Shown here in pieces: positions 1 through 64,000 of a stretch of 64,000 nucleotides of DNA (positions within the stretch are counted from its first letter, which is position 1; each line of letters starts with the position of its first letter). Origin of the DNA: a virus; the IMG/VR virus record IMGVR_UViG_3300032287_004484, positions 1 through 64,000 of that record; one strand, 5' to 3'. A program made the translations under genes and the position numbers. The notes beneath the pieces are model-generated. The model had not been told where the DNA came from, searched no databases, and saw nothing but the letters and a program-made list of their open reading frames with translations.

Positions 1-204
1 ATTAAAATTTTCTATGAAGAAAATAAGGATAACTTAAAAAAATATCAAAAACAATATCGTGAAGAAAATAAGGATAAAATAAAAGAACGTCAAAAACAAT
101 ACTATGAAGAAAATAAAGATAAAGTAAAACAATATAAAAAACAATATCGTGAAAAAAATAAGGATAAGATTAAACAAAGTCGTAAAAAAACAAGCATAAG
201 TTAA
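1..204 (+). CDS. C-terminal end of a Lys/Glu/Asn repeat protein (partial)
   Basis: Open from the left edge to a TAA at 202-204. The visible 67 residues are about four imperfect copies of a roughly 15-residue unit of the type YEENKDKIKQYQKQY, strongly charged and probably a continuous helix or coiled coil. Repeats like this occur in phage HNH-endonuclease-associated proteins, but no catalytic part is visible, so no function is assigned. The start lies outside the window. Confidence 0.6.
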   Translation: MKIFYEENKDNLKKYQKQYREENKDKIKERQKQYYEENKDKVKQYKKQYREKNKDKIKQSRKKTSIS

Positions 205-259
205 AAGAATACGATAAAAAAGATATATGAAAATCTATTAAAAGTTTTCATAATCTTAA

Positions 260-301
260 TATAAGGTTTAAACATTAATTTTTTTATAATTATAATATAA
301 C
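260..301 (+). promoter_or_regulatory. Phage promoter box plus -10
   Basis: ATAAGGTTTAAACATTA (261-278) matches the TTTTT(A/G)GGTTTAA box that recurs across the window. A TATAAT-like stretch follows about 20 bp later (285-299). It precedes the gene at 321 and the first small-gene array. Confidence 0.55.
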
Positions 302-320
302 TACAAGGAGAAAAAATATT

Positions 321-464
321 GTGTCTAGTAATAAAACAATAGGTAAACTAAAAATCACTATTAATGAGTATGAAAATTTTACTCAAAAGATTTATCATGA
401 AAAACCATTTAAAAAAGCAATTGAAAAATTTAAAAAAATAAAACAAGATAAAAAACAAAAATGA
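321..464 (+). CDS. Small basic protein of unknown function (47 aa)
   Basis: GTG start preceded by AAGGAG at 305-310. It encodes a Lys-rich 47-residue protein with no recognisable motif. It sits directly under the promoter at 260-301 and just before a decayed family A remnant, so it may head that operon. Supported by ribosome binding site, promoter and position only. Confidence 0.5.
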   Translation: MSSNKTIGKLKITINEYENFTQKIYHEKPFKKAIEKFKKIKQDKKQK

Positions 465-474
465 TTAGATGAGT

Positions 475-528
475 TTTTTAAAATCTATTAATTATGATTT
501 AAATGAAATAAGTGAGTAGTTAATGTGA
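475..528 (+). pseudogene. Remnant of a family A gene
   Basis: The bases encode FLKSINYDLNEISE, then TAG, then LM, which is the conserved C-terminus of family A except that the Trp codon TGG has become TAG (517-519). Nothing upstream matches the rest of the family, so only the 3' end survives. It still supplies the junction into the next gene. Confidence 0.75.
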
Positions 529-839
529 CACCAGATAGAGCTTATGAAATATGTTATAAAGAAAATAAAAGAATACGTGAATTAGAAGATATTATTGTTT
601 CTAGTTCATATTACTCATATAAGTATTCTTTTAATATTATTAAAGGAAGATTTAAAGAAGGAGAAAAAATAATTGCTACAGCTGATAATTGGAGTTATGG
701 TTACGCTAAACATGTTATTAAAGGTCCTTTTTATTTAGGCCATCCAATTATTTTTAATTCAGAATGTAAATATGTATATATTGATTTTTTAAAATCTATT
801 AATTATGATCTAAATGAAATAAGCGAGTGGTTAATATGA
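525..839 (+). CDS. Family A YSY-repeat small protein
   Basis: 104 aa, GTG start overlapping the remnant stop. Family A layout: N-terminal MTPxxAY, an ELExII segment, then two degenerate repeats of the form YSYxYAxxIIKGRFxEGEKII, then GHPIIFNS and the tail DFLKSINYDLNEISEWLI. The helical repeats suggest a small solenoid. No known enzymatic motif. It ends with ATGA overlapping the next gene. Function unknown. Confidence 0.8.
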   Translation: MTPDRAYEICYKENKRIRELEDIIVSSSYYSYKYSFNIIKGRFKEGEKIIATADNWSYGYAKHVIKGPFYLGHPIIFNSECKYVYIDFLKSINYDLNEISEWLI

Positions 840-1150
840 CTCCATACGAAGCTCTACAAATATCAAAAAGTTTAAAAAAAAGAAGTTCTAAATTAGAAAA
901 ACTAATAATTGAAAGTCCTCAACTTTGTTTTGATTATGCTAGGCAAGTATTACGTGGACGTTTCTTAGAAGGAGAAAAGATGATTTCTGGTGATTCATTT
1001 AATTCTCTTATGTATGCTAAATATGTTTTAAATGGACCATTTCATTTAGGTCATCGTATTATTTTTAATTCTTTTTATAAAAAAGATTATATAGATTTTT
1101 TAAAATCTATCAATTATGATTTAAATGAAATAAGTGAATGGTTAATATGA
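836..1150 (+). CDS. Family A YSY-repeat small protein
   Basis: 104 aa. ATG at 836 overlaps the previous TGA (ATGA); an in-frame GTG at 827 is possible but less likely. Same layout as its neighbour (RGRFLEGEKMI, NGPFHLGHRIIFNS, tail EISEWLI). The near-identical final 20 codons suggest recent duplication or gene conversion. Confidence 0.8.
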   Translation: MTPYEALQISKSLKKRSSKLEKLIIESPQLCFDYARQVLRGRFLEGEKMISGDSFNSLMYAKYVLNGPFHLGHRIIFNSFYKKDYIDFLKSINYDLNEISEWLI

Positions 1151-1461
1151 ATTCTTCAAATGCTTTTTATAAGTGTTATAATAAAAATCGTAGAATATTA
1201 GAATTAGAGAGTATAATTGCTACTGATCTATATTATTCTTACATGTATACTCGCCATATAGTTAAAGGAAGATGGGAAGAAGGTGAAAAAAGTATTGCTA
1301 CACATCCAGAATATTCTTATCTTTATGCTCGTTATATTCTTAAAGGCCCGTTTCATTTGTGTCATCCAATTATTTTCAATTCAAAATGGAAAGAAAACTA
1401 TATAGATTTTTTAAAATTTATCAATTATGATCTAGGTGAAATAGGAGAGTGGTTAATATGA
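1147..1461 (+). CDS. Family A YSY-repeat small protein
   Basis: 104 aa, ATGA-coupled to the gene before. It contains RNRRILELESIIATD, then YSYMYTRHIVKGRWEEGEK and YSYLYARYILKGPFHLCHP, and ends EIGEWLI. The two repeats are clearest in this copy. Function unknown. Confidence 0.8.
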   Translation: MNSSNAFYKCYNKNRRILELESIIATDLYYSYMYTRHIVKGRWEEGEKSIATHPEYSYLYARYILKGPFHLCHPIIFNSKWKENYIDFLKFINYDLGEIGEWLI

Positions 1462-1661
1462 ATTATAGTTATGTAATAATAGATGATCAACTTGTAATAG
1501 AATCTATAGATGATAAAAAAAGTATAACTTGGATAGTACGTTTACTTTGTAAAAAATCAAGCGACGTAGTTAATATTGGTTATCACCCAGAATCTTATGT
1601 TGATTCCTATTATAGAACTAAGGAATGGTTTATGAATAAATATCCAGAACATTTAATATGA
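1458..1661 (+). CDS. Family B PEL-tail small protein
   Basis: 67 aa. First family B member, inserted between family A genes. Family B layout: MNYxYxI, a beta-rich hypervariable middle with a conserved Trp (here TWIV), then SxxRTKEWxxxxYPEhLI at the C-terminus. ATGA overlap at both ends. Function unknown. Confidence 0.75.
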   Translation: MNYSYVIIDDQLVIESIDDKKSITWIVRLLCKKSSDVVNIGYHPESYVDSYYRTKEWFMNKYPEHLI

Positions 1662-1972
1662 CACCTCACGAAGCTTTTGAAAAATGTAAAAATCAAAATA
1701 ATAGAACCTTAGAATTAGAAAAAATAATCGCAACTCATGCACAAACAAGTTATCTTTACGCTAAAGAAATTATTAAAGATCGTTTTATATTAGGTGAAAA
1801 AATAATTAGTCAAGAAATATTTTATTCTTTTTTATATGCTCAACATGTAATTAAAGGTCCATTTATAGAGTGTCATTTAATTATTTTTAATTCATCATAT
1901 AGAAAAGATTACATCCTTTTTTTAAAAGAAATTAATTATGATCTTAATCAAATAATGGAGTGGTTAATATGA
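1658..1972 (+). CDS. Family A YSY-repeat small protein
   Basis: 104 aa, ATGA-coupled. Starts MTPHEAFEKC, repeats SYLYAKEIIKDRFILGEKII and SFLYAQHVIKGPFIECH, tail QIMEWLI. It is more diverged from the first three members than they are from each other, so it is probably an older copy. Confidence 0.8.
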   Translation: MTPHEAFEKCKNQNNRTLELEKIIATHAQTSYLYAKEIIKDRFILGEKIISQEIFYSFLYAQHVIKGPFIECHLIIFNSSYRKDYILFLKEINYDLNQIMEWLI

Positions 1973-2181
1973 GTAGTTATAATTATGTTATTGAAATAGA
2001 AAATAAAAAAATTTTTATTGTTGAAAAAGACTCTCTTAAGATTAGGGATACATCGTGGGAAATTAAACAAATTTTTGATGAAAATCCAAATGATTTTAGA
2101 AACATCTTAAAAATCTTTAGTGATTCAAAAGAAAGAACTAAAAAATGGGTGATTCAAAAATATCCTGAACTTATTTTGTGA
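1969..2181 (+). CDS. Family B PEL-tail small protein
   Basis: 70 aa, ATGA-coupled to the family A gene before it. MSSYNYVIEI start, central DTSWEI, C-terminal ERTKKWVIQKYPELIL. It ends in TGA without a following ATG and closes the first sub-operon before the promoter at 2186. Confidence 0.75.
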   Translation: MSSYNYVIEIENKKIFIVEKDSLKIRDTSWEIKQIFDENPNDFRNILKIFSDSKERTKKWVIQKYPELIL

Positions 2182-2183
2182 TT

Positions 2184-2250
2184 AATTTTTAGGTTTATAC
2201 ATCTATTATTCTTTATTATAGAATATATATAAGAATAAATATATTAAGGA
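2184..2250 (+). promoter_or_regulatory. Phage promoter and SD for the family B array
   Basis: TTTTTAGGTTTATACATCTA (2186-2205) is followed about 15 bp later by TATTATAGAATATA (-10-like), then AAGGAG at 2245-2250. The box matches those at 6351, 11214, 12103 and 39775. Confidence 0.65.
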
Positions 2251-2256
2251 GTGGAT

Positions 2257-2457
2257 ATGAATATAAATTATATACACCAACTAAATGATAATTTTGATCG
2301 TATTCGTGAAATAAACACTCTTAATAGTTTTGATTCAACAGCTTGGAATATATCAGATTTTAAAAGTGATATCAAAAACTTTAGAAGACGTTTTAGAAGT
2401 TCCTTTATAAGAACTAAAGAATGGTTAAAAAAAAATTATCCAGAATTAATGTTATGA
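2257..2457 (+). CDS. Family B PEL-tail small protein
   Basis: 66 aa. ATG at 2257 with AAGGAG seven bases upstream; the in-frame GTG at 2251 would lie too close to the SD. Central TAWNIS, C-terminus IRTKEWLKKNYPELML. First gene of a run of fifteen consecutive family B members. Confidence 0.75.
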   Translation: MNINYIHQLNDNFDRIREINTLNSFDSTAWNISDFKSDIKNFRRRFRSSFIRTKEWLKKNYPELML

Positions 2458-2657
2458 ATTATACTTATGAAGTTGATAAGGAATCTTTGGGTTTTATGGT
2501 TATCATTGAAACCATTAATGATAAATTTAAAAATTGGACTTTCTCATTAGAGGAATTAAAAAATAATCAAAAATATTTTCTTAGTGGTGAACATATTAAA
2601 TCTTATAATAGAACAAAAGAATGGGTTACGGAAAATCATCCAGAGTTGATGTTATGA
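2454..2657 (+). CDS. Family B PEL-tail small protein
   Basis: 67 aa. Starts at the ATGA junction; upstream in-frame codons only overlap the preceding gene. MNYTYEV start, central KNWTFSLEELK, C-terminus RTKEWVTENHPELML. Confidence 0.75.
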   Translation: MNYTYEVDKESLGFMVIIETINDKFKNWTFSLEELKNNQKYFLSGEHIKSYNRTKEWVTENHPELML

Positions 2658-2836
2658 ATTATACTTATGAAATTGATAAACATATAGTAATCGAAAGTGC
2701 TATTATGGGATCTATACATTGGGATTTAGAATCTTTAAAAAAATATAGTTATCAAGATCATCTATATACATATAAAGATTCTTTTTTAAGAACACAAAAA
2801 TGGATTTATGAAAATTATCCAGAGTTACTATTATGA
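2654..2836 (+). CDS. Family B PEL-tail small protein
   Basis: 60 aa, one of the shortest members. MNYTYEIDKHIVIE, central IHWDLESLKK, C-terminus RTQKWIYENYPELLL. ATGA overlap on both sides. Confidence 0.75.
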   Translation: MNYTYEIDKHIVIESAIMGSIHWDLESLKKYSYQDHLYTYKDSFLRTQKWIYENYPELLL

Positions 2837-3030
2837 ATTATACTTACGAAATTAAAAAAGATGAATACCTTGATTTAATTATAGCAGAATATTTAGACAA
2901 TAAAAAAAACGCTCAATGGGAAATAAGTTATATTTTAAAACAAGACCTTAAAAATCCTGTTTGGGAAAAAACTTCTTTAGAAAGAATATATAAATGGTTA
3001 CAAAAAAATAATCCTGAGTTACTATTATGA
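2833..3030 (+). CDS. Family B PEL-tail small protein
   Basis: 65 aa. MNYTYEIKKDEYLDLII, central AQWEISYI, C-terminus ERIYKWLQKNNPELLL, where the usual RTK has become RIYK. ATGA overlap on both sides. Confidence 0.75.
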   Translation: MNYTYEIKKDEYLDLIIAEYLDNKKNAQWEISYILKQDLKNPVWEKTSLERIYKWLQKNNPELLL

Positions 3031-3215
3031 ATTATACTTATGAAATTAGTCTTTATTTTGTAATTGAAAAAAGTACATTAAATGTCAATTCGTTTTCTAT
3101 ATCTTCTTTAAAAGAAGATATAGATTTATTTTATACAGATGATTCTCCAAAAAGAGAACCATTTCTAAGAACTAAAAAATGGTTATATGAAAATTATCCA
3201 GAGTTAATTCTATGA
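3027..3215 (+). CDS. Family B PEL-tail small protein
   Basis: 62 aa. MNYTYEISLYFVIEK; the conserved central Trp is missing here (NSFSISSLKED). C-terminus LRTKKWLYENYPELIL. ATGA overlap on both sides. Confidence 0.75.
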   Translation: MNYTYEISLYFVIEKSTLNVNSFSISSLKEDIDLFYTDDSPKREPFLRTKKWLYENYPELIL

Positions 3216-3445
3216 AAAATTATCAATATCAAATAGAAAAAGAAAATAATGGGATTCGTGTTTTTGAATTTATAAGCACTCATGGTTCTAGGGTTGGAAC
3301 ATTATGGGATATTGATAAATTACAAAAATCGTTAGATGAATTAGATAAAGATAAATTTCGTTCAAGAGATATTGAAGATATAATTTCAAGTTTTAAAAGA
3401 ACTAAAAAATGGTTTCAAGAAAATTACCCAGAGTTACTTTTATGA
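3212..3445 (+). CDS. Family B PEL-tail small protein
   Basis: 77 aa. MKNYQYQIEKE start, central TLWDIDKLQKSLDEL, C-terminus KRTKKWFQENYPELLL. The longer middle carries a charged, probably helical stretch. ATGA overlap on both sides. Confidence 0.75.
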   Translation: MKNYQYQIEKENNGIRVFEFISTHGSRVGTLWDIDKLQKSLDELDKDKFRSRDIEDIISSFKRTKKWFQENYPELLL

Positions 3446-3654
3446 AACGAACATATATTATTATTTACAGTAATACTACTGTCTGTGAAATTCCAAATCA
3501 TAATAAGAAAAGATCACAAACAAAATTTTATTGGACTATTAATGAACTTAAAAATAATGCTCCATATTTTTCAAATACTTGTTCTAATCATTCTCAATCT
3601 TTTCTTAGGACTAGAGAATGGATATTAAAAAATCATCCAGAGTTATTTTTATGA
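3442..3654 (+). CDS. Family B PEL-tail small protein
   Basis: 70 aa. MKRTYIIIYSNTTV, central FYWTINELKNN, C-terminus LRTREWILKNHPELFL. ATGA overlap on both sides. Confidence 0.75.
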   Translation: MKRTYIIIYSNTTVCEIPNHNKKRSQTKFYWTINELKNNAPYFSNTCSNHSQSFLRTREWILKNHPELFL

Positions 3655-3842
3655 AATATGAATATAAAATTAAAGATGGATCGGTAACAGAATTTGAAAA
3701 TAAAATCTATAATGCAAATTGGAGTTTTGAATTTTTGAAAAAAGATACAGCGCCAAGTATTTTATCATTTATGGGAGTTGCTGATTCTTTTCATAGAACT
3801 AAAGAATGGGTATTAAAAAATCATCCAGAGTTATTACTATGA
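3651..3842 (+). CDS. Family B PEL-tail small protein
   Basis: 63 aa. MKYEYKIKDGSV, central ANWSFEFLKKD, C-terminus HRTKEWVLKNHPELLL. The final 12 codons are almost identical to the next two genes, pointing to recent duplication. Confidence 0.75.
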   Translation: MKYEYKIKDGSVTEFENKIYNANWSFEFLKKDTAPSILSFMGVADSFHRTKEWVLKNHPELLL

Positions 3843-4057
3843 AGTACACTTATCGTATAATAAAAACAATTAACACTAAATCGGGACCATATCTACAAAT
3901 ACAAGAAATTGATTCTAAAGGTTTTTTTATGACTTGGTCAATAGGGGAATTATTTGATAGCAAATCAAATAATGAAGGGTATGTTCAAGTAGTTTATGAA
4001 TCTCTTTTGAGAACTAAAGAATGGGTATTAAAAAATCATCCGGAGTTGATATTATGA
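3839..4057 (+). CDS. Family B PEL-tail small protein
   Basis: 72 aa. MKYTYRIIKTINT, central MTWSIGELFD, C-terminus LRTKEWVLKNHPELIL. ATGA overlap on both sides. Confidence 0.75.
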   Translation: MKYTYRIIKTINTKSGPYLQIQEIDSKGFFMTWSIGELFDSKSNNEGYVQVVYESLLRTKEWVLKNHPELIL

Positions 4058-4269
4058 ATTACACTTACAAAATTTCAAAAAATGTGGCGACTGGTTTAGA
4101 AGTTAATGAATTTCAAAATGGTCAATATTATTTTCATTGCACAATTTTTGGATTAAAAAATATTATGAATACTGAACAATGCTTTGAAAGCAAAGACAAT
4201 GAATATTTAAATTCTTTAAAACGTATGAAAAATTGGTTATTACAAAATCATCCAGAGTTAATATTATGA
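4054..4269 (+). CDS. Family B PEL-tail small protein
   Basis: 71 aa. MNYTYKISKNVAT; central aromatic segment FHCTIFGLKN (Trp replaced), C-terminus KRMKNWLLQNHPELIL. ATGA overlap on both sides. Confidence 0.75.
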   Translation: MNYTYKISKNVATGLEVNEFQNGQYYFHCTIFGLKNIMNTEQCFESKDNEYLNSLKRMKNWLLQNHPELIL

Positions 4270-4541
4270 ATTATACTTATGAATTAAAATATGAAATCGG
4301 ATTAAAAAAAGAAATGATGTTTTTTGTTTATGAATCTGAAAACGGAATAAAAAGCAGAGTGTCATCCATTGATTATAGAGAAATTATAATTATAGAGTTA
4401 TTGAATGATGAATTTCAAGAGAGTTGGTATTTGAATTTTTTAAAAAATTCAAAAAATGATTTTCTTGCTTTACATTTGAGAGATTCATTTCAAAGAACAA
4501 AAAATTGGGTGTTACAAAAACATCCTGAATTATTATTATGA
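4266..4541 (+). CDS. Family B PEL-tail protein, long variant
   Basis: 91 aa, the longest family B member, with an inserted segment of about 25 residues before the central ESWYLNFLKNS motif. C-terminus QRTKNWVLQKHPELLL. ATGA overlap on both sides. Confidence 0.75.
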   Translation: MNYTYELKYEIGLKKEMMFFVYESENGIKSRVSSIDYREIIIIELLNDEFQESWYLNFLKNSKNDFLALHLRDSFQRTKNWVLQKHPELLL

Positions 4542-4738
4542 ATTATTGGAAATACAAAATTGAAAAGTTTGATGGAGATTTTAGAGTGATTCAATACCAC
4601 GATAATTTATTAAATGGAAATAAATGGACAGTCAAATCTTTAATTAATCACAAAGAAGGAGATTTTCCTTATGGAAATGATTCTTTTAAAAGATCACAAG
4701 AATGGTTATACCAAAATTATTCAGAATTGATGTTATGA
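4538..4738 (+). CDS. Family B PEL-tail small protein
   Basis: 66 aa. MNYWKYKIEKFDG, central NKWTVKSLI, C-terminus KRSQEWLYQNYSELML, in which the Pro of the PEL tail has become Ser. ATGA overlap on both sides. Confidence 0.75.
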   Translation: MNYWKYKIEKFDGDFRVIQYHDNLLNGNKWTVKSLINHKEGDFPYGNDSFKRSQEWLYQNYSELML

Positions 4739-4914
4739 ATTATGATTATATCATTACTAAAAATTCTATACGAGAAATTAATATGAACGATAATAAACAA
4801 ACATCTTGGTTACTTTCTACTATTAAAAACAATTTAAAAGAGAATACTATTAATTCATCATTTAATAGAAGTCGTCAATGGATATTAGAAAATTATCCGG
4901 AGTTAATTTTATGA
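4735..4914 (+). CDS. Family B PEL-tail small protein
   Basis: 59 aa, the shortest intact member. MNYDYIITKNSI, central TSWLLSTIKNN, C-terminus NRSRQWILENYPELIL. ATGA overlap on both sides. Confidence 0.75.
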   Translation: MNYDYIITKNSIREINMNDNKQTSWLLSTIKNNLKENTINSSFNRSRQWILENYPELIL

Positions 4915-5114
4915 GTTATAGTTATGAAATTATTAAAGATGATAATAAAAAAGAAACAATGATTATTGAGTATGATAATAAAAATCGTTCAAATAAACCA
5001 GAAATGTGGTTTTTAGCAACTATAAAATTTTATAGTGACATGTGGAGAGACAATGAATCTTTTAGAAGAACAACTAAATGGGTTAAAGAGAAATATCCAG
5101 AGATAATACTATGA
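4911..5114 (+). CDS. Family B PEL-tail small protein
   Basis: 67 aa. MSYSYEIIKDDN, central EMWFLATIKFY, C-terminus RRTTKWVKEKYPEIIL. ATGA overlap on both sides. Confidence 0.75.
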   Translation: MSYSYEIIKDDNKKETMIIEYDNKNRSNKPEMWFLATIKFYSDMWRDNESFRRTTKWVKEKYPEIIL

Positions 5115-5305
5115 ATAAATATACTTATATATTTGATGGAGAGATATTAAAAGAATTTAGCAACTCGCAACCATCTTATGAATGGGATATACAAACTATT
5201 ACTGAAGTTTATATATATCCTCCTAGCGTGAATATATTAGGAATGGAATCTTTATATAGATGTTTTGATTGGTTAGAAAGAAATCATCCAGAGTTAATGG
5301 TTTAA
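5111..5305 (+). CDS. Family B PEL-tail small protein, end of run
   Basis: 64 aa. MNKYTYIFDGEIL, central YEWDIQTI, C-terminus YRCFDWLERNHPELMV followed by TAA. This is the last gene of the run and the only one whose tail no longer forms an ATGA junction. The next gene has its own SD. Confidence 0.75.
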   Translation: MNKYTYIFDGEILKEFSNSQPSYEWDIQTITEVYIYPPSVNILGMESLYRCFDWLERNHPELMV

Positions 5306-5327
5306 ATAAAATATTGGAGTTTTTAAT

Positions 5328-5603
5328 ATGAGTCCTAGAGAAGCTTATAAATATCTATGGAACATGGCGCCACAAGATTTTTTTTATAAATCAAAAAAAG
5401 AATTAAAAAAACTTGAAAAAGAAATATCAAAAGATGAATTTTATTCTTATAGATATGCCGTAGATATTTTAAATGGTCCATTTGATTTAGGTCATCCAGT
5501 TATTTTTAATTCGACTTATAAAAATGATTATATTAAATTTTTAAAATTAATTAATTATAATTTAATTCAAATATGTGATCAATATGGAGAATGGTTAATA
5601 TGA
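5328..5603 (+). CDS. Family A protein, single-repeat variant
   Basis: 91 aa, own SD-like TTGGAG upstream (5313-5318). It has the N-terminal SPREAYKYL and only one YSYRYAVDILNGPFDLGHP repeat, then the usual tail ending QYGEWLI. Family A therefore varies by loss of repeat units. ATGA overlap with the next gene. Confidence 0.78.
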   Translation: MSPREAYKYLWNMAPQDFFYKSKKELKKLEKEISKDEFYSYRYAVDILNGPFDLGHPVIFNSTYKNDYIKFLKLINYNLIQICDQYGEWLI

Positions 5604-5998
5604 CACCTGATCAAGCGTATTATATATGTTATTATAGGAAACGTAGAATACTAGAATTAGAACCTATCATTATTACTGATCCAGAATATTCTTATTTTTA
5701 TGCTATTAATATTATTAAAGGTCCTTTTAAAAAAGGAGAAGATATAATTTCTAAAGATTCCACAAGATCTTATCAATATGCTAGAGATATAAAAATGGGA
5801 AGATTTAAAAAAGGAGAAAAAAGTATAATTAAAGATCCAAAACTTGCTTATTGGTATTGTAAACTTATAATCAATTTTCCTCTTGAAGAAGCTCACCCTG
5901 TTATTCTTAAATCTATGTGGAAAGAAGATTATATTGATTACTTAAAAGAGATTAATTATGATTTAAATAAAATAAAAGAAAGTGAATTATTATTATGA
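5600..5998 (+). CDS. Family A protein, three-repeat variant with B-type tail
   Basis: 132 aa. Three helical repeats (YSYFYAINIIKGPFKKGE, RSYQYARDIKMGRFKKGE, LAYWYCKLIINFPLEEAH). The tail is ESELLL instead of EWLI, i.e. its last codons resemble those of family B, and the following gene is a family B member. This looks like recombination at the gene junction. Confidence 0.78.
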   Translation: MTPDQAYYICYYRKRRILELEPIIITDPEYSYFYAINIIKGPFKKGEDIISKDSTRSYQYARDIKMGRFKKGEKSIIKDPKLAYWYCKLIINFPLEEAHPVILKSMWKEDYIDYLKEINYDLNKIKESELLL

Positions 5999-6192
5999 AT
6001 TATCGTTATCAAATCATGACTTTTTCCATTAAAGAAACTGAAATAGAATGTGATAAAAATTATTTTTTTTGGGATTATAAACTCTTATCAGATAGCGATC
6101 AATTTATTTTAAGAGATGCTGAACATGTAATTTCAAGTTTTAGAAGAACTAAAGAATGGGTTATAAAGAATCATCCAGAGTTATTATTATGA
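5995..6192 (+). CDS. Family B PEL-tail small protein
   Basis: 65 aa. MNYRYQIMTFS, central FFWDYKLL, C-terminus RRTKEWVIKNHPELLL. ATGA-coupled on both sides, lying between two family A genes. Confidence 0.75.
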   Translation: MNYRYQIMTFSIKETEIECDKNYFFWDYKLLSDSDQFILRDAEHVISSFRRTKEWVIKNHPELLL

Positions 6193-6356
6193 ATCCTTTT
6201 CAAGCTTATAAAATATGTGAAACAAGAAATTGTAGGGAACCAGAAGTAGAAAAAATTATCACAACTGATTTATATTATTCTTTTTCACGCGCTTATTATA
6301 TAATTAAAGATAGATTTAAGCGACTGGTTAATATAATTATACTGTTTTATTTTTAG
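6189..6356 (+). pseudogene. Family A gene with internal deletion
   Basis: Begins MNPFQAYKICETRN and one repeat YSFSRAYYIIKDRF, then jumps directly to a frame-altered copy of the tail (CGACTGGTTAATATAAT resembles the family junction CGAGTGGTTAATATGA). The middle is deleted and the stop is displaced to 6354-6356, inside the next promoter box. Product 55 aa, probably non-functional. Confidence 0.65.
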
Positions 6357-6394
6357 GTTTAATCACTTATTTATACTTACTATATACTATTAGT
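6349..6394 (+). promoter_or_regulatory. Phage promoter of the family C array
   Basis: TTTTTAGGTTTAATCACTTA followed by TATATACTATTAG. The distance from the GG of the box to the ATG at 6395 is about 40 bp, the same spacing as at 11219-11258 and 39780-39820. This suggests the ATG lies at or near the transcription start. Confidence 0.6.
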
Positions 6395-6442
6395 ATGGAT
6401 AAGAAAAATACGCTTTACCTATGTATTGACACTTACTATTGA
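6395..6442 (+). pseudogene. Truncated family C gene or leader peptide
   Basis: ATG opens MDKKNTLYLCIDTYY then TGA. It matches the start of the intact family C gene at 11258 (MDKKYYLCIDIYKDK), also placed 40 bp from its box. It could be a decayed first gene of the array or a surviving leaderless leader peptide. Confidence 0.6.
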
Positions 6443-6493
6443 ATTGGATTTCTAATAGAAAAACAATCACTTAATAAAATTAAAGGATATCAC

Positions 6494-6814
6494 ATGAATC
6501 GTAAAATTGAATATTATTGCGGTATTAATACTTCCTTTGGAATAGTTAATTGTTGTTCCATATATATATATAGTACTGATCCATGGTGTAAAAGATATTA
6601 TGGGAGAGGTCAAATAAGAATTAAAGATAAAGCATCTCGCTACCTTAAGTCTGGCTATTGGGATAATCCAAAGAAACAAGATAATGAAAGTTTATTTCTT
6701 GAAATAAGTGAAGATGTAGCTAAAAAGATTTTAGATACACCTCACGATTCTATTCAAGGATTACGTCTTGAAATTTTTTATCAAGATCTTGAAATATGGG
6801 AAAAAGCAATATGA
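6494..6814 (+). CDS. Family C small protein
   Basis: 106 aa, SD AAAGGAT. Family C layout: a beta-strand start of the type YxLCIDxxxxxIxSF, then DxDKxIxYxGxxxIKD, a variable middle, and a helical C-terminal part (LLNxNFxxIxxKxIxEVLxxLxLxEYLI). This copy has YCGINTSFGIVNCCS and YYGRGQIRIKDKA. Function unknown. Confidence 0.75.
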   Translation: MNRKIEYYCGINTSFGIVNCCSIYIYSTDPWCKRYYGRGQIRIKDKASRYLKSGYWDNPKKQDNESLFLEISEDVAKKILDTPHDSIQGLRLEIFYQDLEIWEKAI

Positions 6815-7095
6815 ATTTCTATATAGGCTTATTGATCAATAAAAATAAAATTGAAGTACTTCATTTAATTGACGCTAATAAAAAATTTATTTATCGTGGA
6901 GGTGAAAAAATAAATTCAGAGTGTGATACTTACGACAAAGATACACTTGGATTTGAAATATCAAGTTATCATCTTTTAATACCAATTGACGAACAATTCT
7001 TCCTAAGACTTTCAGAAGCTTATTTTAAAAATCTAGAAGGATTAAGTTTACACGGGTTTTATAAAGTATATTCAATGTGGGAATATTGTATATGA
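6811..7095 (+). CDS. Family C small protein
   Basis: 94 aa, start at the ATGA junction. FYIGLLINKNKIEVLHLID, IYRGGEKINSE, C-terminus KVYSMWEYCI. Diverged copy of the preceding gene. Confidence 0.75.
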   Translation: MNFYIGLLINKNKIEVLHLIDANKKFIYRGGEKINSECDTYDKDTLGFEISSYHLLIPIDEQFFLRLSEAYFKNLEGLSLHGFYKVYSMWEYCI

Positions 7096-7397
7096 AATAT
7101 TTTGTTATTATTAATCTTAATGATGATAATACTAGAATTATTGGATTTTTAGCTTGTGATGTTAATGAAAAAAAATTGTATAATGGTGGTTGTTTTATCA
7201 AGGATCATCATAACAGGGTAGATAACCCAAAACAACACTTTATTCTTTTTAAAACTTATAATAATAATATATGCTTTGAATTTAACGATGAAAATCTATT
7301 TCAACAAGTAATCAATATTCACTATGGAACTATTTGTCATAAAAAAATAAATGAAGCGCTATCTGATTTAAATTTTATAATGGAGTACATGCTATGA
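7092..7397 (+). CDS. Family C small protein
   Basis: 101 aa, ATGA-coupled. FVIINLNDDNTRIIGFLACD, LYNGGCFIKDHHN, C-terminus NEALSDLNFIMEYML. Confidence 0.75.
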   Translation: MKYFVIINLNDDNTRIIGFLACDVNEKKLYNGGCFIKDHHNRVDNPKQHFILFKTYNNNICFEFNDENLFQQVINIHYGTICHKKINEALSDLNFIMEYML

Positions 7398-7717
7398 GAT
7401 ATTTTATTTGCTTTGGCCTAAACAATCTCAATTCAAAAGTTATTTCTTTTATTTCTATTGATTGCGAAAAAAGAATAGAATATTCTGGAAGAAGTCGTCC
7501 TAAAGATTATGAATATCATTTAAGTGATGTAAACAACATGATAAGTCTTTTAGAAAAAGGTGTATTTTCAGTTATAGAAAAATATAAACCTTTCGTTATT
7601 AGATTAAATGATGATCTATTATTTAATAACTTAATTAATACAAGAAGTGATCTTATACAAGGTAAACATATTAATGATGCATTAAAAAATCTAAATCTTG
7701 TGGAGTATCTAATATGA
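7394..7717 (+). CDS. Family C small protein
   Basis: 107 aa, ATGA-coupled. MRYFICFGLNNLNSKVISF, IEYSGRSRPKD, C-terminal NDALKNLNLVEYLI. One of the most typical members. Confidence 0.78.
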   Translation: MRYFICFGLNNLNSKVISFISIDCEKRIEYSGRSRPKDYEYHLSDVNNMISLLEKGVFSVIEKYKPFVIRLNDDLLFNNLINTRSDLIQGKHINDALKNLNLVEYLI

Positions 7718-8004
7718 GGTGGTGGATAGTTGCTGATATGGATAATGATTCTTATATCACTTGCTTTAATGTAGCAGATACTCAAGAGTGTATTCGATAT
7801 TGGGGATACTTAAAAATAAAAGATAGAAAATCAATTTTAAAGCAAACAGACATTTGGTCATTTGTTAATTCTTTTCGTTTTTCTCTTCATATTAGAGATG
7901 AAAATATAATTCAAAAAATATTGAACACTGAATATAAGGATATTGATTTAATGAAATTACAACGAGCTTTAATTAAATTTAATTTAGGAGAACATTTAAT
8001 ATGA
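7714..8004 (+). CDS. Family C small protein
   Basis: 96 aa, ATGA-coupled. MRWWIVADMDNDSYITCF, IRYWGYLKIKDRK, C-terminal LIKFNLGEHLI. Confidence 0.75.
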   Translation: MRWWIVADMDNDSYITCFNVADTQECIRYWGYLKIKDRKSILKQTDIWSFVNSFRFSLHIRDENIIQKILNTEYKDIDLMKLQRALIKFNLGEHLI

Positions 8005-8303
8005 GATGGTTAATGACAATTAATACTCTTTTAAGTCAAAAAGAAAAAATCACTGGTATGGCTCTTTTAGACCTTGAACAAAAAATTAAATATTGTGGAT
8101 GTGAAAAAATTAGAGATAATCAATATAGCATCGGAGTTATCTCTCAAGAACAAAATGAAATGAAATTAGGATCTGATTTTTATCTTTACTTTAACTCTAA
8201 TGATTTAGCAGAACAAATTTTAAATCTTAATTTTAACAAGATTCACCTTACTAAATTGAGTTCTTTTTTAGAACAATCATTTTTATCAGAACACTTAATA
8301 TGA
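8001..8303 (+). CDS. Family C small protein
   Basis: 100 aa, ATGA-coupled. MRWLMTINTLLSQKEKITGM, IKYCGCEKIRDNQ, C-terminal LEQSFLSEHLI. Its junction to the next gene is disturbed (see the short ORF at 8300-8317). Confidence 0.75.
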   Translation: MRWLMTINTLLSQKEKITGMALLDLEQKIKYCGCEKIRDNQYSIGVISQEQNEMKLGSDFYLYFNSNDLAEQILNLNFNKIHLTKLSSFLEQSFLSEHLI

Positions 8304-8304
8304 G

Positions 8305-8625
8305 ATGGCAACTATGAACTCTATTCAAATTTATCTTATCATTCTCTTATATGATAATAACACTATATCCAGTTTACATGTAATAGATAACAATAAAAAG
8401 ATTAAATATTTTGGAACTATTAAAATTAAAGATCAATATAAATATAACATGAATAATTTCTACTTAAAAAAGACAGTTGAATATATACCTAATAATCATC
8501 TCTTTGTGAGACTTCAAAATCAAATAATCGTCAATAAAATCTTAAATCTTAATTGGCAAGAAATCAGTGGTAAGAATATATCTGAAATAATTACAATCCT
8601 AGGAATAGAGGAGGAACTAATATGA
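8305..8625 (+). CDS. Family C small protein
   Basis: 106 aa from ATG 8305, or 103 aa from ATG 8314. The previous gene's junction ATG (8300) now opens only MRWQL before a TGA overlapping ATG 8314, so 8314 may be the coupled start. YLIILLYDNNTISSL, IKYFGTIKIKDQ, C-terminal LGIEEELI. Confidence 0.72.
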   Translation: MATMNSIQIYLIILLYDNNTISSLHVIDNNKKIKYFGTIKIKDQYKYNMNNFYLKKTVEYIPNNHLFVRLQNQIIVNKILNLNWQEISGKNISEIITILGIEEELI

Positions 8626-8921
8626 AAAAATATATTTACTTTGGTCTTAATGATAGAGATCAAATCAATTGCATCGTATTAGTAGATTTAGATAAAGAAA
8701 TTAAATATTGTGGAAACAATATTATTGGTGACTATCATCTTCGATTACTAGAAAGTTCACCGCAACCTATCCACGACTTTTTTAGTAACAAACATATCTA
8801 TATCTATATATACGATAATGATATCTTTAACGAGATGCTATCTATCAATTTTCAATCTATTAGAAGTAAACAATATCGAGAAGTTTTAGAACTTCTACAA
8901 CTACAGGAGCAACTACTATGA
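8622..8921 (+). CDS. Family C small protein
   Basis: 99 aa, ATGA-coupled with GGAGGAA just upstream. YIYFGLNDRDQINCIVL, IKYCGNNIIGDY, C-terminal REVLELLQLQEQLL. Confidence 0.78.
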   Translation: MKKYIYFGLNDRDQINCIVLVDLDKEIKYCGNNIIGDYHLRLLESSPQPIHDFFSNKHIYIYIYDNDIFNEMLSINFQSIRSKQYREVLELLQLQEQLL

Positions 8922-9214
8922 ATACATATCTCTGTATTGATATTAATAAAAATGACACTATAGTATCTTTTACGATATTAGATAAAAAAAAATGTATCGT
9001 GTATTGTGGTGATCAAATTATTGGTAAAAGTATTCTACCACACAATGGATCTATTGCACGTCCAGTTAGCATGTTCGCTACTGAAAGTATAATTATACCA
9101 ATCTCTGATCAGAATCAAATTGATCATCTATTGAACATGAATTTTAATTCTATTAAAAACAAAAAATATCAAGAAATCTTATACGAACTAAATCTTCAGG
9201 AATATATCATATGA
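8918..9214 (+). CDS. Family C small protein
   Basis: 98 aa, ATGA-coupled. YLCIDINKNDTIVSFTILD, IVYCGDQIIGKS, NMNFNSIKNKKYQEIL, tail NLQEYII. Close to the family consensus. Confidence 0.78.
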   Translation: MNTYLCIDINKNDTIVSFTILDKKKCIVYCGDQIIGKSILPHNGSIARPVSMFATESIIIPISDQNQIDHLLNMNFNSIKNKKYQEILYELNLQEYII

Positions 9215-9504
9215 ACTATCATCTCACCTTTGGACTAGATTCAAAAAATATCGTTATATCATGTACAGTAATGAACGAAGATAAAAACATCGAATATTGC
9301 GGTGATCTTTTTATTGGTGATCGTATCGAGTCTCATCCAGAAACTATGCTATCTAAACATCTCTTCGTCTATAAAAATCGTCACGTTCCCATCCCTTCCC
9401 TAGAACACGTACAAAAAATCTTACACACTAATCTAACGACTGTAATCAATAAGCACATCAACGAAGTCTTAATGAACATGAAACTAGAAGAATATATCAT
9501 TTAA
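9211..9504 (+). CDS. Family C small protein, end of array
   Basis: 97 aa, ATGA-coupled. YHLTFGLDSKNIVISCTVM, IEYCGDLFIGDR, tail KLEEYII then TAA. The terminator at 9505 follows directly. Confidence 0.78.
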   Translation: MNYHLTFGLDSKNIVISCTVMNEDKNIEYCGDLFIGDRIESHPETMLSKHLFVYKNRHVPIPSLEHVQKILHTNLTTVINKHINEVLMNMKLEEYII

Positions 9505-9546
9505 ATATATGCTCCTTTCCTGATGACTAAGGAGCATATATTTTAA
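9505..9546 (+). terminator. Terminator of the family C array
   Basis: A perfect 13-bp inverted repeat (ATATATGCTCCTT at 9505-9517, complement at 9529-9541), loop of 11, followed by T residues. The right arm contains AAGGAGCATA, a motif repeated in the noncoding region at 10.4-11.1 kb. Confidence 0.8.
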
Positions 9547-9549
9547 AGC

Positions 9550-9587
9550 AAAAAAAACCATAGTCAAATTCGACTATGGTTTTTAAT
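9550..9587. terminator. Bidirectional terminator
   Basis: AAAAACCATAGTC, a short loop, and GACTATGGTTTTT form a stem with A-tract and T-tract flanks. It sits between the rightward array and the leftward gene at 9618, so it can serve both. Confidence 0.8.
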
Positions 9588-9617
9588 AACTCTAAGACAT
9601 TTATTGTGAAATAAGAA

Positions 9618-10319
9618 TCAACCAATAAAATCAAATAAAACTTCTTCTGGATTAAAAGAATCACACACAAAAGAAGCTCCAATGTAAGGAGAAGTCTCTT
9701 CTTGCATATTTTTTAGAGTCGCTGCTATTTCAATCATCATAAACCCAGTTGGAAAAAAAGTTGATTCAATACAACAAGGAATCGTCTTCCAATCAAAACC
9801 AGGAATATCTTGACTAATCTTTTTAATCTTATCAATCTCTTCCTGAAGAGAATTTACACTAACGTATTCTTTTGGATTATGATAATCAGGAAAAATAATT
9901 GATTTAATTTTTTCTTCTCCATCAGCAATATTTTGATTCATAATGTCAAAATCTTTTTGAGACGATTTAATTAAATAATCGTACGAAGTCACAATCTGTT
10001 GTAGAATTGTAGTAAAATTAAATCTTTTTAAATCATACTGCTCTAATAGATTATTCTGAACCTCCCGAGTTCCTTTATAAACTCTCAAAACACTAATCTT
10101 GTCCTCTTTATTAAACTCCAACCCACTGATCCCAAAAATAAAATGTAACTTGGGAGTCTTGAGAGTAAAAGAAAGATTAATCTTTTCGTGACGTTCGTGA
10201 AACTCACTAACCTGTCCCAGAATATACTCTAACCTACCGAGAGTCAAAGCGTTCTTTCCTTCCTTTTTAAGGAATTCTAAAGAAAGATCCATGTTATTTT
10301 TTTCAAACTCTTGTAACAT
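9618..10319 (-). CDS. Hypothetical protein, 233 aa
   Basis: Leftward gene with TAGGAG upstream of the ATG. No recognised motif. The N-terminal half looks alpha/beta (LSFTLKTPKLHFIFGISGLEF) and the middle is charged and helical. It contains two adjacent Cys in TIPCCIES. Monocistronic, flanked by a terminator on one side and the repeat region on the other. Confidence 0.75.
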   Translation of the reverse strand: MLQEFEKNNMDLSLEFLKKEGKNALTLGRLEYILGQVSEFHERHEKINLSFTLKTPKLHFIFGISGLEFNKEDKISVLRVYKGTREVQNNLLEQYDLKRFNFTTILQQIVTSYDYLIKSSQKDFDIMNQNIADGEEKIKSIIFPDYHNPKEYVSVNSLQEEIDKIKKISQDIPGFDWKTIPCCIESTFFPTGFMMIEIAATLKNMQEETSPYIGASFVCDSFNPEEVLFDFIG

Positions 10320-10430
10320 ACTTTTCTCCTACCAATTTTTTTTACTAATTATATAGTAATATAAATTTGTATAGATGTACAAACCTAAAAAGAAAACAGT
10401 TTCAAAACTAATCCAAATAAAATCTTATGA

Positions 10431-10520
10431 TCGTCACCAAAACTTTATGCTCCTTTCCTTAACCTTAAATTGTATGCTCCTTTCTCGATGATTGTCACCA
10501 AAACTTTATGCTCCTTTCCT
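10431..10520. repeat. CTCCTTTCC-type direct repeats
   Basis: Copies at 10431-10459 and 10489-10520 share TCACCAAAACTTTATGCTCC, with a partial copy between. Read leftward they give AGGAAAGGAGCATAAAG, which also occurs rightward at 11086-11099 and in the terminator hairpin at 9505. Role unknown. Confidence 0.75.
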
Positions 10521-10913
10521 AATATCGTCTCTCAGAAATAAGATAGATATATCTATAACAACTAATAAGATAAACAATCCAAATATACAATAACAACTAA
10601 TAAGATAAATATCACAAATAAGATAATCAACTAATAAGATAGATATATCAATAAGATAGTTATATCCATATCTACTAATAAGATAATCAACTAATAAGAT
10701 AAATATATCAATATCAATCAATAACAATAAGATAGATATATCAATATATCTATCTACTAATAAGATAATCAACCAATAAGATAGATATAAGATATAAACA
10801 ATATAGTAAAATAAAGATCTTCTACTATTAGAATCGCTAGAATCTTTCAATTCCCTGAAATCTTCTGATCTTCTAATCCATCCACCTTTAATTCCTAATA
10901 AAAACCAATCGTT

Positions 10914-10959
10914 TTTTAGGATCCTTCTTGCTCATTTAGGTCCCATTGTCCCTCCCACC
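10914..10959 (+). repeat. Long direct repeat, copy 1
   Basis: Shares TTTTAGGATCCT and CTCATTTAGGTCCCATTGTC with 11122-11166. This is unusually GC-rich for the region, suggesting a conserved structured RNA or protein-binding site rather than drift. Confidence 0.75.
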
Positions 10960-11012
10960 ATATTATACTTTCATTAGATGATTTAAATCTTCTTCAAATC
11001 TTTTTAATGAAT

Positions 11013-11084
11013 CTTTAATCTTTTGTAATCTTCTGTAATCTTCTGTAATCTTTTTTAATCGTTTTTAATCGTTTTTAATCGTTG
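11013..11084 (+). repeat. 10-bp tandem repeat
   Basis: Seven tandem decamers of the type AATCTTCTGT that grade into AATCGTTTTT. One helical turn per unit would place identical bases on one DNA face. Confidence 0.75.
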
Positions 11085-11121
11085 AGGAAAGGAGCATAAA
11101 TCAGAAATCAGAGAGTAATCA

Positions 11122-11166
11122 TTTTAGGATCCTCGCTGCTCATTTAGGTCCCATTGTCCCACCTAC
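11122..11166 (+). repeat. Long direct repeat, copy 2
   Basis: Second copy of the element at 10914, about 208 bp downstream, conserved over about 40 of 45 positions. It lies about 50 bp upstream of the promoter at 11214. Confidence 0.75.
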
Positions 11167-11211
11167 TCTATTGTGTTTTTATAAGAGGACATAAATCTTT
11201 TTCAATTCTAT

Positions 11212-11257
11212 ACTATTAGGTTTAATCATTGTTTATTATTAGTTATATTATAGATAT
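11212..11257 (+). promoter_or_regulatory. Phage promoter
   Basis: ATTAGGTTTAATCATTGTTT box, then TATATTATAGATAT immediately before ATGG at 11258. No SD is present, so the mRNA is predicted to be leaderless. Confidence 0.6.
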
Positions 11258-11548
11258 ATGGATAAGAAATATTATCTCTGTATTGATATATATAAAGATA
11301 AAACAATTTGGTTATTACATCTTTTCAATTCAGAGAATGGATTTTTATTTAACGGTAATGATAGGATTGGAGATTCTTTCATAGATGAAATTAAATTTGA
11401 TAATCTTGTGTACAATTACGATTATGTTTTTGTAATAGATTTTGAATCTTATAATCGTTTTTTAAGAAGTGATTATGGTAAACATTTTTGTCAACAGGAT
11501 TTTAATAAAGTTTTAATTTCATTTGGATTACAAGAGTATTTGATATGA
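11258..11548 (+). CDS. Family C small protein, probably leaderless
   Basis: 96 aa. YYLCIDIYKDKTIWLLHL, FLFNGNDRIGDS, C-terminal NKVLISFGLQEYLI. The ATG is about 40 bp from the promoter box and has no SD. ATGA overlap into the next gene. Confidence 0.78.
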   Translation: MDKKYYLCIDIYKDKTIWLLHLFNSENGFLFNGNDRIGDSFIDEIKFDNLVYNYDYVFVIDFESYNRFLRSDYGKHFCQQDFNKVLISFGLQEYLI

Positions 11549-11817
11549 ATTATTATTTATGTGTTAATACTAATAACTATAAGATACAGAGTTTTGTTAT
11601 TGCTGATTATGACAAGGCTATATATTTTTATGGTGATCGAAAGATTAAAGATAATTATAAAATCTTGTATTTTGATTTAGAGTATGAATATAAAATTAAG
11701 ATACTTGATATGGATTTATTAGATAGATTATTGAATTTAAACTTTATTGAAGATTTAAATAATAGGGATATTAGAGATGTTTTTAATAGATATGGATTAC
11801 AGGAGTATTTGATATGA
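11545..11817 (+). CDS. Family C small protein
   Basis: 90 aa, ATGA-coupled. YYLCVNTNNYKIQSFVIAD, IYFYGDRKIKDNY, LLNLNF, tail GLQEYLI. Confidence 0.78.
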   Translation: MNYYLCVNTNNYKIQSFVIADYDKAIYFYGDRKIKDNYKILYFDLEYEYKIKILDMDLLDRLLNLNFIEDLNNRDIRDVFNRYGLQEYLI

Positions 11818-12080
11818 GTGAATATTATTCTAATCATAAGTATTATGTGATTATAAGGAAATCATCTTTTGTTGGTTATTATTACGATTTGTTTGATGAA
11901 TATAGAGGAGCTTATATTAATGGTGATTATGTTTCTAGGGAAGTTATTAATGAATCTTCTGTTTTATATAAGATAGAGATAGATATAAATCTTTTTTGTA
12001 TTTTAAAGAAAGGTAAAACGCGTTTTAACGATATTAATTGGTTTATAACACATTATGGATTAGAAGAGAAGATCATCTGA
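11814..12080 (+). CDS. Family C-like small protein, diverged
   Basis: 88 aa, ATGA-coupled. YYVIIRKSSFVGYYYDLFD and AYINGDYVSRE match the family weakly; the C-terminus HYGLEEKII keeps the helical tail. Last gene of this three-gene unit. Confidence 0.7.
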   Translation: MSEYYSNHKYYVIIRKSSFVGYYYDLFDEYRGAYINGDYVSREVINESSVLYKIEIDINLFCILKKGKTRFNDINWFITHYGLEEKII

Positions 12081-12101
12081 TATTCTCTTTGTAATGGATT
12101 T

Positions 12102-12150
12102 CTTTTTGGGTTTAAGCATCTAATTACTTATAGTATAGAATATTCTTATA
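12102..12150 (+). promoter_or_regulatory. Phage promoter
   Basis: TTTTTGGGTTTAAGCATCTA followed by TATAGTATAGAATATT; upstream of the lipoprotein gene at 12171, which has a GGAG SD. Confidence 0.65.
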
Positions 12151-12170
12151 TAAAGTAAATGGAGACTAGC

Positions 12171-12317
12171 ATGAAAAGAATTTTTTTAATATTGGTTATG
12201 GGTTGGTTATTTAATTGTTCGACAACTGAGAGAAAGGATCTTACTAGCGTTAACGATTATGAAATTTGTGAAGAGGAAAACGCGAAGGATTGTAAATTCC
12301 AGTTTGAAAATTATTGA
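12171..12317 (+). CDS. Small lipoprotein
   Basis: 48 aa with SD GGAGAC. A basic MKR start, a hydrophobic segment and lipobox LFNC with Cys16, predicted to be lipidated. The mature part is about 33 residues with three Cys including Cys16. Asn at -1 is a spirochaete-like lipobox. Possibly a surface or superinfection-immunity peptide, but nothing in the sequence proves it. Confidence 0.7.
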   Translation: MKRIFLILVMGWLFNCSTTERKDLTSVNDYEICEEENAKDCKFQFENY

Positions 12318-12386
12318 GTTGTCCTTGGTTGGGTTTAAGCGAAAAGATTTGTTAAATGAAAAGTTATTCCTTTGTTTATCGTTCTT

Positions 12387-12419
12387 AGAGAGAGGTATTA
12401 ATTTACCTCTCTCTTTTTT
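12387..12419 (+). terminator. Terminator
   Basis: AGAGAGAGGTA, a six-base loop, TACCTCTCTCT, then T6. Downstream of the lipoprotein gene. Confidence 0.8.
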
Positions 12420-12429
12420 CTGCTTTTAT

Positions 12430-12475
12430 ATTTATTAGGTATAGACATTTATTTCTTTCTTCTATATAATTTAAT
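12430..12475 (+). promoter_or_regulatory. Phage promoter
   Basis: TATTAGGTATAGACATTTAT then TATATAATTTAATATAGG. A variant of the recurring box upstream of the 12489 gene. Confidence 0.55.
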
Positions 12476-12488
12476 ATAGGACTTATAG

Positions 12489-12662
12489 ATGACAGAAATA
12501 ATTATAAAGATTAAGATTAAAGGTAAGGAATCAGATTCTAAATTTTATTTAAAGTCCTTACTTGAATTTTTGAAGAACTCTAATCAGTTCCTAAAGATAG
12601 AAGAATATGAGTTCTTTAATCACAAAAGACGCATTATTTTAAATGATAATGAAAAAAAATAG
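12489..12662 (+). CDS. Hypothetical protein, 57 aa
   Basis: ATG without a strong SD. Begins TEIIIKIKIKGKES, then LLEFLKNSNQ; a beta-hairpin plus helix is likely. TAG stop, then the next gene starts 12 bp later, so the two are probably co-transcribed. Confidence 0.55.
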   Translation: MTEIIIKIKIKGKESDSKFYLKSLLEFLKNSNQFLKIEEYEFFNHKRRIILNDNEKK

Positions 12663-12674
12663 AGGTGTAAATGT

Positions 12675-13355
12675 ATGGTAATAGAAGAAGTTGATAAGTT
12701 GAAAGAAGGTGATATTATTTTTTGGGCTTCTGGTCGAGAATACTTTAAAGGTACTTTTGTAAAGTTCGTTGGTAATGTTACTGATTTGCGTTTAATGTTA
12801 GTTCGTACAGATAAGGGAGTAGAAGATGAGATCTTGCATGTTTTTCTAACGAATGAAGATGCTTATAATCGTGAGATGCAAAAGGATATTTTTAAAGCTC
12901 AAAAAGCTATTACGGCTAAAGCTATTAAGGGGATGGCTTCTGTAAAGACTATATCAGTTAAAAGTGATTTAGAGAAGAGCGAAGATATTGCTGATGAAGA
13001 CGATTTGAGTTCGGCGATAGGAGATTTTTTAGAAAATGAAATAGAAGTAATAACAAAACCCAAAAAATTAGCTTCTCCATCTTTTGTACCAACTCCGTTA
13101 GAGAAGAACAATCTTGAGAAGGTATCTGGACATCGCGATTATAAAGGTGGACCTGCTCCAAATCTTAAGACTCTCCAATTGCTTCTTAAAGAAGATAATA
13201 TACATATAGAGAGGGATAAAGCAAAGTGGGTTAGGTATCATATAGTTCTTGCTGATGGAACTCACGAAGAGATAGATTTTAGTGGAAAGGTTTTTGAGTT
13301 ATATAACATCTATTTAGATAGTGGTATAGATGGTATATTAAAGTTAAAGAAATAA
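12675..13355 (+). CDS. Protein with C-terminal WPVY-type domain, 226 aa
   Basis: GAGGTG SD. Residues 1-60 form a beta-rich domain (KEGDIIFWASGREYFKGTFVKFVG), followed by a charged linker. Residues about 155-226 match the domain shared by the cassette proteins at 21747-32461: LLKEDNIHIERDKAKWVRYH, then IDFSGKVFELYNIYLDSGID. It is the only member with this N-terminal domain. Function unknown. Confidence 0.75.
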   Translation: MVIEEVDKLKEGDIIFWASGREYFKGTFVKFVGNVTDLRLMLVRTDKGVEDEILHVFLTNEDAYNREMQKDIFKAQKAITAKAIKGMASVKTISVKSDLEKSEDIADEDDLSSAIGDFLENEIEVITKPKKLASPSFVPTPLEKNNLEKVSGHRDYKGGPAPNLKTLQLLLKEDNIHIERDKAKWVRYHIVLADGTHEEIDFSGKVFELYNIYLDSGIDGILKLKK

Positions 13356-13385
13356 ATTCCCCATACACTTATTCTTCCACTTTTG

Positions 13386-13414
13386 ACCTCTCTTAATTGA
13401 GAGGTTTTTTTTTA
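13386..13414 (+). terminator. Terminator
   Basis: ACCTCTC, loop TTAATT, GAGAGGT, then a run of T. Ends the 12489-13355 unit. Confidence 0.8.
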
Positions 13415-13421
13415 TATATGT

Positions 13422-13472
13422 TTATTTTTTAGGTTTTAACACTTAGTTCTAATACTATTAAAATATTATTAT
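13422..13472 (+). promoter_or_regulatory. Phage promoter
   Basis: TTTTTTAGGTTTTAACACTTA and, after 20 bp, AATATTATTATATATT. Upstream of the gene at 13496. Confidence 0.6.
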
Positions 13473-13495
13473 ATATTTAAAAAAGGAGAACGAAC

Positions 13496-14170
13496 GTGTA
13501 TTTGTATAACAAAAGAGATATTACAGATGTGAAGAGTATAGCAAGCGATCTTGCAGATAAGATCACTTCTTTTAGTGATGATATCGTTAGTGAATTAGAA
13601 GATGCTGATCGTGATGTTGAGTTAATAGAATCTAAGATCTCTAGTTTAGAGAAGTCAATTAGTGATCTTCTTCATAAGGATGGAGTACCTTTTTCTGAAC
13701 GTCTTAAAAAGAGGATTGAAAGATATATAGAAAATGGTTTTGATATTAACGATATTTCTTTAGATCTTCAATTCGAAGGATTACAAGAAAAGGATATCTT
13801 AGATAATTATGATTCTTATAATTCTGGATTAGATTACTTAGATGATAATCTTGGATTTACTTCTACTTTAGAAGAGTTTAAAGAGAATGCTGATACTTAT
13901 ATTTCTTTCTTAGAGAAGATTAAATCTTTTTTGAGTAATCCATCTATTAAAGAGAGACACTTTGTAGTAGAGATTAGAGCAGGAATCATTGCTATCAAAG
14001 ATAGAAAGCATCTCATGTATGGAGAGAATAGAAGAAACGATATACTTCTTTCTAATCCAGAAGTTTACTATGTAAGAGAAGGTATTCTTGGTTCAAATGG
14101 ATGGAGTGTTCCGGTTGAGATGATAGAGGAGTTTAAAGCTATTGCTAAGAAGTTAAATTCTTTGAGTTGA
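13496..14170 (+). CDS. Hypothetical coiled-coil protein, 224 aa
   Basis: GTG start with AAGGAG (13484-13489). Residues 10-65 form an acidic coiled coil (DLADKITSFSDDIVSELEDA). The C-terminal part, with a conserved-looking VVEIRAGIIAIKD, may be globular. Monocistronic, directly before the CobT-like gene. No known family recognised. Confidence 0.7.
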   Translation: MYLYNKRDITDVKSIASDLADKITSFSDDIVSELEDADRDVELIESKISSLEKSISDLLHKDGVPFSERLKKRIERYIENGFDINDISLDLQFEGLQEKDILDNYDSYNSGLDYLDDNLGFTSTLEEFKENADTYISFLEKIKSFLSNPSIKERHFVVEIRAGIIAIKDRKHLMYGENRRNDILLSNPEVYYVREGILGSNGWSVPVEMIEEFKAIAKKLNSLS

Positions 14171-14188
14171 TTTATCAAGAGAGAAGAG

Positions 14189-14208
14189 ACTGAGAGATCA
14201 GTTTTTTC
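14189..14208 (+). terminator. Terminator
   Basis: Short stem ACTGA/TCAGT with loop GAGA, followed by T6. Confidence 0.6.
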
Positions 14209-14224
14209 TTTCTTATTACTGTTT

Positions 14225-14275
14225 CTTTTTTGGGTTTAATCGTTAGTATATATATTTAGTATTATAGTATTAAGA
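14225..14275 (+). promoter_or_regulatory. Phage promoter
   Basis: TTTTTTGGGTTTAATCGTTA box, then TATTATAGTATT about 20 bp on. SD AAGGAG at 14288-14293 for the gene at 14305. Confidence 0.65.
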
Positions 14276-14304
14276 AAAAATATTATAAGGAGAAGAAAAA
14301 TATA

Positions 14305-17300
14305 ATGGAACATCTAAAATTAGAATCAGCTACAGATTCCCCTGAATTTTGGAACGATTCTTATGCGATATCCAGTTATTGTAATTCGTTGTTACAAGCG
14401 ACTGGTAAGATAGACGATGTTGTTTCGATATTTGTTCAAGACTACGACGCACAACCACGTGTTTCGTATCGAAAAGATCGCGATAACAATCAAAATAAAT
14501 TTTCTATTTATTTACCTAAAATAAAAGATTTTTATATTGATGAGTCTATTCAAGAAGATGATATTAAGTTACGAAAAGCTTTCTTAAAGCACGAAGTGGC
14601 TCATATCATTTACTCTGACATGGAAAGTTACACGGAACATCATAGAGGCGATCCATCAGACGTTATGTTTCTCAATAATGCGATTGAAGATGTAAGAATT
14701 GAGTGGGCGTTTGGAAAGAGATTTCCAGGTGCTAACGATACTTTCTTTGACGTACAGAAAAAGTTTTTTAATCGTGGTAAAGAGAAGATTGAAATTGATT
14801 CACCTACTTTTCAGAACTTAGCTTTTTATTTTATCTATCGTTCTAAAAGATTTGAATTTAAACAAACTTTCTCTACTGAGATTTACGATAAAATCTTTTC
14901 TAAGTATTCTGATTTTCTTAATTTATCCAGACAAGAAGTTGCTGAACTTGTAAGACAAATTAAGAAAGATTTTAATCAAGAGTTACAAGAAAGAAAAAAT
15001 GATATTAAAGCTTATGAAGAAATGTTAGATGAGGAGTATGAAGAAGTAGAGTATGAAGAAAGTGATTATACTCAAGAGGATAGTGAAGAAGATAGTAATC
15101 AATCACAGTCTTCTGGTTATAATCCAAAAGCTTCTATGAAGAGTGAAAAGGAAAAACCACAATCTTCTATTCCTGATTTGAGTCCAAAAGAAAAAAATGA
15201 AAAACAAGAAGAAGATTCTGAATCTGATTCTGAAGAGGATGAGTCTGAAAATTCTTCTTCGCAAAGTTCTTCTAATGGTTCTAATGAAAATAGAGAAGGT
15301 GAGTATGAAGATACTTCTGAATCTGGATTAGACGGTGAAGAGAATGAAGAGGAAGAAGAAGAAGAGTTTGAAGAAGATGAAGACTTAGACGATGAAGAGT
15401 TAGATGAATCGTCTAATTTAGACGAAGAAGCAGACGATAGAGAGTTCAATAATAAAGATTTTTCTAGTATGTTAGCTGATGAAATGAAAAATAATTTAGA
15501 AGATGAGTTAGATAACATTAAAGAACAATTTGGTGGAGGAGAGAAAGACAAATCTAATTCTGAAAAGTTTAACTCTACTGTTGATTCTCTTTCTGAGAAG
15601 TTGACTAAAGAGGATGGTAGTGAGATTAATATTATAGATGTTTTAAAACTTATTAAGGGTTGCGAGACTGATTTAATTGAAGATATTTTAAATCACGAGT
15701 CTCAAGCTAATGAGTTTATCAAATATAATAACTCTAAAATGAGAAACCTTGGTTCTAAAGTAGTAGATGCTTCTCGTTACTTATCTATTGCTAATAAGAA
15801 AAAGAAAAGAAAAAAGAACGATCCAAACGTTAGATCTCTTTATAATAAGATTGTAGCAGCTAATAATCAAAACATTATCAAGTTGTCTAATTATTTTAGA
15901 TTGAAGTTCCAAGATAAAGAAAAAAGTAAAAGATTCTTTAACAAAGAACAAGGTGATTTAAATAACGAAGCTCTTTACAAGATCTTAAATAAGAAGCAAT
16001 TTGATTCCAGAATTTTTAGTATGTTAGAGAAAACTTTAGTTACTAAAGATGATGTTTCTTTCTTATTAGATTTTAGTGGATCTATGAGTGGGTATAAATT
16101 GAAAAACTTATTAGAGTCGGTTGTGGTTCTTAATGAGGTATTTTCTAAAATAAATATTCCATTCAACGTCTTTTCTTTTTCGGGTAAGGATTACCACCAT
16201 ATTAGTTACAAATTTAATTCTTTATCAGAGAAGATTGCTCTACAAAAAATGTATCCAAAGCATATGTATGATCACAAAGTTTATGATTCAGAAATTTCTT
16301 TTAGACTTAATGAGCAATTTAGTTACACTAAAAACAATTTTACTTTGATTTATTGTCTTATTAATCGTAACACTCGTGGACAAGAAAGAAAGAAGATCAT
16401 AGAGTTACTTCTCAATTGTGCTAACAATGGAAGGTACTTTAACGCATGGGATAATTTCTTTTCTGGTAGTACTCCCGAGTGTCCAGCGGTTATTGGATTG
16501 TATAATGCTTTACCTAAACAAAAATTGTTTTTAATTAACGATGGAGAGTACGATTCATTTTCATTCCAAGATAAAGAAATGAAATTGATAAACAATTCTA
16601 ATCTAAGTGATTCTACGAAATTTGTTTCTTTTTATAATTTTGCTTATGACTTTATCTTTGGTAAAGAGGTTATAATTTCTAACTCAGAACAAGAAAGAAT
16701 TTTAAAAGATATTACAAGAACTGCTTATTCATTGTTCACAAAGAACTTTAGATATAGCAATTATTATAAATTCTTTGAACATTCAGATTATGATAAAAAT
16801 AAAGAGAACTTAGTTGAACTAGATAAAGCACAACAAGTATTTTCTGATCTTGATAATTTTCTATATGACTTTAATTACAGTGATAGAGAAAACATAGAGA
16901 CTAAATTCTTTAAGTTGGATAGAAAGTATTTTCAAAAGAAAGATGTTACTCATAATAAAATAATTATGAAGGACATACCTTCTTTTAAAATAAAGGTCAA
17001 TAAAAAATTACTACATGTAAAAGAAACCTGTTCGACTGATAGAGATGTTTCTTTCTATTTAGATCGTGACGAGATTACTTCTATTGAAGACATGTGTAAA
17101 TTGTTTTTCTTAATCAACTTTTCATACTTTTTTGAAACTGCTTATAACACGTCTAAGAGTGAATATACTTACAAAGATCTTTTTAATAAAATGAGAAGTT
17201 CTGGTTGGGAGATTTACGGGATAGGTATTGAGAATAATAATGGAGAGAAGTATATCGGTAAGGAGAACTTTACTCTGGTAAAGAACTCTTCCGACATAAG

Positions 17301-17337
17301 AAACAATTTAGAAAAGAAAATTAAGAAGATAATTTAA
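14305..17337 (+). CDS. CobT-like VWA-domain protein, 1010 aa
   Basis: Three parts are visible. The N-terminal region has an HEVAH metal-site-like motif at about residues 96-100. A very acidic Ser/Glu/Asp linker spans about 236-392. A von Willebrand A domain has the MIDAS motif DFSGSMSG near residue 589. This order (acidic middle, C-terminal VWA) is that of CobT-like partners of MoxR/CobS AAA+ ATPases, and such an ATPase lies at 19809. In known systems the VWA partner delivers targets to the AAA+ ring for remodelling; CobT itself acts in cobaltochelatase. The target here is unknown. The HExxH hints at a peptidase-like fold, but the remaining ligands were not identified. Confidence 0.82.
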   Translation: MEHLKLESATDSPEFWNDSYAISSYCNSLLQATGKIDDVVSIFVQDYDAQPRVSYRKDRDNNQNKFSIYLPKIKDFYIDESIQEDDIKLRKAFLKHEVAHIIYSDMESYTEHHRGDPSDVMFLNNAIEDVRIEWAFGKRFPGANDTFFDVQKKFFNRGKEKIEIDSPTFQNLAFYFIYRSKRFEFKQTFSTEIYDKIFSKYSDFLNLSRQEVAELVRQIKKDFNQELQERKNDIKAYEEMLDEEYEEVEYEESDYTQEDSEEDSNQSQSSGYNPKASMKSEKEKPQSSIPDLSPKEKNEKQEEDSESDSEEDESENSSSQSSSNGSNENREGEYEDTSESGLDGEENEEEEEEEFEEDEDLDDEELDESSNLDEEADDREFNNKDFSSMLADEMKNNLEDELDNIKEQFGGGEKDKSNSEKFNSTVDSLSEKLTKEDGSEINIIDVLKLIKGCETDLIEDILNHESQANEFIKYNNSKMRNLGSKVVDASRYLSIANKKKKRKKNDPNVRSLYNKIVAANNQNIIKLSNYFRLKFQDKEKSKRFFNKEQGDLNNEALYKILNKKQFDSRIFSMLEKTLVTKDDVSFLLDFSGSMSGYKLKNLLESVVVLNEVFSKINIPFNVFSFSGKDYHHISYKFNSLSEKIALQKMYPKHMYDHKVYDSEISFRLNEQFSYTKNNFTLIYCLINRNTRGQERKKIIELLLNCANNGRYFNAWDNFFSGSTPECPAVIGLYNALPKQKLFLINDGEYDSFSFQDKEMKLINNSNLSDSTKFVSFYNFAYDFIFGKEVIISNSEQERILKDITRTAYSLFTKNFRYSNYYKFFEHSDYDKNKENLVELDKAQQVFSDLDNFLYDFNYSDRENIETKFFKLDRKYFQKKDVTHNKIIMKDIPSFKIKVNKKLLHVKETCSTDRDVSFYLDRDEITSIEDMCKLFFLINFSYFFETAYNTSKSEYTYKDLFNKMRSSGWEIYGIGIENNNGEKYIGKENFTLVKNSSDIRNNLEKKIKKII

Positions 17338-17352
17338 AAAAGGAGAACAAAC

Positions 17353-18006
17353 ATGAGAAGTTATTTACTTCTCGTGTTATTGTTTTTTGTTAATTGCGAT
17401 ATGAGTACAACATCAAGAATTGATTATGATAAAATATCCCTGTGGTTCTTAACGATAAATAATAACACGACGACAAATAATTACTCAGGTTCTAAACCAA
17501 ACAATGGATCAAGCGGAACATATCTTTCTAGTTGTGGTCTAGATTGTCTAGAGACTATACCTGGAAAGTATTTCTTTAATGATCATCATCCCGACACTTC
17601 TTATTGTTATCCAAACGGATGGAGTTCGGGAAATAATAATGGTGTACCAGAACCTGGTGAAAATGGGGTTCTACAAATTCCTTTATTTTATGATGGTAAT
17701 AATCCTCTACCAAAATTCGAAGCTGAATTGATACCTGATAATCCAAACATTAAAGTTTGGAGTTATAAAACAGTTTGGTATCCAGCTTTAAATAAACCTT
17801 CTGGTAGAGATGGTTATTTTTCATGTATCAACACTTATTACGAAGAGTGGGGTATTTATTATCCAGACTCTCAATGTAATACAGATTATCGTCACGAGTG
17901 TTTAGGATGGAAAATAGAGATACCTAATAAATTTTCTGGATATGTGGATTTTAAAATACTAATTACTTCTAGTATAGGAAGTAAAGTGTTAAAGTACAGA
18001 TTATAA
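17353..18006 (+). CDS. Lipoprotein, 217 aa
   Basis: AAGGAG upstream (17339-17344). Signal peptide MRSYLLLVLLFFVNC with the Cys at position 15 as lipidation site (Asn at -1). The mature part starts with an Asn/Thr/Ser-rich linker, then a compact Cys-containing, beta-rich domain (SSCGLDCLETIPGKYFF, DSQCNTDYRHECLGWKIEIP). Even Cys pairs suggest disulphides and an exported location. Co-transcribed with the CobT-like gene. Possibly a moron or exclusion lipoprotein, by inference only. Confidence 0.75.
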   Translation: MRSYLLLVLLFFVNCDMSTTSRIDYDKISLWFLTINNNTTTNNYSGSKPNNGSSGTYLSSCGLDCLETIPGKYFFNDHHPDTSYCYPNGWSSGNNNGVPEPGENGVLQIPLFYDGNNPLPKFEAELIPDNPNIKVWSYKTVWYPALNKPSGRDGYFSCINTYYEEWGIYYPDSQCNTDYRHECLGWKIEIPNKFSGYVDFKILITSSIGSKVLKYRL

Positions 18007-18013
18007 AGAAGCG

Positions 18014-18331
18014 TTAAGTTGCTTCTTTAATAATGGATAAAAATTTTTCTGAATAGAATGCTGTTTTGATGCCAATGATGTTTTTCTCTAAATCTTTGAG
18101 TTCATCTATTGGCAACTCAAAGAATTCACGACCATCATAACGATATTTATTTAACCTACGAAAAAGAACTGTTTCAGATAGAACATCATCTTCTACTTCA
18201 AAGATTGCTGTGTAACCAACAGTACTAATATTAGAGTTACGATGTTTTTTAATTCTATCTAATGGCTTCTTAGTCCTACCTATTTTCCAGTAATCAGTGT
18301 CCTCTTGATGTATTAAATAAATATATCCCAT
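18014..18331 (-). CDS. T5orf172/GIY-YIG-like protein
   Basis: 105 aa. GYIYLIHQEDTDYWKIGRTK, then DRIKKHRNSN, and later ETVLFRRLNKYRYDGREFFEL. This matches the T5orf172/Mug113 branch of the GIY-YIG nuclease superfamily (KIGRT plus a late Arg/Glu-Phe-Phe motif). Probably a DNA nuclease or DNA-binding domain. Its ATGG follows TATAATAGACAT with no SD, so it is probably leaderless. It converges on the lipoprotein gene with a 7-bp gap. Confidence 0.72.
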   Translation of the reverse strand: MGYIYLIHQEDTDYWKIGRTKKPLDRIKKHRNSNISTVGYTAIFEVEDDVLSETVLFRRLNKYRYDGREFFELPIDELKDLEKNIIGIKTAFYSEKFLSIIKEAT

Positions 18332-18382
18332 ATGTCTATTATATTAATCATTATACGAAGATATGCTTATTATAATATACAA

Positions 18383-19057
18383 TTATCCCATTTTTGAAAA
18401 TCTTTTTGTTAAGTCTTTAACGTTAAATACAGTAAAGAAATCTATTGTATTCCATTCTTCATCTAAAGAAGGCCATGGACTAAAGAGAGCTCCTTGTTTA
18501 CCATAAGCCCTTATTAGAGTTGTTACAAATTTTTTCTTTATGTTTTCTTCATCAAGCTTTTGCTCTATGTTTATTTTATTCTTTGGCAATATTAAATCTT
18601 TAAAAATTAAATTATTATTTAAGATGTACGAAAAAGAATTAACCAAAAAAGATTGATCGTTAACAATAGATGTACATCCTATACAATATTGAATGTTATT
18701 CATTAATAAGAAGCTAGATATGTTAGTCCACAATAAAGATATAACGCTTCCATCACGATAATTAGAATTAACACAAGCACGACTAATCTCACAGAACTCA
18801 GAATAAGAAAAGTTTTCAAGATTAAATAATTGTGACGCTAATGTGTCATTAAAGTTATTATCAAATCTTCTTAATCTGTAATACCCAACTAATAGATCGT
18901 TATCATATACTGTAAAGTGATAACTCTTTTTATCATACTCTTCCCAAGTATCTATTATATCTTTATTATATGTTTCCTTAAAAGAAACATTTCTTATGTT
19001 TAAAATATCATCAATAATTAATTGATCATTTAATTCAAAAAAAACTTTACAAATCAT
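18383..19057 (-). CDS. OlsB/hemolysin-type GNAT acyltransferase
   Basis: 224 aa. The central EISRACVNSNYRDGSVISLL (acceptor/CoA loop) and C-terminal EEWNTIDFFTVFNV match the GNAT_5/OlsB-like acyltransferase pattern, usually seen as SR.cVhpdYRdg and fgt.DFfvll. Known relatives acylate ornithine lipids or make N-acyl amino acids, using acyl-ACP or acyl-CoA at the membrane. This is unusual in a phage and could alter host lipids. The donor and acceptor cannot be read from the sequence. Confidence 0.65.
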   Translation of the reverse strand: MICKVFFELNDQLIIDDILNIRNVSFKETYNKDIIDTWEEYDKKSYHFTVYDNDLLVGYYRLRRFDNNFNDTLASQLFNLENFSYSEFCEISRACVNSNYRDGSVISLLWTNISSFLLMNNIQYCIGCTSIVNDQSFLVNSFSYILNNNLIFKDLILPKNKINIEQKLDEENIKKKFVTTLIRAYGKQGALFSPWPSLDEEWNTIDFFTVFNVKDLTKRFSKMG

Positions 19058-19179
19058 TATAGCCTTCCTATTAATATCTTTATCAATAAAACATCACGCT
19101 ATATTAAAGCTTCGTATAATCTTTGTTACAATCATGTTATTGAAATCACTAAACTTTTTTCTTATTCTTGTCATGATGA

Positions 19180-19192
19180 CAAAACCCAAAAA
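19180..19192 (-). promoter_or_regulatory. Leftward promoter box
   Basis: On the reverse strand TTTTTGGGTTTTG, the recurring box, about 125 bp upstream of the acyltransferase start. It is paired head-to-head with the rightward box at 19203, so this is a divergent promoter region. Confidence 0.5.
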
Positions 19193-19200
19193 TTGGTCCT

Positions 19201-19257
19201 ATTTTTTGGGTCTATACATCTAGTTATAGTTGTAATATAATATCTGTATATAAGGAG
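19201..19257 (+). promoter_or_regulatory. Phage promoter
   Basis: TTTTTTGGGTCTATACATCTA box, TAATATAATAT about 18 bp later, and AAGGAG at 19252-19257. Confidence 0.65.
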
Positions 19258-19263
19258 AAACGT

Positions 19264-19707
19264 ATGGCTATTAGAATTAATTGTGATAAGACAAAGAGCG
19301 GTTTACCTTCCATGTCTGAAGAGATGCATTCTAATCAACTTGGAACAATAACAGCAACTATAATTGCTAATCCAATTGGTAAAGAGAAGAAAGCAATCTA
19401 TATCCCTAAGACTCTTAACACTCTTAGTGGTAAGCATGCTTACTTTGTTGTAAAACAAAATGATCTTAAAATAGATGTTAAAAGATTAAGAGATTCTATT
19501 CAAGTAAAGATTTATAGAATAAGACAGTTCCTAAGTTCAAATTCAGTTGCTGAACTGGAAGAGATTGAATTCTATGATTCTAAGAATTTAGATCTTTATA
19601 AAGAATCACCATTCAAAAGAGTAATAGAGATTGCGATAGATAAGACAAAAATTTTCCCTCCTCTGAAGCCATCCTTCTATTTAGCAAGAAATAAAGAAAG
19701 TCATTGA
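19264..19707 (+). CDS. Hypothetical protein, 147 aa
   Basis: Strong SD. Alpha/beta, basic protein (TATIIANPIGKEKKAIYIPK; DVKRLRDSIQVKIYRIRQFL). No family recognised. It lies between the CobT-like and CobS-like genes and has its own promoter and terminator. Confidence 0.72.
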   Translation: MAIRINCDKTKSGLPSMSEEMHSNQLGTITATIIANPIGKEKKAIYIPKTLNTLSGKHAYFVVKQNDLKIDVKRLRDSIQVKIYRIRQFLSSNSVAELEEIEFYDSKNLDLYKESPFKRVIEIAIDKTKIFPPLKPSFYLARNKESH

Positions 19708-19717
19708 CTTTCTTTAT
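19689..19717 (+). terminator. Terminator overlapping the stop codon
   Basis: A perfect 13-bp stem AATAAAGAAAGTC / GACTTTCTTTATT with a three-base loop. The TGA stop lies in the stem. Confidence 0.75.
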
Positions 19718-19727
19718 TAGATGGATT

Positions 19728-19775
19728 TATTTTTGGGTTTAATCGTATACTTAAATAAGTAATATTATATTATTA
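19728..19775 (+). promoter_or_regulatory. Phage promoter
   Basis: TTTTTGGGTTTAATCGTATAC, then AATATTATATTATT. Upstream of the AAA+ gene. Confidence 0.65.
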
Positions 19776-19808
19776 GAAAATTTTAAAAAAAGGGAAGAAT
19801 ATAAGTAG

Positions 19809-21107
19809 ATGACAAAAAACATCAAAAGTATAAATGAAGTTCTTTTGCCAGATGACTATGAATTAATAAGAAACGTTAATTGGTTCGATTATTCAATCAT
19901 AGAGAAAGCAACTGGAAGAACAGTTAAGAACTTCGAATTCAGAGGACCACTAAGCGATCTTTTTGACGCTATCTATAAAGGTAATATTCAATTACCTCCT
20001 GAGATACAAATCAAGAATGGTTATGTTGCTCCTTCCGTACAACCAATCGCTCAAGCAGCTTTTGTTGCTCCAAGAGTAGAGGTTGTTACAGTACAGCAAA
20101 GTACTCCACAAGTTGTTCAACCAATCGTACAACCGGTAGTACAGGTAGTTAAAAAAGAAAGTTACATATCAGACTTTCAAAAAGAAGCTCCTCCTGAAGC
20201 AGTTCTTTATAACTCACCTCCAAAGAGTTATAATGGATTTTATTTTCCAGAATTTACTCCTAATCTTTTAAATAGAATTAGAGGTAAAAGAAATATATTT
20301 ATTTCTGGTGAATCTGGAACAGGAAAAAGCGATATGATTCAGAAACTAGCTGACTTCTATGGTCAAACTCTTATACGAATCAACTTCCACCAAGGTGTAA
20401 CTGAATCAACTCTTATTGGAAAGTATATCGTAAGAAACAGCGAAACTCAATTTGCATACGGGTTAGTTCCATTAGCCATGAAAAGAGGTTATTGGTTACT
20501 CCTAGACGAAATTGATTACGCTGAACCAGAACACACTTCTGTACTACAAGCTGTTCTTGAAGGTAAGCCTCTCGTTATTACTTCTAACGAAGGTGAGATG
20601 GTTACTCCTAACCCTTCATTTAGAATTTTTGCCACAGGTAATACAACTGGTAGAGGAGACTCCACAGATTCTTACCATGGTACAAATTTTATGAACAGTG
20701 CTTTTCTAGACAGATGGACTATTTTTCAAATGGAGTATTCTAAGAAAGAACCTAAGATTGTTGAATCAATATTGGGTGATTCTGAATTATCTAAGAAGCT
20801 CGTTAAGATTTTTGAATTGTTTAGAGCACTTAAAAAGAATGGTGATATTACTAATTCTGTTTTTAGTACGAGAAGAATGATGAATATCGCTGAAGCACTT
20901 AAAATGGGAGACACCTTAAGTGAAGCGCTTAAGTATGAATTGTTTAGTAGATTTAACGAAGAAGAGTGTTTAATTTTGATGGAGTGTATTAGAGACATAC
21001 TAGACTTCGATTGGTATTTATCAAAAGATTGGAAGATCGGTTATCCACACCACGTACCACAATCTACAATCCAAGGTAGTGGTTCTGTTTTAGAAGTTAA
21101 TTTCTAA
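19809..21107 (+). CDS. CobS/MoxR-like AAA+ ATPase, 432 aa
   Basis: N-terminal domain of about 70 residues, a Pro/Val/Gln-rich linker (about 75-120), then an AAA+ module: Walker A GESGTGKS (about 167-174), Walker B LLLDEID (about 230), sensor-1 ATGNT (about 275) and the Arg-finger region LDRW. Phage CobS/MoxR proteins remodel or chaperone proteins together with VWA partners, here most likely the 14305 product. Both genes use the same promoter type but separate transcripts. The substrate is unknown. Confidence 0.85.
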   Translation: MTKNIKSINEVLLPDDYELIRNVNWFDYSIIEKATGRTVKNFEFRGPLSDLFDAIYKGNIQLPPEIQIKNGYVAPSVQPIAQAAFVAPRVEVVTVQQSTPQVVQPIVQPVVQVVKKESYISDFQKEAPPEAVLYNSPPKSYNGFYFPEFTPNLLNRIRGKRNIFISGESGTGKSDMIQKLADFYGQTLIRINFHQGVTESTLIGKYIVRNSETQFAYGLVPLAMKRGYWLLLDEIDYAEPEHTSVLQAVLEGKPLVITSNEGEMVTPNPSFRIFATGNTTGRGDSTDSYHGTNFMNSAFLDRWTIFQMEYSKKEPKIVESILGDSELSKKLVKIFELFRALKKNGDITNSVFSTRRMMNIAEALKMGDTLSEALKYELFSRFNEEECLILMECIRDILDFDWYLSKDWKIGYPHHVPQSTIQGSGSVLEVNF

Positions 21108-21117
21108 CACTTCTATA

Positions 21118-21150
21118 TATCCCTACCTATTAGAGTAGGGATAGTTTTTT
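21118..21150 (+). terminator. Terminator
   Basis: TATCCCTAC, loop, GTAGGGATA, then GTTTTTT. Ends the AAA+ gene. Confidence 0.8.
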
Positions 21151-21176
21151 ACGTGTTTTAATTAAAAATCCTTAAA

Positions 21177-21494
21177 TTAAGGACGATCAGAAATATCTAT
21201 TAGAAGACTTCTTACATCATCTGAACTCAATCCTTTCCATACTCCATTATCTTTTATATAATCATCATTAATGATTGTTTTATCAAATAATAATTCTCCA
21301 TCTTTCATCATTGATACTTCAAAAGTTTTTCCATCTTTAGTAATTATATATGCACTGTGTTTATTTGGGAAATCTACAGATCCTTCTAAGATAGATTTAG
21401 ATTTATTTTTAAAATCAATTTTATAATCTCCAAAAGTAACGCTCATTGTTTTTGATTCATTTATCAATGATAAATAGTGTTTAAAATCTTTCAT
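21177..21494 (-). CDS. Small protein with CTS-like N-terminus, 105 aa
   Basis: Starts MKDFKHYLSLINES, resembling the T4-type capsid-targeting start (MKTYQEFIxE). The remainder, including SAYIITKDGKTFEV, MKDGELLFD and GVWKGLSSDDV, is clearly homologous to the frameshifted gene at 29289-29698, which lacks this N-terminus. Has SD AGAGG. Function unknown; internal-head or packaged protein is an inference. Confidence 0.7.
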   Translation of the reverse strand: MKDFKHYLSLINESKTMSVTFGDYKIDFKNKSKSILEGSVDFPNKHSAYIITKDGKTFEVSMMKDGELLFDKTIINDDYIKDNGVWKGLSSDDVRSLLIDISDRP

Positions 21495-21527
21495 GTTTTC
21501 CTCTACTAATTTAATATATTATTTTTA

Positions 21528-21625
21528 ATTAAAAACCCAAAAACAATTCTATTATTTTTTAGACTGATTAATTTTTGGGTTTAGTCACCTATTAAGAATT
21601 ATATTATTATTTAATTATATATAAA
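21528..21625. promoter_or_regulatory. Divergent promoter region
   Basis: Leftward box (reverse-strand TTTTTGGGTTTTT, about 21530-21543) for the 21494 gene and rightward TTTTTGGGTTTAGTCACCTA (21572-21591) with TATATTATTATT for the 21653/21747 unit. Confidence 0.6.
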
Positions 21626-21652
21626 TTTTAATAGAGAAAAAAGGTAAGTTCT

Positions 21653-21694
21653 ATGGATAAATATATAAAACATATTCGTGTTATTACTATATAA
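21653..21694 (+). CDS. Possible 13-aa leader peptide
   Basis: ATG GAT AAA start preceded by AAAGGTAAG; encodes MDKYIKHIRVITI then TAA, about 50 bp before the gene at 21747. Too short to be certain. Confidence 0.25.
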   Translation: MDKYIKHIRVITI

Positions 21695-21746
21695 TTTATT
21701 TAGGTATATATATTGAATATACAAAAACAAAACAAGAGGTAAAACA

Positions 21747-22103
21747 ATGAGTACAATTGAAGCAGCAAAAGAAACAGTAGGGCAATTTATTGAAAAGGGA
21801 GTAGATGATATTATTGAGAATTCTGATAATTTTATTGAAAACCTAAAGATTGCTTCTGGCATAAAGAAACCAAGAATCGTTTCTAAGAATTCTAATCCAT
21901 CAAGAGGCTCCTTAGCTTCTATTAATCAGATTCTTTCTAAAGATGGTATTAAGATGGAAAGGGATGAAAAGAAATGGCCACTCTATCACATATTTCAAAA
22001 TGGAGAGTCCTACTCGGTTCTCTTCAAAGGAAAAGTAAATGAGATGTTTGAGATAATAGAAAAGAACGGGATAGATGGTTTAAGTCCCTATGTACAGAAG
22101 TAG
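21747..22103 (+). CDS. WPVY-domain protein, 118 aa
   Basis: SD GAGG. A short N-terminal helix (EKGVDDIIENSDNFIENLKI) corresponds to the end of the KVGD domain of the cassette proteins. It is followed by the shared C-terminal domain: LASINQILSKDGIKMERDEK, KWPLYHIF and FKGKVNEMFEII. Function unknown. Confidence 0.78.
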   Translation: MSTIEAAKETVGQFIEKGVDDIIENSDNFIENLKIASGIKKPRIVSKNSNPSRGSLASINQILSKDGIKMERDEKKWPLYHIFQNGESYSVLFKGKVNEMFEIIEKNGIDGLSPYVQK

Positions 22104-22110
22104 GTAACGA

Positions 22111-22512
22111 ATGAAGACAGTTAAAATCAAACAAAAAAGAGTTATTCATAGATCAGCTTTGAAAGAATCAAAGGTTAAGAACGTCTTATCTGTTCTTTCT
22201 AAAATAAAAGGTCCATTCAGTAGAAAGAAGATTAAAGAACTTGGTATTGATGTTTATGGAGAGTACCTTTTGAAACACTTCTTTTTAAAGAATGAAGAAT
22301 ATGGTTCTTGGTCTTTCTCTAATAAGAAGATAGAAGCAAGAGGATATAAGAATCTAGCAGAGTTGGCTAAGAAAGAAGGATTCTTTAGATCAGATCTTAT
22401 CTACTTATTTAGAACCAAGAACAAAAGACCAAAGAATATGAAAAAGATTATTGTATCTGAAAAAGATAAAGCTATTTCAGAAAATCTTTTTAACCTTACC
22501 TATTCCAAATAA
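22111..22512 (+). CDS. Basic hypothetical protein, 133 aa
   Basis: Starts eight bp after the previous stop; strongly Lys/Arg-rich (KTVKIKQKRVIHRSALKESK) with a likely helix-turn-helix-like middle (GYKNLAELAKKEGFFRSDL). Probably nucleic-acid binding, by composition only. Confidence 0.65.
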   Translation: MKTVKIKQKRVIHRSALKESKVKNVLSVLSKIKGPFSRKKIKELGIDVYGEYLLKHFFLKNEEYGSWSFSNKKIEARGYKNLAELAKKEGFFRSDLIYLFRTKNKRPKNMKKIIVSEKDKAISENLFNLTYSK

Positions 22513-22520
22513 GGAGTATA

Positions 22521-22552
22521 GAATCCCGATGTTAGTGTCGGGATTCTTTTTA
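22521..22552 (+). terminator. Hairpin between SD and start codon
   Basis: GAATCCCGA, loop, TCGGGATTC, then T4. It lies between AAGGAG (22511-22516) and ATG 22555. It can be a terminator for the upstream pair, or, if folded, it would bring the SD to about 11 nt from the ATG. Confidence 0.6.
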
Positions 22553-22554
22553 TT

Positions 22555-22755
22555 ATGAAAAAACAATTTACACCAGAACTAAAACAAAAAATCCTAAAAA
22601 GAATTAACGATGGTCAAACTAAAAAGATGATCTTATGGGAATTCAAAATAGATCAAAGACAGCTAAATTCAATATTAGAAGAGTTTGGTGTTTTTGTTAG
22701 AGATAGAGATGCAATAAATTTCGCTAATAAACTTCATAAAACTAATAGAACATAA
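22555..22755 (+). CDS. Small HTH-like protein, 66 aa
   Basis: KKQFTPELKQKILKRINDGQ then TKKMILWEFKIDQRQLNSIL: a homeodomain/transposase-type helix-turn-helix outline (start of a tri-helical fold, then a turn after a Gly/Asn). Likely DNA-binding, possibly a regulator. The only good SD is upstream of the hairpin at 22521. Confidence 0.6.
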   Translation: MKKQFTPELKQKILKRINDGQTKKMILWEFKIDQRQLNSILEEFGVFVRDRDAINFANKLHKTNRT

Positions 22756-22785
22756 AAAAAGGGAGATCTTTCGACCTCCCTCTTA
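22754..22785. terminator. Bidirectional tetraloop terminator
   Basis: GGGAGATC-TTTC-GACCTCCC flanked by A- and T-tracts, between converging genes. The same GATCTTTCGA-core hairpin recurs at 23891, 24248, 26400, 27244 and 28226. Confidence 0.75.
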
Positions 22786-22790
22786 CTGAT

Positions 22791-23204
22791 TTACTTCTTT
22801 TTCCCTACTACTTGAAGAGCCTTGATAATATCCACACTCTTAGCAATTACGTTATCGATGCCAAGAGGGATTTCTGAATGAAGTGTTTCCATTGCTGCTG
22901 CTATGATTGCTTCTTCTTTTGATGCATACTCTTTATCACCTACTTTGAAAACCTTTGATATAGAAATTGCAACTGGAGCAACTTTTACTGTTGGAGTAAC
23001 TTGTGAAGATGCTTCAACCGTGTATTTCATGGTTTCAACTGGAGGTTCTATAGTTGCTAATGCCATTTCGATAGGGTTAATGGATTCTTCTGCTGTTCCA
23101 AATAATTTGTCTTTGATAGATGTAATTGTCATGTTCTCGTCTCCATGAGAGTTATTTATTTGAAAAGTAGTAAAAGTGTTTTTGAATATTTTTTCTCTTT
23201 TCAT
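22791..23204 (-). CDS. KVGD-domain cassette protein with MKRK leader
   Basis: 137 aa from the leader ATG (MKREKIFKNTF), or 113 aa from the SD-preceded ATG at 23132 (GGAGACGAGAACATG). A unique middle (residues 25-80, Pro/Val-rich) precedes the KVGD domain: SKVFKVGDKEYASKEEAI, GIDNVIAKSVDIIKALQVVG. The KVGD domain is nearly identical to those at 24281 and 27280. Function unknown. Confidence 0.75.
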   Translation of the reverse strand: MKREKIFKNTFTTFQINNSHGDENMTITSIKDKLFGTAEESINPIEMALATIEPPVETMKYTVEASSQVTPTVKVAPVAISISKVFKVGDKEYASKEEAIIAAAMETLHSEIPLGIDNVIAKSVDIIKALQVVGKKK

Positions 23205-23317
23205 ATTAATAGAATACTACTTTTTTACAGAGAATAAAAAACCTAAAAAAATAGTTATAGTAATATATAGAATTTTTGGGTTTTTTTAAAATACTCAAAA
23301 AAGTATATTCTACTATT
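23205..23317. promoter_or_regulatory. Bidirectional cassette promoter
   Basis: AAAAACCTAAAAA (23236-23248, leftward box) and TTTTTGGGTTTTT (23273-23285, rightward box) form an inverted pair. TATATTCTACTATT ends immediately before the rightward ATGAAAAG, so that ATG sits at about the expected +1. Confidence 0.6.
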
Positions 23318-23794
23318 ATGAAAAGAAAAATTCTACTACTAGAAAAAACTTCTACTATATTGAATTTTACTTTTCAAATAAAAAAAGTCATGGAGACTAA
23401 AATGAACATTACAGCAACTAAATCTTACAAAGTAGGGAATCTTGAATTCACCTCTCTCGAAGCAGCAAACGCACACGTGGCTAAAATTGAAGTTGAAGCT
23501 CACTTAAACGAAGGTGTAGATCACATCATCGAAAACAGCGAAGCATTCATAAAAAGCCTCAAAGTACTAGCAGGCATCAAGTACACTAACGTAGGCAAAG
23601 GGAACTTGAAAGACATCAACGAACACCTTGAAAAAAGCGGTTCCTCGGTGGTTAGATCTTCAGTTGATTGGCCAGTCTATACCATCAATACTCCTTCTGA
23701 ATCTTTCGTAATAAGGTTCGTAGGCAAAGTATGGGAACTACACTCCCTGATCGTAGAACAAGGATTGGATTCTCTCAAGCAGTACAAGAAGTAA
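23318..23794 (+). CDS. Two-domain KVGD/WPVY cassette protein
   Basis: 158 aa from the leader MKRKILLLEK, or 130 aa from ATG 23402 (GGAGACTAAAATG). KVGD domain (TKSYKVGNLEFTSLEAANAH ... VDHIIENSEAFIKSLKVLAG), then WPVY domain (GKGNLKDINEHLEKSGSSVV, DWPVYTINTPSESFVIRF, GKVWELHSLI). About 80% identical to the genes at 25800 and 27657. Its GC content is visibly higher than that of its neighbours. Function unknown. Confidence 0.8.
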   Translation: MKRKILLLEKTSTILNFTFQIKKVMETKMNITATKSYKVGNLEFTSLEAANAHVAKIEVEAHLNEGVDHIIENSEAFIKSLKVLAGIKYTNVGKGNLKDINEHLEKSGSSVVRSSVDWPVYTINTPSESFVIRFVGKVWELHSLIVEQGLDSLKQYKK

Positions 23795-23803
23795 ATCACG
23801 AAA

Positions 23804-23834
23804 GAGTGGCTCCGCAAGGAGTCACTTTTTTTTA
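23804..23834 (+). terminator. GCAA-tetraloop terminator
   Basis: GTGGCTCC-GCAA-GGAGTCAC then T8. Same hairpin after the paralogues at 26279 and 28133. Confidence 0.85.
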
Positions 23835-23888
23835 TGTTTTTTTTTATTTTTTAAATGTCAAATCCCAAAAACTAAGCGGACATAAAAA

Positions 23889-23925
23889 AAAAAGAGAGAG
23901 AGATCTTTCGATCCCTCTCTTTGCT
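23889..23925 (-). terminator. Tetraloop terminator
   Basis: AGAGAGAGATCTTTCGATCCCTCTCT hairpin downstream of the leftward gene at 23929, flanked by an A-tract that is read as T on the reverse strand. Confidence 0.75.
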
Positions 23926-23928
23926 GTT

Positions 23929-24186
23929 TTACTTTTTGAGAATTGCTAGTGCTCTTCTCACTTCGTCTGCGTTGTCTAAGAGAGCCTGTACTTCTTGATC
24001 TCTACTTACGTGCTTCTTCAGAATCCCAACCGCAGTTGCTCTGATTGCTTCTTCTTTAGAAGAGAATTCCTTTCCATCCACTGTGTAAACTTTAGTTACT
24101 GATATATTCATTTTGTAGTCTCCATGACTTGTTTTTATTTGAGAAGTAAAGAGAGAGTTTTTTAGTATTCTTTCTTTTCTTTTCAT
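23929..24186 (-). CDS. KVGD-only cassette protein with MKRK leader
   Basis: 85 aa long form (MKRKERILKNSLFTSQIK), 60 aa from ATG 24111 after GGAGAC. Single KVGD-like domain: ISVTKVYTVDGKEFSSKEEA, HVSRDQEVQALLDNADEV. Sister of 26434. Own leftward box at 24218-24232. Function unknown. Confidence 0.75.
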   Translation of the reverse strand: MKRKERILKNSLFTSQIKTSHGDYKMNISVTKVYTVDGKEFSSKEEAIRATAVGILKKHVSRDQEVQALLDNADEVRRALAILKK

Positions 24187-24247
24187 ATTAATAGAATACT
24201 ATTTTTCAATAGAAAAGAAAAAACCCAAAAAATTTTATAGAAATAAA

Positions 24248-24280
24248 AAAAAGGGAGATCTTTCGATCTCCCCTTTTGTC
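24248..24280 (-). terminator. Tetraloop terminator
   Basis: AAGGGAGATCTTTCGATCTCCCCTTTT hairpin after the leftward gene at 24281. Confidence 0.75.
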
Positions 24281-24547
24281 TTACTTCTTCCCTACTACTT
24301 GAAGAGCCTTTATAATCTCTGCACTCTTGGCGATCACATTGTCGATGCCGAGTGGGATTTCTGAGTGAAGAATATCCATTGCTGCTGCTTTGATTGCTTC
24401 TTCTTTAGAAGAATACTCTTTGTCACCGACTTTAAATACTTTAGTTGTTGTTATTTGCATGTTCGTCTCCACGATTTTAGTTTTATTTGAGAAGTAAAGA
24501 ACTTTACTTTGAGAAGTATTCTCTAGTAGTATTCTTTTTCTTTTCAT
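24281..24547 (-). CDS. KVGD-only cassette protein with MKRK leader
   Basis: 88 aa long form (MKRKRILLENTSQSKVLYFS), 59 aa from ATG 24460. KVFKVGDKEYSSKEEAIKAA and GIDNVIAKSAEIIKALQVVG. Nearly identical to 27280 and to the end of 22791. Confidence 0.75.
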   Translation of the reverse strand: MKRKRILLENTSQSKVLYFSNKTKIVETNMQITTTKVFKVGDKEYSSKEEAIKAAAMDILHSEIPLGIDNVIAKSAEIIKALQVVGKK

Positions 24548-24577
24548 ATTAATAGAATACTATTTATTGAAATAAAA

Positions 24578-24668
24578 TAAAAAACCTAAAAAATTCTTAA
24601 ATAAAAAATTAGTACAATTTAGTTTTTGGGTTTTTGCATTAAATTAAAAAAGAAATATTATATTAATA
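24578..24668. promoter_or_regulatory. Bidirectional cassette promoter
   Basis: Leftward AAAAACCTAAAAA (24580-24592) and rightward TTTTTGGGTTTTT (24623-24635) boxes. TATTATATTAATATG follows on the right. Confidence 0.6.
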
Positions 24669-24736
24669 TGAAAATAAAAGATTTTCATATTGAATTTTAT
24701 TTAACACAAAAAGGAGATTTAATCAATGAAAAATAA
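24668..24736 (+). CDS. Leader ORF overlapping the next gene
   Basis: ATG at the leaderless position opens MKIKDFHIEFYLTQKGDLIN, which runs through the SD and ends in TAA just inside the 24726 gene. It parallels the MKRK leaders at 25628 and 31761. May act in translational coupling. Confidence 0.4.
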   Translation: MKIKDFHIEFYLTQKGDLINEK

Positions 24737-25100
24737 AAACATTGCTAGAAGATTAGTAAAATACCTTGAAACAAATGTACTTACTTTTAAGGGTGTTCAA
24801 GAAAAGATGTATACTCTTTCTAGAGGTATCAAAAAGAAAGATTTAAAAAAGGGAGAAGTTTCAAGAGGATATAGTTGTAACTCTATTAATCTTTTAGTGA
24901 ACTCTGGATCTATTAAGTATCACGAAGACTTTGGATATTATTCAACACCTGGAACTTCTGAAAACAAATACCTCTACAATTCACAACACATATCTTGGCA
25001 CCGAACAGTGGAAGATAAGAAACCACTAGATGTTATTCTTCATCCAAAGATTAAGAAGATCGTTGAGACTACTAATAAGGACATGGAGATATACATCTAG
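24726..25100 (+). CDS. Hypothetical protein, 124 aa
   Basis: SD AAGGAG (24711-24716). Lys-rich N-terminus and a fold suggestive of a winged helix (GYSCNSINLLVNSGSIKYHE, FGYYSTPG). No family recognised. Not homologous to the KVGD cassettes but placed in the same kind of unit. Confidence 0.7.
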   Translation: MKNKNIARRLVKYLETNVLTFKGVQEKMYTLSRGIKKKDLKKGEVSRGYSCNSINLLVNSGSIKYHEDFGYYSTPGTSENKYLYNSQHISWHRTVEDKKPLDVILHPKIKKIVETTNKDMEIYI

Positions 25101-25108
25101 TACTAAGG

Positions 25109-25138
25109 AAATGGAGTATTTTTACTCCATTATTTTAT
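25109..25138 (+). terminator. Terminator
   Basis: AATGGAGTA, TTTT, TACTCCATT then ATTTTAT. After the 24726 gene. Confidence 0.7.
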
Positions 25139-25181
25139 GTTCATTAAATGTCAATACCCAAAAATTAATTAAACATAAAAA

Positions 25182-25204
25182 AAAACGGGTTTAAAACCCG
25201 TTCC
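25182..25204 (-). terminator. Terminator overlapping CDS end
   Basis: AACGGGTTTAAAACCCGTT palindrome with an A8 flank (T8 on the reverse strand). The final codons of the leftward gene lie in the stem. Confidence 0.7.
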
Positions 25205-25631
25205 TAAGTCTAGAACCTAGTGGATATTTTGAATTAAGTCCACTCCTTTCTTCTTGCTCTACATGCTTATGTATTGGAGGTGCTTCTTGTGTTTCACGTT
25301 TATTGCTTTCTATCTCTTGTCTCTTTCTGAGGTGTAAAGTATGGAGTTGGTTGAGGTAACAAATAATTCTTTCTTTACCTCTAACATCTTTTTTCTTCCA
25401 ATACTCGATTTGCTTAGGAGTTAAGAATCCAGTCTTCTTATAGAACTTAACCATTCCACTACCGACCTTAGAATCGAAAGATCTGAACCCCATACCATTT
25501 CTATCAATAGTTCTTCCAGAGGCAACTTCCTCTTCTGTTTGACAACCATTTAACGCTACTAATGCTGCTATTAAAGCTTTGTCATCTGTAAGAAGCTTTT
25601 GCTTTAGTTGTTCTTTAGTTAATTCACTCAT
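25191..25631 (-). CDS. Phage-conserved hypothetical protein, 146 aa
   Basis: LLTDDKALIAALVALNGCQT, then SGRTIDRNGMGFRSFDSKVG, then GFLTPKQIEYWKKKDVRG. This series (residue stretch around NGxGF, DxxxGS, LxxKQ...K) is one I have seen in phage proteins acting near recombination or replication genes, but I cannot name the family. The start is at the stop of the leader ORF (ATGA overlap). Confidence 0.7.
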   Translation of the reverse strand: MSELTKEQLKQKLLTDDKALIAALVALNGCQTEEEVASGRTIDRNGMGFRSFDSKVGSGMVKFYKKTGFLTPKQIEYWKKKDVRGKERIICYLNQLHTLHLRKRQEIESNKRETQEAPPIHKHVEQEERSGLNSKYPLGSRLRNGF

Positions 25632-25687
25632 TTTTTATCTCCACGATTTATTTGAAAAGTATTTTTGAGAATATTTTTTCTTTTCAT
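25628..25687 (-). CDS. MKRK leader peptide
   Basis: Reverse strand MKRKNILKNTFQINRGDKK, then TGA that overlaps the ATG of the 25631 gene. It includes the SD GGAG. One of two loci where the leader is a separate overlapping ORF instead of an in-frame extension. Confidence 0.55.
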   Translation of the reverse strand: MKRKNILKNTFQINRGDKK

Positions 25688-25799
25688 AATAGTAATATAT
25701 AATTTTTCAAGAGAAAAGAAAAAACCTAAAAATTCTATACTACTATATACTAAATTTTTAGGTTTTTTAAATAACTTAGAAAAGTAGTATTGTAGTAGT
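25688..25799. promoter_or_regulatory. Bidirectional cassette promoter
   Basis: Boxes AAAAAACCTAAAAA (25720-25733) and TTTTTAGGTTTTTT (25755-25768). GTAGTATTGTAGTAGT precedes the rightward ATGAAAAG. Confidence 0.6.
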
Positions 25800-26279
25800 A
25801 TGAAAAGAAAAAAAGTATTCTTAGAAAATAAAATTTCTGAAAATAATTCTACTACTTTTCAAATAAAAAAAGTCATGGAGACTAAAATGGAAATCAAAGC
25901 AGCTAAATCATACAAAGTAGGGGACAAAGAATTTTCAACCCTAGAAGCAGCAAACTCGTACGTAGCACAATTCGCAGTAGAGGCAATGCTAAAAGAGGGA
26001 GTTGATTATATCGTAGAAAACAGTGCAGAATTCATCAAGCAACTGAAAATCGTATCTAACATCAAGTATACCAATGTAGGCAAAGGGAACTTGAAAGACA
26101 TCAATGATCACCTAGAAAAGCAGGGTTCATCAGTGGTTAGATCAACAGTTGATTGGCCAGTCTACACCATCAACACTCCTTCTGAATCTTTCGCAATCAG
26201 ATTCGTAGGCAAAGTGTGGGAACTCCACGCGATGATCGTGAACCAAGGGATCGATTCCTTGAAACAGTACAAGAAGTAA
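25800..26279 (+). CDS. Two-domain KVGD/WPVY cassette protein
   Basis: 159 aa long form, 130 aa from ATG 25887. KAAKSYKVGDKEFSTLEAAN, GVDYIVENSAEFIKQLKIVS, GKGNLKDINDHLEKQGSSVV, GKVWELHAMI. Paralogue of 23318 and 27657, with the divergence concentrated in the KVGD half. Confidence 0.8.
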   Translation: MKRKKVFLENKISENNSTTFQIKKVMETKMEIKAAKSYKVGDKEFSTLEAANSYVAQFAVEAMLKEGVDYIVENSAEFIKQLKIVSNIKYTNVGKGNLKDINDHLEKQGSSVVRSTVDWPVYTINTPSESFAIRFVGKVWELHAMIVNQGIDSLKQYKK

Positions 26280-26287
26280 ATCCCAAA

Positions 26288-26319
26288 AGAGTGGCTCCGC
26301 AAGGAGTCACTTTTTTTTT
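26288..26319 (+). terminator. GCAA-tetraloop terminator
   Basis: GTGGCTCC-GCAA-GGAGTCAC then T9. Confidence 0.85.
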
Positions 26320-26397
26320 AAACATTTTTTTTAAAATCCCAAAAATTTTTTTTATTTTTTTTAATTGTCAAATCCAAAAAACTAAGCGGACATAAAA

Positions 26398-26428
26398 AAA
26401 GAGAGAGATCTTTCGATCCCTCTCTTTA
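26398..26428 (-). terminator. Tetraloop terminator
   Basis: GAGAGAGATCTTTCGATCCCTCTCTTT after the leftward gene at 26434. Confidence 0.75.
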
Positions 26429-26433
26429 CTTTT

Positions 26434-26691
26434 TTACTTCTTGAGAATTGCTAGTGCTCTTCTCACTTCATCTGCGTTCTCTACGAGAGCCTTTACTTCT
26501 TGCTCACTACTTACGTGCTTTCTGAGAATCTCGATTGCTGTTTCTCTGAATGCTTCTTCTTTTGTAGAAAACTCTTTTCCACCTACTGTATAAACTTTTG
26601 TTATTGAAATTTCCATAGTATCGTCTCCACGATTTAATTTTATTTGAGAAGTAAAGAGAGAGTTTTTTAGTATTCTTTCTTTTCTTTTCAT
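26434..26691 (-). CDS. KVGD-only cassette protein with MKRK leader
   Basis: 85 aa long form (MKRKERILKNSLFTSQIK), 60 aa from ATG 26616. ISITKVYTVGGKEFSTKEEA, HVSSEQEVKALVENADEV. Close sister of 23929; even the leader is nearly identical, so the whole cassette was duplicated. Confidence 0.75.
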   Translation of the reverse strand: MKRKERILKNSLFTSQIKLNRGDDTMEISITKVYTVGGKEFSTKEEAFRETAIEILRKHVSSEQEVKALVENADEVRRALAILKK

Positions 26692-26756
26692 ATTAATAGA
26701 ATACTATTTTTTAATAGAAAAGAAAAAACCTAAAAATTTTATAGAAATAAAAAAAA

Positions 26757-26778
26757 AAGGGTCTTTCGACCCTTTCCT
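26757..26778 (-). terminator. Tetraloop terminator
   Basis: AAAGGGTC-TTTC-GACCCTTT at the end of the leftward 26781 gene. Confidence 0.75.
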
Positions 26779-26780
26779 TA

Positions 26781-27182
26781 TTAAGAAAGATTTATAAAGG
26801 TTAGGTAGTAGTTTTGATAACCTTTTTCAGTTACTGGACAAAAGTAGAATCCGAATGTTTCAGAAACTGTCTTTCTAGTTAAAGATAAAGTGAACTCGTA
26901 CTGTGATTTCTCGTTAAAGTTAAATTCCATATCAGTGGTTAACTTCAATTCTTGAATTAATCCAATCTTAACCTCAAAAGCAACCTCTTTATTGTGTCTT
27001 AGATAAGCATCAGTTATTGTCATTGGACCATACTCTCCACCTTTCATTCCAAGGAACCCTGTTGACTTTACTTTCTTGAACCCAATCTTTCGAAGAGCCC
27101 TTTGTAGGGATGGTTGTAGTGTTTTCATAGTTTCATCTCCATTTTTTGAAAATTCTAATATATTAGAAGTTTTTCTTTTCAT
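26781..27182 (-). CDS. Cassette protein with MKRK leader, unrelated body
   Basis: 133 aa long form, 115 aa from ATG 27128 (GGAGATGAAACTATG). Begins MKTLQPSLQRALRKIGFKKV, then an antiparallel beta-rich body (VAFEVKIGLIQELKLTTDMEF). Not a KVGD protein; it shows that the leader module is shared by unrelated genes. Confidence 0.72.
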   Translation of the reverse strand: MKRKTSNILEFSKNGDETMKTLQPSLQRALRKIGFKKVKSTGFLGMKGGEYGPMTITDAYLRHNKEVAFEVKIGLIQELKLTTDMEFNFNEKSQYEFTLSLTRKTVSETFGFYFCPVTEKGYQNYYLTFINLS

Positions 27183-27242
27183 AATAATAAATATATAATT
27201 TTTTCTAATATATTAAAAAACCTAAAAATAAAACAGATAATA

Positions 27243-27272
27243 AAAAAGAGAGAGATCTTTTGACCTCTCTCT
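27243..27272 (-). terminator. Tetraloop terminator
   Basis: AGAGAGAGATCTTTTGACCTCTCTCTT after the leftward 27280 gene. Confidence 0.7.
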
Positions 27273-27279
27273 TGTTGTT

Positions 27280-27462
27280 TTACTTCTTCTTCCCTACTAC
27301 TTGAAGAGCCTTGATAATATCCCCACTCTTGGCGATCACGTTGTCGATGCCAAGTGGGATTTCTGTATGAAGAATATCCATTGCGGCTGCTGTGATTGCT
27401 TCTTCTCTAGAGGAGTATTCTTTGTCCCCTACTTTAAATATTTTAGTTGCTTTGATTTCCAT
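27280..27462 (-). CDS. KVGD-only cassette protein
   Basis: 60 aa from ATG 27462 (GGAGACGATACTATG). MEIKATKIFKVGDKEYSSRE and GIDNVIAKSGDIIKALQVVG. The upstream leader ATG (27539) is in a different frame, the only such case, because an indel separates it from the otherwise parallel 24281 cassette. Here only the SD start can give the product. Confidence 0.75.
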   Translation of the reverse strand: MEIKATKIFKVGDKEYSSREEAITAAAMDILHTEIPLGIDNVIAKSGDIIKALQVVGKKK

Positions 27463-27539
27463 AGTATCGTCTCCACGATTTTAGTTTTATTTGAGAAGAA
27501 AAGAGAGAATTTTTTTAATATTCTTTTTTTTCTTTTCAT

Positions 27540-27656
27540 ATTAATAGAATACTATTTATTGAAATAAAATAAAAAACCTAAAAACTAAGAAATAAAATTA
27601 AGTATATATAATTTTTAGGTTTTTGAAATAAGTTAGAAAAGTAGTATTGTAGTAGT
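27540..27656. promoter_or_regulatory. Bidirectional cassette promoter
   Basis: Boxes AAAAAACCTAAAAA (27571-27584) and TTTTTAGGTTTTT (27612-27624). GTAGTATTGTAGTAGT before ATGAAAAG as at 25799. Confidence 0.6.
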
Positions 27657-28133
27657 ATGAAAAGAAAAAATTTACTACTAGAAAAAAATTCTACTAAAAT
27701 AAATTTTACTTTTCAAATAAAAAAAGTCATGGAGACTAAAATGAACATTACAGCAACTAAATCTTACAAAGTTGGAGATAAAGAATTCTCCTCAATTGAA
27801 TCAGCTAACGCATATGTAGCACAATTCGCAATAGAGGCAATGTTAAGTGAAGGTGTGGATCACATTATAGAGAACAGTGAGACATTTATCAAGAACCTAA
27901 AAGCACTGGCTGGGATTAAGTACAGCAACACTGGCAAAGGGAACTTAAAAGACATAAATGATCACCTCGAAAAAAGTGGATCATCAGTAGTAAGATCAAC
28001 AGTTGATTGGCCAGTCTACACCATTAACACTCCTTCTGAATCTTTCGTAATAAGATTCACTGGCAAGGTGTGGGAATTACACTCCCTAATAGTAGAACAA
28101 GGGATCGATTCCTTGAAGCAGTACAAGAAGTAA
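27657..28133 (+). CDS. Two-domain KVGD/WPVY cassette protein
   Basis: 158 aa long form, 130 aa from ATG 27741. TATKSYKVGDKEFSSIESAN, GVDHIIENSETFIKNLKALA, GKGNLKDINDHLEKSGSSVV, GKVWELHSLI. Third near-copy of 23318 and 25800. Confidence 0.8.
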   Translation: MKRKNLLLEKNSTKINFTFQIKKVMETKMNITATKSYKVGDKEFSSIESANAYVAQFAIEAMLSEGVDHIIENSETFIKNLKALAGIKYSNTGKGNLKDINDHLEKSGSSVVRSTVDWPVYTINTPSESFVIRFTGKVWELHSLIVEQGIDSLKQYKK

Positions 28134-28143
28134 AACCCAAAAA

Positions 28144-28174
28144 AGTGGCTCCGCAAGGAGCCACTTTTTTTTTA
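28144..28174 (+). terminator. GCAA-tetraloop terminator
   Basis: GTGGCTCC-GCAA-GGAGCCAC then T9; the G-U pair of the two sister hairpins is here a G-C pair, a compensatory change supporting a real structure. Confidence 0.85.
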
Positions 28175-28223
28175 AACATTTTTTTTAAAAAATAAAATCC
28201 CAAAATTTTTAACATAATAAAAA

Positions 28224-28320
28224 AATAGGGATCTTTCGATCCCCGAGAAGTTTTACTTAGAGAGAATAATTACGATAAAAGAATAATTACGATAAAAGAA
28301 GGGGCTTTTCAACCCCTTAG
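28224..28320 (-). terminator. Two hairpins and short direct repeat
   Basis: AGGGATCTTTCGATCCCC (28227-28244), then a tandem GAATAATTACGATAAAA duplicated (28263-28298), then AAGGGGCTTTTCAACCCCTT (28299-28318) just after the leftward 28324 gene. The first hairpin probably belonged to a lost gene. Confidence 0.6.
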
Positions 28321-28323
28321 TTA

Positions 28324-28665
28324 CTATTCGACCTTAGGCCAAATCTGTGGACAAAAAGCTCCTATGTACCATTCACGATCTGTAGGATCTACGTAATCAG
28401 GTATTTCAAATACGAAATCCTCTTGTAATATCTCTGAGTGACAAATGTACTGTCTTTGTACTTTATCTTCATAGATAATTTTTGGATCGTTCACAAACTT
28501 CTTGATGTCCGCTGGATCTATAATAAAAGAGTCTCCACCTTTCATTTTCCAACGAGGTGAACCATCGCCTTCACCTTCCCAATTATAATTCTCTTGGTAC
28601 TGACAAGTAACTGATAATTTTCCACAAGTACCTTTGAGAATAATTATTTCAGATGTATTAACCAT
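28324..28665 (-). CDS. Hypothetical cassette protein, 113 aa
   Basis: GGAGACAAT SD. Contains GGDSFIIDPADIKKFVNDPK and a C-terminal PTDREWYIGAFCPQIWP. The usual leader ATGAAAAG is here ATAGAAAT, so this cassette has lost the MKRK leader and depends on its SD. Function unknown. Confidence 0.7.
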   Translation of the reverse strand: MVNTSEIIILKGTCGKLSVTCQYQENYNWEGEGDGSPRWKMKGGDSFIIDPADIKKFVNDPKIIYEDKVQRQYICHSEILQEDFVFEIPDYVDPTDREWYIGAFCPQIWPKVE

Positions 28666-28747
28666 ATTGTCTCCATTTTTTTTATTTCTATATTAATAGA
28701 ATACTATTTTTTTAATATAAAATAAAAACCTAAAAATTTTTCATATA

Positions 28748-28776
28748 AATAAAAAGAAACCTCTCCTTTCGAAGAG
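28748..28776 (-). terminator. Terminator
   Basis: AAACCTCTCCTTTCGAAGAGGTTT hairpin; the same sequence recurs at 29256-29279. Confidence 0.75.
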
Positions 28777-28788
28777 GTTTAAAAGTCC

Positions 28789-29187
28789 TTACTCCCATTC
28801 GTTGTTGAGCATGTATCCCCAAGAGAGTGCTATGTTATGGAAGATGTCCCAATCATATTCATCTAGATTAGTAACATCTAGATATTTCATGTTCAAGATT
28901 TCTTCACGATCTTCATACTGTTCAGAGATTATTGGATCTAAACCTCTCTCCTGAAGTTCTATGATTACTTCTGCGATTGTGAGATCATCTATGTTTCCCA
29001 TGTCTTCCCAATTTTGTCGGTGATGAGTTGATACAGTTGCTGTTACAGGGTCGACGTTGTGTTTCTCGAGGTCAAAGAAGTAAGTGTTAGTCGAATTAAG
29101 TGTAATCATGGTGTCTCCAAGTAGAATTTTATTTGAAAAGAGAATTTTACTAGAAATTTTATTTAGTAGTAAATTTTTTCTTTTCAT
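28789..29187 (-). CDS. Acidic cassette protein with MKRK leader
   Basis: 133 aa from the leader ATG, 107 aa from ATG 29109 (GGAGACACCATG). TLNSTNTYFFDLEKHNVDPV, LTIAEVIIELQERGLDPIIS, then an acidic Tyr/Trp-rich end. Homologous to 29798. An upstream open frame extends to 29349 but covers the promoter and is not counted. Function unknown. Confidence 0.72.
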   Translation of the reverse strand: MKRKNLLLNKISSKILFSNKILLGDTMITLNSTNTYFFDLEKHNVDPVTATVSTHHRQNWEDMGNIDDLTIAEVIIELQERGLDPIISEQYEDREEILNMKYLDVTNLDEYDWDIFHNIALSWGYMLNNEWE

Positions 29188-29253
29188 AGTAGTAATATAA
29201 AATTTTTGAGAGAAAAATAAAAAACCCAAAAATTTTTTTGAAATTAAAAAAAA

Positions 29254-29282
29254 GAAACCTCTCCTTTCGAAGAGGTTTCTAC
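29254..29282 (-). terminator. Terminator
   Basis: AAACCTCTCCTTTCGAAGAGGTTT, the same hairpin as at 28750, after the 29289 gene. Confidence 0.75.
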
Positions 29283-29288
29283 TCAAGA

Positions 29289-29698
29289 TTAACGATTTTT
29301 GATAATACTCAAGATTTCGTTCATATCTTCTAGATGGATATTTTTCCAAACCCCACCTTCTTCTCTATATTCTTCATCTTCAATTTCTTCATCAAAGATA
29401 AATTGTCCATCTTTTAAAAGTGCAACTTCAAAAGTCATCTTGTCCCAACTTCCACCCGCTGACCAAGACAAGAACTGTATGATTGATCTGCTCCGCTTCT
29501 TTTCGTGATTATCGAAGCACTGTATCCATTTGCGAATTTTATTACAGCCTTGATGCTATCTTCCCAAGCTGGATGATTTTCAAAAACCACATCCTGTCCA
29601 TTTATATTTAAAGAATAATCTTTAACTTCCATAGTTCTATCTCCAATAGAATTTTTTTGAATTGAAAAATTTTGTAATATAGAATTTTTTCTTTTCAT
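29289..29698 (-). pseudogene. Frameshifted paralogue of the 21177 gene, with MKRK leader
   Basis: The first frame (29698 to about 29500) gives the leader and then FANGYSASIITK; a second frame, -1 relative to it, gives MTFEVALLKDGQFIFDEEIE and GGVWKNIHLEDM down to 29289. Together they align with SAYIITKDGKTFEVSMMKDG and GVWKGLSSDDV of the intact gene at 21177. One shift between about 29440 and 29510 explains it: mutation, sequencing error or programmed shift. No classical slippery heptamer was seen. Confidence 0.65.
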
Positions 29699-29760
29699 AG
29701 TAGTAATATATAATTTTTTGAGAGAAAAGAAAAAACCTAAAAATTTTTGAAATATAAAAA

Positions 29761-29790
29761 AAAGAATCCATCCTTACGAATGGATTCTTG
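29761..29790 (-). terminator. Terminator
   Basis: AGAATCCATCCTTACGAATGGATTCT after the leftward 29798 gene. Confidence 0.75.
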
Positions 29791-29797
29791 ATGTTAT

Positions 29798-30193
29798 TTA
29801 ATCTTCATCTTCTCCAATGTTCTCTAGTCTTAGTTCTATATCTTCTCCAGTGTACAAGATTACGTTCTCAAAGATTTCCCATTCTTCAAATCCATCCACA
29901 TTGGATACTAAGTGTTCGAGTGTACAATTAACGTCGATGTTTTGAGTTTCGATAAGTGATGGTTTAAAACCTTTTGCAGTGATTACTTCAATGATTTCTT
30001 GGATTGTAGAATCCATTGTTAATCCGGTGTCTCTCATCCTTCTTAGTGATTGAGAATCACATGCTACATCATCTGCTGTTAAGTCTTCTGTTTCCAGGAA
30101 GTAAAGATTTTCTTTATTGAGCGTTACCATAGAGGTGTCTCCAAGTATTTTATTTGAATTGAAAATTTTAGTAGAATAATTTTTTCTTTTCAT
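29798..30193 (-). CDS. Acidic cassette protein with MKRK leader
   Basis: 131 aa long form, 110 aa from ATG 30130 (GGAGACACCTCTATG). TLNKENLYFLETEDLTADDV, STIQEIIEVITAKGFKPSLI, DGFEEWEIFENVILYTGEDI. Same family as 28789. Highly acidic; DNA mimicry would be a speculation. Confidence 0.72.
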   Translation of the reverse strand: MKRKNYSTKIFNSNKILGDTSMVTLNKENLYFLETEDLTADDVACDSQSLRRMRDTGLTMDSTIQEIIEVITAKGFKPSLIETQNIDVNCTLEHLVSNVDGFEEWEIFENVILYTGEDIELRLENIGEDED

Positions 30194-30305
30194 AATAGTA
30201 ATATATAATTTTTCTAAATAATAAAAAAAACCTAAAAACTAAGAAATAAATATTATAGAATTTTTAGGTTTTTTTAAATAAATAAAAAAAGAATATTATT
30301 CTACT
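30194..30305. promoter_or_regulatory. Bidirectional cassette promoter
   Basis: Boxes AAAAAAAACCTAAAAA (30224-30239) and TTTTTAGGTTTTTT (30260-30273); GAATATTATTCTACT precedes ATGAAAAG. Confidence 0.6.
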
Positions 30306-30782
30306 ATGAAAAGAAAAAATTTACTACTAAAAAATATTTTAAATTTCTTTTCAAATAAAATACTTGGAGATCAAATGATCACTTATAATATAAAACCTCA
30401 AAACGCTGAAACTCTAGATCAGTATAACAAAGAAACAGCTGCTCAAATCGTAGAACTAATCACTCAATGCGGTGTGGATTATATCGTCGAAAACATGGAA
30501 GAATTAATCGGCAACCTTAGAGTTCTAGTACCAGAACCTCGTAGAACAGGTAAAACACTTGAAGACCTCAATAAACACCTTGAGAGGAACGCTGAAATCA
30601 ATCCATATAGAAAAGGAGAATCAGTACATTCCTTATATGCACCATCGATGTACTTCGTATCCACCAGCAGCGACTTCTTTATCATAAGGTATGTATATGG
30701 GGTCGAAAGTCTTTATAACCTCGTTGTAGAAAGTGACATAGATGTTCTAAGAGGATACGGAATACCTCTAGACACCGAATAA
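30306..30782 (+). CDS. Diverged WPVY-family cassette protein
   Basis: 158 aa long form, 135 aa from ATG 30375 (GGAGATCAAATG). It retains CGVDYIVENMEELIGNLRVL and TLEDLNKHLERNAEINPYRK, then FFIIRYVYGVESLYNLVVES, i.e. the KVGD-end helix and a WPVY-domain version with the core motif changed. Function unknown. Confidence 0.75.
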   Translation: MKRKNLLLKNILNFFSNKILGDQMITYNIKPQNAETLDQYNKETAAQIVELITQCGVDYIVENMEELIGNLRVLVPEPRRTGKTLEDLNKHLERNAEINPYRKGESVHSLYAPSMYFVSTSSDFFIIRYVYGVESLYNLVVESDIDVLRGYGIPLDTE

Positions 30783-30794
30783 TAATCCTAAAAA

Positions 30795-30828
30795 GTAGAA
30801 TCTTTTAGATTCTACTTTTTTTTTATTT
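30795..30828 (+). terminator. Terminator
   Basis: AAGTAGAATC, TTTTA, GATTCTACTT then T run. Confidence 0.8.
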
Positions 30829-30942
30829 TTTTTACAAATCCCAAAAATTTTTATATAAACAAAAAAACCTAAAAAATAAGAAATAAATAATACAAAATTT
30901 TTAGGTTTTTAAAATAAAATAAAAAAGAATTATATTTTTACT

Positions 30943-31218
30943 ATGAAAAGAAAAAAAATAAAATTCAAAAAATTGAATACTGAGAGGTTCTCTAATAAAA
31001 GAGAAACCATAAAAACATTCTTCTTAGAATTCCCTACAAGAAGATTAGCGCTGACTTTTCAGAGAGACATCAGAATTGCACTCTTTAATTCTCTTACCTT
31101 GTATGATTTTAAATCACTAACATTCTCCCGAACTGGTTATAAATCAGCGTATCACTGGACAACTAAGGTCACCTCTAAGAGGTTGGAAATTAAAGTCACT
31201 AGGGTCAAGATAACCTAG
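30943..31218 (+). CDS. Basic cassette protein that requires the MKRK start
   Basis: 91 aa beginning MKRKKIKFKKLNTERFSNKR. It has no internal SD-plus-ATG after the leader (an ATA stands where other cassettes have ATG), so the leader ATG must be the real start. The body is very basic (RLALTFQRDIRIALFNSLTL; KVTSKRLEIKVTRVKIT). Promoter box TTTTTAGGTTTTT at 30898-30910. Possibly nucleic-acid binding. Confidence 0.65.
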   Translation: MKRKKIKFKKLNTERFSNKRETIKTFFLEFPTRRLALTFQRDIRIALFNSLTLYDFKSLTFSRTGYKSAYHWTTKVTSKRLEIKVTRVKIT

Positions 31219-31229
31219 AAGATTAAAAA

Positions 31230-31262
31230 AGTAGAACCTAAAAGATTCTACTTTTTTTTTAT
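31230..31262 (+). terminator. Terminator
   Basis: AAGTAGAACCTAAAAGATTCTACTT then T7. Confidence 0.75.
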
Positions 31263-31298
31263 TTTTTTTACAAATCCCAAAAATTTTGAATGAATTAA

Positions 31299-31331
31299 AA
31301 AAAATAGAATCCGAAGATTCTATTTTTTCAA
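31299..31331 (-). terminator. Terminator
   Basis: AAATAGAATCCGAAGATTCTATTTTTT hairpin after the leftward 31336 gene. Confidence 0.75.
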
Positions 31332-31335
31332 GATT

Positions 31336-31764
31336 TTATTTATTAACTTTATATTTGTCTAAAGTAACTTCAATATTTTCAAGATTTTCTGCAACTAAAT
31401 TATAAAGCTCCCACACTTTTCCAATAAATCTTATCGAAAAAGATCCATTTTCTCCGATACCATCAAAGTGATATACTGGCCAATGGGTAGCATCTCTTTT
31501 TACAGAGTATTTTGTTTTAAGGAGTTCTACAATCCCCGCTAAATCTCCTTTTGCTCCAGGATTAATAACTGATTTCTGTACTGGACTTGATTTTCTTACG
31601 GGCTTAACTTCTTTATATTGAAATAAAGCTTCTGAAAAATCTGTGGGATTCTCTAAGATCCAATCTAATCCATTAGAGTACATGATTTCAATTATATACT
31701 TCTGAGCATCTTTTAGGTTTGTGAAAGTCTTATCACCGACTTTGTAACTGTTTTCTATGTTCAT
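31336..31764 (-). CDS. Two-domain KVGD/WPVY cassette protein
   Basis: 142 aa. MNIENSYKVGDKTFTNLKDA, NGLDWILENPTDFSEALFQY, GAKGDLAGIVELLKTKYSVK, RDATHWPVYHFDGIG, FIGKVWELYNLVAENLENIE. The start is the ATGA overlap with the leader ORF. Function unknown. Confidence 0.78.
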   Translation of the reverse strand: MNIENSYKVGDKTFTNLKDAQKYIIEIMYSNGLDWILENPTDFSEALFQYKEVKPVRKSSPVQKSVINPGAKGDLAGIVELLKTKYSVKRDATHWPVYHFDGIGENGSFSIRFIGKVWELYNLVAENLENIEVTLDKYKVNK

Positions 31765-31817
31765 ATTCTGTTCTCTCTTTTTTTTGTATTTGAAAAGTGT
31801 TTATTTTTTCTTTTCAT
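31761..31817 (-). CDS. MKRK leader peptide
   Basis: MKRKNKHFSNTKKRENRI then TGA overlapping the start of the 31764 gene. A separate-leader arrangement as at 25628. Confidence 0.55.
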   Translation of the reverse strand: MKRKNKHFSNTKKRENRI

Positions 31818-31933
31818 ACTGATAATATATAACATTTAGATACAAAAGAAAAAACCTAAAATATAGTTAAAAAATTCAAATAGTAAAATTTTCAGGTTTT
31901 TTCTATTACTTAAAAAAATTATATATTAGTAGT
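31818..31933. promoter_or_regulatory. Bidirectional cassette promoter
   Basis: Leftward AAAAAACCTAAAA (31849-31861) and rightward TTTTCAGGTTTTTT (31888-31901) boxes; ATATATTAGTAGT before ATGAAAAG. Confidence 0.55.
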
Positions 31934-32461
31934 ATGAAAAGAGAAAATTTAGAAATAAAAAAAGAAAATAAAATTTCTGAAAATTTCTTTTCAAATAAAA
32001 ATAATAGAGAGAATACTATGAATATTCAAATTACTTACAAAATCGGCGATAAAGAATTTTCTACAATCGAAGAATCCCAAAAATATTTATTACAAGAAAT
32101 ATATAATCGCGGATTAGAATATATTTGTGAAAACCCAAAAGAATTTTTAGATATTTTTAATTCTGTAACTAAAAAGAATTTTGTAAATCCCGAAAAAAGA
32201 GAATACTCAAATATTTCTCAACCCAATATGAAAAGTATTCAAAATTTAGTAAAATCCCAATTCTCTATTACTAGAAATATTCAAGAATGGCCTGTATATA
32301 AATTTCAGTCTATTCAAAATCCCGAAAATTTCTTCGTAATTAGAAATACAAAAAAAATATTTGAATTATTTTACGAAATACAAGAAAATTTAGAAAATCT
32401 TGAAAATTTCTTCTCTAAATATTCTTACAAAGAAAAAATAAATATTTGGAAAGAAGTATAA
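31934..32461 (+). CDS. Two-domain KVGD/WPVY cassette protein
   Basis: 175 aa long form (MKRENLEIKKENKISENFFS), 147 aa from ATG 32018. QITYKIGDKEFSTIEESQKY, LEYICENPKEFLDIF, NLVKSQFSITRNIQEWPVYK, FVIRNTKKIFELFYEIQENL. It is AT-richer than its paralogues, with the conserved GKV changed to TKK, so it is an old and drifting copy. Confidence 0.75.
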   Translation: MKRENLEIKKENKISENFFSNKNNRENTMNIQITYKIGDKEFSTIEESQKYLLQEIYNRGLEYICENPKEFLDIFNSVTKKNFVNPEKREYSNISQPNMKSIQNLVKSQFSITRNIQEWPVYKFQSIQNPENFFVIRNTKKIFELFYEIQENLENLENFFSKYSYKEKINIWKEV

Positions 32462-32469
32462 TAAATCCC

Positions 32470-32503
32470 AAAAGTAGAGTCGTAAGACTCTACTTTTTTT
32501 TTA
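32470..32503 (+). terminator. Terminator
   Basis: AAGTAGAGTCGTAAGACTCTACTT then T run. Confidence 0.8.
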
Positions 32504-32590
32504 GTTTTTTTAAAAATCCCAAAAATTAAAAACACTAAATTAATAAAATCTAATATAATAAAAAACCTAAAAACTATATAAAAAATATAG

Positions 32591-32650
32591 GCAAAATATA
32601 CCAGTAGGCTGGGCTCATTTTTCGGCTATATTAGACCCAAGCGTATTTTT
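32591..32650 (+). repeat. 60-bp repeat, copy 1
   Basis: Core ATATACCAGTAGGCTGGG, then a Py-rich/A-rich joint, GGCTATATTAGACC, AAGCGTATTTTT and a downstream TGATTCTA. CCAG-TAGG-CTGG and GGCT-ATATT-AG-A-CC can each form a small hairpin. Confidence 0.85.
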
Positions 32651-32698
32651 GAATGATTCTAAAATTCATAAGGAACGATAATCCTAAAAAAAATATAT

Positions 32699-32759
32699 GC
32701 AAAATATACCAGTAGGCTGGGACTAAAAATAGGCTATATTAGACCTAAGCGTATTTTTT
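32699..32759 (+). repeat. 60-bp repeat, copy 2
   Basis: ATATACCAGTAGGCTGGG, ATAGGCTATATTAGACCTA, AGCGTATTTTTT, TGATTCTA. The second hairpin is extended to TAGGCT/AG.CCTA. Confidence 0.85.
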
Positions 32760-32841
32760 CATGATTCTAAACTATAAACTGATTTCACTACTATAAACTA
32801 ATTATAAACTGATTCTAATTTTTTAATCTTATTCTATACTA

Positions 32842-32899
32842 CGAAATATACCAGTAGGCTGGGACTAAAAATAGGCTATATTAGACCCAAGCATATTTT
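32842..32899 (+). repeat. 60-bp repeat, copy 3
   Basis: Same core, with AAGCATATTTTC at the end; preceded by ATTCTATACTAC. Confidence 0.85.
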
Positions 32900-32992
32900 C
32901 TCAGGATTTTAAAACTATAAACGATTCTACTATTTTAATGATTCTAAAACTATAAACGATTCTACTACTACAAATTATTATAAAAAATATAG

Positions 32993-33052
32993 GCAAAATA
33001 TACCAGTAGGCTGGGCTCAAAATTCGGCTATATCTAACCCAAGCGTATTTTT
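32993..33052 (+). repeat. 60-bp repeat, copy 4
   Basis: Core identical; the second element is GGCTATATCTAACC, where both sides changed relative to copies 1-3 and partial pairing is kept. Confidence 0.85.
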
Positions 33053-33122
33053 CGGGGATTTACAAATGGTAATCATTTTAATTTATTCTATATTATGGAG
33101 TGATTCCAAGAAAAAAATATAT

Positions 33123-33183
33123 AGGAAATATACCAGTAGGCTGGGACTAAAAATAGGCTATATCTAACCGGAGCACGTTTTTT
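33123..33183 (+). repeat. 60-bp repeat, copy 5
   Basis: Core identical; GGCTATATCTAACCGG and AGCACGTTTTTT. Confidence 0.85.
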
Positions 33184-33262
33184 GGTGATTTCAAAATCTA
33201 AACTGATTCTATGGAGTCTTTTTTTTGGTTTTTTTATTCTATTCTATACTATCTATTTATAT

Positions 33263-33322
33263 GCAAAATATACCAGTAGGCTGGGCTTAAAAATAGGCTA
33301 TATCTAATCGATGCGTATTTTT
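33263..33322 (+). repeat. 60-bp repeat, copy 6
   Basis: Core identical; GGCTATATCTAATCGATGC and GTATTTTT. About 130 bp upstream of the next gene. Confidence 0.85.
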
Positions 33323-33389
33323 GAGTGATTTAGTGATTTAAACTGATTCTATGGAGTCTATTTTTTCTGTTTTCTATTCTAGTTGGATA

Positions 33390-33432
33390 TACTTTTAGGT
33401 TTAAACACTTATTTCTTAGTAGTATAGAATAG
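33390..33432 (+). promoter_or_regulatory. Phage promoter
   Basis: ACTTTTAGGTTTAAACACTTA then AGTATAGAATAGAAT; AAGGAG at 33441-33446 precedes the ATG at 33453. Confidence 0.65.
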
Positions 33433-33452
33433 AATTATGTAAGGAGAATAGT

Positions 33453-33776
33453 ATGAAAAGAAGTAAGAAGAAAACTAAGGAAGAGTACAATTTACAGATG
33501 AAGGGATATCGAGATCGGAATAAGTTGATGAATTCTTATCACTGTCATAATTACAAGAGACGACTGGCTGGTTACGAAACGATTTCTATTGAGGAATTTT
33601 TAGATTATCGAAAATTTTGTTCTATTGATATTTCTGGTCGATTGAAGAGTTCTCGACGATCTCGTGTTAAGGAGTGGGAAGAAAAAAAGATTCGTGAGGG
33701 GATAGTTTTTAGTGGACCTAAGTTAAAGGGTAATTTTACTTTTAAGATTAAAAGTCGAATTGCTGCTGAGTTTTAA
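33453..33776 (+). CDS. Basic hypothetical protein, 107 aa
   Basis: SD AAGGAG. KRSKKKTKEEYNLQMKGYRD, with a strongly basic middle (GRLKSSRRSRVKEWEEKK). Contains SYHCHNYKRRL, which could hold a metal site or be part of an HNH-like fold, but a full motif is not visible. Co-transcribed with the UV endonuclease gene. Confidence 0.65.
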   Translation: MKRSKKKTKEEYNLQMKGYRDRNKLMNSYHCHNYKRRLAGYETISIEEFLDYRKFCSIDISGRLKSSRRSRVKEWEEKKIREGIVFSGPKLKGNFTFKIKSRIAAEF

Positions 33777-33780
33777 AGAT

Positions 33781-34764
33781 ATGGTTCGATTTAGGTTAGG
33801 TACTTGTTGTATGATTGATTCTGACTTTGGTTATCGGTCTACGACAAAGACTTCTTTTCTCAAGAATCGAGATTATGGTCGATTATGGGAGATATGGGAG
33901 AGTAATATTAGAAAGACGGGAGAGGCTTTAGATATATTATGCGATAAAGACGATCACTTTCATTTTTTTAGAATTTCTTCTTCTCTCTTTCCCCTCGCAA
34001 CTTTAGATGATCCCGAGATTAATTCTTTTTGGAAGGATAAGTATCCTCAAATTGTGGCAATGATAAGGGTTATTGGTGATAGGGTTAAATTGAGAGATCC
34101 AAATTTTAGGATCGTTACTCACCCTGGACAGTTCTGTGTACCTAATTCTAAGGATCCTAGAGTCGTGCAAAATTCCATTAATGAGTTAGAGTATCACTAC
34201 GATTTTATGGAGCCATTTGGATTGCCATTTTCCATTAACGTTCATCTTTCTGGTAAAGACGAAGGATCGCCAGATCGGATGGTTAATACGTATCAAAATT
34301 ATTTATCGGATCGGATGAAGCGAGTTTTATCTTTAGAGAATGACGAGAAGAGTTCTTCGATTTCGACGATACTAGATGTATCGGCTAAGGTAGATTGTTT
34401 AGTTTGTTACGATATTCATCACGAAGCTGTCCACAGGACTTTTAATGGACAAGATTATTTTTTCAGAGTTTTGGGAGATGATCAAAATAGTTTTATTGAG
34501 AGTAAGTGGAGGGATAAAGTTGGATTAGTTCCAACGATGCATCTCTCTAATCGTTTACATGTAGGATCTATTCGAGGAGAAGCTTGTGCTCATAGCGATT
34601 TCTTTTATGATTCAGAGAATTGGAAGATGATGTATTACTTAGAGCGAGGATGGGATGTAGAGATGGAAGCTAAAGAAAAATTTCCTGCTACAGAAAGATT
34701 TATGAGTTCTATTAGCAATATGAATAAAGTTTATTTAGAGTCACGTGATGAATTACTACTATAA
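33781..34764 (+). CDS. uvsE: UV damage endonuclease (UvsE/UVDE family)
   Basis: 327 aa. A TIM-barrel UVDE: N-terminal RFRLGTCCMID, RISSSLFPLATLDD, the metal-site segment THPGQFCVPNS (about residue 112), ELEYHYDFM, NVHLSGKDEG, LENDEKSSS (about 185) and YDIHHEA (about 211), in the usual order and length. The family nicks DNA 5' of UV photoproducts and other lesions using metal ions. It begins an overlapping small-gene array, and a role in repair of injected DNA is likely. Confidence 0.88.
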   Translation: MVRFRLGTCCMIDSDFGYRSTTKTSFLKNRDYGRLWEIWESNIRKTGEALDILCDKDDHFHFFRISSSLFPLATLDDPEINSFWKDKYPQIVAMIRVIGDRVKLRDPNFRIVTHPGQFCVPNSKDPRVVQNSINELEYHYDFMEPFGLPFSINVHLSGKDEGSPDRMVNTYQNYLSDRMKRVLSLENDEKSSSISTILDVSAKVDCLVCYDIHHEAVHRTFNGQDYFFRVLGDDQNSFIESKWRDKVGLVPTMHLSNRLHVGSIRGEACAHSDFFYDSENWKMMYYLERGWDVEMEAKEKFPATERFMSSISNMNKVYLESRDELLL

Positions 34765-35020
34765 AGTTAATAATTATGGTAATAATGTTATATCTATAGT
34801 TTTAATAGATAGCGACGATGGAGAGGAAATTAATTATATCATTATGTGTTGGGACATTACTAAGAGGTGGACTTCTTATAATAAAAGTGAACTTTCTTGG
34901 AGAGACTTTAAGGAGATTGATGAGGGAACTTACCATAAGATTCGTCTTTTTCCATTAAAAAAGAACACCACTAAAGTAGATTTATATATTTATTTGAATA
35001 TGGAAGAGATGCTAATATGA
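34748..35020 (+). CDS. Small protein of coupled array D
   Basis: 90 aa, overlaps the uvsE end by 17 bp. YYYKVNNYGNNVISIVLIDS, WDITKRWTSY, C-terminus YLNMEEMLI ending in the ATGA junction. Resembles family C in strand-rich start and tail, but more weakly. Function unknown. Confidence 0.7.
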   Translation: MNYYYKVNNYGNNVISIVLIDSDDGEEINYIIMCWDITKRWTSYNKSELSWRDFKEIDEGTYHKIRLFPLKKNTTKVDLYIYLNMEEMLI

Positions 35021-35241
35021 ATAAGTTTTTTATAGAGATATGTGATACTAAAGCAGGAATTCGATTTTTTGTTTTACATGAAGTTAATCCTAAATATTCT
35101 TCTTTCTATAGTGATTGTTTAGAGATTAATTGCGATTCATACGTTCGATTAAAGAAGATACCAGCAGAAGATTCTTCTTATGAAGGATATACTAAAAGAG
35201 ATATTTTATTTGATTTAGAGTTACAAGAATTCATGTTATGA
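35017..35241 (+). CDS. Small protein of coupled array D
   Basis: 74 aa, ATGA-coupled. KFFIEICDTKAGIRFFVLHE, C-terminus DLELQEFML. Family C-like tail. Ends without coupling; the next gene has an SD. Confidence 0.7.
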   Translation: MNKFFIEICDTKAGIRFFVLHEVNPKYSSFYSDCLEINCDSYVRLKKIPAEDSSYEGYTKRDILFDLELQEFML

Positions 35242-35254
35242 AAGGGGAAAGAAG

Positions 35255-35548
35255 ATGAAGTTTTATACTTTTCACCAGAGTAATCCTGGTGGATATTTTA
35301 TTAAAAATGACAAGATAGATGAATATGTGATTATTCAAGCTAAAAATGCTGATGAGGCTAATTCTAAAGCTCAAGAGATTGGCGTTTATTTTAATGGTGT
35401 TCGTAAAAAGTTAGATTGTTCTTGTTGTAACGATCGATGGTATCCAGTTTCAGAAAATTCTGGAGAAGATTCACCAAATATTTACGGTGATAGTTTAAGT
35501 CAATATTCTAATTATAAGTTTTATGGCGATGAGGAGTGGTTGATATGA
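35255..35548 (+). CDS. Small protein of array D with CxC..C pair
   Basis: 97 aa with SD AAAGGGG. FYTFHQSNPGGYFIKNDKID, ANEADEANSKAQEIG-like helix, LDCSCCNDRWYP. This domain (strand, helix with A.. .A..., then a C.C..RW motif) is a small protein type common in phages. Tail EEWLI with ATGA overlap. Confidence 0.72.
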   Translation: MKFYTFHQSNPGGYFIKNDKIDEYVIIQAKNADEANSKAQEIGVYFNGVRKKLDCSCCNDRWYPVSENSGEDSPNIYGDSLSQYSNYKFYGDEEWLI

Positions 35549-35856
35549 AGAGGATGTATATAAAAGCAGTATGTGAGATTGAGAATGAACCAGAAAGTAA
35601 TTGTATTGGAGATTTAATTTTATTTGATTTAGATTTTAATAAGCTTTATTATATCAGAAATGAAAATGCTAATTTAGAAAATAGTTATCACTATATTAAT
35701 AAAGGAAGTGATTATATAAATAATTCATTAAAAGATTCTTTTCAAATTAGTGAAGATTTTTTTAATGATTGTTTAAAAATGAAAATGAATAGAATTTACG
35801 ATTTAGATAAAAATGATTTTCTTATTAATGGTGGTATTTTTGAAAGAGCCATATGA
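35545..35856 (+). CDS. Small protein of coupled array D
   Basis: 103 aa from the ATGA junction. IKAVCEIENEPESNCIGDLI, LYYIRNENANLENSYHY, C-terminus NGGIFERAI. Similar in outline to family C. Confidence 0.68.
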   Translation: MKRMYIKAVCEIENEPESNCIGDLILFDLDFNKLYYIRNENANLENSYHYINKGSDYINNSLKDSFQISEDFFNDCLKMKMNRIYDLDKNDFLINGGIFERAI

Positions 35857-36089
35857 TAAGTGATGAAAATAATTATTATCTTATGATTCAAGATTTTAAT
35901 AATAGTACGATTGTTGATGTTAGAAATTATAGAACAAGCGTTTTATTTATAGCTGCTTCTCATTATAAAATCTCTAAATTTGATTATGAGAATTTAAAAA
36001 AGAAATATCGTTTTCCATTGGATATGTATTATATATGTACTAATGAGGAAATTTTAAATCTCTTAGGATTATACGAATTAATAATATGA
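35853..36089 (+). CDS. Small protein of coupled array D
   Basis: 78 aa, ATGA-coupled. YYLMIQDFNNSTIVDVRNYR, KKKYRFPLDMYYICTNEEIL, tail LLGLYELII. Sister of the next gene. Confidence 0.7.
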   Translation: MISDENNYYLMIQDFNNSTIVDVRNYRTSVLFIAASHYKISKFDYENLKKKYRFPLDMYYICTNEEILNLLGLYELII

Positions 36090-36325
36090 AAGAAGAAAGG
36101 ATTTATTTTATTAAAATTGAACAAAATTTTATTGGTCGATATGTAGATATAATTAGTCATTTAAAATCAAAGGATAGTCACATACGAAAACCAAATCAGT
36201 ATATAATTAATCAGAAAGATTATGAAAGATTATTAAAAAATTATTTCTTTCCAAGAGAATTTAAGTATGATACGAACGATAATGAAATATTAATTTATTT
36301 AGGTTTATATGAATTAGTTATTTAA
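36086..36325 (+). CDS. Small protein of coupled array D
   Basis: 79 aa, ATGA-coupled. YFIKIEQNFIGRYVDIISHL, LKNYFFPREFKYDTNDNEIL, tail YLGLYELVI then TAA. Paralogous to the preceding gene (shared FP...Y..NDNEIL and LGLYEL). Confidence 0.7.
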   Translation: MKEERIYFIKIEQNFIGRYVDIISHLKSKDSHIRKPNQYIINQKDYERLLKNYFFPREFKYDTNDNEILIYLGLYELVI

Positions 36326-36343
36326 AAAACAGGAGAAAACAAC

Positions 36344-36610
36344 ATGGGAAAATATTACCTTTTTATTACTTCTAAAGAAGAACAAGGTGACAAAGTTAAT
36401 GGGAAGAACAATGATAAAATTTCAGAGTTCATGATTATTGATGATAGTAATATCACAGCAAATTTACCCGTAATTATTTTAAGTAATTACGTTTATCAGC
36501 TGGATGAATCTCAATATCAAAAAATAAAACACTTAACTTATAAAGATGTTAAGAAAATAAATAAGACAGATTTTTTTGCGGAGAACGGATTTTCAGAACT
36601 CGTAATATGA
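36344..36610 (+). CDS. Small protein of coupled array D
   Basis: 88 aa, SD AGGAG. YYLFITSKEEQGDKVNGKNN, VYQLDESQYQKIKHLTYKDV, tail NGFSELVI. Sister of the next gene. Confidence 0.7.
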   Translation: MGKYYLFITSKEEQGDKVNGKNNDKISEFMIIDDSNITANLPVIILSNYVYQLDESQYQKIKHLTYKDVKKINKTDFFAENGFSELVI

Positions 36611-36846
36611 TACAAGGCAAAAAATTTCTTCTTATTAAAGAGGAAAGAAATATTATTGATCGTTTCTTGGTTTTTTCGGATGATAATCCAGGGATTGACT
36701 CTTTACTTAGATATTTTATAGATGATATTTATGAATTGAATGAATCTCAATATCAAAGATTAAGAGGATTACAAACATCTGATCTTAAAGATTTAACGAT
36801 TAAAGATTTTTTTATTAAATATGGCATAGAAGAGGTACTAATATGA
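36607..36846 (+). CDS. Small protein of coupled array D
   Basis: 79 aa, ATGA-coupled. KFLLIKEERNIIDRFLVFSD, YELNESQYQRLRGLQTSDLK, tail YGIEEVLI. Confidence 0.7.
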   Translation: MIQGKKFLLIKEERNIIDRFLVFSDDNPGIDSLLRYFIDDIYELNESQYQRLRGLQTSDLKDLTIKDFFIKYGIEEVLI

Positions 36847-37154
36847 AAGGAATTGATATTGTACCTTTTCCTAATATTTGGGGTCACAATGAGAAAAACA
36901 TATTAATTTTAAATGTTATTGATTTTGATAATTATTGTTATTATAAATATGATGCTACTAATAATGGAGATCTTAATTTAAAATTAATTGAAACTAAAGT
37001 AAGTTATGAAGAAGATAATATTTATTATGGTTCTTTTGATTATATTTCAGAAGAAATTTTTTTAAAATTATTAGATACTAAATTAATTATTTTTAAACAA
37101 TATTATATCAATAATTTATTAAAGTTATTTAATTTACATGAATTGATTATATGA
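36843..37154 (+). CDS. Small protein of coupled array D
   Basis: 103 aa, ATGA-coupled. ILILNVIDFDNYCYYKYDAT, FDYISEEIFLKLLDTKL, tail FNLHELII. Confidence 0.7.
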   Translation: MKGIDIVPFPNIWGHNEKNILILNVIDFDNYCYYKYDATNNGDLNLKLIETKVSYEEDNIYYGSFDYISEEIFLKLLDTKLIIFKQYYINNLLKLFNLHELII

Positions 37155-37516
37155 AAGGTTTATATATTTCTACGGATGCGGAAACTGATGTTGTTTTTTA
37201 TAAAATAATTAATTCACCTAGTGCAGATAATATTTCAACTCTTGTTTTATTAGATTTTGATAATAATAAATATTATGTTTGTCATGATTTTTTATTATCT
37301 ACTATTGACGATTCTTTAAATAATATAAAAGTTAAAGATAAACTTTTTATAAATACATCTACTAATAATTATGAAATAGATAATGCAAAGAAATATCATA
37401 TTAAAATAACTGATGAGTTGTTTAAAAAGATTTATAACCTTAAAGTTGATAAGATATTTAAAATTAAAAAAGTTGATTTTTTAAAACGTTTTTCTTTAGA
37501 AGAACATTTAATTTAA
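37151..37516 (+). CDS. Small protein of coupled array D, end of array
   Basis: 121 aa, ATGA-coupled. STLVLLDFDNNKYYVCHDFL, ITDELFKKIYNLKVDKIFKI, tail FSLEEHLI then TAA. The middle matches the preceding gene. Confidence 0.7.
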   Translation: MKGLYISTDAETDVVFYKIINSPSADNISTLVLLDFDNNKYYVCHDFLLSTIDDSLNNIKVKDKLFINTSTNNYEIDNAKKYHIKITDELFKKIYNLKVDKIFKIKKVDFLKRFSLEEHLI

Positions 37517-37558
37517 AAAAAAATAATATTTTTTATTGTAAAAAATTAAAAATATTTT

Positions 37559-37864
37559 ATGGAAGAATCAGCTAATCTTGGTGAAATCTTTGAGTTTTTC
37601 TTTTTTAAAAGATCTGTTCCTGCTAGAAGGAAATTATTTTTTAAGAATTTAAGAAGAAATCGAAGAACTAATTTTTTAAAAGTAAAAAAAATTAAAGGTT
37701 ATCTTAGATTAAGGATTCCTGATACTAATCGTTACATAAGAGTTCGTCAAACACCAGCACAAAGATTGGCTAAAAAAAAATTAGGTCGTGCTCTAGGTAA
37801 AGCAACTTATTTAAGAAAGAGTTATTATAAATCACCAAAATTGTATATGAGAAGAAGATATTAA
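37559..37864 (+). CDS. Small basic protein, 101 aa
   Basis: An acidic/hydrophobic start (MEESANLGEIFEFFFF) is followed by a body rich in Arg/Lys. LRLRIPDTNRYIRVRQTPAQ RLAKKKLGRAL is homologous to the C-terminus of the 38889 protein (P-x-x-x-x-Y-x-x-V-R ... KKKL). Small basic proteins with this RYxRV motif occur in large phages; DNA binding in the head is plausible but not shown. ATGG with no SD. Confidence 0.7.
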   Translation: MEESANLGEIFEFFFFKRSVPARRKLFFKNLRRNRRTNFLKVKKIKGYLRLRIPDTNRYIRVRQTPAQRLAKKKLGRALGKATYLRKSYYKSPKLYMRRRY

Positions 37865-37865
37865 T

Positions 37866-38516
37866 ATGAAACTAATTGATTATTTAGATAAATTAAATAA
37901 ATTTAGAGGAAATCAACAAGCGATTACATTTCAAAACGAACCCGTTAATTTAAAAACAGAATTATACTATACTTTGAGTATAAATCTTCCAAATAAAAAA
38001 GTTGATAGCGTGATTCATAATAAACATTTATCTTCAATTAAAGTCAGAGCAACTTTAAATGAATTAAAAGATTTATTAAATAAATTAGATATTTTTTTAA
38101 TAATTGACAATGAAGAAGAATCTTTAACTCTTTTTCAAAAATTTGAAGGAAAAAGAAAAGTTAAGATAGATTTACTAAGTACCATGGATTATATTAGATT
38201 ATTTTCTTTTGAATTACAGGAAAAAGAATTAGGTAATGATTTAAAAGAGTTAAAAAATAAATTTTCTTATGTTGCTTTTTTTAGCGATAAAGAATTAAAT
38301 TCTAGTGAAAAACAAAATATCTCTATAATGTTAACAAGTAAATTAATTAATAGTACAATAAAAGGAGTTGAAGGAAAAAAAGTAAATGATAAATCTAAAC
38401 TTGAATTATTTAAAGCTTTAAAGAAACAAACAAAAAATAAATTTGATTTAGATGTAGACGATTTTACTAATAAACCTTTAACAGATAAAGAAATTATAGA
38501 TAGAATAAATAAATAA
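37866..38516 (+). CDS. Hypothetical protein, 216 aa, CTS-like start
   Basis: Starts two bp after the basic-protein gene. MKLIDYLDKLNKFRG resembles the MK-x-F-x-DYL starts at 38581 and 55226. The body is alpha/beta and acidic/basic mixed (TELYYTLSINLPNKKVDSVI). No family recognised. Possibly a structural or internal head component. Confidence 0.65.
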   Translation: MKLIDYLDKLNKFRGNQQAITFQNEPVNLKTELYYTLSINLPNKKVDSVIHNKHLSSIKVRATLNELKDLLNKLDIFLIIDNEEESLTLFQKFEGKRKVKIDLLSTMDYIRLFSFELQEKELGNDLKELKNKFSYVAFFSDKELNSSEKQNISIMLTSKLINSTIKGVEGKKVNDKSKLELFKALKKQTKNKFDLDVDDFTNKPLTDKEIIDRINK

Positions 38517-38580
38517 AAATGTTTGATATAAAAAGAAAAGATATAAAATAATATAATTTTAATATGTAGGAATTAAAAAC

Positions 38581-38883
38581 ATGAAAACATTTAAAGATTA
38601 TTTAAATAAAATAGAAAATTTTAATGAGAGTGAAAAAGGATATAGTAGAAAAGGAGATATATTTTCTATTCTTGATGCTTTATCTTGTGGTCCAGATGGA
38701 AAAATAGCTGATCATATAAAAACAAATGAAAATTCATTAAATGAAGCCTGGGATTTATTAGATGTTTCACAAAAAGCAGATATGTTAGAATTATATTTAA
38801 CTCACGATAAATTTTCTAAAGAAAGAATTAAATATTCTACAGGAGCAGAAGCATATCTAAAAAGCGAAGGTCTTTCAGATTAA
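38581..38883 (+). CDS. Hypothetical protein, 100 aa, CTS-like start
   Basis: MKTFKDYLNKIENFNESEKG resembles the T4 capsid-targeting sequence. Then IFSILDALSCGPDGKIADHI and DLLDVSQKADMLELYLTHD, a helical acidic protein. Located between two small basic proteins. Function unknown. Confidence 0.7.
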   Translation: MKTFKDYLNKIENFNESEKGYSRKGDIFSILDALSCGPDGKIADHIKTNENSLNEAWDLLDVSQKADMLELYLTHDKFSKERIKYSTGAEAYLKSEGLSD

Positions 38884-38888
38884 TTTAT

Positions 38889-39200
38889 ATGGAAAATAAT
38901 TTATTTGAGTCGATAGAGATATTAGCAGAGAAATTTATTCCTAACAAATCTCAGAAAAGAAGTCGTGCTAAGTTTATTCCTCATAAATTAACAAAGCCAG
39001 TAAAAAGAAAAATAAAGAAAACTCGAAAAAAGGCTCATAGAGGTACTAACTGGAAGACTTTAAAACCAAGGACTGGTTTTAAAAGGGTTAAACTTCCAGG
39101 TTCTAAAACTTATGTTTTAGTAAGATTAAAGCAAAAAGAACGTTATTCTAAGAAGAAATTAATGCGGCTTGTTGCTAAAAGAAAAGACTTTAAGAAATAA
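38889..39200 (+). CDS. Small basic protein, 103 aa
   Basis: N-terminal MENNLFESIEILAEKF (acidic helix), then about 35% Lys/Arg. FKRVKLPGSKTYVLVRLKQK ERYSKKKLMRL corresponds to the C-terminus of the 37559 protein. Histone-like composition suggests nucleic-acid compaction, by inference. Confidence 0.7.
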   Translation: MENNLFESIEILAEKFIPNKSQKRSRAKFIPHKLTKPVKRKIKKTRKKAHRGTNWKTLKPRTGFKRVKLPGSKTYVLVRLKQKERYSKKKLMRLVAKRKDFKK

Positions 39201-39232
39201 ACACTATAAACATATTACTTATATAATAGAAT

Positions 39233-39724
39233 ATGAGTAAAATAATTTTTGAAAGATTACGGGAGGGGGTTCTTCTCCCTCAAAGGGCGAATTATAACGA
39301 TTCAGGAATGGATTTTTTTTCTCCAGTAGATTTTGCAATAGCACCTAAAAGCGATTTTCTTGTTCCTCTTGGATTAAAAGTTAAGTTACCACCAGGGATG
39401 GATTTAGTTTTTGAGAATAAGAGTGGAAGATCTACAAAGAATAAATTAATTAGAGGTGCGTGTGTTGTAGATGAAGGTTATCGAGGTGAAATACACGCTC
39501 ATCTTTTTAATTTAGGGAGAAAGAAAGTAGTTATTAAAGCTGGTGAGAAGATAATTCAAGGTATAATTAGAAGAGTTGAATTTCTAGAAATCACAGAGGG
39601 AGTAATAGATGATGTTACTTCTCGAGGAGCAGGTGGTTTTGGTAGTAGCGGATTAACGGCTTCTAAAGATAATGATGATACTGATTCTACTCCTTCATAT
39701 CCAGTTGGAATAGTTATTAATTAA
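39233..39724 (+). CDS. dut: dUTP diphosphatase (dUTPase)
   Basis: 163 aa. All five trimeric dUTPase motifs are in order: SGMDFFS; ENKSGRSTK; CVVDEGYRGEIHAHLFN; GEKIIQG; RGAGGFGSSG (the glycine-rich P-loop-like end). It converts dUTP to dUMP and pyrophosphate, limiting uracil incorporation and supplying dUMP for ThyX (56110). The ATG follows TATATAATAGAAT directly, so it is probably leaderless. A C-terminal extension of about 20 residues follows motif 5. Confidence 0.93.
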   Translation: MSKIIFERLREGVLLPQRANYNDSGMDFFSPVDFAIAPKSDFLVPLGLKVKLPPGMDLVFENKSGRSTKNKLIRGACVVDEGYRGEIHAHLFNLGRKKVVIKAGEKIIQGIIRRVEFLEITEGVIDDVTSRGAGGFGSSGLTASKDNDDTDSTPSYPVGIVIN

Positions 39725-39734
39725 GTGTATAAAT

Positions 39735-39770
39735 GTAATTCTCTAAAAATGTTTTAGAGAATTACGTGTT
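39735..39770 (+). terminator. Terminator
   Basis: Perfect 14-bp stem GTAATTCTCTAAAA / TTTTAGAGAATTAC with a three-base loop, after dut. Confidence 0.8.
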
Positions 39771-39771
39771 T

Positions 39772-39819
39772 TATTTTTAGGTTTAATCACTTACTATAAA
39801 TAGTATTAATATAAATATT
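39772..39819 (+). promoter_or_regulatory. Phage promoter
   Basis: TTTTTAGGTTTAATCACTTA and ATTAATATAAATATT directly before ATGG. The start codon is about 40 bp from the box, with no SD. Confidence 0.6.
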
Positions 39820-40137
39820 ATGGAAAATAATTATTATTTAATAACTGGTTTTAATAAAAATAGTTTAGGTCTCTTTTTTCTTTATTCAGAAAAAGATTTA
39901 TGTGCTTATTATGGAGAAAAAAATTTAGTAGATTATAAAACTAAATTAAACACTAAACAATTTAATGATTATATCGTGAGTTTAGATAGAGGTGAAAATT
40001 TTGATTTAATCAATATTTTTAATGTAACTACTGATCAATTTAATAGATTTTTAAATATGAATTTTAATGTTTTAAAAGAAAAATCTAAAGAGGGTATTCT
40101 TGATGAATACTTAAATATACATGAACACTATATATAA
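39820..40137 (+). CDS. Family C protein, probably leaderless
   Basis: 105 aa. YYLITGFNKNSLGLFFLYSE, CAYYGEKNLVDY, FLNMNFNVLKEKS, tail NIHEHYI. A remote copy of the family C array 30 kb upstream, with the same promoter arrangement as 11258. Confidence 0.75.
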   Translation: MENNYYLITGFNKNSLGLFFLYSEKDLCAYYGEKNLVDYKTKLNTKQFNDYIVSLDRGENFDLINIFNVTTDQFNRFLNMNFNVLKEKSKEGILDEYLNIHEHYI

Positions 40138-40429
40138 TTATTGTTTATGTGTAGATGCTTCTGATAAATATGTTAATACGATTATTTTGTTTTCTTTAAA
40201 AGATCATTTGTTTTTAAAATTTAATGATCGTATTACGATTAAACAAAAACGTTTAACTGAAGATAATATTTCAACTTTAATGAAAAGTAAAAATTGTTAT
40301 CCAATTACAGAAAAAATATTTAATTTATATTATGATAAAGCAAAAACTTTACCTATACATAAGATTTTTTATTCTATTATTTTAAAAGATATTTTATTAC
40401 AATTTGAAATTTTTGAACAAACTATATAA
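40121..40429 (+). CDS. Family C-like protein
   Basis: 102 aa, overlaps the preceding gene by 17 bp. NYCLCVDASDKYVNTIILFS, FLKFNDRITIKQK, tail QFEIFEQTI. Strand pattern and tail as in family C. Confidence 0.7.
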   Translation: MNTIYNYCLCVDASDKYVNTIILFSLKDHLFLKFNDRITIKQKRLTEDNISTLMKSKNCYPITEKIFNLYYDKAKTLPIHKIFYSIILKDILLQFEIFEQTI

Positions 40430-40441
40430 GGATAAACGATA

Positions 40442-40756
40442 ATGACAGATGATCAAAAAAATAGAATTAAATTTTACTTGAATCAACTTGAAGGAATTGA
40501 AAAAGCTGACGAAATCATTGAATCAATTCAATTTATTCAAAAAAATAAATTAGATAGTAAAATAACTACTTATATTAGTTGGATTGAAGATAAAAATCTT
40601 GAATTAGTAAAATCAAGACAAGTTTTATTTCAACAATTAGAATCTTTATTAAAAAATAATTTGATTATAGTTATATTTATATATATAGAATCAACTTGTT
40701 TCTTGTGTTTTTTATTTTATTTTTATTTAATAAAATTAAAGATCGTTTCTTTTTAA
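40442..40756 (+). CDS. Small membrane protein, 104 aa
   Basis: SD AAGGAT. A soluble helical N-terminal part of about 75 residues ends in one hydrophobic segment (IIVIFIYIESTCFLCFLFYF). Probably C-terminally anchored. Function unknown. Confidence 0.6.
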   Translation: MTDDQKNRIKFYLNQLEGIEKADEIIESIQFIQKNKLDSKITTYISWIEDKNLELVKSRQVLFQQLESLLKNNLIIVIFIYIESTCFLCFLFYFYLIKLKIVSF

Positions 40757-40761
40757 AATAT

Positions 40762-40944
40762 ATGAGTTATTTTAAAATAGTTGATGATTATTATGTTGTT
40801 GAATACGATAATCAAGATATTTTAAATTATTGGAATTTGTACGAATTAAAAAAAAATCAAGATTCAATTTCAAAATTAGATAGAAGATCTTTTACAAGAG
40901 CAAAAAAATGGTTATTAAAAAACCATCCAGAATATATTTTATAA
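40762..40944 (+). CDS. Solitary family B protein
   Basis: 60 aa. MSYFKIVDDYYVVEYDNQ, YWNLYELKKN and the tail TRAKKWLLKNHPEYIL, clearly family B but 35 kb from the array. An in-frame upstream start at 40696 would overlap the membrane-protein gene and lacks family homology. Confidence 0.75.
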   Translation: MSYFKIVDDYYVVEYDNQDILNYWNLYELKKNQDSISKLDRRSFTRAKKWLLKNHPEYIL

Positions 40945-40957
40945 AACAGGAGTAAAG

Positions 40958-41332
40958 ATGAGAAAATTAGAGAAATTTACGGGTTCATTTGTTGATATGG
41001 AAATGGATGAGGAGTTAAATAAAATTGTTTTTATATTAACATATAACGATATGTTTGCATGGGCAACTTCTTGGGGATTATTGATAGTTAGTGACTATGA
41101 TAAACCAATAGCAGCTTATAGGGATCTTTATAATTATTTAAAGAAAAATAATTTTGATTTTTATGATCAATTTGATAAAGTTGAATATCCAAAAGAAAAA
41201 ACAGTAGAAAGTGTTGAGAAATATTTTAAAGAAAATATTAAAATTTATAATGTTTTTGTTAATAAATTGAAAGATTATAATGATTATACTAGATTAAGTT
41301 TTGATGATGAATTAATTAATGAAAAGGATTGA
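40958..41332 (+). CDS. Hypothetical protein, 124 aa
   Basis: SD CAGGAG. Acidic; aromatic-rich middle (ATSWGLLIVSDYDKPIAAYR). No family recognised. Possible operon with the next gene (three-bp gap). Confidence 0.65.
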   Translation: MRKLEKFTGSFVDMEMDEELNKIVFILTYNDMFAWATSWGLLIVSDYDKPIAAYRDLYNYLKKNNFDFYDQFDKVEYPKEKTVESVEKYFKENIKIYNVFVNKLKDYNDYTRLSFDDELINEKD

Positions 41333-41335
41333 ATA

Positions 41336-41641
41336 ATGAATACATTTATATATGAAGATAATTTTGGAGTTGAGTGGGATAGTTATAATGTTATATTTCC
41401 TATTAAAACTAATAAAACAATAGATGAATTATTAGAATTTTTAAAACAAAAATCTGAATCATATATTGAATCTCAAGTAGAAATAGAAGATGATATAGAA
41501 GAAACTTTTAATCCATGGGGATTAAAATATGAAAATCATCCATTTAGTTACAGATATCCAATTAGAGTTTCAACGTGTTTAGATGGTAGTATAATTAATA
41601 ATATTAAAACTGTTGAAAAATGGGAAGGAGTTATTTTATAA
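41336..41641 (+). CDS. Hypothetical protein, 101 aa
   Basis: SD AAAGGA. Acidic protein (LEFLKQKSESYIESQVEIED), with YRYPIRVSTCLDGSI near the end. Function unknown. Confidence 0.65.
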   Translation: MNTFIYEDNFGVEWDSYNVIFPIKTNKTIDELLEFLKQKSESYIESQVEIEDDIEETFNPWGLKYENHPFSYRYPIRVSTCLDGSIINNIKTVEKWEGVIL

Positions 41642-41675
41642 TTAATTATCGAATAAATAAAATGTTCTTCCTATT

Positions 41676-41727
41676 TTTATGTTTGTACACTTAAAGTTTT
41701 TAAAAATATAATATTATAAAAGAGGAA
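41676..41727 (+). promoter_or_regulatory. Phage promoter, degenerate
   Basis: TTTTTATGTTTGTACACTTA (box with one changed base), then AAATATAATATTATAA and AGAGGA SD. Confidence 0.5.
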
Positions 41728-41729
41728 AT

Positions 41730-42314
41730 ATGGAATCAAAAGATTTAGAAGTAGGAAAAAAATATTTAATTTTAAAAGATAGTTATGGAGAAAAACATTT
41801 CTTTGAAATTGAAGTTTTGAAAAAAGCAAATTCAGCAATTAAATGTTTTTTTGAAGATGATAATCAAAAAATATGGTATGATTATCAAGATTTTAATGAT
41901 ATATTCATGGTAGTAGAGTGTTTATCTGATGAAATAGATATGTTAGTTCAAATGAATTTAAAATGGAAAGATACTGAACCTAGAACAATGAATTGGTATC
42001 AAGCTAAAGAATTAGAAGGTGATGGATGGATACTACCTAGTTTATTTCAATTAAAAAACGCTTTCGACACTAAAACTGAAGGATTTAAGCCAATTTCTTA
42101 TTGGAGTTGCACAGAATCTTCTGGAGGTGTTATGGCCTATCATTTTAATTTTCTATATGGATTTAATTATACATCTATGAAAACTAATTCTGCTTTTTTA
42201 GTAAGATTATGTAAGGTAGAGAAATATGAGAATAAAGAACAAGAACAAAAAATCGTGCAACATGAAACACAAACGATAAAAATTTCTCAAACTCAAAGTA
42301 TAACTACGTTATGA
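41730..42314 (+). CDS. DUF1566-like (C-type lectin fold) protein, 194 aa
   Basis: An N-terminal domain of about 70 residues, then MNWYQAKELEGDGWILPSLF, then YWSCTESSGG and AFLVRLCK. The order W..A..L...GW.LPs..qL...YWSs....vR is that of DUF1566/Lcl-like domains, a C-type-lectin-like fold often used for binding. The Lys/Gln-rich C-terminal 25 residues are probably disordered. Homologous to the next gene. Confidence 0.65.
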   Translation: MESKDLEVGKKYLILKDSYGEKHFFEIEVLKKANSAIKCFFEDDNQKIWYDYQDFNDIFMVVECLSDEIDMLVQMNLKWKDTEPRTMNWYQAKELEGDGWILPSLFQLKNAFDTKTEGFKPISYWSCTESSGGVMAYHFNFLYGFNYTSMKTNSAFLVRLCKVEKYENKEQEQKIVQHETQTIKISQTQSITTL

Positions 42315-42327
42315 GGATAATGAAAAA

Positions 42328-42615
42328 ATGAAAATTGAATGGTTAAATTTAAAAGCACTTCGTAAAATGAGTTGGTATGATGCAAAAGATTTAGAAAAAA
42401 AGGATCAAAGATTACCAAACATAAATGAATTATTAGAAGCTTATAAGAATAAAGAAAGTGGATTTGAAAACGCTTATTATTGGAGTTCAGATGATTATGG
42501 AGCATCTACTGATCAAGCATTAATATTTAATTTTGGTACTGGACATATAGGAACTGCTTTTAAAATTAATGTTGGACACATAATATCCAAATTTTGTAAA
42601 GATATATATGAGTAA
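42328..42615 (+). CDS. DUF1566-like protein, 95 aa
   Basis: MSWYDAKDLEKKDQRLPNIN, YYWSSDDYGA and NFGTGHIGTAFKINVGH: a single-domain version of the preceding protein. SD GAGG. Function unknown. Confidence 0.65.
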   Translation: MKIEWLNLKALRKMSWYDAKDLEKKDQRLPNINELLEAYKNKESGFENAYYWSSDDYGASTDQALIFNFGTGHIGTAFKINVGHIISKFCKDIYE

Positions 42616-42827
42616 TTACACTTATCTTTTTATAAAAAAAAGACTTTTTCAAAAAAATTATTTTAGAAAAAGAAACTGGTTATTTTATATTTGAAAATGA
42701 AATTGAAAATACTTGTTATTCTTATCATCAAATGGGTGAATTAGAAAATGGAGATGATTCAATAGAAGCATGTAAAAGAATTAAAAAGTGGTGTTCAGAA
42801 AACCACCCCCCCGAATTAATTATTTAA
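42609..42827 (+). pseudogene. Frameshifted family B gene
   Basis: MSNYTYLFIKK in one frame, then, after A7/A8 and T5 tracts, a second frame continues ILEKETGYFIFENEIE and ends KRIKKWCSENHPPELII, the family B tail. The NHPEL codons have become AACCACCCCCCCGAA, a C7 tract with one extra Pro. A single indel restores the family reading frame, so it is a broken or phase-variable copy. Confidence 0.65.
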
Positions 42828-42859
42828 AACATATTAACAGTAAGGATATATAATTAGAT

Positions 42860-44509
42860 ATGGAAAATAAAAATAGTTCAAGGCCATTTCTTTCTCTCCA
42901 TTGTCACTCTAACGTTGGATCAGTAAGAGATTGTACTGCATCGATAGATGAGATGGCAAAAATTTGTTCTAAAAATAATATGTCCTTTTCTTTAACTGAT
43001 CATGGTTGGGGAGCAGGTATTGTTCAATATTATCGAAGTGCTAAAAAACATAAAATAAAACCAGTTTATGGGGTTGAATTTTATCTTTCTTTACAAAGAG
43101 AAAGATTATTTGAAATTAGAAAAAAACTTGAAGAACTCAAAGAATTAACTGGTTTGTCTAAAGATGAAAAAAAGAATGTAGATGAAGAAATCAGAAATCT
43201 TAATTATGAATTTGAAGAAATTAAAAGATATAATCATCTCATAGTTTTAGCCAAGAATGAACACGGTTTAAGAAATCTTTTACAATTACATAACATAGGA
43301 TCTTTATCTGGATTTTATTTTAAGCCTTTAATAACTCTTAAAGAATTATTTAGTGTTCCAAAAGATAAAAATGGAGATAGAGGTTTAATAGTTACAAGTT
43401 CTTGTTTAAGCGGAGTTATACCCAAAGATTATTTAAATGGAAAAGATAATTTTGCTTATGATCATGCAAATATTATGAAAGAAGAACTTAGAGATGATTG
43501 GTATTTAGAAATTCAACCACACGAATTAGAAGAACAAAGATTTGTAAATAAAAAATTAATTGATCTTTCTAAAAAAAGTAATATTCAATTAGTTATGGGT
43601 ACTGATTCTCATTATCTTAATAATGATTATTCTAAGAGCCATGAAATTTTTCTTCTTCTTCAAGGTGAACAAAAAGTAGAAGATATAGGTAAAAAGATTT
43701 GGAGAATTACTTATGAAACTTCTAAAGGTGAAACTCGAAGAAAAAAACTTGATAAAGGCGAAGAATTTAATGGAGTTAAATTAGAAGATATTAAAGAAAA
43801 TCTTAGAATATCTAAAAAAATTGGAGTTGTGAATGAAGAAGATAAATGGGATTTTTGGATTAAAAAAATTGAAGAAACTAATAAAGTTTGGATGATTGAA
43901 AGTGCAGATCTTTCTTTTAAAAATCAAAGAGAATTAGTAGTACACGCTTTTCAGTTTCCAGAATTAAGACCAGTGATAGATGAAGCAATTGAAAATAATA
44001 AAAATATTTTAGAAAAAATAGAAGAATGGGAATGGGATAACGATCTTAAATTACCAATATATGATAATAGTAATGAAAGACTTTTTGATATTTGTTTAGA
44101 TGGACTTAAAAAATTAAATTTAGATAAAGATAAAATATATACGGAACGCTTTAAAAAAGAATTTTTAGCTATTAAAAATGGCGGATTAAGTTCTTATATT
44201 TTATTATTAAAAGAAATTATTGATTTTGCAAAAAACGAAGATATACCAGTTGGTCCTGGTAGAGGTAGTGCTGGTGCGAGTCTTATTTTTTATATTCTTG
44301 GTCTAACAAGAGTTGATCCAGTAGAGTGGAATTTTCCATTTGAAAGATTTATTAACGATAAGAAGAGCGCTAATGATGCTGAAAGAATAAGACTTAATTT
44401 AGATGATGGAAGAATTTTAGATTTAAAACCAAAAGATATGATTAAATTAAAAAATGGATCACAGAAATTAGTTAAAGATATTACAGAAGAAGACGATTTA
44501 GATATTTAA
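42860..44509 (+). CDS. dnaE: DNA polymerase III alpha, N-terminal piece (split)
   Basis: 549 aa. PHP domain with LHCHSN, SLTDHGWGAG, KPVYGVEFYLS, and later YLEIQPHELEEQRFVNKKLI and GTDSHYLNND. Then the start of the polymerase palm, GPGRGSAGASLIFYILGLTR and FPFERFINDKK. The family continues straight into the catalytic PDIDIDF; here that motif is absent and the protein instead ends with about 47 residues, including LDDGRILDLKPKDMIKLKNG and TEEDDLDI, resembling the later half of an N-intein (Hint) domain. The catalytic Asp pair is encoded in the gene at 48373. Probably leaderless (TATATAATTAGAT before ATGG). Confidence 0.85.
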   Translation: MENKNSSRPFLSLHCHSNVGSVRDCTASIDEMAKICSKNNMSFSLTDHGWGAGIVQYYRSAKKHKIKPVYGVEFYLSLQRERLFEIRKKLEELKELTGLSKDEKKNVDEEIRNLNYEFEEIKRYNHLIVLAKNEHGLRNLLQLHNIGSLSGFYFKPLITLKELFSVPKDKNGDRGLIVTSSCLSGVIPKDYLNGKDNFAYDHANIMKEELRDDWYLEIQPHELEEQRFVNKKLIDLSKKSNIQLVMGTDSHYLNNDYSKSHEIFLLLQGEQKVEDIGKKIWRITYETSKGETRRKKLDKGEEFNGVKLEDIKENLRISKKIGVVNEEDKWDFWIKKIEETNKVWMIESADLSFKNQRELVVHAFQFPELRPVIDEAIENNKNILEKIEEWEWDNDLKLPIYDNSNERLFDICLDGLKKLNLDKDKIYTERFKKEFLAIKNGGLSSYILLLKEIIDFAKNEDIPVGPGRGSAGASLIFYILGLTRVDPVEWNFPFERFINDKKSANDAERIRLNLDDGRILDLKPKDMIKLKNGSQKLVKDITEEDDLDI

Positions 44510-44511
44510 AA

Positions 44512-44826
44512 ATGAACCAACACGACACTCTTTTTTACTTAAAAGAAAATTTTAATATAAATAAAAATGTTTTTAATCTTGCAAAAGATTTTCTTAATTT
44601 ATTAATATTAGAAAATGTTATTCCTGATAGAATTTCTGAATTAGAGGTTGATGATACTGGAATAGGATATGCTTTTTATTTTAAAAAAGATCAATATTAT
44701 GAAATTTATTTTGAGTTTTATACGGATTTAGAGTTTGGTTTTATAGTTATAGATAAAAATTATCAAATAGTAAAAAATGAAGATATCAATGATTTTAAAA
44801 TATTTATAGATTTTATGAAGGAGTAA
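44512..44826 (+). CDS. Hypothetical protein, 104 aa
   Basis: Starts two bp after dnaE-N. Acidic alpha/beta protein (YAFYFKKDQYYEIYFEFYTD; EFGFIVIDKNYQI). No family recognised. First of about ten small genes that separate the two polymerase genes. Confidence 0.65.
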   Translation: MNQHDTLFYLKENFNINKNVFNLAKDFLNLLILENVIPDRISELEVDDTGIGYAFYFKKDQYYEIYFEFYTDLEFGFIVIDKNYQIVKNEDINDFKIFIDFMKE

Positions 44827-44830
44827 ATGT

Positions 44831-45103
44831 ATGTTTTTCAATTTAAAATTTAAAAGAGGTAAATATAAAAACGATTTTAGAAGTTTATATTTATATGTTA
44901 AAACTTTTACAAAGCATAAGGTTTTTGAATTTCAAATTATGAAATATTCTTATTATTGGTTTGGAATTGAATTAAATATTATTTTTTCTGGACAAGATCA
45001 CGCTGGTCCATTTTTAGAAATATGTATTTTAGGTTATATTCTAAATATAGGTATTTATGATAATCGACATTGGGATGAAATAAATAATTGCTGGATTAAT
45101 TAG
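44831..45103 (+). CDS. Phage-recurrent small protein, 90 aa
   Basis: YYWFGIELNIIFSGQDHAGP, LEICILGYILNIGIYDNRHW. The signature (F-SGQDHAGP, then a strand repeat and D-RHW) is one I recognise as recurring in small phage proteins of unknown function. Close to the gene at 46047, with which it is probably functionally linked. Confidence 0.7.
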   Translation: MFFNLKFKRGKYKNDFRSLYLYVKTFTKHKVFEFQIMKYSYYWFGIELNIIFSGQDHAGPFLEICILGYILNIGIYDNRHWDEINNCWIN

Positions 45104-45134
45104 ACATTACTATTTATTTTATATATAATTATAT

Positions 45135-45347
45135 ATGGAAAAAATTAAAATACAAAGATATGTAATTAGTGAACTTATAAAAGATAACCAAATCACTGGG
45201 ATTAAATATGATCTTAGCGATGATGGCAATTGGGTACTTTATAGTGAGGTTAAAAGTATTTTAGAAGATCAAAGTATGGCGTTACATAAAATAGATTATA
45301 TTCTAAAAAAAATATCTGATCATAGAGATAATAAAAATGGTTTATAA
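45135..45347 (+). CDS. Hypothetical protein, 70 aa
   Basis: ATGG immediately after TATATATAATTATAT, so probably leaderless. KIQRYVISELIKDNQITGIK, then YSEVKSILEDQSMALHKIDY: a short strand region and a helix. Function unknown. Confidence 0.65.
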   Translation: MEKIKIQRYVISELIKDNQITGIKYDLSDDGNWVLYSEVKSILEDQSMALHKIDYILKKISDHRDNKNGL

Positions 45348-45349
45348 TT

Positions 45350-45568
45350 ATGAAAGTAACGATAGAGTTTAATTTACCAGAAGAGGAAGCAGAGTTTCTT
45401 GTTGCTCAAAGAGGATCAAAATATCTTAGTATGATTAATGAATTTGAAAACTATTTAAGAAAGATTTATAAATACGAAGAACACTCTGAAGAAGTATATA
45501 AAAAAATTGATGAAATTAGAGATGAATTTTATTCAGTGTTTCAAGGATATCACGACGATATAGGATAA
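45350..45568 (+). CDS. Phage-recurrent helical protein, 72 aa
   Basis: MKVTIEFNLPEEEAEFLVAQ then SKYLSMINEFENYLRKIYKY and EVYKKIDEIRDEF. The strand-plus-NLPEE start followed by a SKY..I.EF...LR helix recurs in phage proteins of unknown function. ATG two bp after the previous stop. Confidence 0.68.
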   Translation: MKVTIEFNLPEEEAEFLVAQRGSKYLSMINEFENYLRKIYKYEEHSEEVYKKIDEIRDEFYSVFQGYHDDIG

Positions 45569-45574
45569 TTAAAA

Positions 45575-45799
45575 ATGAATTTCACGAATGAAAAAATTAA
45601 AAAAATAAAAGCTTATGATTCGATAGGTAAGATGTTAGTTATTATATTTTTATTGTATTTGCTTTTAGCGTTAAATGTTGGTGTATTTGTTTATTTAGTT
45701 AGTTCTGGATATCCAGATGAATCTAAATTAGAAAAACAATGTTTAAAAATAAATACTATAATTTTAAATAAAAGAGTTTTTAAGTGTGAAATGGAGTAA
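45575..45799 (+). CDS. Small single-span membrane protein, 74 aa
   Basis: Transmembrane segment at about residues 21-43 (MLVIIFLLYLLLALNVGVFV), a basic cytoplasmic N-terminus and a periplasmic-looking C-terminus with two Cys (QCLKIN, FKCEME). Function unknown. Confidence 0.65.
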   Translation: MNFTNEKIKKIKAYDSIGKMLVIIFLLYLLLALNVGVFVYLVSSGYPDESKLEKQCLKINTIILNKRVFKCEME

Positions 45800-45802
45800 A
45801 TA

Positions 45803-46054
45803 ATGGAATTAACAATTAAATTAATAATTATTTTAATTTATTTATCTATAGGATTAATTACTTCATCTTATTTTTATATTAAATTAAAAATAGAAACAGG
45901 AGAAACTCTAACAGAATTAGAGGTTTTTTATTATTTTCTTTTTTGGATTTTTGATTTACTTATTTATATGTTTAAAAGTATATTTCAATTCTACATAAAT
46001 TTTTTAAATTACATAGTTGATTACCTTAAAAAGGAAAAATATATAAATGAATGA
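45803..46054 (+). CDS. Small multi-span membrane protein, 83 aa
   Basis: Two clear hydrophobic spans (LIIILIYLSIGLITSSYFYI; VFYYFLFWIFDLLIYMF) and a possible third. Basic C-terminus. Adjacent to another membrane protein; a pair is possible. Confidence 0.65.
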   Translation: MELTIKLIIILIYLSIGLITSSYFYIKLKIETGETLTELEVFYYFLFWIFDLLIYMFKSIFQFYINFLNYIVDYLKKEKYINE

Positions 46055-46310
46055 TAATAGTAAAGAATTTTTTATATGTGACTGTAATTCATTAGAACAT
46101 CAATTTGTTTTAAGTTATGATTCAGAAGAAAAAGAAATGTATATGACTCCTTATCTTTCTTCATATTTGCCTTTTTGGAAAAGAGTTGTTTTAGGAATAA
46201 AATATATTTTTGGATATCACTCTAAATATGGCCATTGGGATTGTATAATTTTAAATTCAAAAGAAATCAAAAGATTACATGTTCTTTTAGGTTGTATCGT
46301 AGATAAATAA
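46047..46310 (+). CDS. Phage-recurrent small protein, 87 aa
   Basis: EFFICDCNSLEHQFVLSYDS, then LPFWKRVVLGIKYIFGYHSK YGHWD. The CxCxSLEHQ start and the FWxRV..xIKYIFGY.S.YGHxD segment are a recognisable phage family of unknown function. Two Cys and several His could bind metal. Confidence 0.7.
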   Translation: MNDNSKEFFICDCNSLEHQFVLSYDSEEKEMYMTPYLSSYLPFWKRVVLGIKYIFGYHSKYGHWDCIILNSKEIKRLHVLLGCIVDK

Positions 46311-46324
46311 AATTAGGAGTTATT

Positions 46325-46504
46325 ATGAATGTTATTGTTAGTCACGAAGGTCACGAGTGGAAAGTTTTACCAGAATCTAATGATTTTACTTTAAATGTTT
46401 TTAATTCTATTTTAGAGGCTAAATTACATTGTAATCAGTCTTCTTATATAATAGTTAAATTCGAGTGTCAAAAAAATTGCTTAACTTGTAAATCTAATAG
46501 GTGA
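46325..46504 (+). CDS. Hypothetical protein, 59 aa
   Basis: SD TAGGAG. MNVIVSHEGHEWKVLPESND and a C-terminal FECQKNCLTCKS with three close Cys, possibly metal-binding. Five bp before the kinase gene. Confidence 0.6.
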   Translation: MNVIVSHEGHEWKVLPESNDFTLNVFNSILEAKLHCNQSSYIIVKFECQKNCLTCKSNR

Positions 46505-46508
46505 TAAA

Positions 46509-47042
46509 ATGATAATAATAGTAGAAGGAACAGATGGGGTAGGAAAAACAACTTTAACTAAAGAAATAGCAAAAACATTTAATTTTAAATATTATAAAGA
46601 AGATATAACTTATCGGCAACGATTATCATCAGACTATAATGGTTTCGAACATTATTTTAAACTCTTACAATCTTTATATTTATCAAATGAAAATATAATT
46701 TGTGATAGATTACATTTAGGAGAATTTGTAAACCCTTTAATTTATAAAGATGGTAGAGATCCTTTGACTGTTAAAGAAATTAGTGAAATTGAATTTCACA
46801 TTCGTGATAATGCTATATTAATAGGATGTTTTACTGATATTGAATTTATTAAAAATTCTTTAATCGTTAGAGGAGATGATATTGCTAAAGTTGAAAATAT
46901 TAAATATATGACTTTTTTATATGATCTTGTAATTAACGATATTTCTACTATTAAAAATAAAATATTATGGGATTTACAAAAAGATAGATATTATGATAAA
47001 ATTTTTGAAAAAATAAAAATTTTATTGAAAAAAAACAATTAA
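46509..47042 (+). CDS. Thymidylate-kinase-like P-loop kinase
   Basis: 177 aa. P-loop EGTDGVGKTT at the N-terminus, IICDRLHLGE (substrate Arg after Asp, as in the DR(Y/F) motif of TMP kinases) and a short helical lid region. Predicted to phosphorylate a dNMP. It is somewhat shorter than cellular Tmk, and some deoxynucleoside kinases share these motifs, so substrate assignment is open. Confidence 0.72.
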   Translation: MIIIVEGTDGVGKTTLTKEIAKTFNFKYYKEDITYRQRLSSDYNGFEHYFKLLQSLYLSNENIICDRLHLGEFVNPLIYKDGRDPLTVKEISEIEFHIRDNAILIGCFTDIEFIKNSLIVRGDDIAKVENIKYMTFLYDLVINDISTIKNKILWDLQKDRYYDKIFEKIKILLKKNN

Positions 47043-47071
47043 AAAAAATATAGTTTATTAAATATAAAATA

Positions 47072-47629
47072 ATGGACAAAACTAATCATCTTCTTCCAAA
47101 ACATTTCTATAAGTATGGCTTGAAAGATAATGATTTTAAACCATCTCAAAAAATTAGAGATAATGCGGCTCTTGGATTAGAATATCGTAAAGCTGCTCCA
47201 CCTTCTAGAAAAGGTGGATTAACAAATAAACAAGCTTCTAAATTTGGTATTGGAAGTGGCGTTCAAAGAGCTGTTACTCTTATGAATGATGAATATATAA
47301 GTCCCAAAACAGTAAAAAGAATGTATTCTTTTTTCTCTCGTCACAGTGCTTTTAAAGATAAACATGATCATCAAAATCCAAATCGTTCTTATATTAGTTG
47401 GTTAATATGGGGAGGAGATGAAGCTTATGAATGGAGTCGAAAATTAGTGGAAAATATGAAGTCAGCTGAAGAAGATAATATTCAAGAGAAACGAGAAGAA
47501 AAAAAGAAAAGAACTATATCAGAACATATAGATGATTTAGTTCAAAAATATTTATTCGAAGATTTTTCTAAAATAAAGGAAGAGAAAAAAGTTTTCTCCA
47601 AAATAGAAAAAATTCAACAGGATAAATGA
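47072..47629 (+). CDS. Protein with phage SFF..H/WGGD domain, 185 aa
   Basis: KIRDNAALGLEYRKAAPPSR KGG..., SPKTVKRMYSFFSRH, SYISWLIWGGDEAYEWSRKL. This small domain (AxxGLxxR, then VxRMxSFFxRH, then WLxWGGDxAxxWa) occurs widely in phages, often fused to portal or maturation proteases; here it stands alone with a charged C-terminus. Function unknown. No SD; preceded by AAATATAAAATA. Confidence 0.7.
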   Translation: MDKTNHLLPKHFYKYGLKDNDFKPSQKIRDNAALGLEYRKAAPPSRKGGLTNKQASKFGIGSGVQRAVTLMNDEYISPKTVKRMYSFFSRHSAFKDKHDHQNPNRSYISWLIWGGDEAYEWSRKLVENMKSAEEDNIQEKREEKKKRTISEHIDDLVQKYLFEDFSKIKEEKKVFSKIEKIQQDK

Positions 47630-48297
47630 TTCGTTTAGATGATCAACAAATACAACGTAATTTTTATCTTTTTTCTCATTTAATTAGAGAAGAGGTTTTT
47701 GAAAAAGAAATATGTTATCCTTGTCTTGAAGGAGAAACTTTTAACGATCCAGATCTTTGTACATGTGATAAAGAATCTGATTTTTTTATAGCTGACTTTA
47801 AAATATATGAAAAAATGTTATTTGGACAAATAATTACAGAGATATATTATTATTACGATCCATTTACTAGGTATATATATGTTTTAAATCAAAAAAATGA
47901 AATTTTAAAAGTTTTTGATTTAGACGAAACAGAGAAAAAAACTTATAAAGAATTAAATGGTTTTGATATTTGTTTAGAATTCAATATCAATCAATCTATT
48001 ATTTTATCTTTTATTTATTACAATTTAAAATTAAAAAATAATGTTTTTAATCAAGAAGATTATTCAATTAAAAAATATGAAATTCTTGGATATGATAGTT
48101 TATTTGAAATATTAAATGAAAAATTAATTGCTTTTTTATTAAATTCTGATGAGGAAACTAGAATAGATAGTTTTTGCATCTTATATCCTTGGATAGATAC
48201 CTTTAATTCTTTAAAAGAGATTATAAATAGTTATGATGATATTAATAATTCTTATGATAAATTTAAGGAACTATTAGGTAGAATTAATTTAGGCTAA
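47626..48297 (+). CDS. Hypothetical protein, 223 aa
   Basis: ATGA overlap with the previous gene. An N-terminal Cys cluster (EICYPCLEGETFNDPDLCTC) may bind metal. The rest is alpha/beta with acidic Tyr-rich stretches. No family recognised. Confidence 0.65.
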   Translation: MIRLDDQQIQRNFYLFSHLIREEVFEKEICYPCLEGETFNDPDLCTCDKESDFFIADFKIYEKMLFGQIITEIYYYYDPFTRYIYVLNQKNEILKVFDLDETEKKTYKELNGFDICLEFNINQSIILSFIYYNLKLKNNVFNQEDYSIKKYEILGYDSLFEILNEKLIAFLLNSDEETRIDSFCILYPWIDTFNSLKEIINSYDDINNSYDKFKELLGRINLG

Positions 48298-48299
48298 GA

Positions 48300-48368
48300 C
48301 ATAGACACATATTATACTATATAATATAATTATAGTATATATTAAATATTGGGTTAAAATATAGGAGT
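48300..48368 (+). promoter_or_regulatory. Probable promoter for dnaE C-piece
   Basis: About 65 bp with several overlapping TATAAT-like elements (TATACTATATAATATAATTA), then TTGGGTTAAAATA and a TAGGAG SD. It lacks the standard box-to--10 spacing. Confidence 0.45.
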
Positions 48369-48372
48369 AAAC

Positions 48373-50415
48373 ATGGCCAGAATAGTGTCTAAGAGAAATG
48401 TTTTTCTTAGGGAAGCAGGTATGGACTTTATAGATGCTGATATTGACTTCTCTAATAATCCTTTAACAAATAAAGGTAGAGACTATATATTACAACATCT
48501 ATCTAAAAAATATAATCGAGATGGAAATATTCATTTTGCACTAGTTGGTGTAAGAACAATTTATTCTATTAAAAGTGCACTAAGGGATATTGCTAGAACT
48601 TATAATATACCTCCTAGTGAAACTTTTGCGGTGACGAAAGAAATAGATGATAATTATTCTATTGAAGAAAATATCAAAAGGTCAAAAGTTTTTAGTGAAT
48701 ATAATAGAAATTATCCAGAAGCAGTAAGAATAGCTTCTCAAATAGTTGGTGTAACTTCTAATTTTGGAGTTCATGCTGGAGGAGTTGTAATTAGCGGAGA
48801 AGATTATCCTTTACAAAAATATGTTCCATTACAAAGAAGTCATAGTGGAATACCAGCAACTTTATATGATAAGGATGAATTACAAGATGTTTGTGGTTTT
48901 ATTAAATATGATTTATTAGGAGTAACTGCTCTTTCACAAGTTCTATATGTTAAATATTTATTAGGTGATAAAAAATATTATGAAGATTATAAAGTCAATT
49001 TAGAACCATTTTCTATTTGTAAAAAAGGACATCATAAAAATATTTTTCAATTTGAAAGTCCACTTGGAAAAAGATCTTTTACAGATTTAAAAATGGAAAG
49101 TATTTATGATCTTAGTAACGCTTCTGGTATGATTCGTCAAATGGGAACAGAAGGTGGAAGAGCGATGTATGAAAAATATAAAATTCTAAGTAATTCACAA
49201 GAAGCTGAATGGATTTCATCTCTTAGGTCTGAAATTAGTGAAGATCTTTTTCAAACTATATATCCAATCTTGAAACCAACTTACGGTGTTCTTATTTATC
49301 AAGAACAATTAAGTTCTATGATTCAAAAAATATCAAAAGAAAAATATTCTTTTGGAGATGGTAATTCAGTTAGAAAAAAATTATCTAAATTCGTGGGCAA
49401 GCATGGATTAGTTGATTCTCTTCAAGGCAAGCCAGAGTTACTACGAGCATGGCACACAGACATGATAGATATTCTTAGTAAATATCTAATTCCTTTTTTA
49501 AGTGAAGAAGATATAGGCGAAATTGGTAAAAAGTTTATTAATTTTGAATTAGATAAAAGAGGATTTTTACCATTACCAGAAAAAGGAATATTGAACTGGT
49601 TTATTATTGGAAGTACATACTTATTTTCAGTTATACATTCAGTAGCATATTCTTTTGTTTCTTATAACCAATTATATCAAAAATATTATCATCCAACTGA
49701 ATTTTGGTTAGGGGCATTAAATACTGGAAGTAAAGACGATGTTAATAATTATGTTTCATCTGCTATCTCTGAAAGTAAGATTGACTTTTTAAAACCAGAT
49801 GTTAATAAGAGTCATTTGTTTTTTATCAAAGAATCAGAACTTGTAATTAGATATGGTTTGAGTTATATTACAGGAATGGATAAAGCAGCTGATGAAATAG
49901 TAAAAGAAAGAGATAATGGAGAATACACAAGTTTTCAAAATTTCTTATCTCGAATGAAAGGTAAAAGAGTCGTTAATAAAAAAGTTATTGAAAATCTAAT
50001 TTTTAGTAATGCTTTTGACGAAGATCCAAAAGATTGTTATGAACAGTATTGTTCTATTAAAGGTGAGTCTAATACTTTAAGATGGACTAAAAGAGATTTT
50101 TTAAATCGAGAAAGGGAAGCAATAAATTGTAATATATCTTATTCATCTATAGATAAGCAAGATATAATAAATACAATTTCTATTGATTCTATTGAAGATG
50201 GTAATTTTGGAATATGTGCTTTTACAGTTGTTTCTAAAAGAAGCGCTAAAACTAAGAAGGCAGGAAAACCATATAAGATATTATCAATTATCGATTTAAA
50301 TAACGGAAATAAGTGTAGTATATTTTTATGGGATATATCTGTTAATTTTGAAGATGGATTATCTTATAAAGCAAAAATTAAAAAAAATGGAGATTTCTAT
50401 TCATGGACAATATAA
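48373..50415 (+). CDS. dnaE: DNA polymerase III alpha, C-terminal piece (split)
   Basis: 680 aa. About 22 unique residues precede DADIDFSNN, which equals the catalytic PDIDIDF of DnaE. Then HAGGVVISGEDYPLQKYVPL, FIKYDLLGV, IFQFESPLGK, TYGVLIYQEQLSSMIQKIS, the HhH-like region around FQNFLSRMKGKRVVNKKVIE, and a terminal OB-like part. Together with 42860 it makes a complete alpha of about 1180 residues. Neither piece alone has both PHP/finger parts and the catalytic Asp residues, so the two must associate or be spliced. The order and strand are as expected for a fractured gene. Confidence 0.87.
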   Translation: MARIVSKRNVFLREAGMDFIDADIDFSNNPLTNKGRDYILQHLSKKYNRDGNIHFALVGVRTIYSIKSALRDIARTYNIPPSETFAVTKEIDDNYSIEENIKRSKVFSEYNRNYPEAVRIASQIVGVTSNFGVHAGGVVISGEDYPLQKYVPLQRSHSGIPATLYDKDELQDVCGFIKYDLLGVTALSQVLYVKYLLGDKKYYEDYKVNLEPFSICKKGHHKNIFQFESPLGKRSFTDLKMESIYDLSNASGMIRQMGTEGGRAMYEKYKILSNSQEAEWISSLRSEISEDLFQTIYPILKPTYGVLIYQEQLSSMIQKISKEKYSFGDGNSVRKKLSKFVGKHGLVDSLQGKPELLRAWHTDMIDILSKYLIPFLSEEDIGEIGKKFINFELDKRGFLPLPEKGILNWFIIGSTYLFSVIHSVAYSFVSYNQLYQKYYHPTEFWLGALNTGSKDDVNNYVSSAISESKIDFLKPDVNKSHLFFIKESELVIRYGLSYITGMDKAADEIVKERDNGEYTSFQNFLSRMKGKRVVNKKVIENLIFSNAFDEDPKDCYEQYCSIKGESNTLRWTKRDFLNREREAINCNISYSSIDKQDIINTISIDSIEDGNFGICAFTVVSKRSAKTKKAGKPYKILSIIDLNNGNKCSIFLWDISVNFEDGLSYKAKIKKNGDFYSWTI

Positions 50416-50735
50416 AATTAATTCATTTAGTTACCGTAAAACAAAGTTTAGACAATGTTTTTTCTCAAAAAATGAATTCCTCTTTTGCTTTTAAGTTTTT
50501 AAAACTTTTAAAGCAAATACAAAATGAGTATGATAATATTACTATCGTACAAAAGAAGATTTTAGAAGATTATGGTGAAGAGAATAAACAAGAACAATTT
50601 GAAAAATTTTTAAGAGAAACAACGATTGATATAAACAGTTTTGAAAAAATTAAAAAATCTGATATTATTAATTCTAATATAGAGATTTCACCTGTTGATT
50701 TACAAGCGTTATATTTTTTAATTGAGGAAGATTAA
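50403..50735 (+). CDS. Hypothetical helical protein, 110 aa
   Basis: Starts within the last codons of dnaE-C. KLIHLVTVKQSLDNVFSQKM, FLKLLKQIQNEYDNITIVQK, acidic C-terminus. The helical profile recalls small phage proteins placed next to replication genes. No function assigned. Ends at the next start. Confidence 0.65.
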   Translation: MDNIKLIHLVTVKQSLDNVFSQKMNSSFAFKFLKLLKQIQNEYDNITIVQKKILEDYGEENKQEQFEKFLRETTIDINSFEKIKKSDIINSNIEISPVDLQALYFLIEED

Positions 50736-51589
50736 TGTTTTTACAAGTATATGACGCAAATTCAATGTTATTAGATTCTATTGATCTAATAAAAAAATAC
50801 GGCAGTGATATTAATACAAGAGGTACTAAAACAAAGGAGGTTTATGGTGTATCTATAAGAATATTAAATCCAAGAGCTAGGATAATAAATTTATCTGATA
50901 GAAAGTTTCCATTGAAAGGAGCTTTAGCAGAATTTTTATGGTATATGACAGGTAATCCAAAAATAGAAATTATTACTCCGTTTTTAAAACACTGGGCACA
51001 TTATAGTGATGATGGAGAAAAAGTAAATTCTAATTATGGATTTTGTGCTGGAAATCAGATAATAAATATTATAAGAAAGTTAGAAAAAGATAATGATTCA
51101 AGACAAGCTGTAGTTAATTTATTTAATAATGATTTTTCAAATTATTATGGCAAAGATACTGTTTGTACGCCTAATTATCAATTTTTAATTCGTGATAAAA
51201 GATTACATTTAATAGTTAACGCTAGAAGTCGAGATTTAATTAGAGGAGAATGTATTGATCAATTTACTTTTACTCTATTACAAGAAATCATAGCAAATCA
51301 ACTAGGTATTAATGTTGGTTTTTATCAAGTTAATATAGGTAGTTTACATATATATGAGGAACACTATGAATTATTAGATATGTCACGAAAAACAGACGAT
51401 ATTCTAGGCGATATAAATTTATCAACTAGATGTCAATATTCAGATTTTTGGAAAAATTTAAAAGCAATAAATAAAAGTAATCTTGAAGATTTTATAGGTG
51501 ATATAATGAAGGCTAAAGAAATATCTTGTGATTTTTTTGAGCAGTTTATTATTAATTACCCAGAAAAACAACCTGTAAAAATTTTTTAA
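50735..51589 (+). CDS. ThyA-fold enzyme, probable dCMP hydroxymethylase
   Basis: 284 aa. Thymidylate-synthase fold with folate/nucleotide motifs: RQAVVNLF, catalytic Cys in TVCTPNYQFLI, ARSRDLIRGECIDQFTFTLL and GSLHIYEEHYELL. In thymidylate synthases the motif is RS.D..LG.PfNia.Y; here the Asn that reads the uracil ring is Asp (ECIDQF), the change known from T4 gp42 dCMP hydroxymethylase. Since ThyX is also present (56110), a hydroxymethylase that transfers formaldehyde from methylene-THF to dCMP (less likely dUMP) is the best call. Thymidylate synthase activity is the alternative. Confidence 0.75.
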   Translation: MFLQVYDANSMLLDSIDLIKKYGSDINTRGTKTKEVYGVSIRILNPRARIINLSDRKFPLKGALAEFLWYMTGNPKIEIITPFLKHWAHYSDDGEKVNSNYGFCAGNQIINIIRKLEKDNDSRQAVVNLFNNDFSNYYGKDTVCTPNYQFLIRDKRLHLIVNARSRDLIRGECIDQFTFTLLQEIIANQLGINVGFYQVNIGSLHIYEEHYELLDMSRKTDDILGDINLSTRCQYSDFWKNLKAINKSNLEDFIGDIMKAKEISCDFFEQFIINYPEKQPVKIF

Positions 51590-51663
51590 ATTTTTACTTT
51601 TTTTATTTACTTTTATAAATAGTATATTACAATATTACAAAATTACATAAAAAAGGACAATTA

Positions 51664-52431
51664 ATGAAACTAAGTAAAATTACAGTAGAAGACGCTATAA
51701 GAATACAAAAAAATGAAAGAGAATTTACAAAATTCATCAATGAAAATTTAAATTTTATAAATAAATTAGTTCATAAGTATGTTTATAAGAAAAATAAACT
51801 TAATCTTAATGATTCTGAATTATTTGAAGACGCTAAACAAGAAGCTTTATTATCTTTATGGAATAAAGCACTTCCAAAGTATAATGGAAGTAATAAATTT
51901 TCAACATTTGCTTATGTTGTAATTAAGAATGATTTAATTCAATTCTTACAAAGAAAAAGTAAATTTGAACAAGAAAAAGGTGAATTAATTTCGATAGAAA
52001 GTCTTAAAAGAAATTTTAATGGAGATGGAGGAGGTAGTTCTGAGTATTTAGAAAATAAATGGCAAATTGATCCAAGAAAAATTACTTTTGAAGAATCTTT
52101 AATTAAGAAAATTCAATCTGAAACAGATGTTCAAAAAATTCATAGAACAGACTATATTATAATAGAATTAAGAAAAAGAAATTTTTCTAGGGAAAAAATA
52201 GCACAGGCTCTTGGTTTAAATATTCATAGTTATAAAACTTATTATTACAATGTTTTTAAAAAGAGATCTCATTTATATCTGGATAAAAAATTAGAAATAA
52301 TAAGTGATGTTCAAAATGAAATTGATAAGAAAAAAGAATTAATAAAAGAACTAAGAAAGAGAAATTGGGCTAAAGAAAAAATTAAATTTGCTCTTGAAAT
52401 GGTTAAAAAACATAAGGAAAATAAAAAATGA
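51664..52431 (+). CDS. Phage sigma factor (sigma-70 family)
   Basis: 255 aa. Region 2 at about residues 55-105: ELFEDAKQEALLSLWNKALP, KYNGSNKFSTFAYVVIKNDL, matching the core-binding and -10 recognition helices (DL.QEg...LW.a...y......FsTyA...i...i). Region 4-like HTH at about 165-200: IIIELRKRNFSREKIAQALG LNIHSYKTYYYNVFKK. A Lys-rich C-terminal tail repeats ELRKRNxxxEKI. Likely recognises the TATAATAT -10 elements of phage promoters. SD weak (AAAAAGGA). Confidence 0.8.
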   Translation: MKLSKITVEDAIRIQKNEREFTKFINENLNFINKLVHKYVYKKNKLNLNDSELFEDAKQEALLSLWNKALPKYNGSNKFSTFAYVVIKNDLIQFLQRKSKFEQEKGELISIESLKRNFNGDGGGSSEYLENKWQIDPRKITFEESLIKKIQSETDVQKIHRTDYIIIELRKRNFSREKIAQALGLNIHSYKTYYYNVFKKRSHLYLDKKLEIISDVQNEIDKKKELIKELRKRNWAKEKIKFALEMVKKHKENKK

Positions 52432-52625
52432 GTTTAATAAAAATAACAGCAAAAGTTGCTTTCCAGGATTCAGGAATTTTATTTGAATTAACTGAAACTA
52501 AAGATGTTGATTCTTCTAGTTTAAGAAAAGAAGATATAGATGAAATAAAACATCAAATGTTAACAGATAATTTAATTTCTATAAATAATTTTCACAATAA
52601 AATTCAAGGAGAAGATAAAACATGA
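52428..52625 (+). CDS. Hypothetical protein, 65 aa
   Basis: ATGA-coupled to the sigma-factor gene. SLIKITAKVAFQDSGILFEL TETKDVD, acidic C-terminus. Possibly a sigma or replication accessory, by position only. Confidence 0.6.
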   Translation: MSLIKITAKVAFQDSGILFELTETKDVDSSSLRKEDIDEIKHQMLTDNLISINNFHNKIQGEDKT

Positions 52626-52939
52626 TTTTTGAAAGAGATATTGATAAGTTTATTATGAATCAATTTTTAGATTTATTATCGTCTAAAGATATTATTTTAG
52701 ATTTAAATAAAAATGAAGAAGATAAAGAAGTTTTAAACGCTTCATTTACAAAACGTGGAGCAAAGTGGGTTAAATCAGTAAAAAAACAAGATCCTTTTTG
52801 GGATGTTGATAAGTTTTTAGTTAATGTTTTAAAAGCAACAGCAGATTATTATGATAATAACAAAGAAAATATAAACCTAGAAGAACTTACAAATGACACT
52901 AAAACCGAACAGAACACAGATAATACAATTCTTAGTTGA
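52622..52939 (+). CDS. Hypothetical protein, 105 aa
   Basis: ATGA-coupled. Acidic, helical; KRGAKWVKSVKKQDPFWDVD in the middle. Its 3' end overlaps the primase gene by 47 bp in another frame. No family recognised. Confidence 0.62.
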   Translation: MIFERDIDKFIMNQFLDLLSSKDIILDLNKNEEDKEVLNASFTKRGAKWVKSVKKQDPFWDVDKFLVNVLKATADYYDNNKENINLEELTNDTKTEQNTDNTILS

Positions 52940-53846
52940 CGAAGGAATTACAGATTTTAAAGAAAAACCAGAACGAGGAGAATTATTAATTAATTCTCCG
53001 TTCGTTAGGGATTATAAAAAGAAATGCGGTATTAATTATCGTAAGGGCGGAGCATGGAATTGCTTTAAAAGTGGTAACTATGGATCATGGTGGTCTTTTG
53101 TATCTTTCATAAAAGGATTTGAAACCAATAATCAATCACAACTTTGGTTTCTAAGAAATTACTTTTCTTTAGACCAAATAAAAATTGATTTTTTATCTAA
53201 TAGTGAAGATACAATTGATTTAGTTGAAGGAGACCTTTCTTTTGATGAAAATATAAAACAATTAACTTCTAATGATAAAACTTACATATCATATTTAAAA
53301 CAAAGATATTTTACAGATGATATGTTAAAAGAAATGAAGATATTTATTAATCATAAAGAAAGAAGAGTTGTTTTTCCTGTTTATGAAAATGGAAAACTTA
53401 TTTTCTATGCTGCTAGAAGTATTGATAAAGAAAACCCAATTAGATGGTTAAATTCTACAGGTGCTTCTTCACATCCTATTTGGAATTTAGATAATGTTAG
53501 AGATGAAATATGGATTTTCGAAGGTATATTTGATGCTGTTAGAGTTTGGCCAAAAGGAATAGCAATTTTTGGATTAACTTTACGTGATGAACAATTAAAA
53601 AAGATTTTAGATAAAAATCCATATAAAGTTGTTGTAATAGGTGATGGCGATAATCCTGGCAGGCAAGGGCAAAAAAGAATTATTGAAAAATTGATTGGAA
53701 AAGTTGACAATCTATGGTTTCATTTATGGGAACCAGGTTGTAAGGATTTTGGTGAAATGAAAGAAATAAAACCAAATCTTTTAAAAGTTGATGAAAAATG
53801 GGAAATGAATTTCGTATTCAATGAAAAAATTAATTTTAAACAGTAG
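52893..53846 (+). CDS. DNA primase, Toprim family
   Basis: 317 aa. N-terminal zinc-ribbon-like segment (FVRDYKKKCGINYRKGGAWN CFKSG), a linker, then the Toprim fold: IWIFEGIFDAVRVWP (catalytic Glu, about 207) and VVVIGDGDNPGRQG (DxD, about 249). T4 gp61/T7-like layout without a fused helicase; the helicase follows at 53888. Makes RNA primers for lagging-strand synthesis. Confidence 0.85.
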   Translation: MTLKPNRTQIIQFLVDEGITDFKEKPERGELLINSPFVRDYKKKCGINYRKGGAWNCFKSGNYGSWWSFVSFIKGFETNNQSQLWFLRNYFSLDQIKIDFLSNSEDTIDLVEGDLSFDENIKQLTSNDKTYISYLKQRYFTDDMLKEMKIFINHKERRVVFPVYENGKLIFYAARSIDKENPIRWLNSTGASSHPIWNLDNVRDEIWIFEGIFDAVRVWPKGIAIFGLTLRDEQLKKILDKNPYKVVVIGDGDNPGRQGQKRIIEKLIGKVDNLWFHLWEPGCKDFGEMKEIKPNLLKVDEKWEMNFVFNEKINFKQ

Positions 53847-53887
53847 TAAACATTAAATATATAATAAGTATATTGGAGTGATAAAAC

Positions 53888-55204
53888 GTGCAAAATACTA
53901 ATTCAGTAGTAAAGATAACACCTAAATTTTCACCGTGGATTATAGAAGAAGAAATATTATCAGCTTTAGTTCAAAATCGTCAAAAAATGACAACTTTTAT
54001 TGATGAAATAGATGCTGATTTTTTTAATTCTTCTGATTGTAAAAATATTTTTAGAATGACAAAAATGTATTGGGAGAAATATTCTTCTTCACCAAAGAAA
54101 AATATTATTGTTTCTTCAGTTCAGAAACTATTTGCGGCACAAAATGCGAAACCAATATCACCTACTATTTTTAATACAATTGATAAAATATTCGATAGAG
54201 CTAATTTAACAGATGATGAATTACAATATTATCATGATGAGTTATTAAAGTTTATTAAAAGTGGAAAAATTAAAGATATAATTTTTGAAGGTATTAATAA
54301 AATAGATGATCCAAGTGCTTTTGACGAAATTCAAGAGAAATTAAAAGACGCTGTACTTTGGAGAATAGATGAGAATTTAGGTATAGATATTACTAACATA
54401 AAAGAAAGATATTCTCGTCAAAAAGAATTATTAGAATCTTATATTCCTACTCCTTGGCCTTCTCTTAATAATCTTATAGGAGGAGGATTTTTTGCTAAAA
54501 CTCTATCTTGTTTTGTTGCGGGTTCTTCTGTTGGTAAAAGTATAGCATTAGATCAGATTGCTTTTGATGCTTGGGCTAATCAGAAAAAAAATGTAGTTTT
54601 AATAACTTTAGAATTAAGTGAAGAAATGAAAGGTATGAGAATTGATTCTCATTTTATGAATCGTTTTATCGGAGAATTGCCTTCTAGAGAAAAAGAAATT
54701 CAAGATGCTTATTCAAGAATACAAACAGATGGAAAAAGATTTATAATAAAAGAATTTCCTACAAGTTCAATAGCAGTAAGAAAAATAAGTCATTTTATTT
54801 CTCGATTAGAAATGTATTCTGGATTTAAACCAGAATTAATTGTAGTTGATTATGCTGATTTATTACTTCCTAATAGTGGAAAAAGAGAAGGATTATATGC
54901 AGATGGAGCAGCTATATTTGAAGCACTTAGAGGTATTTCTTATGAATATAATTGTCCAATAGTTACAGCAACTCAATTTAACAGAAATGCTGGAGAAAAA
55001 CCACCTGCTGAAATTAATGAATTCGACATTAGTGAGAGTCATAAAAAAATCATGACTCTTGATACTTGTGTAGCAATTATCGCTACACCTGGTATGCGGT
55101 CTCAAGGTCAAGCGGCTTTTAAAGTTTTAAAAGCAAGAATGGGACAAAAAGATAGTATCGTACCAATGAATGTATCATACGAATTTTTTAAATTTTTTGA
55201 ATAA
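53888..55204 (+). CDS. Replicative DNA helicase, DnaB/gp41 type
   Basis: 438 aa from GTG with GGAGTG upstream. The N-terminal domain of about 170 residues resembles DnaB-N. RecA-like core: Walker A AGSSVGKS (about 211), H1a LITLELSEEMKGMR, Walker B LIVVDYADLLLP (about 317), H3 PIVTATQFNR and the C-terminal FKVLKARMGQKD. Forms the hexameric 5'-3' helicase and works with the upstream primase. Three bases after the SD-GTG spacing nothing else competes as a start. Confidence 0.9.
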   Translation: MQNTNSVVKITPKFSPWIIEEEILSALVQNRQKMTTFIDEIDADFFNSSDCKNIFRMTKMYWEKYSSSPKKNIIVSSVQKLFAAQNAKPISPTIFNTIDKIFDRANLTDDELQYYHDELLKFIKSGKIKDIIFEGINKIDDPSAFDEIQEKLKDAVLWRIDENLGIDITNIKERYSRQKELLESYIPTPWPSLNNLIGGGFFAKTLSCFVAGSSVGKSIALDQIAFDAWANQKKNVVLITLELSEEMKGMRIDSHFMNRFIGELPSREKEIQDAYSRIQTDGKRFIIKEFPTSSIAVRKISHFISRLEMYSGFKPELIVVDYADLLLPNSGKREGLYADGAAIFEALRGISYEYNCPIVTATQFNRNAGEKPPAEINEFDISESHKKIMTLDTCVAIIATPGMRSQGQAAFKVLKARMGQKDSIVPMNVSYEFFKFFE

Positions 55205-55225
55205 AATAATATAAGGAAAAATAAT

Positions 55226-55777
55226 ATGAAAGGAAAAAGTTTTCAAGATTACTTAAGTGTAATTAAAGAAGAAAAAAACATTAAAGAAATTGAACCAGTA
55301 GAAATTAAAGAGGAAAAACAAACGAAGAAAGTATCCTCTAAGATAAAAAAAGAGAAACCAAAAGGATCATCTTTTTCTTGTCCAGTAGAAACTAAAGATG
55401 TAGAAGCTAATTTAAAAAATCGTCAAAAAGCAATCTATGATTTTGGTTATGGTCCATTAAATCCAAAAGAAGATAACGAAGAATTTTGGAATTCAAAAAC
55501 TGAAAAATGGAGACTAGAATCAGTTGAAGAAGCTCAAAAAAGCCTTTGCGGAAATTGTGCAGCTTTTGTAATAACTAAAAAAATGTTAAATTGTATTGCT
55601 GATGGTCTATCTCAAGGAGATTCTAATAAAGAAGATGCTTGGGCAACAATAGAAGCAGGTAAACTTGGATTTTGTGAAGCGTTAGATTTTAAGTGTTCCG
55701 CTTTAAGAACTTGCGATGCTTGGATAGTTGGTGGACCAATAGTAGATAAAATAACAGAAGATAAAACTGTTTCTTAG
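55226..55777 (+). CDS. Cys-rich phage protein with CTS-like start, 183 aa
   Basis: SD AAGGA. Starts MKGKSFQDYLSVIKEE, then a Lys/Glu linker, then a conserved phage domain: NRQKAIYDFGYGPLNPKEDN EEFW, SLCGNCAAFVITKKMLNCIA, LGFCEALDFKCSALRTCDAW VVGG-like end. Six or seven Cys in CxxC, C, C..., C...C spacing suggest a metal or Fe-S site; related proteins are found in many large phages, sometimes annotated as high-potential-iron-protein-like. Possibly packaged in the virion. Confidence 0.75.
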   Translation: MKGKSFQDYLSVIKEEKNIKEIEPVEIKEEKQTKKVSSKIKKEKPKGSSFSCPVETKDVEANLKNRQKAIYDFGYGPLNPKEDNEEFWNSKTEKWRLESVEEAQKSLCGNCAAFVITKKMLNCIADGLSQGDSNKEDAWATIEAGKLGFCEALDFKCSALRTCDAWIVGGPIVDKITEDKTVS

Positions 55778-55778
55778 A

Positions 55779-56108
55779 ATGTTAAAGAATATATATAACT
55801 TTTTATTTTTTAAAACATTATTCGAGAAATCTTATAATGGAAGAGATATAAAAATTTTTTTAGATATTGATAATAAACATGGTTGGTATATTAAATTTTT
55901 TATTGAAAAAAACGAAAAATTAATTTTAAATCAAGATGTTTTTTATTTTAAAGTTTATAAAGAAAAATCTTATAAGTTAAAATCTCATAGAATTTTTTTA
56001 AATTACTTTAAAGACAATAAAAATAAAATTAATAATTTAATTGAAAATAAATTTTATGATTTTTTTATCGAGAAAAATCAAAAATTAAAATTATTTAAGG
56101 ACATATAA
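55779..56108 (+). CDS. Hypothetical protein, 109 aa
   Basis: Starts just after the previous stop. Phe/Lys-rich (FLDIDNKHGWYIKFFIEKNE; IENKFYDFFIEKNQKLKLF). No family recognised. Lies in the nucleotide-metabolism operon. Confidence 0.6.
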   Translation: MLKNIYNFLFFKTLFEKSYNGRDIKIFLDIDNKHGWYIKFFIEKNEKLILNQDVFYFKVYKEKSYKLKSHRIFLNYFKDNKNKINNLIENKFYDFFIEKNQKLKLFKDI

Positions 56109-56109
56109 A

Positions 56110-56784
56110 TTGAAGGCTGAACTTCTAAGTGTTTTTGGTGATGATTTAATGGTAGTAAACGCTGCTAGAGTTTCTTATGGTAAAAATAAAAAAGTTTTTG
56201 ATCTTAATGACGAAAAGCTTCTTCTTTTTTTAATTAAACATAAACATGTTTCACCATTTAGACATCCTCAATTACAATATCGTATCAGCTGTCCAATTTT
56301 TGTTGAAAGACAATTATTTAAACACCAAATAGGATTAACAGCAAATTCTATTAGTGGAAGATACGTAGATTTTTCAGAAGATTTTTGGGTTCCTACTGAA
56401 TTGCGTTATCAAAGTAAGGATTCTAAACAAGGTAGTGGAGATTCTTTTATTGACGAAAATCTATTAAAAGAAATGATTGATCATATTGAAAATTCTAAAA
56501 TAATATATCAAAAATTAAATGATAATAATGTTGCTAAAGAATTATCTAGAACCATTCTTCCGTTAAGTTTAAATACTCAGTTTATCTGGACTGGATCACT
56601 ATGGGCCTTTATTCACCTTTTTAAGTTAAGACTTAAAAAAGATGCTCAAAAAGAAACTAGAATAGTCGTCTCTCAGATGTTTGATTTATTATTTGAAACA
56701 AATTCTTTTAATTCTAGTTTAAAACTATTAATCCACAATTATTTAACTCTAGATGGATACGAAGGTAATTTAAGATTTGATTAA
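56110..56784 (+). CDS. thyX: Flavin-dependent thymidylate synthase
   Basis: 224 aa, TTG start with AAGGACA upstream. VVNAARVSYG, KHVSPFRHPQLQYRISCPIF VERQ, then KHQIGLTANSISGRY, the ThyX signature (RHR...S.N..S.RY with the first His-Arg partly changed to KHQ), and LPLSLNTQFIWTGSLWAFIH LFKLRL, as in the C-terminal half of the family. Makes dTMP from dUMP using FAD and methylene-THF. The presence of ThyX frees the ThyA-like enzyme at 50735 for another job. Confidence 0.9.
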   Translation: MKAELLSVFGDDLMVVNAARVSYGKNKKVFDLNDEKLLLFLIKHKHVSPFRHPQLQYRISCPIFVERQLFKHQIGLTANSISGRYVDFSEDFWVPTELRYQSKDSKQGSGDSFIDENLLKEMIDHIENSKIIYQKLNDNNVAKELSRTILPLSLNTQFIWTGSLWAFIHLFKLRLKKDAQKETRIVVSQMFDLLFETNSFNSSLKLLIHNYLTLDGYEGNLRFD

Positions 56785-57142
56785 AATTTTTTTAGATGAC
56801 ATAAGAATACCATTAGATGATCAATGGATTATAATTAAAGATTATGAACAATTTATTGAATATGTAGTTAAAATTAATTTTAATGAAATATATGAAATAT
56901 CACTAGATCATGATTTAGGATTTTTGGATGAAAATTATGAAAAGACTGGATATGATGTTGCTAAATGGTTAATAAAATATTGTCAAGATAATAATTATAT
57001 TTTACCTTTAATAAAAGTTCACTCAGCAAATACTGTTGGAAGTAATAATATTATTTCTTTAATTAATAACTATTTAAAATTTATGAAAAAAGATCAAAAT
57101 TGTATTTCTCATGTGGTAAAATTAAAAAGGACAAAAGATTGA
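56777..57142 (+). CDS. cREC-type receiver-like protein, 121 aa
   Basis: TTG start overlapping thyX. KIFLDDIRIPLDDQWIIIKD YEQF, then EISLDHDLGFL, TGYDVAKWLI and IKVHSANTVGSNNI. The pattern LDD.R.P ... SLDHDLG ... TGyd.a.WL ... vHSaN..G..n matches the cyclic-phosphate-processing receiver-like domain (cREC). This family is predicted to act on nucleotide or RNA phosphates; the true substrate is unknown. Confidence 0.72.
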   Translation: MIKIFLDDIRIPLDDQWIIIKDYEQFIEYVVKINFNEIYEISLDHDLGFLDENYEKTGYDVAKWLIKYCQDNNYILPLIKVHSANTVGSNNIISLINNYLKFMKKDQNCISHVVKLKRTKD

Positions 57143-57360
57143 ATATTTTAAAAATATCATGTTCTTCAAATACAAATGAAAATGAATTTAAAGAATTAAA
57201 TAAAATGATTAATTCAATTTGTAAGTATCCTTATGAATCTGGATTAGATATTAAATTTAAATTTTATTCTTTTTCTTTTAGTGATATTCACGATATGAAA
57301 AATTGCATGAATGCAATATCCTATAATTTTAAAAATTTAAAAATACAACATATTAAATAG
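57139..57360 (+). CDS. Hypothetical protein, 73 aa
   Basis: Starts with TTG in a TTGA overlap with the previous stop, AAAGGA upstream; the longer in-frame ATG at 57100 lies inside the preceding gene and has no SD. ILKISCSSNTNENEFKELNK, strand-helix profile. Function unknown. Confidence 0.6.
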   Translation: MNILKISCSSNTNENEFKELNKMINSICKYPYESGLDIKFKFYSFSFSDIHDMKNCMNAISYNFKNLKIQHIK

Positions 57361-57397
57361 AACTTATATATAATAATATATAAATAAAAGGTATAAT

Positions 57398-57925
57398 ATG
57401 AAAAAAATAATAGGCTTTTGTGGAGTTATAGGATCTGGTAAAGATTATAATGCAGATAAACATGTTAGAGAGGGATATGTTAAAGTAAATTTTGCAGATG
57501 TTTTAAAGAAAATAGTTTTTAAAATGTTAAAAATTGAAAATAATTTTAATTATGAGGTATTTAAAGAAACATATTGGAATCCAGTATATAAAAATCTTAC
57601 CTCACTTAACGGAAGAGATTTTTTACAATTAGGAAACATTATGCGTAATGTTGTAGATGAAAATATTTGGATTAATTCTTGGGAAAAAGAAGTACAAAAA
57701 CATGATAAAATAGTTACTAGTGATGTTCGTTATAATAATGAAGCTAAAAAAATAATATCTTTAGGCGGAGAAATATATTTTTGTAATTATAAAAGTAATT
57801 TTAAATATAATTCTAAAATAAAATTAGAATCAGAACAATTATCTCAATCTTTATTAAATAAAGGTTTTAAAGATGGAGATAATTTAACTGAATTTTTTAC
57901 TAAATTAAACGATCAAATATTTTAA
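57398..57925 (+). CDS. T4 gp1-like deoxynucleotide monophosphate kinase
   Basis: 175 aa. P-loop GVIGSGKDYNAD, then VKVNFADVLKKIVF, FLQLGNIMRNVVDENIWI, TSDVRYNNEAKKI. The P-loop, the (Q)xxGxxxR helix with ..n.W and the DVR(Y/F)xNE motif are those of T4 gene 1-type dNMP kinases, which accept hydroxymethyl-dCMP as well as dTMP and dGMP. It fits a modified-base pathway with 50735. Confidence 0.78.
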   Translation: MKKIIGFCGVIGSGKDYNADKHVREGYVKVNFADVLKKIVFKMLKIENNFNYEVFKETYWNPVYKNLTSLNGRDFLQLGNIMRNVVDENIWINSWEKEVQKHDKIVTSDVRYNNEAKKIISLGGEIYFCNYKSNFKYNSKIKLESEQLSQSLLNKGFKDGDNLTEFFTKLNDQIF

Positions 57926-57937
57926 AGAGGAAAAAAC

Positions 57938-58216
57938 ATGTCAAAAGAAAAAGTAACAATTAAAGAAAAAAAGAATGAACAAATAGTTGAAGCTAAAAAA
58001 AATATTTTTCATAGCGATGAATTAAAACAAAGTGATTTAAAAATTAATAATGTTTTTTTTATAAGTCCAAAGTATAATCCTGGATGTTTAAAAAGAATGA
58101 AATCGCCTACTAATAAACAAAGAAAGTATCAAATTGAAAAAGAATTATATTATATTAGAGATAATAAAAAAGTACATCTTTCAAAAGGTGAAACTATATA
58201 TTTTACTTCTAATTAG
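57938..58216 (+). CDS. Hypothetical protein, 92 aa
   Basis: SD AGAGG. Very basic; NVFFISPKYNPGCLKRMKSP, then GETIYFTSN. The end meets the leftward lysis operon in the palindrome CTAATTAG, which supplies TAG stops to both strands. Function unknown. Confidence 0.65.
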   Translation: MSKEKVTIKEKKNEQIVEAKKNIFHSDELKQSDLKINNVFFISPKYNPGCLKRMKSPTNKQRKYQIEKELYYIRDNKKVHLSKGETIYFTSN

Positions 58217-58613
58217 AATATGATAAGCCAGTAACTAATCCAATTACAAATCCAAATCCTATTTTTTTAGTGTAATCAAAAACAATACCTAAAAGAGTAG
58301 GATCATATTCTTCTTTTGTTGACTCAAAACATAAAAACTTTTCTTTTTCTTCTTTATCAGAAAAACAATAAATTGTAGTAAAAGAACTATAACTTTCATT
58401 TATTCTTTCATTCTTTTTTTTATCAACAATAATTATTTTAGAGTTTCTTATATCTTCTAATTGTTTTACCATTTTAGAAATACAAAGTAATCTTTCTTTA
58501 GATTCAGTAATATTAGAACATCCAATAGAAATATTAGGTGAATAATTAATAATTTTTTCTGGTGTAGAACAATTATTTATTAGTAGCGCCAAGATTAGAA
58601 CAATAATTTTCAT
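58209..58613 (-). CDS. Lipoprotein, candidate outer spanin
   Basis: 134 aa. Signal MKIIVLILALLINNC with the lipobox Cys at 15 (Asn at -1), a helical middle, and a C-terminal Gly-rich hydrophobic segment (GFGFVIGLVTGLSYS). Its start overlaps the end of the 58573 membrane-protein gene by 41 bp, as in Rz/Rz1 spanin pairs, and it is in the lysis cluster. Spanins lack sequence conservation, so the call is by architecture. The C-terminal hydrophobic tail is unusual for an o-spanin. Confidence 0.6.
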   Translation of the reverse strand: MKIIVLILALLINNCSTPEKIINYSPNISIGCSNITESKERLLCISKMVKQLEDIRNSKIIIVDKKKNERINESYSSFTTIYCFSDKEEKEKFLCFESTKEEYDPTLLGIVFDYTKKIGFGFVIGLVTGLSYSN

Positions 58614-58899
58614 CTTTACATACCTCTTTTATTAAATTATGATCTACTAAATTATCAAGATTTTTATAAATACAACTATGTTGTTCAGCAATGCACTCTA
58701 AAAAATTCATATCATTTTTATAATTAGCGTTAACAATCTCTTTACTTACAACTTGATTTTCATTGTGATTAAAAGTAGAAAAATATTGGAATATAATACT
58801 AATAGATATTAAACTAATAAAAACATACAGTAAAATTTTTGTATTATTAACAACAAAATCTTTTACTGTATTTAATATAATTTTTAAAAAATCATTCAT
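58573..58899 (-). CDS. Membrane protein, candidate inner spanin
   Basis: 108 aa. One N-terminal span (LLYVFISLISISIIFQYF), then a periplasmic region with four Cys (FLECIAEQHSCIYKN, IKEVCKDENYCSN). Overlaps the lipoprotein gene. The i-spanin assignment rests on topology and position; the periplasmic part is shorter and more Cys-rich than usual. Confidence 0.55.
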   Translation of the reverse strand: MNDFLKIILNTVKDFVVNNTKILLYVFISLISISIIFQYFSTFNHNENQVVSKEIVNANYKNDMNFLECIAEQHSCIYKNLDNLVDHNLIKEVCKDENYCSNLGATNK

Positions 58900-59008
58900 T
58901 ACTAAATCCTATATATGCTTCTGATAAATTATTACTAATAATTATCTTATAAGTTACATAAGAAGCTAATAATAAAACGCCAATAAAAACTTTACCCTTG
59001 TTTTTCAA
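58892..59008 (-). CDS. Tiny membrane protein, 38 aa
   Basis: TTG start inside the end of the preceding holin-like gene, reading KNKGKVFIGVLLLASYVTYK and ISNNLSEAYIGFSNE; stop overlaps the next start. One hydrophobic span. Too short for certainty, but it fills the gap exactly and overlaps both neighbours. Possible holin or antiholin. Confidence 0.45.
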   Translation of the reverse strand: MKNKGKVFIGVLLLASYVTYKIIISNNLSEAYIGFSNE

Positions 59009-59369
59009 TAGAACTTTCATTATTATCTCCAGTAGCTGTTTTAATCTTGTTAATCATTATCCTTGAAGCATTAGCTTTTAAATAATCTATAACATCTTTT
59101 AATCCTAATTCATATAACGATGTACTTAAAAAATATGAATTAATTAGCGCTTTAACTTCTAAGTCGTTTGATCCAAAATATTTAACAACAAAATAATAAA
59201 AAACACCTAGCAAAACACTATGTAGTGCTGTTAAATATACTTTTTTAATTCTTTCAAGTAAAAAATTAGAATAAAAATTTAAATCCCATAAAAAATTATT
59301 ACCTAAAATAATCAAACAAATAAAGTAAATATCAAAACTTCTCTCAAATAAACTTGTTATATAATCCAT
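58992..59369 (-). CDS. Holin-like membrane protein, 125 aa
   Basis: Three hydrophobic segments (YFICLIILGNNFLWDL; LTALHSVLLGVFYYFVVKYF; region around LINSYFLSTSLYELG) and a charged, Ser/Asn-rich C-terminus. It directly follows the peptidase gene (stop/start shared) in the lysis cluster. Holin by context. Confidence 0.62.
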   Translation of the reverse strand: MDYITSLFERSFDIYFICLIILGNNFLWDLNFYSNFLLERIKKVYLTALHSVLLGVFYYFVVKYFGSNDLEVKALINSYFLSTSLYELGLKDVIDYLKANASRIMINKIKTATGDNNESSIEKQG

Positions 59370-59986
59370 TATATTTCTCCTAAATATATTATTCTAAAAC
59401 CTTTAACTCTTGGTCCATTCGCTGCTTTAGACGATTCTTCCATAACTTGTATCATCTTATCCATTGGATACGAAACATATTCTCCAGCAAAATCTTTTAC
59501 TTCTGTATAACTCTTTTTAAAAAAATCAAATTTTCCATATGGATCATGAAATATAAAACTCTTATTTTCTTCATCTAATCCAACCATACAAATATAATGT
59601 CCATCACCAGTTAATTTGGTAGAAGTCATTATTGGAGAACCAGAATTTAAAGCTTTTTTTATATCATCAATAGTTCCACCATGTGGTTTAACTACTGCTT
59701 TTCTTTTAACTCCATGTTTTTGTAAAAATTTATTTATAGATGTTTCATAGTTAGATTGAAAAGCGCTCTTTCTAGAAGATTTACCTTGTAACCAAGAAGC
59801 ATCTATATCTGTAATAAATTCTTTTACAAATTTATCGCTAGCAGCTTCAGGTATAAAAGCAGACATCATAATACAAGCAGATGTAGGACCACATTGAGCA
59901 GTTCCTTTAAAATTAATATTTTGTTCTTTAATAACTATCGTATCATTATTGACTTGCCAGTTATATGGTACATCTAACTTTATCAT
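59369..59986 (-). CDS. C39-like peptidase, probable endolysin
   Basis: 205 aa. Papain-like fold of peptidase_C39_2 type: AQCGPTSACIMM (catalytic Cys32), GDGHYICMVGLDEE (His, about 129) and FHDPYGKFDF (Asp, about 146). No signal peptide. With a holin-like gene next to it, it is likely to cut cross-links in host peptidoglycan. A structural-protein protease is a weaker alternative. Confidence 0.75.
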   Translation of the reverse strand: MIKLDVPYNWQVNNDTIVIKEQNINFKGTAQCGPTSACIMMSAFIPEAASDKFVKEFITDIDASWLQGKSSRKSAFQSNYETSINKFLQKHGVKRKAVVKPHGGTIDDIKKALNSGSPIMTSTKLTGDGHYICMVGLDEENKSFIFHDPYGKFDFFKKSYTEVKDFAGEYVSYPMDKMIQVMEESSKAANGPRVKGFRIIYLGEI

Positions 59987-60046
59987 TTACTTTTAACCTC
60001 TACTATTATTTTTAAAATATAGAGAAAATTATTTTATTATTTTTTT

Positions 60047-60490
60047 TTATTTAGAAGCTATACTTCTTACAATCTCATCTAAACGATTATGAACTCTAAC
60101 AAGACCTTCTCTAAATTCTTGATGCAAAGAACTTTCAATTTTTTTTATTTCATTTTTATTATTTTCTAATTCGCGATCTAATATATTTAGGACTGTTTTT
60201 GTACTTTCAATTTCTGCTATTTTAATTCTATTCTCTTGTAAAACTGTATGAGTTTCACCAATAAATCTATCAATTTTTTCTTCAATTCTTTGTAGTTTTA
60301 TATCTAATTTATTATTATTTTGTTCAGTTTGATCTTCTATTTTTTGAATTTTTTTATCAAAATCTCTTTTTGCCTCTTCAATGTTTTCTTTTGAAATTTG
60401 ATTAATTAAATATTTCATCGAAAGTAAAATAAGTGGAACCACACAAATGTTTAAAATATTTATTATGGTTAAGATTTCTTTAAATTCCAT
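60047..60490 (-). CDS. Membrane-anchored coiled-coil protein, 147 aa
   Basis: N-terminal span (ILTIINILNICVVPLILLSM), then a long coiled coil (KRDFDKKIQKIEDQTEQNNN ... IEEKID, ... IESSLHQEF). First gene of the lysis cluster. Could be an alternative i-spanin (N-terminal anchor plus coiled coil) or a tail-lysis connector. Confidence 0.65.
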   Translation of the reverse strand: MEFKEILTIINILNICVVPLILLSMKYLINQISKENIEEAKRDFDKKIQKIEDQTEQNNNKLDIKLQRIEEKIDRFIGETHTVLQENRIKIAEIESTKTVLNILDRELENNKNEIKKIESSLHQEFREGLVRVHNRLDEIVRSIASK

Positions 60491-60570
60491 TTTTAGTCCT
60501 AAAAAATTATATATACTATTTTTAAAACAAATATGTAAAAATTATTATTTTTATTTTAATTATATAAAAA

Positions 60571-62049
60571 TTAAAGTGTTAAAGCAACCACTTCTTTTGC
60601 TGGACTTATACCATTAGTATTATATAAAATATCTCTAAAAAAACTATTAACGCTACTATCATCAGTTATAAGTATTCTCGTTACAGATCCATTTGGTCCT
60701 GATGGAGATGGTCCAATTCCTTGTATATCATATGATCCTGGTGTTGTAGGAGAAGTTGTTCCATATTTATTAAATAACCAAACCGATCCAGTTTGAGCTT
60801 TAGGAGAAGTTGATAATCCACCATTAATTCCACCTCTACCAGGTCTAAAAGTAATAGAAGAAGATATATCGCCTATACAAAAAACTGTTAAATGAGCACC
60901 ACCAGTAGAGCCACCTGGACCACCATTACCACCATTTCCACCAGGTGAACCAGGTGAACCAAGAACGGTTGGACCATTTAAACCCTGTCCAGTAAAAGAA
61001 AAACCTTGCCCGCCTGCGCCACCAAAAGTTGATCCTCCAGATGTACCTTGACTAGGAGCAGTATTAGCTGAACTAGGAGTGCCTAAACCAATATAAGAAG
61101 TAGAAAGTGTTCCAGCTGAATTTCCAGATATACCTGGTGTTGCCCAAGCACCTGGTCCACCAGGTCCACCTGTTTGTGTAGGATGAGCAACAGAGGTTCC
61201 TGATCCACCTGCTCCACCACCACCTCCACCAGCATTTAAATATCCATTGCCTCCTGGATTTCCATTTCCAGAGTAACCACCATAAGACCAATATTCTGTA
61301 AGTGTATCAAATCCTGGTACATATGATAGAGCGCCACCTACTCCACCACCACCAGTTCCTTGACCACCATTACCACCTGATCCGCTATTAATACCGTATT
61401 CAATAGGCATAGATGATGCTGATCCACCGGCTCCATTAGTCCATCCTGGAGAACCAAAAGTTGGAGCAGATCCAGCATAAGGAGGAGGTTGTGAAAAAAT
61501 ACCTCCAGGAAAACCCCCTAGTCCAGTTCCACCTGCTCCACCTGGACCACCAGTTCCGCCTAATCCGCCATTAACGCCATCAGGAGAAGTGATAGTTCCA
61601 CCACCTAATATAGATCCACGAACTATAAGAGGAGTTCTAATAAGATTAAGAGTACAACCTGTAGGTATTATTAAATCACCTTGAACTTCTAATATAGACC
61701 AATCGTTTATTCCACTTCTTACTGTTAGAGTAATATTAGATCCACTAATAGTTAAGTTATTAACTATACCTCTTTTTCCACTTAAATTAAAAACATAATT
61801 AGATGAAATAATAATATTATTAAGAGTTTCTTTTGGCTTTAGATCGTAAACAGTAGAATTTATTCTTATTTTTAATCCAGCATTAGAAGGACTTTTATCA
61901 AACCAAATATTAGGTGTAGAAGGTTGTTGAAAAGGGATTTCAGATATTACTAATTGCTGAGTGAAGTTTATTGATTTATTAATGTTTAATCCAGTAGGAG
62001 TATTATCAATATTCTCTAATTGAGAAAAATCAATCTTAGTAAGTGCCAT
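60571..62049 (-). CDS. Gly-rich tail adhesin, 492 aa
   Basis: N-terminal 150 residues of beta-helix type (NNLTISGSNITLTVRSGIND, TPLIVRGSILGGGTITSPDG), then about 230 residues of GG/PGG-rich sequence with 40% Gly, then a conserved C-terminal domain (SSSITFRPGRGGING, AQTGSVWLFNKYG, VNSFFRDILYNTNG). Gly-rich loops of this kind form polyglycine sandwich receptor-binding tips (as in T-even gp38 adhesins). Its C-terminus is homologous to that of the gene at 63278. Confidence 0.75.
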   Translation of the reverse strand: MALTKIDFSQLENIDNTPTGLNINKSINFTQQLVISEIPFQQPSTPNIWFDKSPSNAGLKIRINSTVYDLKPKETLNNIIISSNYVFNLSGKRGIVNNLTISGSNITLTVRSGINDWSILEVQGDLIIPTGCTLNLIRTPLIVRGSILGGGTITSPDGVNGGLGGTGGPGGAGGTGLGGFPGGIFSQPPPYAGSAPTFGSPGWTNGAGGSASSMPIEYGINSGSGGNGGQGTGGGGVGGALSYVPGFDTLTEYWSYGGYSGNGNPGGNGYLNAGGGGGGAGGSGTSVAHPTQTGGPGGPGAWATPGISGNSAGTLSTSYIGLGTPSSANTAPSQGTSGGSTFGGAGGQGFSFTGQGLNGPTVLGSPGSPGGNGGNGGPGGSTGGAHLTVFCIGDISSSITFRPGRGGINGGLSTSPKAQTGSVWLFNKYGTTSPTTPGSYDIQGIGPSPSGPNGSVTRILITDDSSVNSFFRDILYNTNGISPAKEVVALTL

Positions 62050-62091
62050 ATATTTATATTTTTAATCTAAATATCAAAAAAATTTTATTTT

Positions 62092-62724
62092 TTAATAACT
62101 CCATATGACAGCGCTATATTTTGTTCCTTTAACAATTGATTTTGATTCGTGAGGATGTGTGTAATTAGATGGAAAAACTAAAACATCTCCTATTTTTGGA
62201 GATATAGAAACATCTTGTCTTGGAAAATAAGTTTCTCCACCAACAAAATCATCATTTAAATAAAATATAAACGATAAAGTTCTTTTTACTTCTAAATTAA
62301 ATCCACCATCTATATGTTCTTTATAAAAATCTTCCTCTTGATATTTTAAAACTTGAAATCCTTCATCTCCATTATATTTTATATGAGTTTCTAAATTTTT
62401 ATCAAATTCATATTTATAAATTTTCATTAATTGTTCCATACAAACTTTAAATGAATAAGATAAAATTGAGTGAGCTTTAAGAAGTTCAGAATGTGCGCCA
62501 AAAATTTGAGTTAAAAATGACACTTGAGTTTTACGATAATTTTCTACTTTTCCAAAAGTTGTTGCTTCATCCCATGAAGCTTTATTCTCTATTGTATCAA
62601 TTATAAATTTACAATCATCTTTTTTAATAACATTTTTAAAAACAATAATATCGTCTGTATTTTTATATTTAAATTTAACAGGAGATTCTAACTCATAAAA
62701 ATCTTTTACATTAGTAGAATTCAT
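62092..62724 (-). CDS. 2OG-Fe(II) dioxygenase, prolyl-4-hydroxylase-like
   Basis: 210 aa. YKEHIDGGFN (HxD metal ligands, about residues 136-138), RTLSFIFYLNDDFVGGETYF, then GDVLVFPSNYTHPHESKSIV KGTKY (second His and the 2OG-binding residues). This is the PKHD/P4H pattern. Phages carry many such enzymes in structural gene regions with unknown substrates. Here it lies between two Pro/Gly-rich tail adhesins, so those are obvious candidates. Confidence 0.82.
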   Translation of the reverse strand: MNSTNVKDFYELESPVKFKYKNTDDIIVFKNVIKKDDCKFIIDTIENKASWDEATTFGKVENYRKTQVSFLTQIFGAHSELLKAHSILSYSFKVCMEQLMKIYKYEFDKNLETHIKYNGDEGFQVLKYQEEDFYKEHIDGGFNLEVKRTLSFIFYLNDDFVGGETYFPRQDVSISPKIGDVLVFPSNYTHPHESKSIVKGTKYSAVIWSY

Positions 62725-62726
62725 AA

Positions 62727-63281
62727 TTATTCCTCATTAATTGAATTTTTAGATTCAATAATTATATTAGATAAATTATTATATAATTCAAGATATATTT
62801 TTTTAGCTTCTTCTAAAGAAAAATATATATATTTTTTAATATCGTTACCTTTAATACAATTTATTTTTATATTTTCAAGACCTAGTGTAATTTGACTTAA
62901 AATATTAATTTGATCGTGTAATTCAAAATCTATATAATAAATATCATTATCATTTTGATATAAAAAACTTTTTTTATTATCTTCAAACTGTTTTATTTTT
63001 TTTAAAACTTCAGATTCTTTTTGGTTATTTTTTTCAATATATAAGTTTAAATTTTCTATTGCTTTTTGACGATCATCTAATTTTTTTAATTGAGTATTTA
63101 GAGTTATCTCTCCAGTTTCAAAATTTAAAATTGGAAATTTAACTTCATTGTCTGTTAAAATATATAGACCTAAATAAAGTTTATAATCATTATCATAAAC
63201 ACCTTGAATAAATTTTAACTCCTCTTCTCCATTTTCTCTTTTTATTAAATATACATTATAAGGTTTTTTAATTTCTTTCAT
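62727..63281 (-). CDS. Tail-associated coiled-coil protein, 184 aa
   Basis: YNVYLIKRENGEEELKFIQG, a beta-rich N-terminal part, then a helical region (DRQKAIENLNLYIEKNNQKE). Its start overlaps the stop of the adhesin upstream and its stop lies three bp from the dioxygenase start. Chaperone or tail-fibre assembly role is by analogy of position. Confidence 0.55.
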   Translation of the reverse strand: MKEIKKPYNVYLIKRENGEEELKFIQGVYDNDYKLYLGLYILTDNEVKFPILNFETGEITLNTQLKKLDDRQKAIENLNLYIEKNNQKESEVLKKIKQFEDNKKSFLYQNDNDIYYIDFELHDQINILSQITLGLENIKINCIKGNDIKKYIYFSLEEAKKIYLELYNNLSNIIIESKNSINEE

Positions 63282-64000
63282 GGATAAGTTAAAGTTACTT
63301 TAGTTTTAGCTGAAGTTGGACCACTAGCTTCAAATAAAATGTCAGAAAAGAAATTTCCAACTCCAGAAACAGCTGTCCTATTTAGGGTTCCAGATGCACC
63401 ATTAGGTGTACCAGTAGCACCAGTTAAATCAATTCCAGGTACTGATTCTGAACCTGTTGGTGTAAACAACCAAAGACCCCCAGTTTGAGCCCTAGCAAAA
63501 GAAGTACTTCCTCCAGTTAAACCACCTTTACCAGGTCGAATATTTATAGAAGAAGATATTGATCCAGCTACATACATAGATATATGCGCTCCTCCTGTTC
63601 CGCCACCAGCACCACCATTTCCTCCGCTGCCGCCCTGTGAACCATCTGTTGGTAAATCATCGCTAGAAGGTGAATACCAAGTGTTATATCTATTACCATT
63701 ACCACCAGCTCCTCCAGAAGTACCAGCAGCACCAGATGAACCATTACTAGGTGTACCTATGCCAATATAAGATGTAGATAAAATTCCTGCAGATCCTCCA
63801 GAAGTTCCAGTAACGCCCGTAGCCGCTGGACCGCCCGGAGGTATACTTAATGGAGTAGAACCAGAACCAGGGGTTCCAGGACCACCTGCTCCACCACCTC
63901 CACCACTTATCATTATAAGATAATAAATAGATTCTGGTCTTTCATTATAACCACCACCACCTGGATTTCCATTTCCAGATGATCCACCAGAAGTAGCTGT
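63278..64000 (-). CDS. Gly-rich tail adhesin (5' end outside window)
   Basis: Open to the right edge, so at least 240 residues. SGGGGGAGGPGTPGSGSTPL and further GG/GN-rich stretches, then SSSINIRPGKGGLTGG, AQTGGLWLFTPTG, VGNFFSDILFEASGP. The C-terminal 90 residues are homologous to those of the 60571 protein. An internal ATG at 63913 exists but the frame stays open upstream with the same composition. Confidence 0.78.
   Translation of the reverse strand, partial: TATSGGSSGNGNPGGGGYNERPESIYYLIMISGGGGGAGGPGTPGSGSTPLSIPPGGPAATGVTGTSGGSAGILSTSYIGIGTPSNGSSGAAGTSGGAGGNGNRYNTWYSPSSDDLPTDGSQGGSGGNGGAGGGTGGAHISMYVAGSISSSINIRPGKGGLTGGSTSFARAQTGGLWLFTPTGSESVPGIDLTGATGTPNGASGTLNRTAVSGVGNFFSDILFEASGPTSAKTKVTLTYP

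Follow-up and report, generated by a model that had tools for sequence, protein, structure and literature searches.

A phage gene array whose shared leader is predicted to be both a 5'-terminal hairpin and an open reading frame

In a giant bacteriophage (record IMGVR_UViG_3300032287_004484, 290,274 bases), a cluster of small genes carries a common promoter and a common leader that itself begins with an ATG. The window analyzed here comprises the first 64,000 bases of the record. It had originally been predicted that 17 cassettes share a leader encoding MKRK, and that this leader might be the start of a leaderless long form of each protein, with the basic peptide serving as a tag. All results given below are predictions from this single genome.

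The shared leader itself is well documented, with 15 exact copies of ATGAAAAGAAAA between 23.3 and 31.8 kb and two copies of the variant ATGAAAAGAGAA, at 23204− and 31934+ (signs denote the strand). When up to one mismatch is allowed, 27 sites are found in the window versus 6.9 ± 2.7 in shuffles, and the rest of the record contains only two further exact copies. We also found an 18th leader that had been missed, at 24668–24725 (+, body 24726–25100); it encodes MKIK, carries ATGAAAATAAAA, shares 11 nt with its body and is read in a different frame from it. The cassette at 28690− (28324–28665, −; TATTAATATAGAAATAAAAAAAATGGAGACAATATG) has the same promoter, with ATATAGAAA where the ATG is expected and neither leader nor hairpin, and provides a natural control. 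The original prediction also placed a second conserved segment in each cassette. The segment, TTTTCAAATAAA, is indeed recurrent, but it is not uniform: four copies read TTCTCAAATAAA, those of 27182−, 29698− and 30193− deviate, and 30943 has none. The bodies, on the other hand, are not unrelated as had been stated, because eleven of them have a KVGDKEFSS domain in common. There are at least 11 body paralogues, and 28792 and 29801 also look paralogous by eye. For the commonest body family a fold of moderate confidence was predicted (pLDDT 79, pTM 0.48), and a structural search with it gave no significant match.

We now turn to the promoter. A TATNNT element, overlooked originally, lies at exactly −12 to −7 of the leader ATG in 17/18 cassettes, and from this the transcription start is predicted to fall on the A of that ATG. 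GG is present at −39/−38 in 17/18 cassettes, as part of TTTTNGG at −44 to −38. In the example at 25755–25799 (+), a TTTTTAGGTTTTTT block (−45) is followed by TATTGT at −12 to −7, with the A of the leader ATG as +1. The same geometry is found in the phage-wide promoter AGGTTTATACATCTA-N13-TATAAT, which is present in relatives too. The suggestion that the leader ATG is placed as in a leaderless mRNA agrees with its position at the predicted transcript base +1, and six further genes of the phage appear to be leaderless, with the AUG at the predicted +1 and no upstream Shine-Dalgarno (SD) sequence. Terminator-like sites are also abundant in the array region (23 versus 3.7 expected), an example read from the sequence being GTGGCTCCGCAAGGAGTCACTTTTTTTT at 26290–26320 (+). 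Each cassette would be a single-gene transcription unit with its own promoter and terminator. A conserved A+T-rich block near the transcript start is also known from the early promoters of the virion RNA polymerase of AR9 and related phiKZ-like jumbo phages (PMC5312081), but the −10 geometry here is of the sigma-70 type, and homologues of the RNA polymerase β and β' subunits were not found (neither PF00562 nor PF00623 is matched anywhere in the 290-kb record, although subunits that have diverged could go unseen, as could the genes if the record is fragmentary). A phiKZ-type transcription, considered for TATATTAC, was dropped since the polymerase genes were not found. A sigma-like gene is located at 51664.

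A second feature that had been missed is that the two conserved segments pair with each other as UGAAAAG...CUUUUCA, which gives 17 leaders a predicted 5'-terminal stem-loop that leaves about one nucleotide unpaired at the 5' end. No consensus structure was obtained with RNAalifold from a MAFFT alignment, probably because of the unequal loop lengths, and minimum free energies and shuffles were therefore used. Each of the 17 leaders has a folding energy lower than the average of its own shuffles (mean z −2.56, Stouffer −10.6), and with the arms held fixed, inner helices of differing sequence still surpass the shuffles (Stouffer −6.9). The covariation in the outer arms is thin: there is one compensatory case, the pair AUGAAAAU/AUUUUCAU between the arms of 24668, while an A-C mismatch is retained in four copies. 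The hairpins of 29698, 30193 and 24668 are weak, and the 28690 cassette indicates that neither leader nor hairpin is indispensable. An Rfam search of the window gave no match. A small hairpin flanking the SD sequence (GTC-ATGGA-GAC, ATCGT-GGAG-ACGAT) is barely commoner than in control genes (P 0.02 for at least 4 pairs, 0.09 for 3), and no claim is made for it.

The hairpin is missing from 30943 (30943–31218, +), which is the only cassette without an internal start. As originally proposed, this gene has to begin at the leader ATG, as no other start was found. In Caulobacter, leaderless starts go with unstructured RNA (PMC4117421). Where an internal start exists (17 leaders), nt 2–8 are unpaired with a mean probability of 0.22, versus 0.99 in 30943, which is the one informative case within the array for comparing masking with start usage; the corresponding values are 0.58–0.95 in the six apparently leaderless genes elsewhere (at least 98 aa, no SD). 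The leaders resemble the Caulobacter leaderless mRNAs in having an AUG at the predicted +1 and no upstream SD, but differ from them in having this AUG within a predicted helix and a further start, led by an SD, downstream.

As to the reading frame, the leader is in frame with the body in 14 of the 17 cassettes originally listed, with two ATGA overlaps and one case out of frame, exactly as had been stated; with 24668 counted, the number is 14/18. Besides 30943, the in-frame leaders are located at 23133–23204 (−, 72 nt, open; cassette 22791–23132; hairpin z −2.0), 23318–23401 (+, 84 nt; body 23402–23794; z −4.1), 24112–24186 (−, 75 nt; 23929–24111; −1.8), 24461–24547 (−, 87 nt; 24281–24460; −2.9), 25800–25886 (+, 87 nt; 25887–26279; −2.5), 26617–26691 (−, 75 nt; 26434–26616; −2.3), 27129–27182 (−, 54 nt; 26781–27128; −1.9), 27657–27740 (+, 84 nt; 27741–28133; −3.8), 29110–29187 (−, 78 nt; 28789–29109; −3.9), 29633–29698 (−, 66 nt; 29435–29632; −0.2), 30131–30193 (−, 63 nt; 29798–30130; −0.9), 30306–30374 (+, 69 nt; 30375–30782; −2.6) and 31934–32017 (+, 84 nt; 32018–32461; −4.4). 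The exceptions are 25687− (25632–25687, 56 nt; 25191–25631; −1.7) and 31817− (31765–31817, 53 nt; 31336–31764; −4.4), where the overlap is ATGA, and 27539− (27463–27539, 77 nt; 27280–27462; −3.3) and 24668+ (−1.0), which are out of frame. The frame is open in 17/17 leaders and no leader ORF stops ahead of the body start, which is not the arrangement of an attenuator or upstream ORF, where the leader ORF ends before the body.

It is important to point out that the leaders are related by descent, so that the independent tests number perhaps 7 to 12. In-frame open leaders amount to 13/17, versus 20/117 (17%) of control SD-started genes of the same phage, which corresponds to P 1e-7 on the assumption of full independence, 2e-5 when 12 sequence clusters are counted and 2e-3 when 7 are. 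With the RNA structure preserved, P for the open frame ranges from about 2e-6 with 12 clusters to 1e-3 with 7. Composition, RNA structure and the rate in control genes each fail to explain the open, in-frame leader, which goes beyond chance. The leaders have diverged, many to 50–75% identity, with single indels of 1, 2, 4 and 5 nt, and yet their summed lengths are multiples of three; a shift of phase in one half of the leader is balanced by the other half (P 5e-4; 7e-3 when 12 cluster representatives are used). The peptide, on the other hand, drifts. The substitutions are mostly non-synonymous, and the same conserved DNA segment is translated as FQI in some copies and as FSN in others.

The explanation that we consider the most probable is that the 5'-hairpin leader protects the mRNA and favors the SD start, while leaky leaderless initiation maintains the open frame. 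In this mechanism, the A of the leader ATG would be the first transcribed base, as judged from the −10 box at a fixed distance, and UGAAAAG would pair with CUUUUCA some 10–50 nt downstream, leaving about one unpaired nucleotide. On the 3' side of the stem-loop, an A-rich single strand would be followed by GGAGA and the body AUG. It is most likely that the hairpin shields the 5' end against decay and also conceals the leader AUG, such that ribosomes would start chiefly at the SD site. As the paired arms would conceal the AUG in most cassettes, most of the protein should be the short, SD-started form. As the hairpin is weak and A+T-rich and the phage seems to use leaderless mRNAs, some initiation at the 5' AUG can be expected, and this residual initiation would select against stops in the leader and, in most cassettes, for the frame. 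The outcome would be a small amount of N-terminally extended protein whose added sequence is not fixed. The statistics support the promoter geometry, the hairpin and the open frame as features of the sequence; the 5'-end protection, the AUG masking and the leaky initiation are what we infer, and a second, N-terminally extended product is plausible.

A simpler option is that the leader is purely a 5'-UTR, consisting of promoter and stabilizing hairpin, in which the AUG is there by coincidence and shared ancestry accounts for the open frames. Nucleotide pairing alone accounts for both conserved segments, the leader peptides drift, 28690 manages without the ATG, and at other +1 AUGs of the phage, where no gene starts, the frame closes after 1–22 codons. 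We nevertheless find this option somewhat unlikely, as leaders at 50–75% identity with frame-breaking indels show no stop before the body, and as their in-frame share far exceeds the 17% of the controls.

Another option considered is a regulated dual start, in which the leaderless AUG and the SD start are both used and the hairpin switches between long and short protein. The closed hairpin would then give the SD-led short protein and a stable mRNA and the open one the leaderless long protein, with the frame selected and the peptide not, a division of labor that we regard as doubtful. The dual start would explain the open frame and the net multiple-of-three lengths in spite of the indels, and it fits with the need of 30943 for the leader AUG and with the leaderless genes elsewhere in the phage. 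It is, however, unlikely, given that the leader peptides are unconserved, with the TTTTCAAATAAA segment read in two frames, that 4/18 cassettes are out of frame, two of them in the main body family, and that the 5' AUG is predicted to be masked in most cassettes.

That the inverted repeat is a DNA operator, with a repressor binding just downstream of the promoters, could account for complementary arms between about +2 and +60, but is very unlikely: the two arms stand anywhere from about 5 to 47 nt apart, and inner helices that differ in sequence fold better than chance as well, which points to an element that acts as RNA rather than DNA. The original idea of MKRK as a localization or binding tag is scarcely credible, since, although MKRK or MKRE is present in every in-frame leader, its codons double as the stem's 5' arm and as the predicted transcription start, 24668 alters them jointly with the pairing arm, residues beyond position 4 are not conserved, and a functional tag, as a conserved peptide under purifying selection, is left unsupported by the non-synonymous changes and the FQI/FSN readings.

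The array itself was not recovered in relatives. Searches of viral contigs (by the body proteins and an alignment of them), of genome contigs (by one body protein) and of phage records found none that carry it, and neither did queries with neighboring genes. Two relatives identified by the portal protein, L015 (73%) and L016 (69%), are fragmentary and lack the array promoter. The four matches from two DNA-pattern searches (L013, L014, L021 and L022) were judged to be chance.

Returning to the hairpin leader with leaky initiation, its parts can be compared with known systems. 5'-terminal stem-loops stabilize the mRNAs of E. coli ompA and papA and B. subtilis aprE (cited in PMC3997798), and B. 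subtilis RppH requires at least two unpaired 5' nucleotides (PMC3997798). As these stabilizers are presented there, the phage leaders are similar to them in having a stem-loop at the extreme 5' end, paired from nt 2 of the predicted transcript in most cases, with about one unpaired nucleotide, and an accessible SD, which in those leaders that have an internal start is found on the 3' side of the hairpin. They differ in that the AUG constitutes the predicted transcript bases 1–3 of the stem, that the leader is an open reading frame, and that the element, whose stabilizing role is putative, precedes 17 genes of one cluster. Two in-frame ORFs with one common stop codon are also described for endolysins that yield two polypeptides (PMC9430671); those are single genes there, whereas the phage has a short, unconserved, hairpin-bearing leader common to many genes.

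Stabilizing 5'-terminal hairpins and leaderless AUGs are thus known separately, and here one sequence, as far as can be read from it, seems to be both. The cassettes offer natural controls, with one lacking the leader, one dependent on it and four out of frame, and with these existing variants it can be tested how 70S leaderless initiation and 30S SD initiation compete on a single transcript. In such arrays, caution is also called for in annotation, in that the first in-frame ATG should not be called as the start.

The leaders named in the original prediction exist as described, with 14 of its 17 in frame with their bodies, or 14 of 18 once the cassette at 24668 is added; the cassette at 28690 has the promoter and lacks the leader. 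The bodies, on the other hand, were wrongly called unrelated. Eleven of them have an N-terminal domain, KVGDKEFSS, in common, and the leaders are therefore not 17 independent cases. They form ca 12 clusters at 80% identity and 7 at 70%, and P values are quoted for these cluster numbers. Judged from the sequence of one genome, the arrangement is real and unusual, and it matches in part the proposal of an MKRK tag with long and short products.

Each leader ATG is preceded by a block in which TTTTNGGTTTTT begins at about −44, and TATNNT lies exactly at −12 to −7 in 17 of 18 cases, the exception being the leader at 27182, with a one-base shift. The array promoter has thus sigma-70 spacing, and its predicted +1 is the A of the leader ATG. 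The same spacing is seen in the phage-wide promoter AGGTTTATACATCTA-N13-TATAAT, which also occurs in the two close relatives found in IMG/VR, both fragments (portal identity 73% and 69%), with an SD-led gene downstream in two of three cases. A sigma-like factor is among the proteins encoded in the window; the gene at 51664–52431 has a sigma-70 region 2 domain and is a candidate recogniser of AGGTTTATACATCTA or AGGTTTTTT promoters.

The two conserved segments of the leaders are complementary, UGAAAAG (nt 2–8, with the A of the leader ATG as nt 1) pairing with CUUUUCA, a structural explanation that had been missed. Each of the 17 leaders that have an internal start has a folding energy lower than the mean of its own dinucleotide shuffles (mean z −2.56). 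The combined Stouffer values, −10.6 for the leaders and −6.9 for the inner region with both arms held fixed, are too high because paralogues were treated as independent. The inner helices vary in sequence among lineages and still fold better than chance. The outer arms are nearly invariant apart from a two-sided change at 24668, where AUGAAAAU pairs with AUUUUCAU, and an A−C mismatch in the outer stem of four copies; three hairpins are weak.

Elsewhere in the phage, about ten other promoters of the AGGTTTATACATCTA type have an ATG at most 3 nt from the predicted +1, and six of these open ORFs of 98–402 codons without an SD (record coordinates 193347+, 268380+, 252297−, 151904−, 250900− and 146376−; the 151904− promoter has a spacer longer than in AGGTTTATACATCTA-N13-TATAAT). 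Judging by these six, leaderless genes appear normal in this phage. The unpaired probability of nt 2–8 averages 0.22 across the 17 leaders with an internal start, compared to 0.99 at 30943, a cassette with neither internal start nor 3′ arm, and 0.58–0.95 for the six genes that look leaderless. Within the limits of a single cassette and six further genes, these predictions suggest that the 5′ AUG is hidden when a second start is available and open where it is needed.

Turning to the reading frame, every leader is free of stops in the frame of its ATG as far as the start of the body; the remaining two frames are closed in most cases. Compared with shuffles, P for the open frame is about 2×10⁻⁹ as a product over all 17, and with RNA structure preserved it is 1.9×10⁻⁶ (12 clusters) or 1.1×10⁻³ (7 clusters). 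Leaders that are both open and in frame number 13 of 17, against 20 of 117 controls, i.e. SD-led genes of the same phage with free upstream DNA. Paralogue indels are often of 1, 2, 4 or 5 nt, yet sum to multiples of three (the exact indels are alignment-dependent). Among the in-frame leaders, the phase of the 3′ arm varies (1 and 2 in six leaders each, 0 in one), and in every case the rest of the distance makes up for it (permutation P 5×10⁻⁴ for 17, 7×10⁻³ for 12). The peptide itself drifts, with mostly non-synonymous substitutions, and the shared segment is translated as FQI or FSN. Selection for the suggested MKRK tag would not leave this pattern, which is instead expected if the frame is selected to stay uninterrupted and productive.

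The single account joining promoter, hairpin, masking and frame is most likely a protective hairpin with residual leaderless starts. The 5′-terminal stem-loop would protect the mRNA and favour the SD start, and residual leaderless initiation at the leader AUG would suffice to penalise stops and frameshifts. Hairpins at the 5′ terminus are known to stabilise mRNAs in E. coli and B. subtilis; RppH of the latter requires two or more unpaired nucleotides at the 5′ end (PMC3997798). Leaderless starts in Caulobacter go with unstructured RNA (PMC4117421).

The virus record comprises 290,274 bases, the window being its bases 1–64000, and belongs to a jumbo phage with only distant kin among named phages. 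Among the products of the window are T4-type portal, terminase and sheath proteins; RNA polymerase subunits were looked for in the phage record and not found. DNA polymerase III alpha is present as two separate genes, 42860–44509 (PHP and the start of the NTPase domain) and 48373–50415 (the rest of that domain, finger and HHH), ca 3.9 kb apart with other genes intervening. Directly after the cassette array, at 32577–33381, an 89-nt direct repeat (AAATATACCAGTAGGCTGGG...AGGCTATAT...) occurs in six copies spaced 108–152 nt; it has no Rfam match, and four copies, each folded singly, gave no significant RNA structure. The region 1–9500 contains dozens of short, mostly overlapping ORFs (60–135 aa), in tandem on the same strand. 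Finally, at two other promoters, 243196+ and 256360+ of the record, an ATG at +1 begins an ORF of 18–22 codons that, read by eye, extends beyond the point at which the next gene starts; this may be a cassette-like layout outside the array.
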